A DNA stretch of 37,374 bases from a virus (IMGVR_UViG_3300047546_000489:1-37374); one strand, 5' to 3'. Positions 1 through 37,374 are shown, numbered from the stretch's first letter. A program made the numbers and translations. The notes: a model not told the origin generated them from the sequence alone.

Positions 1-2714
1 CAATATTCAATAGAACAGGTCTTACCTTACTCCCTCAAAGAGTTGTAACCGCTACTGAAACTGGACCAGTCTATGGAAGACAAACCCTAGAATTACCACA
101 TAATACTATAGATGGTAATATCTCATTGTCTAGTTTATACTCTGCCGATGGTATTGATAAGATTGCAGATCTGATTAGCCAAATGATCAATGGTTCTGTG
201 GACGTTGCTAAGGACGATTGGATCTTTGATTTGCAGGCTGATAAGGAAGCTATTTCTAAAATTGTATTTATGATTCAGGCTGGTGTACCAGCTAAAAATG
301 TTGCACTATTCATGTCGCAACCTATAATCAGAGAGTACATTAGTAAACAAAAAATGCTTCGCAGTAAATTCAATGAGCCACTTGGTATCAAAGATCCTGG
401 CACATACTACAGAATTACTGCAAGAGATCAGATTTTATTTGGTAAAGAGTTTGGATTTGGCTTAACTAAAAAAGATTATGAGAAAGATAAACGAGTGCAG
501 AAATGGATGCTATGGCCAACAATTGAGAGACTAGCTAAAAATGCAGACAAGAATCTTTTCTCAGAACAGTCTCTTGAAGAGAATATCAATAAGGAGGGGT
601 ATACAGATGTAGATAGAGCAGTGTTTGCGCATTATCTAGAAATAGAAGAAATGGCAAACGGAGTTACCAATCTTACACAGAAGTTAAACTTTGATACCAG
701 TAAGACCTCTACACTGTTTGAAGCAAGAACAAAACTCAGCGACTTAAATGATCTAGCAAATGGTATATCACAGGAGTCTATTGATATGATTATCAATAAC
801 TCTCCTAAAGGTGCATTTAAGATTCAAGACTTTATCATTGATGTATTTAAAGATATATTCCCATTAAGGGATGGTGAGAAAGTAAATAATCACATAGTTG
901 ATACTTTGTTGGCACGGGATAAAAACTTTAGGCAAAAGCTGTCAAAAATTAAGAAAAGAATAGGTATGACAGATGATGAGGATGTGATCAATAAATATAG
1001 ATCAGATCTCATTTCATTTATCTTCCAACAGCATTACTATAAGTTTAATCCAAATGCAAAAACATATAATGGTGCAGAGATAACCTATGATGTTCAAGAA
1101 GTAAAGTCACTTAATAGCGGAGCTTTTGTAAAAGATGGTGTACTCTATGTAGATAGGACAAAAATTAAAGAGATATTTGATTCTGAAAAATATAAATCAG
1201 AACAAGCTTGGACATATGCAATTGCTCCTTTAGATCCATCTGTTTTATCTCTTTATGATAAAAATGTTGCAGAGGCATTGTATTATAAATACACATACCA
1301 AAGAGAGATTAATAGATCCATAGCTACCAATAGTTTTGAAAATGTATCCAAGACTAAGGAATTCTTTGAGTATAAAAAAGAATTTAAAGATGATGCATAT
1401 GCTGACTTCAAGGCATATGAGATGGTCCTTAGAGACAGGACACTGGATGGCTTGAATTACCATGGACACATGTTCTTTGGTAAAAGAGCATATGCTAAAC
1501 AAGTTATGGCTCTGAAAGATACTAATCCAGAACTGTTTGAAAAGTACCAGTTCCTTAGTGACTTAGAGATTGTTAATACTAGATATGGATCTACGGAAAT
1601 TTCTAACCTTAGAATTGGTGGAAGACCAAGAGGAAAGGACATAGAAAGACTCTACGACAATCTACAGGAACTTGCAGATCCAACAGTAAGAAAAGTAAAA
1701 GATTCTTTTGAGAATGCTTTGCTAAGCAATCTGTTTCAGAAGATGACACACTTTGCATTACTTCAGTCCGGTATTGATACTGGAAGCACGTTTAGTCTGA
1801 TTCCATTTGTATCAAATGAAAGTTATCTTAATCTAGTAAAGGAGCCATACGAACAGTTCTTGGCTGATTCCGATACTAAACCACTAGATTTATATGATAA
1901 CTTATTTGAAGCACAGTATTCTGAAGAAGGTAATAAAGCCCTGAAAGTAAAAGTAAAGGCCTTTGCTAAATCTATCTATGGTATAACACCATATCAAAGA
2001 TATACAAGAGAGTACATGTATCTTCCTGGTGATGATGAAAGTATAGAAATTGATCAACAGGGACGTGTTGATACGAGTATAGCCTTTGATAAAGTTAAAA
2101 TAGGAAAAGATAACTTGACTAATACTCTTATGTTTTTTCCATCTAATGTTAGCATGCTTACTGAAGCTACAATGAAGGAATTTGCGGAGGTTATAAGAAG
2201 CACTGGCAAAAAACAACTTGTAGTATTTAATGAGATAGATGGCAGAACTAAAAATGTACAGGGTAATAATTCTGCATATAGAGCAATGGGTAATATGGCT
2301 TATGGCATTGTAACTAAAAAAGGATCTATGCCTACTAAGCCTGATGGTAAACTAGATAAACCAGCAATGTTTACTGACGAAACCCTAGATGACAACAAAG
2401 TTATGATTGATGAAATGATCAAAGGTCTTGCTGCAAAACAAGCCGAAGGTTATGAGTTAGTCTTTGATTTTAGAGGTTATGGTCAATACATGGCAGGATA
2501 TAATGAATATGCAGAAAACAAAGAAGGAAAGCCTGATTTTGATGCATCAGCTCCAGAAACTTTTAACTATCTTTCGCAGCAGTTATTTGAGAACTTTGGA
2601 TACCTAAATCCTAATTACTTAAAGACACTTGAAGGTAGAAGAATTGTACAGTCTAGACAGCCTGTCACAGATGAAGAAATATTTGACCTTAAAAAATCTT
2701 GTAAATTAGCGTAA
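1..2714 (+). CDS. Large virion-type protein, 5' end outside window
   Basis: The frame is open from base 3 to the TAA at 2712-2714 with no stop, so the gene begins left of the window. 903 codons are visible, and a TTG at 126 is only an internal codon. I see no signal peptide or obvious catalytic motif. The last 180 residues form a distinct globular-looking segment with two hydrophobic strands (LVVFNEIDG and YELVFDFRGYG) and the block MAYGIVTKKG, which may be a small alpha/beta domain. The stop overlaps the next start (TAATG), so the two genes are translationally coupled. In crAss-like phages the giant genes in this position encode virion-packaged or ejected proteins beside the virion RNA polymerase. 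No DxDGD polymerase signature is present in the visible part. The structural role is inferred from size and context. Confidence 0.7.
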   Translation, partial: IFNRTGLTLLPQRVVTATETGPVYGRQTLELPHNTIDGNISLSSLYSADGIDKIADLISQMINGSVDVAKDDWIFDLQADKEAISKIVFMIQAGVPAKNVALFMSQPIIREYISKQKMLRSKFNEPLGIKDPGTYYRITARDQILFGKEFGFGLTKKDYEKDKRVQKWMLWPTIERLAKNADKNLFSEQSLEENINKEGYTDVDRAVFAHYLEIEEMANGVTNLTQKLNFDTSKTSTLFEARTKLSDLNDLANGISQESIDMIINNSPKGAFKIQDFIIDVFKDIFPLRDGEKVNNHIVDTLLARDKNFRQKLSKIKKRIGMTDDEDVINKYRSDLISFIFQQHYYKFNPNAKTYNGAEITYDVQEVKSLNSGAFVKDGVLYVDRTKIKEIFDSEKYKSEQAWTYAIAPLDPSVLSLYDKNVAEALYYKYTYQREINRSIATNSFENVSKTKEFFEYKKEFKDDAYADFKAYEMVLRDRTLDGLNYHGHMFFGKRAYAKQVMALKDTNPELFEKYQFLSDLEIVNTRYGSTEISNLRIGGRPRGKDIERLYDNLQELADPTVRKVKDSFENALLSNLFQKMTHFALLQSGIDTGSTFSLIPFVSNESYLNLVKEPYEQFLADSDTKPLDLYDNLFEAQYSEEGNKALKVKVKAFAKSIYGITPYQRYTREYMYLPGDDESIEIDQQGRVDTSIAFDKVKIGKDNLTNTLMFFPSNVSMLTEATMKEFAEVIRSTGKKQLVVFNEIDGRTKNVQGNNSAYRAMGNMAYGIVTKKGSMPTKPDGKLDKPAMFTDETLDDNKVMIDEMIKGLAAKQAEGYELVFDFRGYGQYMAGYNEYAENKEGKPDFDASAPETFNYLSQQLFENFGYLNPNYLKTLEGRRIVQSRQPVTDEEIFDLKKSCKLA

Positions 2715-5700
2715 TGAACTCTTGTCCGATACCATCAGAATTTGAACCATTAGTAGAACATGCTGTATCCGTAGGTATACCTGAAAGGTCTGCTGTAAGT
2801 CAGGCATTGAGAGCATACATGATTCATAACTCTAGCCTAAAGGCAGGAGAAGAACCTACTATGCCAACCAATGATGAGTTCAATAAAATAATGGATGATT
2901 ATAATATCTTCATTAACTCTCCTGATAGGCAAACGGTTACAGAAGCTCCGGTAGGATCTAAGGATTACTTTGCTGATATAGAGAATGCATTCCCTTGGTA
3001 TAAGGTTATAAGAGAAGGTCTGCAGATTGACACTGAATCTCAGTCAAATCTTAAAGGCCGTGCTATTGTAAAAGCTATTGCAGAAAAATTAAGTAGCAAC
3101 TTAGGAGTACCTTATCAGTTTGTTACTGCTGCTGAAGCACAAGAGATTACTAAAGATGTAAATGTTTGGTCTGGACAACCTGCATTTTATTTCGGAGATA
3201 CAATTTATATCCTGCCAGAATTAGCAACAGAGAAGTCTGTGTTCCATGAATTTGCCCATCCATTAGTAAGGGCTATTGCAACAGCTAATCCTGAGTTATT
3301 TAAAAATTTGTATAAGCAAGTAATGGCTACATCGAAAGGTCAAGCATTACTTGAGAAAGCAAAAACTGCTTATCCTTCTGCCGCACCAAATGATCCAATT
3401 GTAATGGAGGAAGTATTGGTTATGGCTTTAACTCAGGCAGCAACAGACACAACTGATTCTGCGTTTAACAAGTTCATTTCCAATCTGTTGTATGCAATCA
3501 AGCAACTTCTACGTAGAGTATTTGGAAAAGTAAAAGTTGAAAAACTTAATCCTAATACTACTATTGGGGAGCTTGCAGACATGTTGATGTTAGAAGAGTT
3601 TGACATAGATACAAAATCTATTACTCGTGAAGACATAGCTGCTTACATGACTGAGTACGATAACCTTATTGAATCAATCAATAAGTTATCTCAAAGCACA
3701 TTACAGGGATCAACTGATGAATTATTCAATATGATCTCTGGTCATATTCAGCTTATAAAAAATAACAAGGACTATAAAGCAATGGATCAGATTCTAAAGG
3801 ATTTGTACCAAAGGTCTGACCTGAAAGAAATCTATGAGAGTTTAGCCCCATACCAAAGTAAAAATGAGTATCTAATAAATGAGATGACTCGGCTCCAGCA
3901 GGATGCAGAGTTTGCTAAGCAACATACAAAAGCATTCCTTGATAGTCTATTGCGTCTCAATGCAATGACAGATAGAGTACATACAGAGCTTATTAATCTT
4001 GTGAAGGATATGAATTCACAAGATAATGTAGGTAAAGTATTTTACTTTAACAACATTATGAATTCATGGGATGAGTTCTTAAATGGTATGGAGACTACCA
4101 TTAACAACGAACTACAGTCTGGAGGAATAAAACCTGACAATCCTATTATATCATTAGTTGGAGGTATCAGAAGAAAGATATCTAATGCACAGAAGACAGC
4201 AAACAAAGTATATACTGAAGGTGTATCACAGGTTCTAAAGTCTCAGATAGCACCAATGAAGACTGCTATTGATGATAAGTATGACCAGATTATGGAGGAT
4301 CTTCGTAGAAGGAATGCTCCTCCAAGTATTATAGCGCAGAAACAAAAAGACTATTGGGGTCTTGAAGGACCAGAACTTGCTGAGTTCCTAGACCTTAAGA
4401 ATAAAAAAGATAAAGGATTGCCAATGTCTTCTATTGAATCTCACAACTTTGAGATTCTAAAGACAAAGAGTTATAGAGACGGGGCATATCTTACTGATGA
4501 GAAGATTGATTACCTAATGACCGGCAGGCTTGGTGATAGCCATGCTCTTAATTCCTTTATGGAAGGTTTTGTATATAACCAAGATCCAATTGTATTTGGA
4601 TTTGCTGGATGGGTAAAGGATAATCTCACTGAAGTATTTACCTCATCACAAAGAAAAGGTAATGCATTCCTTAATGAGGTTAAGCCATTGCTTGAGGCTG
4701 CTGGTTATAACCAATCTAATCCTGCTGCATTCGGAAGAAAATCTACTTTTAGAGATAAGAAAGGTGGTATAGATAAGGATGGTAAATACGTTACCAAAGA
4801 TGTAAATACTATTATCAATCCATGGAAAGACTATAGGGCTGATATTGCCAGACTAGAATCAGAGATTAGGGCAGCAACTGAAATAGCCTATACATCAGGA
4901 AACAATGATGAGGTTCTAAGACTTAAAAAAGAAAAGAGAGACTACGAACAAAAGTATTTCCATACCCCATATACAGAGGAATACTATAAAAGATTTAGTG
5001 TTTTTAATCAAGGTCCTGGAGATATCATCGGTGCAAAAGCCGAAGCTGCTAGAAATGAATTATTATCAAAGATTCAAAATCTTACTACATCAATTGGTAT
5101 CTCTACAACAAATGAGAACTTTGATACTAGAGATGAATTAGCAACTCTTTGGAGAGAATACAGACAGCTGCATTCTAACTATACTTCTTCTGGTCAATTA
5201 AAAGATGCAGAAGGAATTAAGATTGCAGAAAGACTTAGAGAATTTAGAAACAGCTCTAAGGATTTGTATGACAATAATCTTATTCCAGAATTATTTACTA
5301 GTTCCCTTGCTGCATATGAACAGTCTCTTATAGACCAAGGCTATGAGAAATGGGGAGTACCATTCATGAAACTTAGAAATAAGTGGATTGAAAAGAATAC
5401 TAGAACTGTAATCAAAGACAACTTCTATGCAGAGCAAAAAAGAATTACAGATGAGATTAAGCAGATAAGCAGCAAACTACCTAAAAATCTACAGGCAGAG
5501 TTTGATTTAAGTAAACACTATGAGAAGCTTCTGCAACTGATGAATCCCTATAGAGATGAGGATAATCAGCCTGAGGCTACAGCAATGGACTTGCGTAACA
5601 TTGAGGCCATAAAGGAAACCCAGGAGTTAATCAATCTTGCAAAAGAAAATTTACCTAGACTTACTGGTCTGACACAACTGGAGCATGCTACCCTTAGTAA

Positions 5701-8446
5701 CTACTACGAAAAATTATCTGAGGGAGAACCTATTACTCAGCAGGAAAGAGATGAGGTAAAAGTATTATTAGATAAAAAGTCACAGTTTGGTTTATCTAAA
5801 GAAGATAAAGCCAGGCTGTATGAATTATATTCAGAGCTAGGAGAATTACAGAAGTCATATCCAACAGATTATTACATGGATATGTTTAATAACTACCTAA
5901 GCCTGGTTGACATGGATCTTTTAGAGTCAAACTTTGACATGAAAGATGTTACAATGGATACTGCAGATAGAGTTCTGAATATGGACTTCTATAATACTAT
6001 AGTTAGTACGAATCCGGAATTCAAAGAATGGTTTGATAAGAATCATATCATCAAAACAGTTACCGATAAGTTTGGAGTAAAGACTAGAAAGATAGAACGA
6101 GTAAAGGCTTGGAGTGTAGTAAGACCAAGGAACATACAATACTATGACATCTTTAGCTTTACTAATTCTTTAGGTCAGCCTGAGTCTATTGTAGGTATGC
6201 CTAACCACCTTTACTATGAGAGAACTGTAAAGGAGAAGTTTATTACAAAGCCTATATCTGTACTTGAGGCAATTGAACAAGGAGATATTACTAAGGCCAA
6301 CATGGATAATAAAGGTAATTGGTTACCTAGATTAGACATTGAGGATAAGAAGTATGTAAATGAAAAGTTCTTTAATATCCGTGACACGGATAAGAACTTG
6401 TATAATGCTATTATTGCCCTAACTAAATGGCACTTTACTTTTCAGGAGAATAGCCCTAATAGTTCTAAGCTAGGTTTTGATATACCGAGATATAGAAAGG
6501 AAGGATTTGAATCTAGAATGGAATACTTTACCGCTGAAGGTAAATTAGAAAATCCAATATCTAGATGGTGGAGAAGACTTAAGTCATTGTTCCAACCCGC
6601 ACCTGATGATGCTGATGAAGGATACAACTTCAAGGATCAGATGATGATGATGGATGGTGAGGTATACAATGATGAGAATGCTGGAATTCCAATTACCGGA
6701 TTGTCTGCATTAGAACCTGATGACGTATCATTAGATCTTACTTATAGCATGTTAAAGTTTATGATTGCATCTGAAAAGCAGAGAAAGCTTGTTGAGATGA
6801 ATCCAATGGCTAGAGCATTGCAGATGGTAATGAGAGGTTCTGAAGATGCTATTAATGAATTTAAAAACATTAATAAAAGGACACAGAAAAACAACAGTAC
6901 TTGGAACCTTACTGCAGAAAAAACAACACTGGGTAAGAGTAAAGGGAAGTCAGTTAGAGAAACAGCAATAGATAACTTTATAGAAAGGGAATTTGAAGGA
7001 GTAGTACGCAAGGGTGTTCTAGGTAAGGATAAAGACAATCACTGGATTAATAAAGCTGTAGATAACATTATGAAGTTATCTGCATTCGGATACTTTGCTA
7101 TGGACATACCTAGTGGTCTTAAGAACTCTTTCTCTGCTAGAATACAAAGTATTCAAGAAGCAGCAGGAGGTCAGTACTACAATATGACTAACTATGCTAA
7201 AGGAGTAGCTTGGTCAAATAAAACCATGTGGGAGATAAGTCTTAACGTAAATAAGTTTGGACCTAAGTCACATGATGAGCAGCTTGTTGAAATATTTGAT
7301 GCAGTACAGGGAAGGTTTGAAGAAAAGTTTGCTGACCATGGTTCAAGATCATTAACTAAAGATGCACTTGGTGGATTGACCTGGATGACTAGCTTCCGTA
7401 AATGGACAGAATTAAATTCATCATTGTCTATATTCGGTGCAATGCTGCATCACGAAAAAAATGTAACCCAAACAATTAATGGAGTTACTAAAAGGATTGC
7501 ATATATAGATGCATGGGAGACTGTAGACAATCAAATAAGATTAAAAGAAGGTGTAGATCCTGAATGGGGGGTTAATGGAGCTAAGTTTAAAGCATTTAAG
7601 AATAAGGTACAGGGTGTTAACAATAGCCTGAACGGTTCCTTTGCTAAGTTTGATTATGCTGAAGCAGATAAGTTTATGGCCTTCAGATTTGTCATAGCCT
7701 TTAAACGCTGGTTCATTAGAATGTTCTTAAACAGATACCAGTTCAGAGGTAGCATCCGTAATCCTAAATACAGATACGATGCTGCTGTAGGTGATACTGT
7801 TATGGGATTCCATGTAGAAGCAATGAGAGCACTCTTTAGAGGAATACAAAGTAGAGGAGAATACTTTAATTTCTTATCACCATCCGAGAAGGCTGCATTA
7901 TGGAAGACAACCATGGATGTTGCATACCTTATTTTATTCAGCATGGCTATCTCAATGATCTTTGGATTTGATGAAGATGATGAAGATAAGTTTGAAAAGA
8001 TTAGAGATAGATCAGGACCTCTTCCATTCTTTGGGGTAAGTGAAAATGAAGCTGACTTTAAACTAGGGGGATGGCTAACCAACCATGCACTGCTTATGAC
8101 AATGCAACTTAAGAATGAAACAGTACAATGGTTACCTTTGCCTGGACTAGGTGCAGATAACTATCTGGAGATGCTTAAGCTAGATGCAATAGCAATGAAG
8201 AATACTTTAGATAACTATAAAAAAATGGGTGGTGCATTAGGTCTTGTTGCTGGTAATGCACTATTTGGAATAGATGACACTAAAGCATATTGGGATCAGA
8301 GAGAAGGACCATACTCATGGATGCAAGAAGGTGAAGAAGGAAGTAAGGCATTAAGTTATTTCTTCAGATCATTCGGTGTTACGGGTAAATCATTAGATCC
8401 TGCACAAGCAACAACTAACTGGGTTAAATCATCAAATTGGAGATAA
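2714..8446 (+). CDS. Giant 1,910-residue virion-type protein with zincin-like domain
   Basis: Residues 178-182 read HEFAH, a zinc-metalloprotease HExxH core, with acidic candidates for a third ligand at E232/E233 (MEEV). This spacing is typical of zincin domains in large polyvalent phage proteins. The middle (roughly 300-1,300) is charged and helical with coiled-coil character. A hydrophobic helix (AYLILFSMAISMIFGF) lies near residue 1,735, followed by an acidic stretch and further amphipathic helices. Very large helical proteins of this kind with one late hydrophobic segment are usual among phage proteins carried in the capsid and injected with DNA. The gene is coupled to its upstream neighbour (TAATG) and followed after 4 bases by a small basic gene. 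The protease activity and virion location are inferences. The ORF itself is certain. Confidence 0.8.
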   Translation: MNSCPIPSEFEPLVEHAVSVGIPERSAVSQALRAYMIHNSSLKAGEEPTMPTNDEFNKIMDDYNIFINSPDRQTVTEAPVGSKDYFADIENAFPWYKVIREGLQIDTESQSNLKGRAIVKAIAEKLSSNLGVPYQFVTAAEAQEITKDVNVWSGQPAFYFGDTIYILPELATEKSVFHEFAHPLVRAIATANPELFKNLYKQVMATSKGQALLEKAKTAYPSAAPNDPIVMEEVLVMALTQAATDTTDSAFNKFISNLLYAIKQLLRRVFGKVKVEKLNPNTTIGELADMLMLEEFDIDTKSITREDIAAYMTEYDNLIESINKLSQSTLQGSTDELFNMISGHIQLIKNNKDYKAMDQILKDLYQRSDLKEIYESLAPYQSKNEYLINEMTRLQQDAEFAKQHTKAFLDSLLRLNAMTDRVHTELINLVKDMNSQDNVGKVFYFNNIMNSWDEFLNGMETTINNELQSGGIKPDNPIISLVGGIRRKISNAQKTANKVYTEGVSQVLKSQIAPMKTAIDDKYDQIMEDLRRRNAPPSIIAQKQKDYWGLEGPELAEFLDLKNKKDKGLPMSSIESHNFEILKTKSYRDGAYLTDEKIDYLMTGRLGDSHALNSFMEGFVYNQDPIVFGFAGWVKDNLTEVFTSSQRKGNAFLNEVKPLLEAAGYNQSNPAAFGRKSTFRDKKGGIDKDGKYVTKDVNTIINPWKDYRADIARLESEIRAATEIAYTSGNNDEVLRLKKEKRDYEQKYFHTPYTEEYYKRFSVFNQGPGDIIGAKAEAARNELLSKIQNLTTSIGISTTNENFDTRDELATLWREYRQLHSNYTSSGQLKDAEGIKIAERLREFRNSSKDLYDNNLIPELFTSSLAAYEQSLIDQGYEKWGVPFMKLRNKWIEKNTRTVIKDNFYAEQKRITDEIKQISSKLPKNLQAEFDLSKHYEKLLQLMNPYRDEDNQPEATAMDLRNIEAIKETQELINLAKENLPRLTGLTQLEHATLSNYYEKLSEGEPITQQERDEVKVLLDKKSQFGLSKEDKARLYELYSELGELQKSYPTDYYMDMFNNYLSLVDMDLLESNFDMKDVTMDTADRVLNMDFYNTIVSTNPEFKEWFDKNHIIKTVTDKFGVKTRKIERVKAWSVVRPRNIQYYDIFSFTNSLGQPESIVGMPNHLYYERTVKEKFITKPISVLEAIEQGDITKANMDNKGNWLPRLDIEDKKYVNEKFFNIRDTDKNLYNAIIALTKWHFTFQENSPNSSKLGFDIPRYRKEGFESRMEYFTAEGKLENPISRWWRRLKSLFQPAPDDADEGYNFKDQMMMMDGEVYNDENAGIPITGLSALEPDDVSLDLTYSMLKFMIASEKQRKLVEMNPMARALQMVMRGSEDAINEFKNINKRTQKNNSTWNLTAEKTTLGKSKGKSVRETAIDNFIEREFEGVVRKGVLGKDKDNHWINKAVDNIMKLSAFGYFAMDIPSGLKNSFSARIQSIQEAAGGQYYNMTNYAKGVAWSNKTMWEISLNVNKFGPKSHDEQLVEIFDAVQGRFEEKFADHGSRSLTKDALGGLTWMTSFRKWTELNSSLSIFGAMLHHEKNVTQTINGVTKRIAYIDAWETVDNQIRLKEGVDPEWGVNGAKFKAFKNKVQGVNNSLNGSFAKFDYAEADKFMAFRFVIAFKRWFIRMFLNRYQFRGSIRNPKYRYDAAVGDTVMGFHVEAMRALFRGIQSRGEYFNFLSPSEKAALWKTTMDVAYLILFSMAISMIFGFDEDDEDKFEKIRDRSGPLPFFGVSENEADFKLGGWLTNHALLMTMQLKNETVQWLPLPGLGADNYLEMLKLDAIAMKNTLDNYKKMGGALGLVAGNALFGIDDTKAYWDQREGPYSWMQEGEEGSKALSYFFRSFGVTGKSLDPAQATTNWVKSSNWR

Positions 8447-8450
8447 TAGA

Positions 8451-8594
8451 ATGGCAAAAACAGTATCAGTAAAGAATGCCTTTGCACCTAAAGGCACAAG
8501 AAAAAAAAGACCAGGTGTAATATCTAAGACAAAGAACAGTGGTTTGAAGTCTAGTAAGAACTATAAGAAACCTTATAGGGGTCAGGGTAGATAA
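8451..8594 (+). CDS. Small very basic 47-residue protein
   Basis: ATG starts 4 bases after the stop of the giant gene, and TAA ends just before a terminator hairpin. The 47 residues are dominated by Lys, Arg, Ser and Gly, with blocks KGTRKKRPG near the middle and a tail KKPYRGQGR. There is no hydrophobic core, so the protein is probably disordered or nucleic-acid bound. Small basic proteins with a RPG...SKNYKK.YRGQGR layout occur next to virion genes in many phages; this is from memory and was not searched. Position and charge suggest a DNA-binding or virion-associated peptide. Its function is not known. Confidence 0.7.
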   Translation: MAKTVSVKNAFAPKGTRKKRPGVISKTKNSGLKSSKNYKKPYRGQGR

Positions 8595-8599
8595 AAAAA

Positions 8600-8617
8600 C
8601 CCCGGATTTCTCCGGGG
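8600..8617. terminator. Bidirectional intrinsic terminator between converging blocks
   Basis: CCCCGGA (8600-8606), loop TTTC, TCCGGGG (8611-8617) form a perfect 7-bp GC-rich stem. Six adenines precede it (8594-8599), giving a U-tract on the minus strand. CTTTCT follows on the plus strand, giving a weaker one. It lies 5 bases after the last plus-strand gene and about 40 bases after the last minus-strand gene, so it can end both converging transcripts and is better formed for the minus strand. Confidence 0.85.
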
Positions 8618-8654
8618 CTTTCTACCACATTAAACATATCAACAAACTAAAACA

Positions 8655-8939
8655 TCACAACAAAGTTGTAGCAAATTTGCTAAACTTAGTTTCTTTTGTT
8701 TTGTCAACAATAGCAACAGCAAATTCGTCTGAACACCAAGCAAGCATCATTGCCTTGATGTGCGTCTTAACTGCTTTAACATCATTAAATACTTCAGATA
8801 CCTGAAGTACCTGTCCATTTTTGGCTACTGTTTTTACAACATAGCCTATAACAGTTGTTCTTTCCTTCTCACCAGTCTCTTCATTAAGTACCAAGATTCT
8901 TCTTTTTGAATCATGGATTTGGATAGTTGGTTGTTTCAT
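8655..8939 (-). CDS. Small protein, possibly YegP/DUF1508-like
   Basis: A 94-residue protein and the last gene of the minus-strand replication block. Its stop precedes the bidirectional terminator, and its start overlaps the end of the pyrophosphohydrolase gene by 4 bases. The central part (GYVVKTVAKNGQVLQVSEVF, then a helix with KTHIKAM) resembles the beta-beta-beta-alpha unit of DUF1508/YegP proteins, where a strand ending in NGQ is followed by S-E and a helix. That resemblance is weak and by eye only. No catalytic residues are evident. Confidence 0.6.
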   Translation of the reverse strand: MKQPTIQIHDSKRRILVLNEETGEKERTTVIGYVVKTVAKNGQVLQVSEVFNDVKAVKTHIKAMMLAWCSDEFAVAIVDKTKETKFSKFATTLL

Positions 8940-9316
8940 TCTATTATGTCTTTAATATTAGGACGAAAATACGAAGGACCTTTCAATATTTTACCATCTT
9001 CTCGATAAATTGGTTTGCCATCAGCACCCAATTTACTCATATTAGATCTGTGGATTTCTCTAAATACTTCTTCAATCTTATGCTGAAGACCGTGCTTTAG
9101 TATTGTACCATAGATAATATAAAGCTGGTCACCAAGAGCATCAGCAATTCCTACTAGGTCATTCTTTTCTACAGCCTCTAGATACTCATTGTTTTCTTCT
9201 GCAAGCAAAGAGTATCGCAGTTTACCTTCATTACTACTGATTAGTCTTGGTTTGTTTCCATCTTTCTGGTCAAACACAGTATGGAAGTCACCAACCATCT
9301 GAATATAGTCTCTCAT
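8936..9316 (-). CDS. MazG-like all-alpha NTP pyrophosphohydrolase
   Basis: 126 residues. The metal-binding pattern of the all-alpha NTP-pyrophosphatase superfamily (MazG, HisE, dUTPase-like) is visible: E40-E41-x-x-E44 in the first helix pair and D59-x-x-x-D63 (DALGD) in the second, followed by QLYIIYG and a conserved HG. Such enzymes cleave nucleoside triphosphates or phosphoribosyl-ATP-like substrates to the monophosphate and pyrophosphate in the cytoplasm. The tail (IHRSNMSKLGADGKPIY ... GPSYFRPN) is typical of phage members. The gene sits 5 bases from a second possible member of the same fold, suggesting control of nucleotide pools. The substrate cannot be told from sequence. Confidence 0.85.
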   Translation of the reverse strand: MRDYIQMVGDFHTVFDQKDGNKPRLISSNEGKLRYSLLAEENNEYLEAVEKNDLVGIADALGDQLYIIYGTILKHGLQHKIEEVFREIHRSNMSKLGADGKPIYREDGKILKGPSYFRPNIKDIIE

Positions 9317-9321
9317 ATCTA

Positions 9322-9732
9322 CTACTCGGGTTTAAGGGTATAAATTAATTTATCATGTAAGGATTCGGAAGTACTCCAAAGATTATCACTTACACCTTCA
9401 TAGTCTGGATAATTAGGATTATGATTAATCCTTTTATATAACATACCCTTTATGATTAGCATATAAGCAATTACATCACCGATCTTTTCATCTATTGCCT
9501 CAGCAGTTGATGTCTCTGAAGCAATCATATCTTTCACAGACTGCAGATGTTTAACAGCATATTCCCATGCTACCTGCTCAGCTTTACAATGATACGACAG
9601 TCCTCCTGCCGCTCTTTTAAAATTAGAAAATACATCTTCTGTAGATGCATATTCAGCATTCTTCTTGTGAAATCTTTCCATAATCTCAGCAAGACTATGC
9701 AATGACATCTGTTCAAAATCTTCAAAGTTCAT
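9322..9732 (-). CDS. Helical protein resembling DUF1599/nucleotide-modification-associated family
   Basis: 136 residues, all helical. Visible landmarks are KKNAEYAS...DVFSNFKRAA (K-N-x-x-Y then N-F), KHLQSVKDM and DEKIGDVIAYMLII. The order of N-F-K, K-H and E-K-x-G-D-x-x-x-Y matches phage proteins called nucleotide modification associated or DUF1599-like, relatives of the all-alpha NTP pyrophosphatases. The E and D of EKIGD would be metal ligands. It lies directly upstream of the MazG-like gene in transcription order, with a hairpin separating it from the DUF932-like gene. Family assignment is by eye; activity is unproven. Confidence 0.6.
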   Translation of the reverse strand: MNFEDFEQMSLHSLAEIMERFHKKNAEYASTEDVFSNFKRAAGGLSYHCKAEQVAWEYAVKHLQSVKDMIASETSTAEAIDEKIGDVIAYMLIIKGMLYKRINHNPNYPDYEGVSDNLWSTSESLHDKLIYTLKPE

Positions 9733-9747
9733 AATGTCTTAAGGTAT

Positions 9748-9772
9748 GGGGAGGGATTTCATGCCCCTCCCC
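9748..9772 (-). terminator. GC-rich hairpin between genes, possible terminator or processing site
   Basis: GGGGAGGG (9748-9755) and CCCTCCCC (9765-9772) form a perfect 8-bp stem around a 9-base loop, in the 47-base gap between the DUF932-like gene (upstream in transcription) and the DUF1599-like gene. No U-tract follows on the minus strand, so it may be a pause, partial terminator or mRNA-stabilising element rather than a full intrinsic terminator. Confidence 0.55.
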
Positions 9773-9779
9773 TGGTTAA

Positions 9780-10664
9780 TTAAAGTTCAGGAAGCTCTAA
9801 TGGACTGTTGTCATCAAAGATACTAAGTATCTCATCAGAGTTTACAGGTTGTTCTGGTGCTTCAATAACATCAAATATATTCATTTGATTTTCAGGAACC
9901 TGCTCCTGTTCAATCTGAGGACTTATATTTAGAGGTGCTGCAGTATGAACAATATTATTCATAATGTAAGCATGCACTTTACTCTGATCCTCAAACCATG
10001 TCTTAGGATGCGAAGTTCTCAATGCTATACCAATGATGTTATAGAAGTTCCATAAGTTATTTTCAGAGTACTCATCGAATAACTTTACTTTGCCGCACAG
10101 CATATCCTTGATTTGGGATACCTGTTCTTTATTAAGAACCTCTTCTTCAATAAACAATACACCGATGATCTCAGACATCTGCTTAAGTGTAAGTTCTTTT
10201 TGAATCATTAAATTCTTACTAGAACATAGATAATTGTAGAAGATGTTAGCTTGATTAAGCTGTGTCTCAATCATCTCTACAGCTAACTGGTCAGCATTAC
10301 CCGTATGCTTTCTAGCAAAGTTAGATAGATGTCCCGCAAATACATAGGTATTGGTCTTTGCTACATAGGCACCGATACCGCACTTGAATCTTGTTGACTT
10401 ATCATATGAGTTACCCCATACAAACATCATCTTCAAGTCTGGATCTGTACCATAATCCAAAAGAATCTTACCCATAGCTACATTACCTGAGTAGCTAGAA
10501 GCATACAATTCTTCTTGGACATTAAAACCTTTACCTACAATTGTCGCAAGACTTTTGTCAATAATAGACTTATGACTAATAGGGGTATATCTACCCCCAT
10601 GATTCGGTATAGGAACCTGCTCCAGGAAGGAACGGGTTATACCTTTTGGCAATGTTCTGCTCAT
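9780..10664 (-). CDS. DUF932-like phage protein with possible clamp-binding motif
   Basis: 294 residues. The N-terminal two thirds carry a pattern I associate with DUF932 phage/plasmid proteins: RYTPISHKSIIDKSL near residues 25-40, then NVAMGKILLDYG, a strand with MMFVWGNSYDKS, and a GIGAYV...FAGH block. The biochemical role of DUF932 is not established. The C-terminal 50 residues are acidic and proline-rich, likely disordered, and contain Q260-M-N-I-F264. This fits the bacterial sliding-clamp-binding pattern Q-x-x-[LI]-F and may recruit the protein to replication forks. The start lies 1 base after the stop of the DNA polymerase gene, so the two are co-transcribed. Confidence 0.7.
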   Translation of the reverse strand: MSRTLPKGITRSFLEQVPIPNHGGRYTPISHKSIIDKSLATIVGKGFNVQEELYASSYSGNVAMGKILLDYGTDPDLKMMFVWGNSYDKSTRFKCGIGAYVAKTNTYVFAGHLSNFARKHTGNADQLAVEMIETQLNQANIFYNYLCSSKNLMIQKELTLKQMSEIIGVLFIEEEVLNKEQVSQIKDMLCGKVKLFDEYSENNLWNFYNIIGIALRTSHPKTWFEDQSKVHAYIMNNIVHTAAPLNISPQIEQEQVPENQMNIFDVIEAPEQPVNSDEILSIFDDNSPLELPEL

Positions 10665-10665
10665 T

Positions 10666-12654
10666 CTAAAAAAGTGTTAATTGATATTGATTTTGAGAAC
10701 TAGTAACATTACTAATCTCTTTATATATACGATCTATATAGTATTTCTCGTTGATATCATAATCAGACCACGGAAGATCTATGTATTCATTGAACACACG
10801 TTGTTGCCATCTTCCAGATTCTGTCTGTATTTCTCTACCATCTGCATCATTACGTTTTACTATTTTACAACCTTTGTTAGACACATAGTAACGTACTATT
10901 TTCTGTAGTTCCCTGTTTACTCTTTCAACTCCAACAACACAAGTTTCAATAAACTTCCAATCTCCTTTTGCCTTTACACCTGCACAGTATTCAAATATAT
11001 TTCTATTGTCTCGAAGATAATGTTCTGGTAGTACATCATGAACGAAGTAATAGTAAATAGCTTTAGGGATGATTAGGAAACTTTTATTCTTATGGAGCGC
11101 CAGATCTGCAAATTCAAATCTACCCTTACACTTAGTTGCGTTATAATAATAGCAATCTTTGTCTTGGCTAAATATGTAATGCGGATTCTGCGACCTCAAG
11201 TTTTCCCACTCTTCCTTAGAACATAATTTGGTTTTATGTACAGCAATGTAATTATTTACATCGGCTAGGATTAGTTTGTTATACTGATCGTGTTCTAGAC
11301 TTAGTTGAGTCAGCTTCTCCCATCTGCTACAGATTTCTAGATACTTGTCTTTGTAATGTGCTGGTATCATCATCTCAAGACCATCTGTATTCTGCATCAG
11401 AGGAATAGATCCGGGAATCTCAGTACTAAGCATTTCATATAACATAGTCAGACATAGCTGACCATTTACAGTAATACGCATAGTAAACTCAGGATCATAC
11501 AGGAAACTATTCTCATCATTGCTAAGGCCATAGGTACTATTCAGAATAATCTTGTACACATAGTTCCTAGGATCTTTCTTCGGTATCTTCTTTCTTTCTT
11601 CAAAGAACCATTGATACTGTTCAGAAAACTCTTCTCTAGGTAAATGTGCTGGTGCCCATTTATTCATGATGGCTAGGTTAGGATAGAAACTAGTAACATC
11701 ACTAGTCATGATTATCATTCCATCTTTAGCCTCATAAACACCTGGAGTTGTAGCGCCATGTACACCACCCAAACCAAAGTCAGTTTTAACACCCTTATGT
11801 GTAATAGAATATTTGAATCCACCCTTTGTATTTCTTGTATCAAGAACAATGGATTTAAACTTATCTAGTACGCTCTTAAATTCAGGATGTTTAAACTTAA
11901 TGTAAGGTAGTATAATGTCACCTATCTTAATAGTTTCTCTTCTTGTCCTAAGCTGATTTAGTTCCCATTTACCCATCCCTGTTTTCTCACTTAAGAAATG
12001 CAGGAATAGCATCTTGGAGATTCGTGGTTCAGAAGCACTAAACATATCCAGATCATACTCTTTTGTCAATGCCTTACGTAAAGCTATCTGACTCTTGCTG
12101 AGTTCATATATCTTAGCCGTAGACTTAACGTCATTAATACAATACTGAATAATAGTATCTAGCTGTTCTTGTTTTGTAATGGATGTTGTATGATGAATTG
12201 GCATCTCTTGAATGTTATACCAATCCATGCTATACTGTATCCACTTTAGGCTAGACTTCTTTGCAGGATTATCCCAGTGATTTAGCTTGTAAAGATCAAT
12301 GCCTTTTATTACATTGTTCTTCCAGCCAGATTTAAAATCTTGTTCACTGATAATTCTTTGTGCCTCCTCGTATACTTCAGCAGCTATATCTTCGCCTCGC
12401 ATATTGTCATAGATGCCAACACCAAAGCGACTCATTATAAAAGATGTAATCTGATTGTCGAATGCCATACCATTAAAACTGATATGGAACTCGTCATCAA
12501 TTACATTATCTACAAGGAATGAATATAGCTTCTGTATATCATTACGAAGCCTAGATACTACGAATACTCTTAAATCTTCAGGATTCTTATAGTGCTGAGC
12601 ACATAAAACAGTACAGTCTACTAATGTCTCATAGTCTATAATCCAATGATTCAT
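10666..12654 (-). CDS. Family B DNA polymerase with 3'-5' exonuclease and C-terminal clamp motif
   Basis: 662 residues. Exonuclease motifs: Exo I D7-x-E9 (IIDYET), Exo II N61...D66 (SFNGMAFD), Exo III Y171-x-x-x-D175 (YCIND). Polymerase motifs: A at D319-VTSFYPN326, B at K368-IILNSTYG376, C at 422-425 reading NTDG, where only one aspartate of the usual DTD remains and Thr replaces the first. This matches compact viral PolB enzymes used for phage genome replication. The last five residues, QLTLF (658-662), are a canonical beta-clamp-binding pentapeptide. No clamp is encoded in the window, so the host clamp is the likely partner. A promoter-like site lies upstream of the preceding 123-residue gene. 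At 662 residues the enzyme is short beside T4 or phi29-type relatives of 570-900. Confidence 0.95.
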   Translation of the reverse strand: MNHWIIDYETLVDCTVLCAQHYKNPEDLRVFVVSRLRNDIQKLYSFLVDNVIDDEFHISFNGMAFDNQITSFIMSRFGVGIYDNMRGEDIAAEVYEEAQRIISEQDFKSGWKNNVIKGIDLYKLNHWDNPAKKSSLKWIQYSMDWYNIQEMPIHHTTSITKQEQLDTIIQYCINDVKSTAKIYELSKSQIALRKALTKEYDLDMFSASEPRISKMLFLHFLSEKTGMGKWELNQLRTRRETIKIGDIILPYIKFKHPEFKSVLDKFKSIVLDTRNTKGGFKYSITHKGVKTDFGLGGVHGATTPGVYEAKDGMIIMTSDVTSFYPNLAIMNKWAPAHLPREEFSEQYQWFFEERKKIPKKDPRNYVYKIILNSTYGLSNDENSFLYDPEFTMRITVNGQLCLTMLYEMLSTEIPGSIPLMQNTDGLEMMIPAHYKDKYLEICSRWEKLTQLSLEHDQYNKLILADVNNYIAVHKTKLCSKEEWENLRSQNPHYIFSQDKDCYYYNATKCKGRFEFADLALHKNKSFLIIPKAIYYYFVHDVLPEHYLRDNRNIFEYCAGVKAKGDWKFIETCVVGVERVNRELQKIVRYYVSNKGCKIVKRNDADGREIQTESGRWQQRVFNEYIDLPWSDYDINEKYYIDRIYKEISNVTSSQNQYQLTLF

Positions 12655-12660
12655 TAGTCA

Positions 12661-13032
12661 TTACTCGGTTACCTCTGTTTCAAAAAACTTTTTAAAGTCG
12701 TACTTGTCTGAGTTGAAAGCAAAATGATTTACAAATGCTTCGATATCAGATCTCTCTTCTAAATAATACTCTTGGTATGTTTCAAGAGTTCTTCTTTCTT
12801 CTTTAACCATTTTATCTGCAGACTTAGGATTCTTCCTAGGTTCTGGATCACCATTAGCATCTAGCTTTGTGATCAAATGGAATTGATCTTTCTTGTTCTT
12901 ACCGATAACAGCCAAGACTTTTAGCTGTGAATCAAAGATACATTCTACAAATGGACAGTCTTCCGTTGCAGGAATCATTTTAAACGTCTGGTTGTTCTTC
13001 CAACTAGACGTAAATAACATCATATTATTCAT
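12661..13032 (-). CDS. Conserved-looking hypothetical protein upstream of PolB
   Basis: 123 residues ending 6 bases before the polymerase start, so co-transcription is likely. The N-terminal half reads as short beta strands (CPFVECIFD, LKVLAVIGK, DQFHLITKLD), followed by a charged linker and two helices rich in Tyr, Phe and Glu. That is consistent with a small beta-barrel plus a helical tail. I do not recognise a family. The first-gene position behind a promoter-like site at 13057-13087, directly before the polymerase, suggests a replication accessory role. This is context only. Confidence 0.75.
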   Translation of the reverse strand: MNNMMLFTSSWKNNQTFKMIPATEDCPFVECIFDSQLKVLAVIGKNKKDQFHLITKLDANGDPEPRKNPKSADKMVKEERRTLETYQEYYLEERSDIEAFVNHFAFNSDKYDFKKFFETEVTE

Positions 13033-13041
13033 GTTGGTTTT

Positions 13042-13602
13042 TTAAAGGTGCTGGAACAAAGATATAGATTTAATCTCTGCCTTCAAATTTTCTTTCTCTA
13101 AATCTGGCTTTGAACATAACTCCCCAACATCACGTAAGATTTTCTCACTGACATTCAGTAGGTTAGCATATTGCTCATAATAAATTTCGGGATTTAGATA
13201 GCTGTTTATCTGATGATAATTAGACTTGTTTGCCATAAAAAACTTTAGGATTTTATTCTTAGTGTCAGCAGTCATAGTTGAATACTTACCTGTAAGAAAC
13301 TTATCCCAGTCTTGTGTGTACTCAGTCATATCAAAAACATAAACACCCTCGTCATCTACAGTTTCATAGTAAGAATGAAATAACTTATTGCTTGTAAGTT
13401 TATTCTTTTCAAACCTTCTAAATACGTCATCATCTCGTAGATGATATACACAGACAAACTTCATGTCTTCAGGAGCATGCTGACCAGTCCAACTGATATA
13501 ACTCTCAATTGGAACAGCCTCTGATCCTTTTCTAATATCCAAAAGCGGATATAAAAACAACCTAGACTTTTGAATATACTCTTTATGCAGTTTAGTTATC
13601 AT
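13042..13602 (-). CDS. Hypothetical protein, 186 residues
   Basis: No family recognised. The sequence is mixed alpha/beta with aromatic-rich strands (EDMKFVCVYHL, EGVYVFDMTEY), followed by helices (TKNKILKFFMANK, YANLLNVSEKILRDV) and a charged C-terminal helix ending in SISLFQHL. The ending recalls a clamp motif but lacks the leading Gln. The start is 2 bases from the stop of the PD-(D/E)XK nuclease gene, so it belongs to the replication operon. Its last codons contain the promoter-like site for the next genes. Confidence 0.75.
   Translation of the reverse strand: MITKLHKEYIQKSRLFLYPLLDIRKGSEAVPIESYISWTGQHAPEDMKFVCVYHLRDDDVFRRFEKNKLTSNKLFHSYYETVDDEGVYVFDMTEYTQDWDKFLTGKYSTMTADTKNKILKFFMANKSNYHQINSYLNPEIYYEQYANLLNVSEKILRDVGELCSKPDLEKENLKAEIKSISLFQHL
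13057..13087 (-). promoter_or_regulatory. Bacteroidota-type promoter upstream of the PolB cluster
   Basis: On the minus strand TTTG (13087-13084), exactly 19 bases, then TATCTTTG (13064-13057) matches the Bacteroidota primary-sigma consensus TTTG-N19-TAnnTTTG. The predicted start of transcription would fall near 13050, about 18 bases before the ATG at 13032. It lies inside the 3' end of the 186-residue gene and would give the polymerase genes an internal promoter. The CAAAGATA core also occurs elsewhere in coding DNA without a -33 partner, so the paired elements are what support this call. Confidence 0.6.
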
Positions 13603-13604
13603 GT

Positions 13605-14564
13605 TTATAGGGTGATTTTACCTGTTGCAAACTCATGAGGTAAAGCATAATATCGATTGTCATAATGATATCTAGCTACTTCAAGCTTGCTCTTAAGTTT
13701 TTCTCTCCATAATAACATAGTATTTTTTTCAACATCAAACACATAAACCTGCTGATATTTATCGATTACTAGGAAACTAAAGCTAATCTCTGATGGGTCA
13801 ATCTGCTTTGTGCAGGATACAAGCTCAATATACATTGCTGCCTGCATCCAGTAGTTATAGTACTCAACTGTATCTGCAAAATCACTAATAGTCTTACTAG
13901 TAGTTTTAAGGTCGCAAACTGTAATCTTAGAATCCTTTGTAATAATTCTATCTACAATACCTTTAATACCAAAAGGATAATCACTAATAGTACAGTTCAA
14001 CATGACCTCGCTTTCTACATAGTCACCAGATAAAGTATCCATAGCCATCTGATTACTTCTAATAATCTCTACTGAATTCTTTGCCCTAGTGTACATATCC
14101 TCATCAATAACATCCTTACCAGATCTATTCTTCAGGAACTCAAAATAACTTATGGCGTCATCCGTCAGGATTTTTTCTATTCTCTGCTCATCCGTTTTAA
14201 GTCTCTGATGAAAATTAACATCTTTAAGGATGTCAAGTATTTCGCTCTGAAAACTTGACATTGATTCATCTGTACGTCTCTGTTCTACAGCACTTCTAAA
14301 TACACGATCTATTACCTGTTTAGTTGGACCTGTAGGTACAGACCCAGAAGCAAGAACAAATTGCTTGTCAAATGATTCTGCATCAAGCAGAAGGCAGTGC
14401 AATAGCCTGCCCTCTACAAGATGCGTATCTGTTCTTTCCTCCTGTTGGTTTAGAATGTAATGCTTATAGAATATAGACGGTGAATACAATAACTTATTTA
14501 ATCCAGAGTAACTGAAATAAAACTTGTTCTCGTAAAATCTATCTTCTGCCTGGGGATCAAACAT
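13605..14564 (-). CDS. PD-(D/E)XK nuclease (RecB/Cas4/DUF3799-like exonuclease)
   Basis: 319 residues. The nuclease core is visible in order: EGRLLHCLLLD with H56, GIKGIVDRI with D205, VCDLKTT with D218-x-K220, and Q241-AAMY245. This is the G-x-x-x-H / D / D-x-K / Q-x-x-x-Y signature of Cas4- and exonuclease VIII-like enzymes. Members cut linear double-stranded DNA in recombination or genome processing. The N-terminus (SYSGLNKLLYSPSIFYK) resembles the phage exonuclease family DUF3799. The gene overlaps the preceding 361-residue gene by 8 bases and lies in the same operon as the Sak4-like ATPase and SSB-like protein, so a role in phage recombination is likely. No paired annealing protein is adjacent. 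Confidence 0.88.
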   Translation of the reverse strand: MFDPQAEDRFYENKFYFSYSGLNKLLYSPSIFYKHYILNQQEERTDTHLVEGRLLHCLLLDAESFDKQFVLASGSVPTGPTKQVIDRVFRSAVEQRRTDESMSSFQSEILDILKDVNFHQRLKTDEQRIEKILTDDAISYFEFLKNRSGKDVIDEDMYTRAKNSVEIIRSNQMAMDTLSGDYVESEVMLNCTISDYPFGIKGIVDRIITKDSKITVCDLKTTSKTISDFADTVEYYNYWMQAAMYIELVSCTKQIDPSEISFSFLVIDKYQQVYVFDVEKNTMLLWREKLKSKLEVARYHYDNRYYALPHEFATGKITL

Positions 14565-15642
14565 CTACTTCCTCTTTTTTGGTTAACATATACTCCTCGT
14601 ATGGAATTATTTTAATGTCCACACTTAACACATTATGCTTCTCAACCTCTTCGATTATATGATAATCTTTTACCTTATTGATAATCTTTTCAGCTAACTC
14701 GTTATAGATTTCTTTAGTAAGGCATCCGTTTTCTTTAAACATTGCCACTGCATCTATATTAGAGGCATGCTCCATATGTCTAACTGCTGCCATAAAAGTC
14801 TTATGCGCCTTAGTATTACGATGTTTGTAATAGCTAATGGCATAATTTACTTCTTTTAGTAGCTTCCATATATAATAAGAAGATGGGACTATGTTACAGT
14901 TATATAACATGTTCATTGCCACTGACTTATCTTCATCACTACCCTTAAGCATCATAAGTAAGGTATCGTAGATATCATCATCTATAGTAACCTTATCTAT
15001 ACCTTGGAACAAACTATTTACACTAACAACAGGAAGTTTTCTAGACAGCATGTTGTATAGAATAAATACACCATCATCTGTGATATAAAACTTTCTACGT
15101 TGATTAGCATACATTGTCCAGTCTTCATACCTGCTATTGATTTCGCTAGTATACATTACAGAGGTTTGCTGATTAAGACGATCAGCTGTAACTCCAGCTC
15201 TAGACGACATGAAGTTTATGAATTGATTCTTAAGATCAACACCACAGTTATCAAACTCTAGCATATAACCATGGCCGTCTACTAGCAGTGCCCTAGAATC
15301 TACAGAAATATCATAGATTGAGTTATACTCTGAGATATGATCATTACCAATAACGAAACTTGCGTTACTAATATCATTAGTGATTTTCAAATCATATCTC
15401 TTACAAATCTCTTTTATGTCATCCTTCTTTAGATTATTCTTTGGAAGGATAAAACCTTTGGCACCTTTAGGTATACTGGTTATATCTGTATACGCAGTAA
15501 ACATTTTAACTATCTTCCTATAATTATCCTCACTAAGGAAATGGATATTATAGTGCATGCCGGGTCTAACCATAATGCTAGACCCTTCAATAAACTTTAA
15601 TCTACCTAACTGTTCTTCTGTTAATTTTATGCTTCTCTGCAT
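14557..15642 (-). CDS. Unrecognised 361-residue protein next to the MoxR/VWA pair
   Basis: No firm family. Residues about 58-98 (AKGFILPKNN...YDLKITNDISNASFVIGND) follow the strand-helix-strand-helix rhythm of a BRCT-like fold: a hydrophobic strand, a helix with D-I-K-E-I, then a region ending in F-V-I-G. This is weak and seen by eye only. Later comes MMLKGSDEDKSVAMNMLYNC, which is mirrored in the 144-residue gene at 17997-18431. The C-terminal third is helical. The start lies 6 bases from the MoxR ATPase stop, and the gene is probably part of that module. Function unknown. Confidence 0.75.
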   Translation of the reverse strand: MQRSIKLTEEQLGRLKFIEGSSIMVRPGMHYNIHFLSEDNYRKIVKMFTAYTDITSIPKGAKGFILPKNNLKKDDIKEICKRYDLKITNDISNASFVIGNDHISEYNSIYDISVDSRALLVDGHGYMLEFDNCGVDLKNQFINFMSSRAGVTADRLNQQTSVMYTSEINSRYEDWTMYANQRRKFYITDDGVFILYNMLSRKLPVVSVNSLFQGIDKVTIDDDIYDTLLMMLKGSDEDKSVAMNMLYNCNIVPSSYYIWKLLKEVNYAISYYKHRNTKAHKTFMAAVRHMEHASNIDAVAMFKENGCLTKEIYNELAEKIINKVKDYHIIEEVEKHNVLSVDIKIIPYEEYMLTKKEEVDV

Positions 15643-15648
15643 ACGTTA

Positions 15649-16818
15649 TTATTTTACGGCCATTTTAACAATTTCAGCATCCATCATAAGCTTAGTAAAT
15701 TTGGTTTTGTTACCGTTAATTACATTCTTAATGATGTGATATTTAATGTCATTAGTAAATACATCTGACGTTACAATGTTCTTTACACGCTCCAGTATCT
15801 TATCAGTCACTGGTTCTGTATTACTATAGTTAACAGTATAGTTAATAAGACGAGTAGCTAGAACACTTGCAATGTCAGCACGATAATTAGCACCTGTTCC
15901 AATTGTTTCATGCAACTCAGACTTTACGTTATCCCAGCTCTGATTCAAGAGAACCTGATTAGGAGAAATCATCTTGTCAAGTCTGTTATTGATAAACATG
16001 GTAAACATTGTACCGAATGTCTCACCTACAGAACCTTCTGCAATAAACTGAATCATTGGAAGATTGTTCTCAAAAGAATCAAAGCTGCTAATAGAGTTAA
16101 AGAATGTAGTAATACTACGAGCATTAGTCTCCTTAGTAACAAGCTCTGGATGTAACAATAGGAAGTTGATACAACGGCTATCTAGATTTGCAGATTCTGC
16201 CCATTTTGCCCAGCAGTCAATATCAAACTTAAGATTAGCTGTAATGAAACGAGTCTTCTGTGCAACGTCAATAGATGTTACATTGTAATCACCATTGTCA
16301 GGATTCGTAGTCAAGATAATGTGCCAGTCTTTTGGAAGCTTCCATGAGATGTATTCTTGACGGTCAATCAAATCCATACAAGCCTGTAGGAATCTAGAGT
16401 CGGCACGAGTATAGTCATCTAAGATAAGAATACCACCGTCACCTTTACCTTGAATCCATTCGGGAGCAGCATGAGTCATTCTCTTCTCACCTGTTGGTAT
16501 ATACTTGTTCTGGATATACAGAGGCAAAGTATTCTCAGGAACCCATTTAGTTACTTCATCTTTCTTAATTTCAAATTCTTTCATTGGAAAACCTGTGAGG
16601 TCACCAATCTCTTCGATCTGTGCAAGATTCAACTTTACAACATGCAGACCTAGATCTTTACCTATTTCTAGAATAGTGCTAGTCTTACCGATACCTGCTT
16701 CACCCTCAACAGCAACAGCTACTGGAATCTTTCCATTCTGCTGAAGATATCTGTTGTTAGTTACAATATGATTAACAAAACTCTTAAGTTCTGAAGTATT
16801 TAAATTTACTTGTGCCAT
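15649..16818 (-). CDS. MoxR-type AAA+ ATPase
   Basis: 389 residues. Walker A is G39-EAGIGKTS47, Walker B is the hydrophobic run ending D134-D135 (ILILDD), and sensor 1 is N172 in ILTTNPDNGD. The ATDNP/TTNP-type sensor loop and the short N-terminus before Walker A fit AAA_5/MoxR ATPases, which remodel or activate partner proteins and are nearly always paired with a VWA-domain protein. That partner is the next gene, beginning 1 base after this stop going upstream (16820-18022). The pair is cytoplasmic. The phage target is unknown. Motif calls are solid; the role is inferred from the MoxR-VWA paradigm. Confidence 0.9.
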   Translation of the reverse strand: MAQVNLNTSELKSFVNHIVTNNRYLQQNGKIPVAVAVEGEAGIGKTSTILEIGKDLGLHVVKLNLAQIEEIGDLTGFPMKEFEIKKDEVTKWVPENTLPLYIQNKYIPTGEKRMTHAAPEWIQGKGDGGILILDDYTRADSRFLQACMDLIDRQEYISWKLPKDWHIILTTNPDNGDYNVTSIDVAQKTRFITANLKFDIDCWAKWAESANLDSRCINFLLLHPELVTKETNARSITTFFNSISSFDSFENNLPMIQFIAEGSVGETFGTMFTMFINNRLDKMISPNQVLLNQSWDNVKSELHETIGTGANYRADIASVLATRLINYTVNYSNTEPVTDKILERVKNIVTSDVFTNDIKYHIIKNVINGNKTKFTKLMMDAEIVKMAVK

Positions 16819-16819
16819 C

Positions 16820-18022
16820 TTAGTTTAATTTAATTTGTGGTCCTTTTAATGATTTGTTTATGCTACCACGGGTAGATATTACCCAAAGCATTTTGCCTTT
16901 TACATTTATATCCGTATCACATTCGCCATCAGTAAGATAGACTAGACACGTATACTTTCCAGTATTTGCATTATAATATTCTAACACAGGATCAAAGCTA
17001 GTACCACCTCTTCCGTGAACTACTAGTTCTTGACCCCTTTTATATTCTCCAATATAACTTATAGATGTATCACACTGTATTACTGTGATATCACTACCCG
17101 TTTTATTAATGTGATCTATCTCATGAAAGAATTCTTTTAACTCTTTATCTGAAACAGATCCGCTTGTATCAATTGCTACAAGAATGTGCCGGCGTTGTTT
17201 AATCTTCAGACCTGGATTCTCCTCAAATCTTTTATTAAACTTACGTCTAAGCTTTTTGGTATATACCTTTTGAGAACCTCCAGTAAATCTTCTAAGATAA
17301 CCTTTCCAATCAAACTTTGGTGGTTCTTTTACATTCAATCTTTCTAGAATACTCTTTAGTTCTCCTGGTATGTTACCCCTTGACTTTTCTACCTGATCTT
17401 TAATTTCAGATAGAACGTGTTCTGTTTGCTTTTCAATCAGCTTCTTCTCTGCATCACTAAGGTTTTCAAATTCACCCCATGATTCGTGATCAGGTATCAT
17501 GTCTCCCATTTGAGTATGGGATTGACCAGAACCTTGATCATCCATCATCTGTTGAATTCTCTGACTAGATTCGCTATCAGGATTGTTATCAAGTTCATTC
17601 TTGATAAGATCATAATATGTACGCCAGCCTACCTTTTCAGGAAGATTCAACTGTACAAACGGATCTGTGTTGATTGTACAGCCACCATCTGGTAAGTTAA
17701 TACCATCAATGTACTGATTAATCTCTAGATCCATTGCAATGTTAGACAGCTTCTTATCATAGCCAGGATGTTCAGAACAGATATGAAAGAATGCAATATG
17801 CAACAGCTCATGCTTTAATAGTCCGAGCTTATGGGGATCAGATAATGACCCCCAAAACTCAGGATTAATTACAAGCTGATAGTTAATATTATTTTTAGCG
17901 ACACCTGCAGTAGGTACCTTATCAGACCATATCTTATTCAAACTAATGAGAAACAAACCATAGAATGGTTCTTTAAGCATTAGTTCTTTACTGGTCTTAG
18001 CTAGTGAATCTTGATGATTCAT
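16820..18022 (-). CDS. VWA-domain protein with metallopeptidase-like N-terminus
   Basis: 400 residues in two parts. The N-terminal part has H71-ELL-H75 (HExxH), with possible further ligands in NIAMDLEIN near 95-102, as in the putative metallopeptidase domain DUF2201_N. The C-terminal VWA domain has a complete MIDAS: D285-TSGS289, the GGTSFD threonine near 341, and LTDGECD around 365. A Glu/Gln/Ser-rich linker separates them. This two-domain layout is the COG3864 type that pairs with MoxR ATPases, and the MoxR gene follows by 1 base. All key residues of both domains are present, so both metal sites could be functional. The upstream 144-residue gene overlaps this start by 26 bases. Confidence 0.9.
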   Translation of the reverse strand: MNHQDSLAKTSKELMLKEPFYGLFLISLNKIWSDKVPTAGVAKNNINYQLVINPEFWGSLSDPHKLGLLKHELLHIAFFHICSEHPGYDKKLSNIAMDLEINQYIDGINLPDGGCTINTDPFVQLNLPEKVGWRTYYDLIKNELDNNPDSESSQRIQQMMDDQGSGQSHTQMGDMIPDHESWGEFENLSDAEKKLIEKQTEHVLSEIKDQVEKSRGNIPGELKSILERLNVKEPPKFDWKGYLRRFTGGSQKVYTKKLRRKFNKRFEENPGLKIKQRRHILVAIDTSGSVSDKELKEFFHEIDHINKTGSDITVIQCDTSISYIGEYKRGQELVVHGRGGTSFDPVLEYYNANTGKYTCLVYLTDGECDTDINVKGKMLWVISTRGSINKSLKGPQIKLN

Positions 18023-18431
18023 TCTTAATAGGTATTAGTTTTAAATTAAAATCACTTAGGAAACTGAATCCCCATTCCATCATGTTTCTTTTTATGGAAA
18101 CCGAAAACTTATCTAAGAAATATTCCATAGCTTCATCCGAAACATTATGATATACAATCTCATTATACAATGAGTTATATGTAACCATGCTACCAAATTC
18201 TATATGCCTGCAGATTAAAGCTAACTGATTAACTATAGTCTCCATAAACACAGTCTGCCTACATTCTGTATTTGCTTCTTTATACATGATCAACAAATAC
18301 GGCAGGTTTTGCACTACATCTATATGCCTAATTGTTTCTGCAGCAATTGTCAAGTTATCCTTGTCACTTGACTGCATCATCTTAAGAATGTTATCACAAA
18401 TCTCTGGTGTTAACTTTAGTTCATTAGTCAT
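17997..18431 (-). CDS. Small helical protein sharing a motif with the 361-residue protein
   Basis: 144 residues, predicted nearly all helical, HEAT/ARM-like in feel (NILKMMQSSDKDNLTIAAET near the start, then several amphipathic helices). The segment M-M-x-S-S-D-K-D-N-x-x-x-A matches M-L-K-G-S-D-E-D-K-x-x-A in the 361-residue protein of the same operon. The two may therefore share one repeat unit or protein-binding element. Its 3' end overlaps the VWA gene by 26 bases, indicating translational coupling to the MoxR/VWA module. Function unknown. Confidence 0.7.
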   Translation of the reverse strand: MTNELKLTPEICDNILKMMQSSDKDNLTIAAETIRHIDVVQNLPYLLIMYKEANTECRQTVFMETIVNQLALICRHIEFGSMVTYNSLYNEIVYHNVSDEAMEYFLDKFSVSIKRNMMEWGFSFLSDFNLKLIPIKNESSRFTS

Positions 18432-18765
18432 TGATATCCAATGTTTTAAGCATCCACGGTTGTGGATTATTCATAAATAATATCCATTCTCTTGCACTTG
18501 GTATGTAACCATTGCAATCTTCTTTTACATGTTGTTCTCCAACATAACGGGTGTAAACTTTCTTGCCATCAGAATTGATGAAAGAAGCACCAAAGATTCT
18601 TTCACATTCAAATATTCCCTCGCTGTGATGACGGAATAGACGATGCATACTATGACCATACCAGGCCTTAGTTTCATCAAACCAATCATGAATGTCTGTG
18701 TAATCTTCTAGTTTACCACCCCATTTTTTGACAGAACTTTTTGCGTGTTCATGGGGATGTGCCAT
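18424..18765 (-). CDS. DUF6915-like protein
   Basis: 113 residues from the ATG at 18765, which directly follows the upstream stop. A longer reading from a TTG at 18798 is possible but overlaps that gene, and related proteins as I recall them begin MAHP. Landmarks: MAHPHEHAKSSVKKWGG, DIHDWFDETKAW, FRHHSEGIFECERIFG, YVGEQHVKEDCNGYIPS and a Trp-rich tail. These match a conserved family of phage and plasmid proteins known to me as DUF6915, rich in His and acidic residues that could bind metal. Its function is not known. It is adjacent to a DUF6878-like gene. Confidence 0.75.
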   Translation of the reverse strand: MAHPHEHAKSSVKKWGGKLEDYTDIHDWFDETKAWYGHSMHRLFRHHSEGIFECERIFGASFINSDGKKVYTRYVGEQHVKEDCNGYIPSAREWILFMNNPQPWMLKTLDIND

Positions 18766-18766
18766 A

Positions 18767-19138
18767 TTATTTTTTATAGATATCGAGTTCCCCAACAATA
18801 GTTGTTAAATCTCCTGACTCACTATTTGGTTCTTCTACATATTGAATACCTTCAATATCCCATTCCTTTTCTACAAAATTTATATATAATGTACCTCTAC
18901 CACCTTCATTGTTATACCAATCATAACCATAATGGGCATTAATAATCTGATTTCCAATCATCTGTACAATTTCTAAAACACTCTCATTATCTACATCAAA
19001 CTCATACCCTTCCTCATTATAATATCTCCATTCATCTATGTCTCCACTATCTCCACTACCAGAAAAATCTACTTCTACTTTATAAATACCTGCTTCTTTT
19101 ACAGCCATCATAGCTGATACAATCTGTGCGTCTGTCAT
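18767..19138 (-). CDS. DUF6878-like protein
   Basis: 123 acidic residues. The recognisable blocks are VEVDFSGSGDSGDIDE near residue 22 and YDWYNNEGGRGTLYINF near residue 72. They match the GSGDSG ... YDWYNNDGG layout of the uncharacterised family I know as DUF6878, found on mobile elements and phages. The many Asp, Glu and Gly residues around these blocks suggest a metal-binding or compact beta fold. The gene overlaps the GIY-YIG-like gene upstream by 4 bases and ends 1 base before the DUF6915-like start, forming a coupled pair. Confidence 0.75.
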   Translation of the reverse strand: MTDAQIVSAMMAVKEAGIYKVEVDFSGSGDSGDIDEWRYYNEEGYEFDVDNESVLEIVQMIGNQIINAHYGYDWYNNEGGRGTLYINFVEKEWDIEGIQYVEEPNSESGDLTTIVGELDIYKK

Positions 19139-19557
19139 TTGTTTTGCTTATAAAATTTACCAAGAATGTTTCCGTTAAGCCACCTGTCTGATTCTAAAAC
19201 TTCAAATTTGAATTGATACTTTGTCTCATTGTAAGACAGTTCAGATTTAGAATAGCAGATTTTAAGGATGGATCTCTTGATAACTATACCATCCTTATGT
19301 GCTTGCTTTAAGACATCATTACTACTGTAGTAGTTCTGATATGTTGATTTACGTACACGTTTATACGTCTTTTTACGCTTATCTGTAGGCAGTGCCTTCT
19401 TGCTAAGCTTGGTTTTTACATCTGCAAAAAAGTTTTTCTTACCTATGTATGCAACAGCTTTGTTATTTATTGTTGCTTCCATAATGTATATAAAACCAAT
19501 TGCACCTTCAGGAATCATGTCTTCTGTAAACACGACTCCATTATATATCCAACTCAT
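19135..19557 (-). CDS. GIY-YIG-like phage nuclease
   Basis: 140 residues. G21-FIYIM and A36-YIGKKNFF43 correspond to the two strands of the GIY-YIG fold in the divergent form seen in T4-like phage proteins (G-x-I-Y and Y-I-G-K-K-N). They are followed by a basic stretch and YYSSNDVLKQA, then SKSELSYNETKYQFKFEVL, where Glu could be the metal ligand. Phage members are called Seg-like or putative homing endonucleases, but here the gene is embedded between replication genes with 4-base overlaps on both sides, more like a resident repair or recombination nuclease than an inserted mobile gene. Activity unproven. Confidence 0.7.
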   Translation of the reverse strand: MSWIYNGVVFTEDMIPEGAIGFIYIMEATINNKAVAYIGKKNFFADVKTKLSKKALPTDKRKKTYKRVRKSTYQNYYSSNDVLKQAHKDGIVIKRSILKICYSKSELSYNETKYQFKFEVLESDRWLNGNILGKFYKQNK

Positions 19558-20522
19558 TTCAGTAATGTATGTTTAAGGATTGGCCTCAAGATTTTATCTA
19601 CTGCATCAATACCATGAACTTTAACAGAGTCTGACAAATCTTTTTCCAGTTTAAGATGTATGCCTGGTATCTGATACAATGCGTTATACTTTGCCATTGC
19701 CTCCATTCCAACCTTATCATTATCAAGTAGAGTACAGATAGACTTATACTTTACTTTATATAGATTGATTACCTCCTTGCGGATTATACTATTCTCACTA
19801 TCCGGGGCAACTACTTCTACAGGATACCCCATAGAGTCTATACACATTGCATCTTTAAGGGAGCTGCATATTATCAGATACGGTTTCGTAAACTGCAGCT
19901 GGTCAGTACCTTGCAGATAGTCTCTGACTTTTATGAATTTATAATCTGAACTTTTGGGTCGGTATATCTTACATATCTGGTTACTTGAATTATAATAACC
20001 ATAAATATAATTACCTCTTACATCAAAGCCCGGTTTGTCAATGCAAGTAAAGGCATAGTAATCAATAGGTCTTACATTAAACTTTTCTAATGTTTCAGAA
20101 CCTATGTTATACTGCATCCAGTAGTTAGCATCTAGATTATTCCACGGTCTTTCTACAACAGTAGACAATTCATATTTGTTTTCCTCGACTATAGGACTGA
20201 AGAAATACCCGTTCTTATTTTTCTCTAGGAAGACTGAGTAGTCTTTCATTATCATATGAACGGTATCTGAATAGTCTAGTTTATATAATTCAGATACTAG
20301 ATTTACATCACTTCCGCCGAAGCCGGTAGAGAAATCTTTCCATTTATACTTACCGTCCCTATAATAGATAAAGAAACTAGGGTTCGTATCCTTATGATTG
20401 AATAAGGATTTCATCTTAACACTTTGACCTGTAAGCTTTTCGGTTAGCTTACAATAATATTCATATATCCAAGTAGATGGAACCTCATCTATTGATAATA
20501 CTATGGATCTTGTACTAAGCAT
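19554..20522 (-). CDS. DnaG-type primase with TOPRIM domain, zinc ligands lost
   Basis: 322 residues. Residues 39-75 (SLFNHKDTNPSFFIYY, then FSTGFGGSDVN) align with the zinc-ribbon region of DnaG primases (CPFH...TPSF...CF.CG.GGD), but every cysteine is absent. The TOPRIM part shows PYLIICSSLKDAM (214-226), where the usual catalytic Glu-Gly of EG..DA is S-S-L-K, followed by LLDNDKVGMEA with D267 and D269. This altered TOPRIM occurs in crAss-like and other phage primases as I recall. The protein would synthesise RNA primers at the fork with the DnaB-like helicase. A strong terminator precedes it in transcription order, so its expression may depend on readthrough. Confidence 0.85.
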   Translation of the reverse strand: MLSTRSIVLSIDEVPSTWIYEYYCKLTEKLTGQSVKMKSLFNHKDTNPSFFIYYRDGKYKWKDFSTGFGGSDVNLVSELYKLDYSDTVHMIMKDYSVFLEKNKNGYFFSPIVEENKYELSTVVERPWNNLDANYWMQYNIGSETLEKFNVRPIDYYAFTCIDKPGFDVRGNYIYGYYNSSNQICKIYRPKSSDYKFIKVRDYLQGTDQLQFTKPYLIICSSLKDAMCIDSMGYPVEVVAPDSENSIIRKEVINLYKVKYKSICTLLDNDKVGMEAMAKYNALYQIPGIHLKLEKDLSDSVKVHGIDAVDKILRPILKHTLLK

Positions 20523-20524
20523 GC

Positions 20525-20564
20525 TGTAAAAAAATTAAAGGGGACAGTTGATTCTGCCCCCTTT
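20525..20564 (-). terminator. Intrinsic terminator after the SSB-like gene
   Basis: AAAGGGG-A-CAG (20537-20547) pairs with CTG-C-CCCCTTT (20554-20564) around a 6-base loop, giving a 10-bp stem with one A/C mismatch. On the minus strand it is followed by AA and a run of T (20526-20536 reversed). This is a classic intrinsic terminator placed between the SSB-like stop (20585) and the primase start (20522), and it could attenuate expression of the distal half of the block. Confidence 0.85.
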
Positions 20565-20584
20565 GTTATCTTATAAGTTAACTA

Positions 20585-21274
20585 TTACAACTCAAAGTCA
20601 TCAGCCAGAGACTTCTTAGTTGTACCCTCTCCAAAAGTTTTAACCTCTACAGTCTTGCTTTTTTTGATGTGAACTTCAGTATTAAACTTTACTACTTTAC
20701 TTTTTACTTCATCGATATGAGCACCCTCATATGCTATACCATCCTTAGACCACTTTGGAAAATACAAATCATGATTAGTATAACCTGCCTTGTTCTGATA
20801 CTCTTTGCCTGCAATACATACACGCAAAAACTTATTAGCAAAAGGCTTATCATAATTAAACTGATTGATTAATGAATCTACAGTATCATGCTTTTCATCT
20901 TGAGAATCTAGCCATGCTGATGACCCAGTCTCCTTACATAAATTCTTAATTGCCTTTAGGATCTCCTCATCTCTTTTAATGACATTACCCTTTGGAGTTA
21001 TACCATCTGCAAATGGATACTCGGTAAGCTTTACACGGCCTACCTGACCATCATGACGACCCAAGCCTGGATTATCTTTATCAATATAAAATCCTTCAAA
21101 GTCATCACCTAATGCAGGACCTTCAACATCTAGAATGATATTGAAAGCTTCCTTATTATAAGGTGTTGCTTCAAGTCGGATGTTATAAATTTTTACAGAT
21201 GCATTACCCGGAGATAATGTCTTTGATACAGATGACGATGATCCGTTTTCTTTAATGTTCTTTGTACTAATCAT
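20585..21274 (-). CDS. Probable single-stranded DNA-binding protein
   Basis: 229 residues from the ATG at 21274. An upstream TTG at 21313 would overlap the ATPase gene and is less likely. The central region shows strand-rich sequence (ASVKIYNIRLEATPYNKEAF, DDFEGFYIDKDNPG, FLRVCIAGKEY, HDLYFPKW) compatible with an OB-like barrel, and the C-terminus ends in acidic ADDFEL, similar to the acidic hydrophobic tails with which SSB proteins contact partners. It lies between the Sak4-like ATPase and the primase, the expected place for an SSB in crAss-like genomes. No sequence motif is diagnostic, so the call rests on context, tail and my recollection of similar phage proteins. Confidence 0.65.
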   Translation of the reverse strand: MISTKNIKENGSSSSVSKTLSPGNASVKIYNIRLEATPYNKEAFNIILDVEGPALGDDFEGFYIDKDNPGLGRHDGQVGRVKLTEYPFADGITPKGNVIKRDEEILKAIKNLCKETGSSAWLDSQDEKHDTVDSLINQFNYDKPFANKFLRVCIAGKEYQNKAGYTNHDLYFPKWSKDGIAYEGAHIDEVKSKVVKFNTEVHIKKSKTVEVKTFGEGTTKKSLADDFEL

Positions 21275-21284
21275 GGTTTTAAAT

Positions 21285-22028
21285 TTAGTCGATGAAGATT
21301 TTAGACCAGTCAACTGTTACGCTGCCGTCCTCATTAATTTTTGAAATTTCAAATTCTTTATTCTTTAGATGCGTAGGTCTTGCACCACAAGATACATCAT
21401 CCTTGGTCTTGAAACTAAGAATGTTGGTATCTCCTTTTCTGTACAAATATCCGATAGCATCCGAGTGCTGCATGATAATTCTTTTAAGTTTACCTGTCAG
21501 GTCTAAATCCATTGATGTGAATTCAGCCCCGTTCTTTTCCAGCAGCACATCCTTTACGTGACCAGCAAGAATAACTCTTGGTGCCCATTTCTTAATATAA
21601 GCAATAATAGTTGAGAATGCTTCACGAAGCCAAGGATAACCGGCACCGTTAGGCATGTTAAGTATGCTACCATACTTAGCTTTACCCTCTGTAAACCAGG
21701 ACTTTCCCATTGGAGATTGAGAATAAAGTTCTTCAGCAAATGGAATACAAATTTCCTCTAAAGCAGTAATTGTATCTATAGCTACATACTTATAGGGATA
21801 ACCCGCATCCTTAATTGCTTTACCAATTGCTTTAATTTCATCTACATTGGCAGCACCAATCTTTAAAGCCTCAACATACTTAGAACCAGATTCTAAATCT
21901 AGAATCAAGCAATCAGGTAGATCAGCAAATAACGTAGTCTTACCTACCTTAGGCTTACTAAAGATTACAAGATTCTCTGGGCTTGATGTATCAGGCTTCT
22001 GTTTCTTTGTTGGCAATACAATTTCCAT
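21285..22028 (-). CDS. Sak4-like RecA-family ATPase
   Basis: 247 residues. Walker A is S24-KPKVGKTT32 and Walker B ends at D85 in YVAIDT, followed by helical segments and VILAGHVKD. Size and the early Walker A fit AAA_24/Sak4 ATPases, a compact RecA-like group that promotes single-strand annealing together with a phage SSB. The SSB-like gene follows by 10 bases. The gene overlaps the upstream 181-residue gene by one base. It could instead be another RecA-like phage ATPase such as a helicase loader, but neighbours favour recombination. Confidence 0.85.
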   Translation of the reverse strand: MEIVLPTKKQKPDTSSPENLVIFSKPKVGKTTLFADLPDCLILDLESGSKYVEALKIGAANVDEIKAIGKAIKDAGYPYKYVAIDTITALEEICIPFAEELYSQSPMGKSWFTEGKAKYGSILNMPNGAGYPWLREAFSTIIAYIKKWAPRVILAGHVKDVLLEKNGAEFTSMDLDLTGKLKRIIMQHSDAIGYLYRKGDTNILSFKTKDDVSCGARPTHLKNKEFEISKINEDGSVTVDWSKIFID

Positions 22029-22573
22029 TAGCTTTTAATTATTTGATTTAGCCACTTCTTTCTGCTTACAGGTTTCTGCAACATGATTGCTGCTAAATCT
22101 CTAAGAGTTATTCTATCTAGAGGACAGTCCTCATCTGGATCCATGATCTCATCAAACGTATCAAACGTAATTATCTGAGAATCAGTATCTTCAACTTTTG
22201 TTAGAGCTGCAACTGCCTCTAATTCACTAACTGGAACAAGATATCTACGGTCACTGCTATTTTCTAGCTCAACAGAATCATATTCTTCTTCCCAGTATTT
22301 GTTGTATTTCCACTTATACAGGGTTCTTTCATCTGTTTCAGGTTCAAATTCTTTATTTACAAACTCAGTGTAAATATCCTGTCCTTTCTTTAACTGACTT
22401 GGAAATAAACTAACATGCAATTCAGTCTTTGTATATGGCTTGTATGCCATTGTAGGTACAAACAACGGATCATCTATACCGAGTGCCTCAAATGTTTTTT
22501 GATGATACTCTACAAGATTTTGCATCCTAGCTTTTTTATCAAGCAGGTTCTTCTTTTCTTGAGTCTTAATCAT
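22028..22573 (-). CDS. Conserved-looking protein between helicase and recombination ATPase
   Basis: 181 residues with one-base overlaps on both sides, so it is translated in step with the helicase and the ATPase. It is acidic in the middle. The N-terminal helix carries LLDKKARMQNLVEYHQKTFE, and the C-terminus reads ITLRDLAAIMLQKPVSRKKW, a motif that looks conserved and may be a short helical docking element. I do not recognise a family. A helicase-loading or coupling role is possible from position alone. Confidence 0.75.
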   Translation of the reverse strand: MIKTQEKKNLLDKKARMQNLVEYHQKTFEALGIDDPLFVPTMAYKPYTKTELHVSLFPSQLKKGQDIYTEFVNKEFEPETDERTLYKWKYNKYWEEEYDSVELENSSDRRYLVPVSELEAVAALTKVEDTDSQIITFDTFDEIMDPDEDCPLDRITLRDLAAIMLQKPVSRKKWLNQIIKS

Positions 22574-23562
22574 TATTTTGTATTTAAACGTTTCTCTTGT
22601 TTCGGTGGTGTCGGTATCTCTACTACACTCATGCTTTCAAAATTACCTCTGAAGAAACTCATCCTGGTATCACCATTCCTACATTTCAGGAAGTGCATTA
22701 CCATAACTCTTTCATCATCAATAATATATCTTTCAGGACCGTAGTACCGAATCTTGAAATACCCTGGCCTGTTTAGACCAACAACAACGTCAGCATGCTG
22801 AAGCAAAGCATCGGCACCCATAAGATCTGAAGATAAGATATAGTTACCAGCCCTACCATCTTCATTTCTCTCTGGATTATCAATGTTTCTATTAAGCTGA
22901 CTTAAAATAATAAACGCAATAGGATATCTTCTCTTAAGTTTTGTAAGAGTTTCTGCAAATTCATAAAGCATATCCTGCTTATTCTGTCCATTGTTTACCT
23001 TAAGCAGGTACGAATGGTCAAGAGTAATAATCGTATTGACGTATCTTGGAACTTCTCCCTCCGTATTAATGTGACTTTCCATGTAATCAACGATTACCTC
23101 TTCAATCTCCTTAACAGTCATGGGATTTTCTACTACGTCAATAGGATACTTTACTCTAATCTTTGCATAGTCATAGCATTTTATAAGAGTTTCATCATCT
23201 AGCTGACCATTAGCACTACACAAATCCTTGTATGATCTATTAACCACACTGGAGAATTCACGTAATGCTGTTACTCTGGAAAGCATCTCGAACTGAAATT
23301 CTAATATCCTAAATTCTTCACCTTTATTCAGTACAAATGCGCTGTTTACAATATTGTCTTTTACTAAGGTCTTACCAGCACCAGACCTACCTGCAATAAC
23401 AGTTAGAGTATTCCACTCTATACCATCGGTAGATGCATCATTAAATTTAGGCCAGGGAGTTTTGATACTACGTATCTTTCCTTCCTTCCTTCCTTTCATG
23501 TACTCTAGCGCCTGGACAAAACCATCTTTCTGCCCTTTCCAAGCATGATTTTTTTCTACCAT
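22573..23562 (-). CDS. DnaB-like replicative helicase, C-terminal domain only
   Basis: 329 residues. Walker A is G58-RSGAGKT65. The H2-like strand ends in NTIITLDH, and the H3/H4 region has AFIILSQLNRNIDNPERN followed by SSDLMGADALLQHADVVVGLNRPG, the arrangement of DnaB C-terminal ATPase domains. The N-terminal DnaB scaffold domain is absent, since the full helicase is usually 450 or more residues and here the RecA core starts within 50. It unwinds the fork for PolB and works with the primase of the same block. The start at 23562 has a small hairpin and 35 bases before it. Confidence 0.9.
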   Translation of the reverse strand: MVEKNHAWKGQKDGFVQALEYMKGRKEGKIRSIKTPWPKFNDASTDGIEWNTLTVIAGRSGAGKTLVKDNIVNSAFVLNKGEEFRILEFQFEMLSRVTALREFSSVVNRSYKDLCSANGQLDDETLIKCYDYAKIRVKYPIDVVENPMTVKEIEEVIVDYMESHINTEGEVPRYVNTIITLDHSYLLKVNNGQNKQDMLYEFAETLTKLKRRYPIAFIILSQLNRNIDNPERNEDGRAGNYILSSDLMGADALLQHADVVVGLNRPGYFKIRYYGPERYIIDDERVMVMHFLKCRNGDTRMSFFRGNFESMSVVEIPTPPKQEKRLNTK

Positions 23563-23597
23563 TATACTGAAAATGAGATTGTTACCGGATCAGTAAC

Positions 23598-23795
23598 TTA
23601 GAATGATTCTAGGACTTTCCGGGATATAAAGCTATAACCTTTACTCAATAGTTCCAAAAAAATATTGATAAAAATTATCTGCCAGAAGCTGATTTGAATA
23701 CCTAGTACATCAGTACTAAACCTCCAAACAATAACATGTAACAGCAGCATGATGCATAACATCATCACTACTGCACCTAACTTTCTATAATTCAT
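23598..23795 (-). CDS. Small two-span membrane protein
   Basis: 65 residues with two hydrophobic segments, about 6-24 (GAVVMMLCIMLLLHVIVW) and 37-56 (FWQIIFINIFLELLSKGYSF), separated by a short polar turn. Starts with an ATGA overlap on the upstream gene stop. Likely inner-membrane. It could be a holin-like, inhibitory or anchoring protein, with no feature to decide. It is surrounded by replication genes, which hints at membrane association of replication, but this is speculation. Confidence 0.7.
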   Translation of the reverse strand: MNYRKLGAVVMMLCIMLLLHVIVWRFSTDVLGIQISFWQIIFINIFLELLSKGYSFISRKVLESF

Positions 23796-24370
23796 ACTAC
23801 TTTTTCGGATAGTGTGGTTTCTTCTTCGTAACCACCATTTAAAATTATCTCACAATAACTAGCAAGATCTGAATCTTTTGTCTTGTCTGGGTTAGTTTTA
23901 CCAATAAAGTATTGTGAATTTCTCATGTACATAAACTTCTGTTTCTCAAAGCTATCTACATAATAAGCTGTAGCTTTTAGAATTGTCTCCCAACTGTATT
24001 CATAGTTTTGAAAAAACCATTTGAAGGCCTTCTCAATATCTCTACGATTTACTCTAGCTGATTTACCGCTGGGTAATTTACCTTTAGGGAACAACTCTAG
24101 GTACTGACCTATAAAATCATCAGATATTACAGGCTTTTCCTCTACTATCTTTTCTTGGAATAAAGTCTCAACTTTTTTCAAAACGATTTTACCTTCCTCA
24201 GTCATTGCATACTTATCATCTAGCAACTTAGTAGCTACTAGATTTCTTAATTCTGCATGCGCATTTACAGATTTAGGTCTACGCTTATTAGCGATACACC
24301 ATAGAATATGAAATGCATTTGGAGTTACATCTAACTCGTCAAGGATATCGTAAAACTGTTTGATCATCAT
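23792..24370 (-). CDS. Possible winged-helix replication protein
   Basis: 192 residues. The first 70 (FYDILDELDVTPNAFHILWC ... ELRNLVATKLLDDKYAMTEEGKIVL) read like a winged-helix DNA-binding domain: helices followed by a K-Y-x-M-T-E-E-G-K hairpin. The second half has helices with an aromatic ladder (FKWFFQNYEYSWETI) and a YMRNSQYFIGK block, similar in layout to phage replisome organisers. It is directly upstream of the DnaB-like helicase cluster, so origin recognition or helicase loading is plausible. Not proven. Confidence 0.65.
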   Translation of the reverse strand: MMIKQFYDILDELDVTPNAFHILWCIANKRRPKSVNAHAELRNLVATKLLDDKYAMTEEGKIVLKKVETLFQEKIVEEKPVISDDFIGQYLELFPKGKLPSGKSARVNRRDIEKAFKWFFQNYEYSWETILKATAYYVDSFEKQKFMYMRNSQYFIGKTNPDKTKDSDLASYCEIILNGGYEEETTLSEKVV

Positions 24371-24656
24371 ATGTAAATCGTTGGTCTAAGGCAAGTTGTG
24401 TATAATCACTTTCTAAAGTTCTGAACTTATGGGTAGTATCTAACTCTGGATACATCTCTGCTACAATCTTTTTTGCTTTGTCATAATTGATTCCAAATAT
24501 AGAAAGAGCATCATACAATCCCTTAGCCTTTACATATCTTTTGTTACTAAAAACAATGAAGTTGTATTCCCCATTGTTTGGATCTAGAAAACCACGGATT
24601 GAAATTTTTTCTGGTAACGGTGTATACCTTTTAGTAGATGATTTTTGGCTTTTCAT
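24339..24656 (-). CDS. Hypothetical protein, 105 residues
   Basis: ATG at 24656. A TTG at 24665 would lengthen it by three residues. It overlaps the UDG gene by 26 bases and the next gene by 32 bases. Basic N-terminus (SQKSSTKRY), then a strand-helix pattern (EYNFIVFSNKRYVKAKGLYDAL, INYDKAKKIVAEMYPEL) like a compact DNA- or nucleotide-binding fold. No family recognised. The long overlaps show how compressed this operon is. Confidence 0.65.
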   Translation of the reverse strand: MKSQKSSTKRYTPLPEKISIRGFLDPNNGEYNFIVFSNKRYVKAKGLYDALSIFGINYDKAKKIVAEMYPELDTTHKFRTLESDYTQLALDQRFTYDDQTVLRYP

Positions 24657-25335
24657 TTTTTTCAAGTTGATAGTTTATTTTATTCCATAAATCATTGCAA
24701 TCCCATTCAGCCTGTCCAGTATAGGCAGCACTTGCAGGATGCGTAGCAAATATCTTATAGCAGTTATCAGGTATCATATCTGCATACTCTTGTGCCACCT
24801 TACCAAGAAAAACATAAATGATATCTTGTTTATTCCATATAAGATGATCAATCAGAGCTGCAGTAAATGGTTTCCAAACTAGCCGGTGACTACCTGGTTT
24901 ACCAATGGTTGTAGTCAATGCACTATTAAGCATTAGTATACCTTGATTAGCCCATTTAGTTAGATCTGCAGACTTGTCTATAGTCTGACCAGTAGTTCTT
25001 TCTATTGAATCATACATATACTTTAGAGACTTTTCTATTGTACCCTGCATGCTACAACTAAAGGCTATACCATCAGCCACATTTACCTGTGGATATGGAT
25101 CCTGACCAACTATTACAACACGTGTATTTTCATAGGGACATTCTTCAAATGCTCTAAATAGATTCTTTATCTGCGGTGTCCACTTTTTACCATTAACTGA
25201 TTCATTATGAAGGAATTCCAATATTGAATCAAAGTCTGAGGACATCACAAAATTTACAGTTGCTGGTCCCCAACCAGCTGATTTTAGTTTTTGAAATAGT
25301 TTCTCTTTTATTTCTTGTAAGTCTATATCTTTCAT
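24631..25335 (-). CDS. ung: Uracil-DNA glycosylase, family 1
   Basis: 234 residues, the usual UNG length. The water-activating loop is G77-QDPYP82 with catalytic D79, followed by ADGIAFSC. The Asn-containing strand is GILMLNSALTT with N137. The DNA-intercalation/His loop is H199-PASAAYT. Together these define UNG-type glycosylase, which removes uracil from DNA. Variations on the classic motifs are GQDPYP instead of GQDPYH and HPASAAY instead of HPSPLS. It is the first gene of the minus-strand replication block and diverges from the plus-strand gene at 25364, with only 28 bases between starts. No promoter in the Bacteroidota pattern is visible for this direction. Confidence 0.93.
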   Translation of the reverse strand: MKDIDLQEIKEKLFQKLKSAGWGPATVNFVMSSDFDSILEFLHNESVNGKKWTPQIKNLFRAFEECPYENTRVVIVGQDPYPQVNVADGIAFSCSMQGTIEKSLKYMYDSIERTTGQTIDKSADLTKWANQGILMLNSALTTTIGKPGSHRLVWKPFTAALIDHLIWNKQDIIYVFLGKVAQEYADMIPDNCYKIFATHPASAAYTGQAEWDCNDLWNKINYQLEKNEKPKIIY

Positions 25336-25344
25336 TTATATTTG
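25315..25344 (+). promoter_or_regulatory. Bacteroidota-type promoter for the 25364 gene
   Basis: TTG (25315-25317), 19 bases, then TATATTTG (25337-25344) fits the Bacteroidota primary-sigma promoter TTTG-N19-TAnnTTTG apart from the first base of the -33 box. Transcription would begin near 25350, leaving about a 14-base leader before the ATG at 25364. The -33 element lies in the 5' coding region of the UDG gene. Confidence 0.6.
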
Positions 25345-25363
25345 TGCATTAAATAAAATCAAC

Positions 25364-25723
25364 ATGTCAGAAAATACAACAACTCCCGCAGAAGATTTGA
25401 AGCCAGTTAGAGCTGAAGTATACAAGGAAGAAACATCTATTATGGTAGACATTCCTGTTGCATACGTAATGCGCTTTAACCAACTACTTTTAGAGTTCGT
25501 TCCATTTAAAGATCAGGAACACTTTACAGAAGTAATGAAGAATATTGGTGAAGGAAAGATTGAAGAACCTTTTGCATATCATTGCCAAACTATCTTAGCA
25601 TTCCTTACACTTATAGAGACAGCTGCAAGATCACAAGATAAATTACAATGGGTTGAATACGATCCTGCAACTCAAAGCAAGACAGTAGTTGACGGTCCTG
25701 CTAAAGAAGACAATGTAGGGTAA
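25364..25723 (+). CDS. Lone plus-strand hypothetical protein
   Basis: 119 acidic residues, the only complete plus-strand gene in the interior apart from the intein-linked nuclease. Sequence reads as a short disordered N-terminus, a strand (SIMVDIPVAYVMRFNQLLLE), a helical middle and a C-terminal WVEYDPATQSK block. It has its own promoter-like site and a hairpin terminator whose loop contains its stop codon, so it is a single-gene transcription unit placed between two minus-strand blocks. No family recognised. A separately expressed gene in this position could be regulatory, but nothing in the sequence confirms it. Confidence 0.8.
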   Translation: MSENTTTPAEDLKPVRAEVYKEETSIMVDIPVAYVMRFNQLLLEFVPFKDQEHFTEVMKNIGEGKIEEPFAYHCQTILAFLTLIETAARSQDKLQWVEYDPATQSKTVVDGPAKEDNVG

Positions 25724-25770
25724 TGCCTACATTGTCATCCTTTATGGTTTAATGTAGGTTGAATCCTACA
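25709..25770. terminator. Two similar hairpins ending converging genes
   Basis: Hairpin 1: GACAATGTAGG (25709-25719), loop GTAATG, CCTACATTGTC (25726-25736), an 11-bp perfect stem with the plus-strand stop in its loop. Hairpin 2: TGTAGG (25753-25758), loop TTGAAT, CCTACA (25765-25770), within the last codons of the minus-strand gene. The arms share TGTAGG/CCTACA, so the two can also pair with each other. Weak T-runs follow on both sides. Confidence 0.7.
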
Positions 25771-26126
25771 ATATCACCTATTTCTATTATAGCCTGAATT
25801 GCCAGACTCATTTCATCTTTAGAGCAATCAGCAAAGGACTTACATTGACCATCAATACATAGTCCTGATCTTAATTTTACTTCATGCTTGACACTTTCAA
25901 ATGTGTCACCTGTATATGTGGCGACTTCTCTTATGCACTTCATCAATTTTGATAGCTGTGCATAAGATTTGTCTGCCGTAATAACCTCGTAGGTTAAAGA
26001 AACTACCTGACCCTCGTCAAGATATTTAATAAAGAGGTCAAGTTTTGCTGAACTTAGTTCATTTACAAGTACTAACGTATCATTCTGCTTTTTTACCTGA
26101 ATTGTTATTGGAAGCTGGTTTGCCAT
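25749..26126 (-). CDS. Conserved-looking hypothetical protein
   Basis: 125 residues from the ATG at 26126. A GTG at 26153 would add nine basic residues but lies deeper inside the neighbour. N-terminal strands (LPITIQVKKQNDTLVLVNEL, QVVSLTYEVI) precede a helical half with TYTGDTFESVKHEVKLRSGLC and CKDEM-like SKDEMSLAIQAIIEIGDIVGF. The layout, with a KSFADCSKDEM block, recalls NinB-like or related phage recombination proteins, but I cannot confirm it. It overlaps the coiled-coil membrane gene by 47 bases and ends in the double hairpin. Confidence 0.65.
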   Translation of the reverse strand: MANQLPITIQVKKQNDTLVLVNELSSAKLDLFIKYLDEGQVVSLTYEVITADKSYAQLSKLMKCIREVATYTGDTFESVKHEVKLRSGLCIDGQCKSFADCSKDEMSLAIQAIIEIGDIVGFNLH

Positions 26127-26493
26127 AATTCTTCTTCTTTTTATATGGACCACGTTTTTTTCTCAAACCATTTGGAGCAGCTGCAGGAGTAGTTGTAGAA
26201 TTAACTACTGTATTCTCATTTGCTTTAGCTAGTTTTTCTTTGGTTGAAATCTGAAGCAATTCTTTTTCTTTCTCAGATAAAGATGTATCAAGCATCTTAA
26301 TTTTAGAATTTGCAGAAATCAAATTAACATTCAGAGTATTGATTTCACTTTGCTTAGAAGTAAGTCCTTCTTGAAGTGAAGCAATCTTCTCAAGTAATCT
26401 CTTACTTGCTAATTTCCATTTGTAGTCTACAAACATTCCAGAAAATACAGCACCTGCTACCATAAAGGCTAAGTGAACTAAAAAATGCATCAT
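26080..26493 (-). CDS. Membrane-anchored coiled-coil protein with basic tail
   Basis: 137 residues in three parts: a hydrophobic N-terminal anchor (LVHLAFMVAGAVFSGMFV, about 5-22), a heptad-like coiled coil (about 30-95, with LLEKIASLQEGL and SEKEKELLQIS), and a disordered tail with NGLRKKRGPYKKKKNYGKP. The tail resembles an AT-hook or other nucleic-acid-binding basic patch. If the tail is cytoplasmic, the protein could tether DNA or a complex to the membrane. An alternative is a spanin-like or exclusion protein with the coiled coil in the periplasm. It is coupled to the upstream gene by an ATGA overlap. Confidence 0.7.
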   Translation of the reverse strand: MMHFLVHLAFMVAGAVFSGMFVDYKWKLASKRLLEKIASLQEGLTSKQSEINTLNVNLISANSKIKMLDTSLSEKEKELLQISTKEKLAKANENTVVNSTTTPAAAPNGLRKKRGPYKKKKNYGKPASNNNSGKKAE

Positions 26494-26828
26494 GATTTTT
26501 TGTTTTTATAATTATTAATTAATTGGGTTACTTCTACCAGGTCATAATATTCTAATGACCCGGCAGCTTCGCCAAAGTTACTAAGAACTTTTGTAATTTC
26601 CACCATATCCATCTCAGGAATATCCCAAAAACTTTTAATCACATGACCATGCTCCTTGATAATAATATCTAAAAAAGTATTGAGAACATTTTTAGTTTTC
26701 TGCTTATTGAACCAAGGTATACTAGTAGTTTCATCCGCAGCATACACACATATCTGTAGCAACATGAGTAGATTAATGACTTTTAGTTTGTCTTTATCCG
26801 TCATTTCAAAAGATGTATCTGATTTCAT
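26490..26828 (-). CDS. Hypothetical protein, 112 residues
   Basis: Helical, no family recognised. Hydrophobic helix KVINLLMLLQICVYAADE near the start, then WFNKQKTKNVLNTFLDII and DLVEVTQLINNY. It overlaps the end of the C-extein gene by 23 bases and the coiled-coil gene by 4 bases, so it is part of the same transcript. Confidence 0.65.
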   Translation of the reverse strand: MKSDTSFEMTDKDKLKVINLLMLLQICVYAADETTSIPWFNKQKTKNVLNTFLDIIIKEHGHVIKSFWDIPEMDMVEITKVLSNFGEAAGSLEYYDLVEVTQLINNYKNKKS

Positions 26829-27678
26829 TCCAAGGGATTATTAAGCCGTGAAGCATTTTAAATTGGTAGATGTAGTCGTCTTTTAAGTTGTGCTTATATC
26901 GAATATTCTTACCACCGTACTCGGATATCTTATCCTCCTGAATTGCAGGATTCCATAGCAAATCTTCGCCAAGTATATTGTTTTTTAGATTATACTCATG
27001 CTTGTTAGCATTATGAGTAAGAAATATTACCTCAGACTTTACCAAAGGCTTATATACAGGGCCAACATACTTATCTACTAGCTGAAATAGTGCTGCATAT
27101 TCTTGTTCCCATCCTTCTGTTACAATTACAGGACTAAAGTTTATATGTACCACCCAACCTTTTTCCATAAAGGGTCCAATAGCTTTTATTCTATCAATGA
27201 TTTTACTAGTGTTAGGTTCTAGAATATCAGCATATTTCTGAGGCATAAGACTAAATCTTATTCTCATTTTAGATGCAGGATAGAGCTTTAATAAATCAGG
27301 ATTTACATACTTAGTAGCAAAAGATCCGTATGCCTTTTCATGGTCTCTGAAAAACTTAGTAATCTTTTCCATGTCATAATATTTAGCATGCAATGCTAAA
27401 TCTTCATTACAACCTAGATCATAAGTAATAAAGAAAGGATGGGTTTGATTAGGCTTTTCTACTTGTGCAAACCAAGAATGATGGTCTATGGCAGTTAGAA
27501 TATCTTCTATATTCTTAGCTACCATTAATCCCTCTGGCTTATGCCTTTTCATGTAGCAGTTATGAGTTAAAATTCCATTTGCAAAATAATTCTCATTCTT
27601 TTGTACAGAAAAGTTGACAACCTTACTTTTCTTTGCTATCTTTGATATAGCCTTAATTTTCTTAAATTCTAACTCCAT
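26806..27678 (-). CDS. C-intein plus C-extein of an SPL-like radical-SAM protein
   Basis: 290 residues. Residues 1-40 are a C-terminal split intein: block F (VVNFSVQKNENYF) and block G (ANGILTHN) end in H39-N40, followed by C41, the +1 nucleophile. Residues 41-290 are the C-extein, starting CYMKRHKPEG, followed by blocks typical of the spore photoproduct lyase family of radical-SAM enzymes: FATKYVNPDLLK, RIRFSLMPQ, VVHINFSPVIVTEGW, EVIFLTHNANKHEYN and ISEYGGKNIRY. On its own this half lacks the first two cluster cysteines. Splicing with the product of 28227-28637 would give a 288-residue enzyme. The ATG is the only one available, since a stop lies upstream in frame at about 27723. It shares CATG with the divergent nuclease start. 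No Shine-Dalgarno is visible. Confidence 0.93.
   Translation of the reverse strand: MELEFKKIKAISKIAKKSKVVNFSVQKNENYFANGILTHNCYMKRHKPEGLMVAKNIEDILTAIDHHSWFAQVEKPNQTHPFFITYDLGCNEDLALHAKYYDMEKITKFFRDHEKAYGSFATKYVNPDLLKLYPASKMRIRFSLMPQKYADILEPNTSKIIDRIKAIGPFMEKGWVVHINFSPVIVTEGWEQEYAALFQLVDKYVGPVYKPLVKSEVIFLTHNANKHEYNLKNNILGEDLLWNPAIQEDKISEYGGKNIRYKHNLKDDYIYQFKMLHGLIIPWNEIRYIF
27559..27678 (-). other. Split intein, C-terminal fragment
   Basis: Forty codons ending in the penultimate His and terminal Asn needed for Asn cyclisation. With the 98-residue N-fragment this makes a 138-residue mini-intein, the size of known split inteins, and no endonuclease domain lies in the splicing frame. Confidence 0.92.
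27614..27644 (+). promoter_or_regulatory. Promoter-like site for the antisense nuclease, inside the C-intein
   Basis: TTG (27614-27616), 20 bases, TATCTTTG (27637-27644) on the plus strand matches the Bacteroidota -33/-7 pattern. Transcription would begin near 27650, about 27 bases before the nuclease ATG at 27677. The whole site is embedded antisense in C-intein codons, so those bases serve both protein splicing and nuclease expression if the promoter is real. Confidence 0.55.
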
Positions 27679-28498
27679 GAGCTGTAAATATTGTGGTAAA
27701 ATTACAAAAAAGTCTACAACCTATTGTAATTTTACATGTGAAACAAATTATACTGAACTGTTTAGCCAACAGGCAAAACCTACATTTAGAACTTTTCAAG
27801 AAGCTGGAAGATATTATAAAAGAGATTTCAGAACTATGAAAAAGTTTGAAGGTCTCCTGTTTACCATTGATAAAACACTTCCTTCTGCAAGCACTAAATG
27901 GGTCATTTGTAAAGGATGTGGTGAACAATCACCATCTTCTAAAGCAAGACAAGGCTATTGTTCTAGTTGTACAAAACAAGGATTAGGTAAAAAGAATCAA
28001 GGTAAAATAATATCAGAAAGATACCAAGGTATTGGGAATCCTAATTACTTAGATGGTAACTCATATGCTATAGAATATCAATCTAGTGACTGGTATAAGC
28101 TTAAAAAGAATTTAAACTTTACACACTGTGCATTAACTAATACTACTGATAACATAGACTACCATCATATTATACCAAGATGGTTTTGTAAACTTGCTAA
28201 TATTGATGTCTTTGACCCTAATAATATTATAGGGTTAAACCACCAATATCACAAAGTAGTTCATCATCTTCAGTTAGATCTTTTGCTTCTACCCAACCTC
28301 TATTCTTTGTATAAAAAGGATGCTCAGCAGTTACGGTCACACTTTGTCCATCTACTTCAATTACATAAAGTTCATCAATATCCCGTTGACCAATTGCAGT
28401 CACTAAGTCTATTTCAACTTTCCCGGTATCCAGGGAAAAAGAAATTACTTGATCTCCTTCCTGAATTTCTCCAGCCATTTTTACTCCTTGAGGAGTAG
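27677..28498 (+). CDS. HNH homing-endonuclease-like protein antisense to the split intein
   Basis: 273 residues from the ATG at 27677. A TTG at 27614 would add a hydrophobic stretch before the zinc ribbon and is unlikely. Domains: zinc ribbon C3/C6...C17/C21, second ribbon C78/C81...C95/C98, a short GNPNYLDGNSY element, then HNH: H163-H164-IIPRW, N183, and H189/H192/H196-H197 in GLNHQYHKVVHH. This is a DNA-cutting enzyme expected to spread the element into uninterrupted copies of the radical-SAM gene. From residue 184 onward it overlaps the N-intein gene on the opposite strand. Residues 198-273 are Leu/Gln-rich with no recognisable domain and look like antisense readthrough. Confidence 0.88.
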   Translation: MSCKYCGKITKKSTTYCNFTCETNYTELFSQQAKPTFRTFQEAGRYYKRDFRTMKKFEGLLFTIDKTLPSASTKWVICKGCGEQSPSSKARQGYCSSCTKQGLGKKNQGKIISERYQGIGNPNYLDGNSYAIEYQSSDWYKLKKNLNFTHCALTNTTDNIDYHHIIPRWFCKLANIDVFDPNNIIGLNHQYHKVVHHLQLDLLLLPNLYSLYKKDAQQLRSHFVHLLQLHKVHQYPVDQLQSLSLFQLSRYPGKKKLLDLLPEFLQPFLLLEE

Positions 28499-28523
28499 TT
28501 ATTAATGTTTCTGGAGTAACGCA
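28227..28523 (-). other. Split intein, N-terminal fragment
   Basis: From the Cys1 codon (28521-28523) to the stop: 98 residues with the blocks expected of the N-terminal Hint module, including TxxH of block B. Its translation product must find the separately made C-fragment for trans-splicing. Confidence 0.92.
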
Positions 28524-28637
28524 GTAAGAACAGTTAAACAAACAACCATACCCAAAACTGGGTGCAATGAAGTCAGTAGATCTACCCGAAGGTCTGATCT
28601 GCATAGACTTCCGGGTAACTAATTCTACTTTACTCAT
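28227..28637 (-). CDS. N-extein of the SPL-like radical-SAM protein plus N-intein
   Basis: 136 residues. The N-extein (1-38) contains IAPSFGYGCLFNCSY, carrying the first two radical-SAM cysteines C32 and C36. The intein begins at C39 (block A: CVTPETLITTPQG) and has block B with T103-AEH106 (TAEHPF), then WVEAKDLTEDDELL, after which a short tail (CDIGGLTL) ends in a stop. After splicing, SY joins C41 of the partner to give CLFNCSY-CYMKRH, an intact CX3CX2C. The unspliced half also reads CX3CX2C because C39 mimics the third cysteine, but lacks the rest of the enzyme. Start has a 4-base ATGA overlap with the upstream gene. Codons 47-136 overlap the antisense nuclease. Confidence 0.93.
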   Translation of the reverse strand: MSKVELVTRKSMQIRPSGRSTDFIAPSFGYGCLFNCSYCVTPETLITTPQGVKMAGEIQEGDQVISFSLDTGKVEIDLVTAIGQRDIDELYVIEVDGQSVTVTAEHPFYTKNRGWVEAKDLTEDDELLCDIGGLTL

Positions 28638-28927
28638 ATTACTGCTTCTTCTAATTCTTCTATACTAATATTGTCTAGGACTTGGTCTAACGGAGCAAAC
28701 CTGGTAATATTAAAACTAGGCTCTTGCGTTTTACCAAATAGATCCCTAACATTTTTAGAATTTCTAATCTCCATTAATGTGACACCCATTTTATCATGCA
28801 TGTCATAGTATCTCATTTCACGAATGGTGTAGATATTATCCTTAATAGGTCTATTAGGGATAATCTCCATTGACCGGGGATCAAAGACATCATTTACACA
28901 TACTACCTGGTCTCCTTCTTTAATCAT
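28634..28927 (-). CDS. Hypothetical SH3-like small protein
   Basis: 97 residues. Opens with IKEGDQVVCVND, a turn pattern of small beta barrels, then YTIREMRYYD, VTLMEIRN and EPSFNITRFAPLD, with an acidic helix at the end (SIEELEEAVI). Similar short barrel proteins are frequent in accessory regions of Bacteroidota phages. Overlaps its neighbours by 4 and 8 bases. Function unknown. Confidence 0.65.
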   Translation of the reverse strand: MIKEGDQVVCVNDVFDPRSMEIIPNRPIKDNIYTIREMRYYDMHDKMGVTLMEIRNSKNVRDLFGKTQEPSFNITRFAPLDQVLDNISIEELEEAVI

Positions 28928-29141
28928 TTGCTTTACTTGCTTCGTTAATTCTTTGGTTAATCATCTGGTAGATCTCATCTACAAGATCAAACTGATCATT
29001 CTGTAATGCTCTATACTTCCAGATTTGTCGGACATCCTCTCTGATATTACGCAGAGCAATGTAGTACTCTTCTCCATTAATAGCATAGCGGAAGTCATCT
29101 CCATCTTCAGGAAGATTAAACTCTAGTGTTGCTTTATACAT
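28920..29141 (-). CDS. Small hypothetical protein, 73 residues
   Basis: Starts YKATLEFNLPEDGDDFRYAI, a strand followed by a charged turn, then helices with ALRNIREDVRQIWKY. The F-x-L-P-E-D...F..A pattern recurs in small phage proteins as I recall. Its start is preceded by a strong Shine-Dalgarno (GGAGGTGAC two bases from ATG), one of three identical copies nearby. Function unknown. Confidence 0.65.
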   Translation of the reverse strand: MYKATLEFNLPEDGDDFRYAINGEEYYIALRNIREDVRQIWKYRALQNDQFDLVDEIYQMINQRINEASKAND

Positions 29142-29286
29142 TTGTCACCTCCGCTTTAGGATTTTCTAACCATTCATAAAATGTATTGGCTAAATCTTTT
29201 ACTTTTAATCTTAAATCTTTACTTTTTAAGGCATAATCAACAGCTAGTTTTAAAGCTAATTGCCTGTTAGTATACATTGTTTTCAT
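29134..29286 (-). CDS. Small helical protein, 50 residues
   Basis: ATG at 29286 behind AAGGAGGTGACAA, and stop overlapping the next start (ATGTATAA). The peptide is helical and basic: RQLALKLAVDYALKSKDLRL, then KDLANTFYEWLENPKAE. The strong ribosome-binding site and tight packing with both neighbours support that it is a real gene. This helix-basic-FYEWLE layout is common in small Bacteroidota phage proteins, from memory. Role unknown. Confidence 0.7.
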   Translation of the reverse strand: MKTMYTNRQLALKLAVDYALKSKDLRLKVKDLANTFYEWLENPKAEVTNV

Positions 29287-29390
29287 TTGTCACCTCCTTA
29301 AATTTTTATTGATTTCATTTAACTCCATTGCACATAACCATATTGGTAGGCATATAATAACTCCTGCTAAGATTGTCATTTGTCACCTCC
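29139..29390 (-). repeat. Three identical 14-base Shine-Dalgarno/start blocks
   Basis: GGAGGTGACAAATG occurs on the minus strand at 29390-29377, 29297-29284 and 29152-29139, each ending in the ATG of a gene (29-, 50- and 73-residue products). In the first copy the block also encodes the last residues GGDK and stop of the upstream gene. Most other starts in the window have only AT-rich leaders, so these strong sites stand out. Confidence 0.85.
29290..29379 (-). CDS. Tiny single-span membrane peptide, 29 residues
   Basis: ATG at 29379 behind GGAGGTGACAA, stop TGA inside the next gene's Shine-Dalgarno (AAGGAGGTGA). The N-terminal 18 residues are hydrophobic (TILAGVIICLPIWLCAM), followed by a polar tail. 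The shared start context and perfect interlocking with neighbours argue that it is translated. Possibly a membrane toxin, holin-like or regulatory peptide. No homology can be judged at this size. Confidence 0.55.
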   Translation of the reverse strand: MTILAGVIICLPIWLCAMELNEINKNLRR

Positions 29391-29597
29391 GTATGTTTCG
29401 TTGTAGTATTGTTCAGCTCTTCCCATATTAGGGTCAAAGTTTGTTCCCATTGCATCATAGACAGCTCTCATAATCTGCTCCTTTTCCATTGCTTTGGCTT
29501 GGTTTACTAAATCTATTAAATCTACAAAGTATATTGCTGGGATTTTTAATGAATACATATTGTCCTCCAACCACTCTACTGCTGTTTGCTTACTCAT
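29376..29597 (-). CDS. Small acidic protein of a common phage type
   Basis: 73 residues. KQTAVEWLEDNMYSL, then LIDLVNQAKAMEKEQIMRA and AEQYYNETYGGDK. The layout T-A-x-x-W-L-x-x ... F/V-x-QAK-x-MEK-x-Q-I ... YYNETF is a very frequent small protein in Bacteroidota phages and prophages, without known function. Its 3' end provides the Shine-Dalgarno of the next gene. Confidence 0.75.
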   Translation of the reverse strand: MSKQTAVEWLEDNMYSLKIPAIYFVDLIDLVNQAKAMEKEQIMRAVYDAMGTNFDPNMGRAEQYYNETYGGDK

Positions 29598-30106
29598 TTT
29601 GGTAGAACAGTAAATTTATTTTCTCTACAGTCAGCAATGATCTTCACAAAATAGTTTTGATCTTCTCCTGTTATCTCTTTTGTAAAAGAGTCATAGGATC
29701 TACCATTTTGGAAGTATGCTTTGATAATCTTATTAGAACCCAGACGGTTTATGTCCGATTCTCTAAGAGTAAACCATGCATTACCCTCGCAGTTAAACTT
29801 ATTCCAGCTTGTCAATGAAAGCTTGGTGCTATCAGATAGCATAAGAATAAGTTTATCATTCTCATTACAGCTACCGATGTTTACACTGAGTACCATAATA
29901 TCAGCCACAGATAGCTGACCTGCTTTTTCTACAATTCTAGCATCAAGAGTAAAACCTTTAGTTTTCTCATCATTAGCTAGAATCATGTTGTGTCTAGGAT
30001 AATATGTACACTTATCGGTCATATCATCACAGTCTTTCACAATACACTGTTGTGAAAAGGATAGGAATGGCAAAGCCATTGTCATAGCAATAAATACTTT
30101 TTTCAT
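29594..30106 (-). CDS. Secreted or periplasmic protein with signal peptide
   Basis: 170 residues. The N-terminus is a Sec signal: positive KK, a hydrophobic core (VFIAMTMALPFLSF), and a likely cleavage after SFS or near Q19-Q20. The mature part has several cysteines (QCIVKDCDDMTDKC near the start and later SCNEN, FNCEGN, ADCREN), suggesting disulphide bonds outside the cytoplasm, and a beta-rich pattern. No family recognised. A phage-encoded exported protein may alter the host envelope, for example superinfection exclusion, but that is inference. It overlaps the following 73-residue gene by 4 bases. Confidence 0.75.
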   Translation of the reverse strand: MKKVFIAMTMALPFLSFSQQCIVKDCDDMTDKCTYYPRHNMILANDEKTKGFTLDARIVEKAGQLSVADIMVLSVNIGSCNENDKLILMLSDSTKLSLTSWNKFNCEGNAWFTLRESDINRLGSNKIIKAYFQNGRSYDSFTKEITGEDQNYFVKIIADCRENKFTVLPK

Positions 30107-30124
30107 CTTAATTAAAATTTTATG

Positions 30125-30190
30125 TTATTCAAAATTTGCGTAACCCAGATCCTCCCATACTGGAGGTTTAACTTCATTAGGGTCATTCAT
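30125..30190 (-). CDS. Possible 21-residue peptide
   Basis: ATG at 30190 overlaps the stop of the upstream gene (GATGAATGACC), and the frame runs 21 codons (NDPNEVKPPVWEDLGYANFE) to TAA. The overlap is the same kind seen between real genes here. Too short for statistical support. Confidence 0.35.
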   Translation of the reverse strand: MNDPNEVKPPVWEDLGYANFE

Positions 30191-30449
30191 CTTTACTAGA
30201 TTTACCGATGCCATTTTTTTTAGCCCAATTAATTATTGTTCTTTCTATTAAAAATATAACTTCTGGGTCAATTACTTCATCACAATTTTCTACACAGTAT
30301 ACATCCCTAACGTAATATGGCTGAAAATCAGGTGGAACTGGTCCATCTACAATTGTTTTCTCTACTGTAAATACATACTTACGATCTAATTCTATATTAC
30401 CTTCATATACCTCGGTTACACTAACCGGGCTGTTGCCTATCTTGATCAT
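30183..30449 (-). CDS. Hypothetical protein, 88 residues
   Basis: Beta-rich first half (SVTEVYEGNIELDRKYVFTV, then VDGPVPPDFQPYYVRDVYC), followed by PEVIFLIERTIINWAKKNG and a charged tail. No family recognised. Overlaps a probable 38-residue gene upstream by 29 bases and a possible peptide downstream. Confidence 0.6.
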   Translation of the reverse strand: MIKIGNSPVSVTEVYEGNIELDRKYVFTVEKTIVDGPVPPDFQPYYVRDVYCVENCDEVIDPEVIFLIERTIINWAKKNGIGKSSKDE

Positions 30450-30537
30450 GAAAAGATTGTATTAGTTTTTCTTGAATTGACTTGATTACTGGTACATCAT
30501 CCCAGTATATAAAAACTAAATCACTTGAGTCGGTCAT
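30421..30537 (-). CDS. Possible 38-residue protein
   Basis: ATG at 30537 lies within the 3' end of the membrane-protein gene (overlap 17 bases) and the frame ends at TAG 30421-30423. It fills the otherwise empty gap 30450-30520. Sequence: acidic/aromatic SSDLVFIYWDDVPVIKSIQE and a polar tail. Plausible as a coupled small gene. No function suggested. Confidence 0.45.
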   Translation of the reverse strand: MTDSSDLVFIYWDDVPVIKSIQEKLIQSFHDQDRQQPG

Positions 30538-30928
30538 AATCTTTTGTATAGCCCCAAAGAACCATAACACAAGATATGAAATAAATAGATAAGAGGGATA
30601 ACCAAATATCGTACTCTATGTAACCGTAACGGCTGTAGTCAAGGATTGCATTGATGATAGTAACAATCCAACAACCTGCTGCAATCAAGTAATATATGGG
30701 ACCGTTACGAAAGTCGTACTTCATGTACTGTAGTATCTTCACGGTGTTATCCATAAAGATGTTACCCTTGTAACTAAGTGCCCATATCATTACTATAGCC
30801 GCATCCATTAAGAGTCCTAAGTAAAGCAGGTAATCTGATATTATGCCGCCTATCAAGGCAAATACCGTAGATAGGCACATGTACAAAATACCATTACTAA
30901 AGGATGACTTACTTAATACTGGTCTCAT
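30521..30928 (-). CDS. Four-span membrane protein
   Basis: 135 residues from the ATG at 30928, which overlaps the preceding stop as ATGA. A TTG two codons earlier is disfavoured. Hydrophobic segments occur at about 14-30 (LYMCLSTVFALIGGII), 33-50, 78-97 (YYLIAAGCWIVTIINAI) and 106-126 (LLSIYFISCVMVLWGY). There are no charged catalytic residues within the spans. Inner-membrane protein of unknown function. Confidence 0.75.
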   Translation of the reverse strand: MRPVLSKSSFSNGILYMCLSTVFALIGGIISDYLLYLGLLMDAAIVMIWALSYKGNIFMDNTVKILQYMKYDFRNGPIYYLIAAGCWIVTIINAILDYSRYGYIEYDIWLSLLSIYFISCVMVLWGYTKDYDRLK

Positions 30929-31206
30929 TCCCAAATGATTGCAATGTTATTCTCGTATGCAATAAAGTAGATACTATTATCTATCTCTACTACCTCACAG
31001 TTTGCAAGTGCTGACCCGATATATACTTGGTCTCCTGCTTTTACATGAGTACATTCATCACCTACTGCTACTACAGCAAGTTTGTTCCATGACTTCATAA
31101 ACTCTGCATCTACACTAGCCTGTGCTTCTTCTGTAAGGATTACACCGCTTTCAGGTCTTGTAGGTTTTAAGATAAGGATTCTCTTTCCTTTTAATTTAAA
31201 ATTCAT
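30925..31206 (-). CDS. GroES/Cpn10-like co-chaperonin
   Basis: 93 residues with the GroES arrangement: a first strand GKRILILKPTRPESGVILTE (the R-V-L-I-K-P...SG-I pattern), a mobile-loop-like segment AQASVDAEFMKSW, KLAVVAVGDECTHVKAGDQV (the V-V-A-V-G...V-K-x-G-D-x-V core) and a final strand FIAYENNIAII. In GroES the segment between the first strands binds GroEL. Phages such as T4 encode such a partner (gp31) to fold their capsid protein with host GroEL. The conserved GD of the core is present. The mobile loop lacks the classical hydrophobic tripeptide, so host-chaperonin binding is uncertain. Confidence 0.65.
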   Translation of the reverse strand: MNFKLKGKRILILKPTRPESGVILTEEAQASVDAEFMKSWNKLAVVAVGDECTHVKAGDQVYIGSALANCEVVEIDNSIYFIAYENNIAIIWE

Positions 31207-31408
31207 CTTCGTTGGTTTTTGGTTTATTTACTTTACTCATACCATCTGGTATGAAATATTGTCTGCAATAGAACCAGTCTCCGTATCTATCTATTTCAGA
31301 TTTAGGATAACCGTTTTCTACTAGCCATTCTTTTACGTCTACTACATTAGTAGGTATCGGTTTTGGAAATCCATATTTCCATCCCGATGGTGGGTCAATC
31401 ATTTTCAT
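31196..31408 (-). CDS. Small Pro/Trp-rich protein
   Basis: 70 residues beginning MKMIDPPSGWKYGFPKPIP, then VKEWLVENGYPKSEID and WFYCRQYFIPD. The DPPSGWKYGFPKPIP opening is a very frequent signature of short Bacteroidota phage proteins without known role. Overlaps its neighbours by 11 and 4 bases. Confidence 0.75.
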   Translation of the reverse strand: MKMIDPPSGWKYGFPKPIPTNVVDVKEWLVENGYPKSEIDRYGDWFYCRQYFIPDGMSKVNKPKTNEDEF

Positions 31409-31611
31409 GCGCCGTCATCTGAATAGTAATCAGAATATTCTTCTGTAAAACATTTGCTACAGATAATAGATGTAGTTAACAAATCAAAGTAGATACTATC
31501 TACCATGTTGTCATCATCTTCTAATCTAGCTAAGTCTTGTGCGCATTTATAAATACTGTCTTTATCACAGTATCTACATAGGCCAGTGCATGTGTCTTCA
31601 GTATCTAGCAT
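31405..31611 (-). CDS. Small cysteine-rich acidic protein
   Basis: 68 residues with C8, C12, C15 and C23 in TCTGLCRYCDKDSIYKC and a second pair C51/C54 (IICSKC), possibly a zinc-binding fold, followed by an acidic tail. No family recognised. It overlaps the upstream membrane gene by 14 bases. Confidence 0.65.
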   Translation of the reverse strand: MLDTEDTCTGLCRYCDKDSIYKCAQDLARLEDDDNMVDSIYFDLLTTSIICSKCFTEEYSDYYSDDGA

Positions 31612-32005
31612 TGTTCTTTTCTTTTAGATGTTTTCTATACCAACTGTATACTGATTCAAAAGGTACTCCCATTAGTACGGGAAATAAAAAGAAAGCCACA
31701 AATATACTTAGTATTAACTTAGTAGTAATTAGTAATCCAATTGCTAGAAACAAACAGCGTTGCATAAAGAATTGATTCATATGCCAACGATCTGTAAGGA
31801 ACACAAGGATGGTAGAACTAAATGGAAACTTCTCTGGGAATGTAGGTTTAATAATACCCAAGTACCACCAATGACATTTGTACTCCTTACTAAGATCATA
31901 CTTTCTGTGCCAGTCAATTGTCTTTAATTCTTCATCAGCAAGTGCGTCCATTCTTCCTTTAAAGACTCCTGCTGCAACAATCAGTAATAGTATTAGTGTA
32001 GTCAT
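31598..32005 (-). CDS. Membrane protein
   Basis: 135 residues. N-terminal hydrophobic segment (TTLILLLIVAAGVF) followed by charged DWHRKYDLSKEYKCHWWY and a long hydrophobic region FLAIGLLITTKLILSIFVAFFLF near 85-110, ending in a basic tail. Two or three spans. Phages of this type often carry such a gene among small ORFs. Function unknown. Confidence 0.75.
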   Translation of the reverse strand: MTTLILLLIVAAGVFKGRMDALADEELKTIDWHRKYDLSKEYKCHWWYLGIIKPTFPEKFPFSSTILVFLTDRWHMNQFFMQRCLFLAIGLLITTKLILSIFVAFFLFPVLMGVPFESVYSWYRKHLKEKNNARY

Positions 32006-32041
32006 GGTGTTTATTTATGCGACCAATATACACTAAATAAC

Positions 32042-32314
32042 TTATAGTTGTATCTCTGATGTTAAATCATTGGCCGCCAGTTGGTTATTGATACTAACCA
32101 ACTCATCTATGTCACCATGTTTAACAGCATACTTACCCTTAGTATGTACTAAATGTGCACACTGTTCTGCCTGAATCATGTTGTGTTTACAGAATGCCAT
32201 AAGGCATAGTATTACATGCTCAAAAGAATTATGATTGTCGTTATACAATATAATCTTAGGTTGTGACTCTACGTCTTCAAGTAATTCCTCAACGTGTTCT
32301 ACTTGTGTACTCAT
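32042..32314 (-). CDS. ClpS-like protease adaptor
   Basis: 90 residues. After an acidic flexible N-terminus the ClpS core is visible: KIILYNDNHNSFEHVILCLM (N25-D26 and H33-V34-I35), then AEQCAHLVHTKGKYAV (H57) and DLTSEIQL. In ClpS these residues form the pocket that binds N-end-rule (Leu, Phe, Trp, Tyr) substrates and deliver them to ClpAP in the cytoplasm. All landmarks are present. A phage copy could redirect or inhibit host proteolysis. It overlaps the SF2 helicase stop by 4 bases. Confidence 0.88.
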   Translation of the reverse strand: MSTQVEHVEELLEDVESQPKIILYNDNHNSFEHVILCLMAFCKHNMIQAEQCAHLVHTKGKYAVKHGDIDELVSINNQLAANDLTSEIQL

Positions 32315-33432
32315 GTTGTAAATTTTGAACTTTTAGATACCCACATAACTTTAGATGAATCATAATCTTCAAGTGCTGACTTGACCCATGTTTCATCTAC
32401 AGTATTTCTATAGCATAATATATGAATCTTTCCTGTCTCATCTGGATTCAATCTTAGCAAACGACCCAGTCTTTGTGATGACTTACGTTCATTGCCATAT
32501 GAATGCATGATAATCCCTTGCTTCAAGTCAGGTATATTAACACCTTCGTTTAGTTGTAGGACACACGCAAGTTTAAAGATATCTCCGGATTTAAATTTAG
32601 TAAGGTTAGATTCAGAACTCTTGTTACCACTAAAGTAAGAATAACTACATAACCTACTAGCCTGGTCTTTTGTATTAGCAAACAGTATTACTTTATCATT
32701 GATATAATTAAGTAACTCCTTGGCATACACCTCTTTACTTGGATAAGCCATAAGACCTTTCATCCTAAGGATACGTTTCATTTGTAGTTCTCTCTGACCA
32801 TTGGCACTGTCTATTGCTCTGCACCAGTACATGTAGTCTTCGTACTCAGAGGTATAGTAACCACCGTTCTTAGTCTTCTTGAAGTAATTCTTTCTTGTAT
32901 CTAAATCAAGCATGTGCACGTAGATCATGTAGTCATTCAGTATCCCGTCACTTACAGCATCATCTACCATATAGGTAAATCTTATGGGGCAATGCTTTGC
33001 TACCATCTCACCTTTCTCAGATGATGCTACCTTAGGAGGAGTACCTGTTACACCAACGATACAGCCTTTATAGTTAGATAGTGCATTATCATGCTTACGC
33101 AAGAGGTTATGACATTCATCAAGAATTATCAAATCATAATTACTAAGGTTCCTCTTAGATAAAGAAAGATAAGTCCCGTAGGTTACATCAAGATTAGAAT
33201 CCTCATATCCATGTTTAATTATCTCATCCTTCCATGAAGCATGGATAGATACCTTCGGTGCAATAACTAAAGTCTTTAATGGGATAACCCTAGTACTTGA
33301 TAGGTAATTAATATACTCAAGGCATATCTTAGTTTTACCTACACCCATACTGATTCCCAAACCAACACGTGAATTTGCAGATAAACCTTTTAATATTTTA
33401 ATAGCTTCGGCCTGTATATCATCCCTTGTCAT
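32311..33432 (-). CDS. SF2 helicase (DEAD/SNF2-like)
   Basis: 373 residues, a compact two-domain helicase. Motif I is M29-GVGKTK35, motif II is DECH (105-108), motif III is TGTPP (129-133), and motif VI is QRLGRLLRL near 335-343, with ANTKDQASRL and LNEGVNIPD (motif V) between. ATP-driven DNA or RNA translocase, probably in phage genome replication, repair or recombination. There are no extra domains. The start lies just inside the previous gene's end (14 bases overlap). Similar SF2 helicases are part of the crAss-like phage gene set. Confidence 0.93.
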   Translation of the reverse strand: MTRDDIQAEAIKILKGLSANSRVGLGISMGVGKTKICLEYINYLSSTRVIPLKTLVIAPKVSIHASWKDEIIKHGYEDSNLDVTYGTYLSLSKRNLSNYDLIILDECHNLLRKHDNALSNYKGCIVGVTGTPPKVASSEKGEMVAKHCPIRFTYMVDDAVSDGILNDYMIYVHMLDLDTRKNYFKKTKNGGYYTSEYEDYMYWCRAIDSANGQRELQMKRILRMKGLMAYPSKEVYAKELLNYINDKVILFANTKDQASRLCSYSYFSGNKSSESNLTKFKSGDIFKLACVLQLNEGVNIPDLKQGIIMHSYGNERKSSQRLGRLLRLNPDETGKIHILCYRNTVDETWVKSALEDYDSSKVMWVSKSSKFTT

Positions 33433-33766
33433 CTGATAATATCTTATAGTAAAGTTTATTTGGATAACCTTCTGGGAAGTATAGCTGCATTAGATCACAG
33501 ATGTATACTTCACCATAGTACGAATCATACCTACCCTCTTCCATCTCCTCATTGTGTATCTTCTCAAGTATCTTTGCATTATCTAAGTGATACTTAGTTA
33601 CTTCAAAAGATATTTCTGTTGTAGATACTCCGACCTCTTCTTCTATTAATTCCATTAATGTTGAAGGAAGTCTAAGGTCTTCACGTTCTCCTCTCCATGT
33701 AGGTTCATGTAAGTACCAATGTTTGGTACCTGTTTCATCTTCGTACTTCTTAAATTTAATAATCAT
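33419..33766 (-). CDS. Hypothetical protein, 115 residues
   Basis: ATG at 33766 with an ATGA overlap on the upstream stop. The TTG at 33772 is less likely. MIIKFKKYEDETGTKHWYLHEPTW, then ELIEEEVG and EISFEVTKYHLDNAKI, then YICDLMQLYFPEGYP. The N-terminal strand-turn-WYLHEP...L.EEV layout recalls small phage proteins of the DUF6717 type, without confidence. Acidic and cytoplasmic, function unknown. Confidence 0.65.
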   Translation of the reverse strand: MIIKFKKYEDETGTKHWYLHEPTWRGEREDLRLPSTLMELIEEEVGVSTTEISFEVTKYHLDNAKILEKIHNEEMEEGRYDSYYGEVYICDLMQLYFPEGYPNKLYYKILSDDKG

Positions 33767-34065
33767 ACCCAAGCGTTTTTACATTGCTTAGAAGTTAAGC
33801 TAATTGATTTTACAAGTTGACTGTATCTACCCTCACGGACACCATCTCCATAACTTTTAAATATATGGATCTCAGCTTTGTTAGGGGTAACTCTAAACCT
33901 TCTATTCCTTACCTGATTGATTACTGATTTAACAGTATCAGCTGTGAGAAACTCTGGTTCAATAAAAGTTGTAGCATAATCAGGCGTAGATTCATTAGGA
34001 AAATAAACATCCGCCGTCACGACATAGCCTTCAAAGTTGTCTATAAATTGTTTTATCTTTCCCAT
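33763..34065 (-). CDS. Hypothetical protein, 100 residues
   Basis: Alternating strands and helices: GYVVTADVYFPNES, then ADTVKSVINQVRNRRFRVTP and KAEIHIFKSY. The basic stretch NQVRNRRFR could bind nucleic acid. One base separates it from the HNH gene. No family recognised. Confidence 0.6.
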   Translation of the reverse strand: MGKIKQFIDNFEGYVVTADVYFPNESTPDYATTFIEPEFLTADTVKSVINQVRNRRFRVTPNKAEIHIFKSYGDGVREGRYSQLVKSISLTSKQCKNAWV

Positions 34066-34066
34066 A

Positions 34067-34468
34067 CTAATGATATAGTTTTAATGCTTTTGCTTTTTCT
34101 GGATTATCATGTATCCATGTGTGACACATTCTACAGATAGCCATAAACTCTGAGTCATCTAGATATAATCCTCCGACTCTTCCTTGCTTGTGATGTATAT
34201 CTGTAGCATTTAGACTGCACCCTGGCAGCCGTGCTTCACACATAGGATGTGTAGATAAATAAACTTTTCTTAGTGCAGTATATGCAGCATCAAGCTTTTC
34301 TTTTTTAGAAGATTTGGGGGACAAAGGTTTCTGCTTTGTTGGTTTAGTTTTGTCCTTACTAGAATGGCAACTCCAGCAGTCCTTACAGAACCTCTGTCTC
34401 CCCTCTTTCTTCCATATAGGCTTTTGAATGCCGCAACCGCTGCAAACTTTAGGTTTTGCAACTAACAT
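34067..34468 (-). CDS. HNH endonuclease with zinc ribbon
   Basis: 133 residues. N-terminal zinc ribbon C9/C12 and C28/C31 (VCSGCG, FCKDCW), a Lys/Ser-rich linker, then the HNH core: C77...C84, H92-H93 (DIHHKQGR), FMAICRMCHTWIHDNP with C112/C115 and H116/H120. All expected residues are present. HNH proteins near DNA-handling genes can be homing, packaging or resident nucleases. There are no packaging genes nearby and it sits in an operon with many small ORFs, so a free-standing mobile nuclease is one possibility. Confidence 0.88.
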   Translation of the reverse strand: MLVAKPKVCSGCGIQKPIWKKEGRQRFCKDCWSCHSSKDKTKPTKQKPLSPKSSKKEKLDAAYTALRKVYLSTHPMCEARLPGCSLNATDIHHKQGRVGGLYLDDSEFMAICRMCHTWIHDNPEKAKALKLYH

Positions 34469-34480
34469 TTGAATTGTTAT

Positions 34481-34795
34481 TTAGAAACGGTAACGGTAGT
34501 TTACGACTTCCTCAACTTCATCATAAAGTTTAGGATCAACCTCACCAATAATTGTAGCTATTGGTTCTAGTTTTTCATGCAAGTTAACAACAGACCGATA
34601 ATGTTCGCTGTTCCTAATCTCAACAAGTTCTTCATCGAACAATGTATTCTTGATTATGATACTACCCATATCAAACATGTCAACTACAGATTCGTATTTC
34701 TTATCTGCAAGTACAGTTTCATACAAATCATAAAGAGTCTTGTTTGAAAAGTATACAAACAATAGTTCGTTGTTGCTTAACTCATTTAGATTCAT
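34481..34795 (-). CDS. Hypothetical acidic helical protein
   Basis: 104 residues, helical throughout (NELSNNELLFVYFSNKTLYD, then VVDMFDMGSII, and YDEVEEVVNYRYRF at the end). No family recognised. Overlaps the upstream gene by 4 bases. Confidence 0.65.
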   Translation of the reverse strand: MNLNELSNNELLFVYFSNKTLYDLYETVLADKKYESVVDMFDMGSIIIKNTLFDEELVEIRNSEHYRSVVNLHEKLEPIATIIGEVDPKLYDEVEEVVNYRYRF

Positions 34796-35256
34796 CGCAG
34801 TTCGTAAAAGTTAGACGGTAGTATTCTCTCCTGAATCAACTTCTCTATGATATTTTCTTTCTTGATACCTAGATCTTTGAATTCAGTGGTGCTAATGTAC
34901 GCATCATCTACTATGCCGGCAAACTTTTCAGAGTAATCTTTAGCAAACTTACTGTGATGAAACAGTTTGCATAAGAAGTTAGAAACAAAATCATGAATCA
35001 GTTCTTGTTTCCAAATGTTTAGAACCTTCTGTGCCCTTAGATGGACACCGGTTATTCTTTTCTTTTTAGCATAATGCATGGTATCTATCTCTTCTTTAGA
35101 GTAAACAGATAAGCCAAACAATGCACGTTTGTAGAGGAAGTTTTGATAGGCATTAAACCTATCTTGTTCATAGATAACTTGAGATGTAAATCTCTTTGGG
35201 AATTTCTGATACTCAGATAATTTTCCAGTGTAAGTAACTTTTTGGTAGAGTGGCAT
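34792..35256 (-). CDS. Hypothetical basic protein, 154 residues
   Basis: Helical and Lys/Tyr/Phe-rich (RFNAYQNFLYKRALFGLSVY, AKKKRITGVHLRAQKVLNIW). A KKKR block may contact nucleic acid. C-terminal part has KFAGIVDDAYISTTEF and an ENIIEKLIQE helix. Positioned first after a terminator, so it may begin a transcript, but no promoter pattern is evident. Not recognised. Confidence 0.65.
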   Translation of the reverse strand: MPLYQKVTYTGKLSEYQKFPKRFTSQVIYEQDRFNAYQNFLYKRALFGLSVYSKEEIDTMHYAKKKRITGVHLRAQKVLNIWKQELIHDFVSNFLCKLFHHSKFAKDYSEKFAGIVDDAYISTTEFKDLGIKKENIIEKLIQERILPSNFYELR

Positions 35257-35285
35257 TTTAGATTGATTTTAAGTTGATTAAATAA

Positions 35286-35313
35286 AAAATGGGGGCTGTT
35301 ACACCCCCATTTT
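35286..35313 (-). terminator. Intrinsic terminator after the 157-residue gene
   Basis: AAAATGGGGG (35286-35295 in plus orientation, written AAAAT then GGGGG) pairs with CCCCCATTTT (35304-35313) around an 8-base loop, a perfect 10-bp stem. On the minus strand it is followed by a T-rich run (TTATTTAATC). It lies 20 bases past the stop at 35333. Confidence 0.85.
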
Positions 35314-35332
35314 AATTATATACCTAAACCTA

Positions 35333-35806
35333 CTACAGATTAAATGAATCGTTATCCATATCTGCAGTTTCTTCTAGTTCTGTAAGGTTGATATTGGCTT
35401 GACGAATTGCATCACTGTTAGTATGTGCAATGGTTTCATCAATGTCAGTACCGCTTTGGTTATAAAAGCATTTACGGTAGATAGGCTGATTGCCTACCAT
35501 ACATACGATACCAGTCTTACCAGCTACCTTGTAGTCTGATGCTGGATCTTTGGGATTAAACGGGGTCAATGATTCCTTGATAACAATCTTACCTGGAATA
35601 ATTTCTCCTGCCATAAAACCAAGACTTTCTAATTCATCTACAGTACCGTGCATCAATGCACTTAGTACTTTACTACGTACCCAACCTTTGTCAGTAATGA
35701 TGGTACGTTTCTGTTCTATACGGATATGACCGTAGTTTGAGTTGTCCTTAGATGGAACTACAACTTGACCCGCTTCATTAGCGGTTACATAAACTTTGCT
35801 AAGCAT
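35333..35806 (-). CDS. Hypothetical beta-rich protein with acidic tail
   Basis: 157 residues. Starts SKVYVTANEAGQVVVPSKDN, strand IRIEQKRTIITDKGW, then SLGFMAGEIIPGKIVIKESL and KVAGKTGIVCMVGNQPIYR, ending in an acidic TADMDNDSFNL. The strand pattern suggests an OB or barrel fold and the acidic tail resembles SSB-type tails, but no known family is clear. It has its own strong terminator, so it may be an abundant early protein. Confidence 0.7.
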   Translation of the reverse strand: MLSKVYVTANEAGQVVVPSKDNSNYGHIRIEQKRTIITDKGWVRSKVLSALMHGTVDELESLGFMAGEIIPGKIVIKESLTPFNPKDPASDYKVAGKTGIVCMVGNQPIYRKCFYNQSGTDIDETIAHTNSDAIRQANINLTELEETADMDNDSFNL

Positions 35807-35832
35807 GTTGTTAATAGAATTAAATTGTTAGA

Positions 35833-36117
35833 CTAATCGTCAAGGTTGTCGAAATTTATACTGTCGTCCTTGACATCTGGAAATTCATCAGGATAAAACT
35901 CCTTATAATAAAAGTCTACATCCCCCGATTCAGTTTCCTCTTCTGAATCGGTTTCTTCCAGTTCATCTTTATTATTTAAGACTGAGTTCTTAAAAGGATT
36001 CAGTATTACTTCACCCATATTGGTGGCGATGAGGTATTGGATATCTTCATTTGTCAGGTTAAGAACATCTGAAATATCTAGCCAAATCGTTTTACCATTG
36101 GGCAATTGATAATACAT
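35833..36117 (-). CDS. Small acidic protein of a common phage type
   Basis: 94 residues starting MYYQLPNGKTIWLDISDVLN, then TNEDIQYLIATNMGEVILNP and a long Asp/Glu-rich tail. The YY.LP.GK...I...L.L...D..YL.A.N.G....NPF pattern is very frequent in Bacteroidota phages with no known function. A CAAAGTTA core lies 4 bases before the ATG but lacks a -33 partner. Confidence 0.75.
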   Translation of the reverse strand: MYYQLPNGKTIWLDISDVLNLTNEDIQYLIATNMGEVILNPFKNSVLNNKDELEETDSEEETESGDVDFYYKEFYPDEFPDVKDDSINFDNLDD

Positions 36118-36196
36118 GTATCAAAGTTACTAAGTCTAATAAATAATTAATGAACTTAAGATATGATATACAAAATAGTCAGCATTAAATAGCTAA
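36118..36196. other. 79-base AT-rich gap
   Basis: Between the 94- and 155-residue genes. Very AT-rich, no ORF, no strong hairpin and no paired promoter elements were seen. Confidence 0.5.
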
Positions 36197-36664
36197 CTAG
36201 ATAATATCACCGGGTAATGATGCCGGTGTACAGACTTTAACAGTGTTATCCATCATAATAACATCGTGATTAAAGTCTAGTTCTCGTATAGCTTGGTTAC
36301 CATGTGAATCAATAAATGTAAGTACACCACTATAGCAATCTAAGTCAGTAGTATTTACTTTATTTATTACAATATAGATACCATCCCCTTCTATATGTCC
36401 TGCTTCTCTAGACTTTTCATCATCCATTGCATACCATAAATTCTTTCTGAGTATTCTGACTTTATCTCCAGGCTTGAATAAAATTTGTGGAAACGTATCA
36501 GTCAACGCCATAAGAAAGTTATGTCCGTTATTACCTTTCATAATGACTCTTGTTAAATAATCAACCATAAGTTTTTTATTTACAATGTTGTCGGCCACTA
36601 TGTTTTCCAGCATTTTCGCTAGAGTTTTTCTGTTAACATTAAAATGAAATTGGTCTTCAGCCAT
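36197..36664 (-). CDS. Hypothetical protein, first gene of the right minus-strand block
   Basis: 155 residues. N-terminal helices (RKTLAKMLENIVADNIVNKK, VDYLTRVIMKGNNGHNFLMAL) followed by a beta-rich, SH3-like part (LFKPGDKVRILRKNLWY, GIYIVINKVN, GVLTFIDSHG). The PGD-K-V-R-I turn resembles a small barrel. Divergent from the phosphoesterase gene across 55 bases, so it is probably the promoter-proximal gene of the minus block, although no clear promoter pattern was found. Function unknown. Confidence 0.7.
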   Translation of the reverse strand: MAEDQFHFNVNRKTLAKMLENIVADNIVNKKLMVDYLTRVIMKGNNGHNFLMALTDTFPQILFKPGDKVRILRKNLWYAMDDEKSREAGHIEGDGIYIVINKVNTTDLDCYSGVLTFIDSHGNQAIRELDFNHDVIMMDNTVKVCTPASLPGDII

Positions 36665-36719
36665 AAAAATTTAGGTTGGTTTAAGATTTTATACGATATT
36701 AGTGTTATAATTATACCAG

Positions 36720-37374
36720 ATGGCAGGAAAATTATCACAGTCAGGGAAGATTTGTAAAGCAGCTCTGAAGAGATTCCCCAAAACACCACTACTTACCTTA
36801 GCTAAAAAGATATATGAAGAACATCCACTACAGTTTACAAGTGTAGATCAGATTAGAAAAACATTATCTTATCATACTGGTAAGCACGGAAATAAAAACA
36901 GAAAATCTTTAGCTGATAGATCTATGCAACAGGAAGTATTATACAACTACGCTCCATTTGAGAATATACCAGACTCATTTGAAGAAATTCGGGAGCCATA
37001 TATTTTAGGCACTGCTACTAAAAAGATTCTAGTTTTATCTGACATCCACTTCCCTTACCATAATGCAGCAGCACTTAGAACTGCAATCAACTATGGTATA
37101 GAACAAAAAGTAGATTGTATCATTCTTAACGGAGACATACTAGATTTCTACCAACTGTCTGACTTCTCTAAAGATCCAAGTAAACCTACATTCCGAAAAG
37201 AACTAGAATTAGGTAGATGGTTTCTAAAAGAACTTAGACTAGCATTCCCTAAAGCTCAGATATACTACAAGATTGGTAATCATGAGATGAGACTTGAAAG
37301 ATATCTCAAGGTAAAAGCTCCAGAAATTCTTGATTGTGAGGAGTTTAGATTAGAAATCTTACTAGAGTTTGCCA
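36720..37374 (+). CDS. Calcineurin-like metallophosphoesterase, cut by the right edge
   Basis: ATG at 36720 and an open frame for 218 codons to the end of the window. The metal-binding blocks are complete as far as visible: SD108-I-H110 (LVLSDIHFPYH), NGD139-ILD142, and G186-NHE189 (IGNHEMR). The usual later His motifs would lie beyond the edge. The first 95 residues are an extra N-terminal region with a helical, possibly DNA-binding look (SQSGKICKAALKRF, SVDQIRKTLSYHTGK), resembling a helix-turn-helix. Members hydrolyse phosphomono- or diesters. In phages the role is often unknown. Starts a new plus-strand block. Confidence 0.9.
   Translation, partial: MAGKLSQSGKICKAALKRFPKTPLLTLAKKIYEEHPLQFTSVDQIRKTLSYHTGKHGNKNRKSLADRSMQQEVLYNYAPFENIPDSFEEIREPYILGTATKKILVLSDIHFPYHNAAALRTAINYGIEQKVDCIILNGDILDFYQLSDFSKDPSKPTFRKELELGRWFLKELRLAFPKAQIYYKIGNHEMRLERYLKVKAPEILDCEEFRLEILLEFA

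Follow-up and report, generated by a model that had tools for sequence, protein, structure and literature searches.

A conserved replication block in a 37,374-base IMG/VR virus record (the window) contains a four-gene module in which a MoxR-like ATPase and a VWA protein are accompanied by two partners, U361 and U144, which by their sequences are paralogous to each other. MoxR/VWA pairs are already known; what is new here is the presence of two paralogous partners and the BRCT-like fold that one of them very probably carries. We propose, at a probability of about 0.42, that the module encodes an AAA+ machine of the phage that remodels proteins with the help of two dedicated, mutually paralogous partners and acts in DNA replication or recombination. 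The four ORFs, of 361, 389, 400, and 144 amino acids, lie on the minus strand exactly where the original prediction had placed them:

14557..15642, minus strand: U361, the 361-aa partner, with a probable BRCT-like fold containing an insert and a C-terminal ARM/HEAT-like domain (dN/dS 0.16-0.20)
15649..16818, minus strand: MoxR-like AAA+ ATPase, 389 aa (phrog_1297 "ATPase", E 6e-35)
16820..18022, minus strand: VWA protein, 400 aa, with a DUF2201_N zincin domain and a DUF2201 VWA domain (Pfam)
17997..18431, minus strand: U144, a stand-alone helical (ARM/HEAT-like) partner with a 26-nt overlap with the VWA start

The joints of the module range from -26 to 6 nt, that is, from an overlap of 26 nt to a gap of 6 nt. 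Comparison with four close relatives gave dN/dS values of 0.04-0.24 for all four genes, which indicates purifying selection, and thus the ORFs are real genes. One flank of the module encodes a DnaG-like primase, a SegE-like GIY-YIG protein, and DUF6915 and DUF6878 proteins, while the opposite flank encodes a PD-(D/E)XK nuclease and a family B DNA polymerase (PolB).

The VWA protein matched PF13203 and PF09967 with 64.0 and 58.6 bits, both above the gathering cut-offs of 23.2 and 26.4 (Pfam E 2.2e-17 and 8.5e-16), as well as phrog_1314 (E 1e-65). These matches identify it as a DUF2201 predicted metallopeptidase/VWA fusion. Its two sites and those of the ATPase are as follows:

17783..17812, minus strand: zinc-binding motif HELLHIAFFH, VWA residues 71-80 (H71, E72, H75, and H80 invariant)
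17156..17170, minus strand: MIDAS DTSGS, VWA residues 285-289, with T341 and D365 as further ligands
16681..16704, minus strand: Walker A GEAGIGKT, ATPase residues 39-46
16414..16428, minus strand: Walker B LILDD, ATPase residues 131-135, with Asp replacing the catalytic Glu

The expectation that the VWA protein has both an intact MIDAS and an intact HExxH site held, since both were kept in all 23 aligned relatives, where the MIDAS residues D285, S287, S289, T341, and D365 are invariant. The protein stops with the VWA domain at about 400 residues, as the aligned relatives do, and carries no variable effector domain. A PDB sequence search with the VWA profile found no match. In contrast to its predicted nature as a VWA metallopeptidase, phrog_1314 and many of the GenBank records carry the misleading annotation "HNH endonuclease", which was frequent among the 323 phage records matched by tblastn.

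The best solved relatives of the ATPase profile are midasin AAA+ modules (PDB, E 1.4e-11). The claim of intact Walker and sensor residues was not quite right, because the second acidic residue of Walker B is Asp: Walker A and the sensors are present, but Walker B reads L-D-D instead of D-E. In an alignment of 20 ATPase sequences, Walker A, the sensor-1 Asn, the Arg finger, and the sensor-2 Arg were conserved, and D134-D135 of Walker B were invariant, while four homologues from named phages have Glu at the second position. The change from Glu to Asp may slow ATP hydrolysis. The Pfam AAA_5 match scored 13.1 bits, below the gathering score of 22. As the catalytic Walker B Glu has no match in the ATPase, we refer to it as MoxR-like.

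The features that relate U144 to U361 are the following:

18342..18380, minus strand: literal motif MMQSSDKDNLTIA, U144 residues 18-30, at the turn of the first helical hairpin
14917..14952, minus strand: motif with a one-residue deletion MLKGSDEDKSVA, U361 residues 231-242
14638..14994, minus strand: helical domain homologous to most of U144 (HHalign, residues about 215-325), U361 residues 217-335

The motif M-[ML]-x-[SG]-S-D-x-D-x-x-x-x-A, originally reported from both partners, is literal in U144, whereas the U361 copy is one residue short. Its Ala comes one residue early, and an alignment with a one-residue deletion brings the Ala columns into match. The likeness extends well past the motif. 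The Smith-Waterman score of U361 against U144 was 72 and covered U144 residues 2-108, while shuffled sequences averaged 35 and reached 72 in 0 of 1000 cases; on this measure the similarity is far beyond chance. Comparison of the family profiles with HHalign gave a probability of 97 and an E-value of 6.3e-11 over 109 columns (1e-14 with a deeper set). The AlphaFold (AF2) model of U144 (pLDDT 86) has seven helices, and a helix run in the U361 model (pLDDT 85) resembles it, the first hairpin carrying the motif at its turn; thus, the shared element is an ARM/HEAT-like domain. The suggestion that the two proteins share a repeat was therefore right but understated, as they have in common a homologous helical domain of about 110 residues, the identification of which is secure, as is that of the MoxR/VWA pair. 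Foldseek with the U144 model returned no match at E <= 0.001, and PDB sequence searches with the U361 and U144 profiles gave nothing convincing. The best VIA match of U144, the importin-alpha ARM fold, had a Z of 5.1, which is too low for naming the family.

In the motif region, position 25 is acidic in 77% of U144 and 86% of U361 members. We considered that the motif might be an acidic loop that binds the VWA MIDAS; a helix N-cap accounts for it equally well, and the conserved S-x-D-x-[DE]-N turn may be a simple helix cap. That U144 and U361 may bind the VWA protein is plausible.

The N-terminal part of U361 is divided as follows:

15334..15480, minus strand: first half of the BRCT-like fold (β1-α1-β2-β3), residues 55-103 (AF2, VIA, HHalign)
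15106..15333, minus strand: fast-evolving insert between β3 and α2, residues 104-179
14995..15105, minus strand: second half of the BRCT-like fold (α2-β4-α3), residues 180-216

The resemblance of the strand/helix pattern of residues 55-103 and 180-216 to BRCT was noticed before any model. The predicted model has the order β1-α1-β2-β3-α2-β4-α3 with the insert in between, and pLDDT is mostly 75-92 over the fold. Foldseek aligned it with the PARP1 BRCT at a probability of 0.98 (38 columns, rmsd 1.0, E 0.31) and with RFC1 at 0.51; all Foldseek E-values for BRCT were 0.3 or worse. VIA on rows 55..216 gave Z 6.2 for the BRCT of bacterial LigA (DnlJ) and for PARP1, 6.0 for XRCC1/Lig3, 5.8 for REV1, and 5.2 for RFC1. 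Because unrelated helical folds reached Z 6.4 on another part of the U361 model, Z alone is not decisive. With the insert cut out, HHalign of U361 against the LigA BRCT gave E 2.8e-5 over 73 columns, compared to at least 0.027 for 20 column shuffles and at least 0.05 for 15 other families of the block. Pfam BRCT and BRCT_2 did not match the U361 of the window, and the matches of its relatives (E 0.18 for PF00533 and 0.016 for PF16589, the latter in a paralogue) were below the cut-off, hence the name "BRCT-like". Taken with these scores, the N-terminal fold is very likely BRCT-like. Its predicted β-α-β-β-α-β-α order and register agree with RFC1, LigA, and PARP1; in contrast to these, U361 has an insert of about 76 residues from β3 to α2, a sequence below the Pfam cut-off, and a fusion to a helical domain not seen elsewhere. 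We attribute to chance a weak similarity (E 0.12) between one short U361 relative and phrog_269, a family of phage helicase loaders.

How such a machine might work is suggested by NorQ/NorD, in which the VWA domain is seated on the ATPase ring and inserts a finger into its pore, and an acidic patch on the client is held by the MIDAS (PMC9976466, PMC13036017). By analogy, the VWA domain of the phage module would plug the ATPase ring, with its MIDAS gripping a client or an adaptor. The helical domain common to U144 and U361 would be the part that docks on the VWA protein or is gripped by it, with U144 using this domain alone, while the BRCT-like domain of U361 could recruit the complex to a replication protein or to ends or junctions of the phage DNA. 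The BRCT of Rfc1 binds DNA (PMC9293009). ATP-driven pulling, perhaps together with cleavage at the zincin site, would then remodel or remove a protein during phage DNA replication or recombination. The replisome had been put forward as the target; this receives some support from the BRCT-like fold of U361 and the position near primase and polymerase, and it remains inference. We take recruitment of the machine to DNA or to the replisome as a working hypothesis; the BRCT-like fold and the placement between the DnaG-like primase and the PD-(D/E)XK and PolB genes are in its favour. Two dedicated partners, one of them BRCT-like, within a replication block would offer specific handles on the client of the pair. 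Against the remodelling machine we counted the synteny of the block, the weak BRCT scores, the Walker B Asp, and the virion-assembly proposal made for jumbo phages (PMC7824862).

That proposal concerns the same domain pair. A MoxR/VWA-metallopeptidase pair is core in N4-like phages and present in many jumbo phages: gp24/gp25 of N4 (Schitoviridae) is the known example (PMC4193335, PMC2784036), and for the pair of group 2.2 jumbo phages a role in virion assembly was proposed (PMC7824862). The window module has the same two components, a VWA protein whose N-terminal domain is of metallopeptidase type and, next to it, a MoxR-like ATPase. Our MoxR and VWA profiles matched Moorella phage MTATph1, Bacillus phage PBS1, Vibrio phage D505, and Salmonella phage FSL SP-076. 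In these four, unlike in the window, the ATPase gene is listed before the VWA gene and Walker B is DE or EE rather than DD; neither U144 nor U361 was detectable in them. The module might accordingly be a chaperone in which the pair matures or assembles structural proteins, with U144 and U361 as client adaptors, which we regard as possible though on balance unlikely. It would agree with the interaction of ATV p618 and p892, assigned to tail development (PMC4124505), and with roseophage RPP1, in which virion proteins are encoded by some of the genes close to the homologues of N4 gp24/25 (PMC4193335). However, the module lies inside a replication block, on the strand opposite to the structural genes in relative G003, in which terminase, portal, and major-head-protein families were recognised, and U361 has a BRCT-like fold of DNA-repair type. 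A role in DNA metabolism can now be tested against the published virion-assembly proposal.

To assess conservation of the neighbourhood, we used the first 80 IMG/VR contigs that the VWA protein matched, at 52-99% identity. VWA is preceded by a U144-like gene in 78 of the 80 and followed by MoxR in all 65 that extend far enough. Where the sequence past MoxR sufficed, one or two U361-like genes come after it in 50 of 50; of the 43 contigs reaching 2.5 kb or more past MoxR, 25 have two. Among 58 further loci, U144 was absent in only two, and a U361-like gene followed MoxR wherever the sequence sufficed. The predicted conserved neighbourhood was thus borne out, as almost every one of the 138 related contigs retains the module; the neighbours are not random and the motif regions are similar. 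The order of the flanking genes is conserved too, and the whole replication block is syntenic, so that proximity by itself is no proof of a common task of the four proteins. Nor did gap sizes reveal a tighter linkage of the four genes than the block-wide synteny gives, as gaps above 100 bp were about equally rare at the joints and edges of the module, with the exception of D6915|U144 (10 of 72). Both observations would suit the absence of any joint function, with U144 and U361 being old duplicates that stand beside MoxR/VWA merely through the synteny of the block. We consider this unlikely, given that U144 overlaps VWA in most relatives and that U361-like genes, whether short and helical only, BRCT-like plus helical, or doubled, always adjoin MoxR.

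The related contigs reach up to about 124 kb. Their carriers appear to be environmental phages of the crAss-like type that make up a large family; the sign of lineage is the terminase large subunit of G003, whose tblastn matches were mostly crAss-like phages, the window fragment being without a terminase. A profile search found none of the four genes in the classified Crassvirales phi14:2, cr55_1, cr116_1, and crAss001. Against the named phages of the phage collection, tblastn with U361, a divergent U361, and U144 found no match.

Like NorQ/NorD, RavA/ViaA, and CbbQ/CbbO (PMC9976466), the module combines a MoxR ATPase with a MIDAS-bearing VWA partner; unlike them, it has a zincin domain in the VWA protein and two domain-sharing partners. 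With the vWA-MoxR ternary systems (VMAP, iSTAND; PMC7159879) it shares dedicated components in addition to MoxR and vWA, and the effector-associated domains of those systems are a precedent for a domain common to neighbouring proteins (PMC7159879). In contrast to VMAP and iSTAND, the module has no variable effector fused to VWA, lies in a phage replication block, and is constant in composition across the clade. A conflict-system reading was put low, the composition being constant and without an effector. A role against the host, for instance in counter-defence, with a host factor being unfolded or cleaved and fast-evolving U361 and U144 serving as target adaptors, is quite improbable. Compared with MoxR and VWA, these two genes did have a higher dN/dS in three or all four of the close relatives, and the duplication of U361 would fit as well; however, positive selection was not seen (dN/dS below 0.25), and the module is core-like, occurring in nearly every relative, with no defence or effector domain seen. 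We also doubt that it is a DNA-guided protein-extraction protease, functionally like SPRTN/Wss1 with p97. In such a protease the BRCT-like domain would locate nicks or ends in the DNA, and the helical domain common to U144 and U361 would present proteins bound to DNA to the MIDAS of the VWA protein; the ATPase and the zincin site would then pull off and cut proteins blocking phage replication.

Last, pieces of the hairpin gave in tblastn against named phages one pair of matches only (E = 4), and a profile of the 32-residue hairpin recovered five further proteins of contig G010 and two of G005 (68-338 aa). The clear cases had E-values from 2e-6 to 0.003, compared to 0.75 for the best reversed sequence, while the last two were weak (0.14 and 0.3). 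These proteins are mostly small, with the hairpin near the C terminus, and the hairpin may be a transferable docking tag.

In L036, one of the related loci that carry the module, an Rfam scan detected a group I intron (RF00028; L036 3604-3830) that interrupts the MoxR gene. Inserts also split the MoxR gene in L060, L061, L080, L252, and L276-L278 and the VWA gene in L049; outside L036 they are mostly about 1 kb long, and those scanned fell below the Rfam thresholds. The VWA metallopeptidase family itself, phrog_1314, is labeled "HNH endonuclease" in PHROGs despite its DUF2201 domains, and the same label is found in many phage GenBank records (e.g., OR602862.1 and NC_021782.1).

A SegE-like GIY-YIG protein gene (window 19135-19557) keeps a constant position in the replication block in most relatives, with 56-99% identity, and it may be a core gene. 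Such a fixed place is uncommon for a mobile homing endonuclease.

The motif hairpin, the 32-residue first helical hairpin of the domain common to U144 and U361, was found again at other sites in the related contigs G010 and G005, where it lies in unrelated small proteins, mostly close to the C terminus:

G010:5809-6108
G010:20808-21116
G010:36944-37186
G010:117769-117975
G010:4793-5809, weak match
G005:29144-29446
G005:1333-1581, weak match

Two large window ORFs had neither a PHROG match nor a confident Pfam match, and ORFs as long as 3072 amino acids are present in the relative G003:

126-2714, plus strand, 862 amino acids
2714-8446, plus strand, 1910 amino acids

The window also carries a uracil-DNA glycosylase superfamily gene (24631-25335). 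Most genes of the block (window 10666-23562) lack a clear Shine-Dalgarno sequence and are preceded by A/T-rich regions, a combination that would fit a Bacteroidota host.
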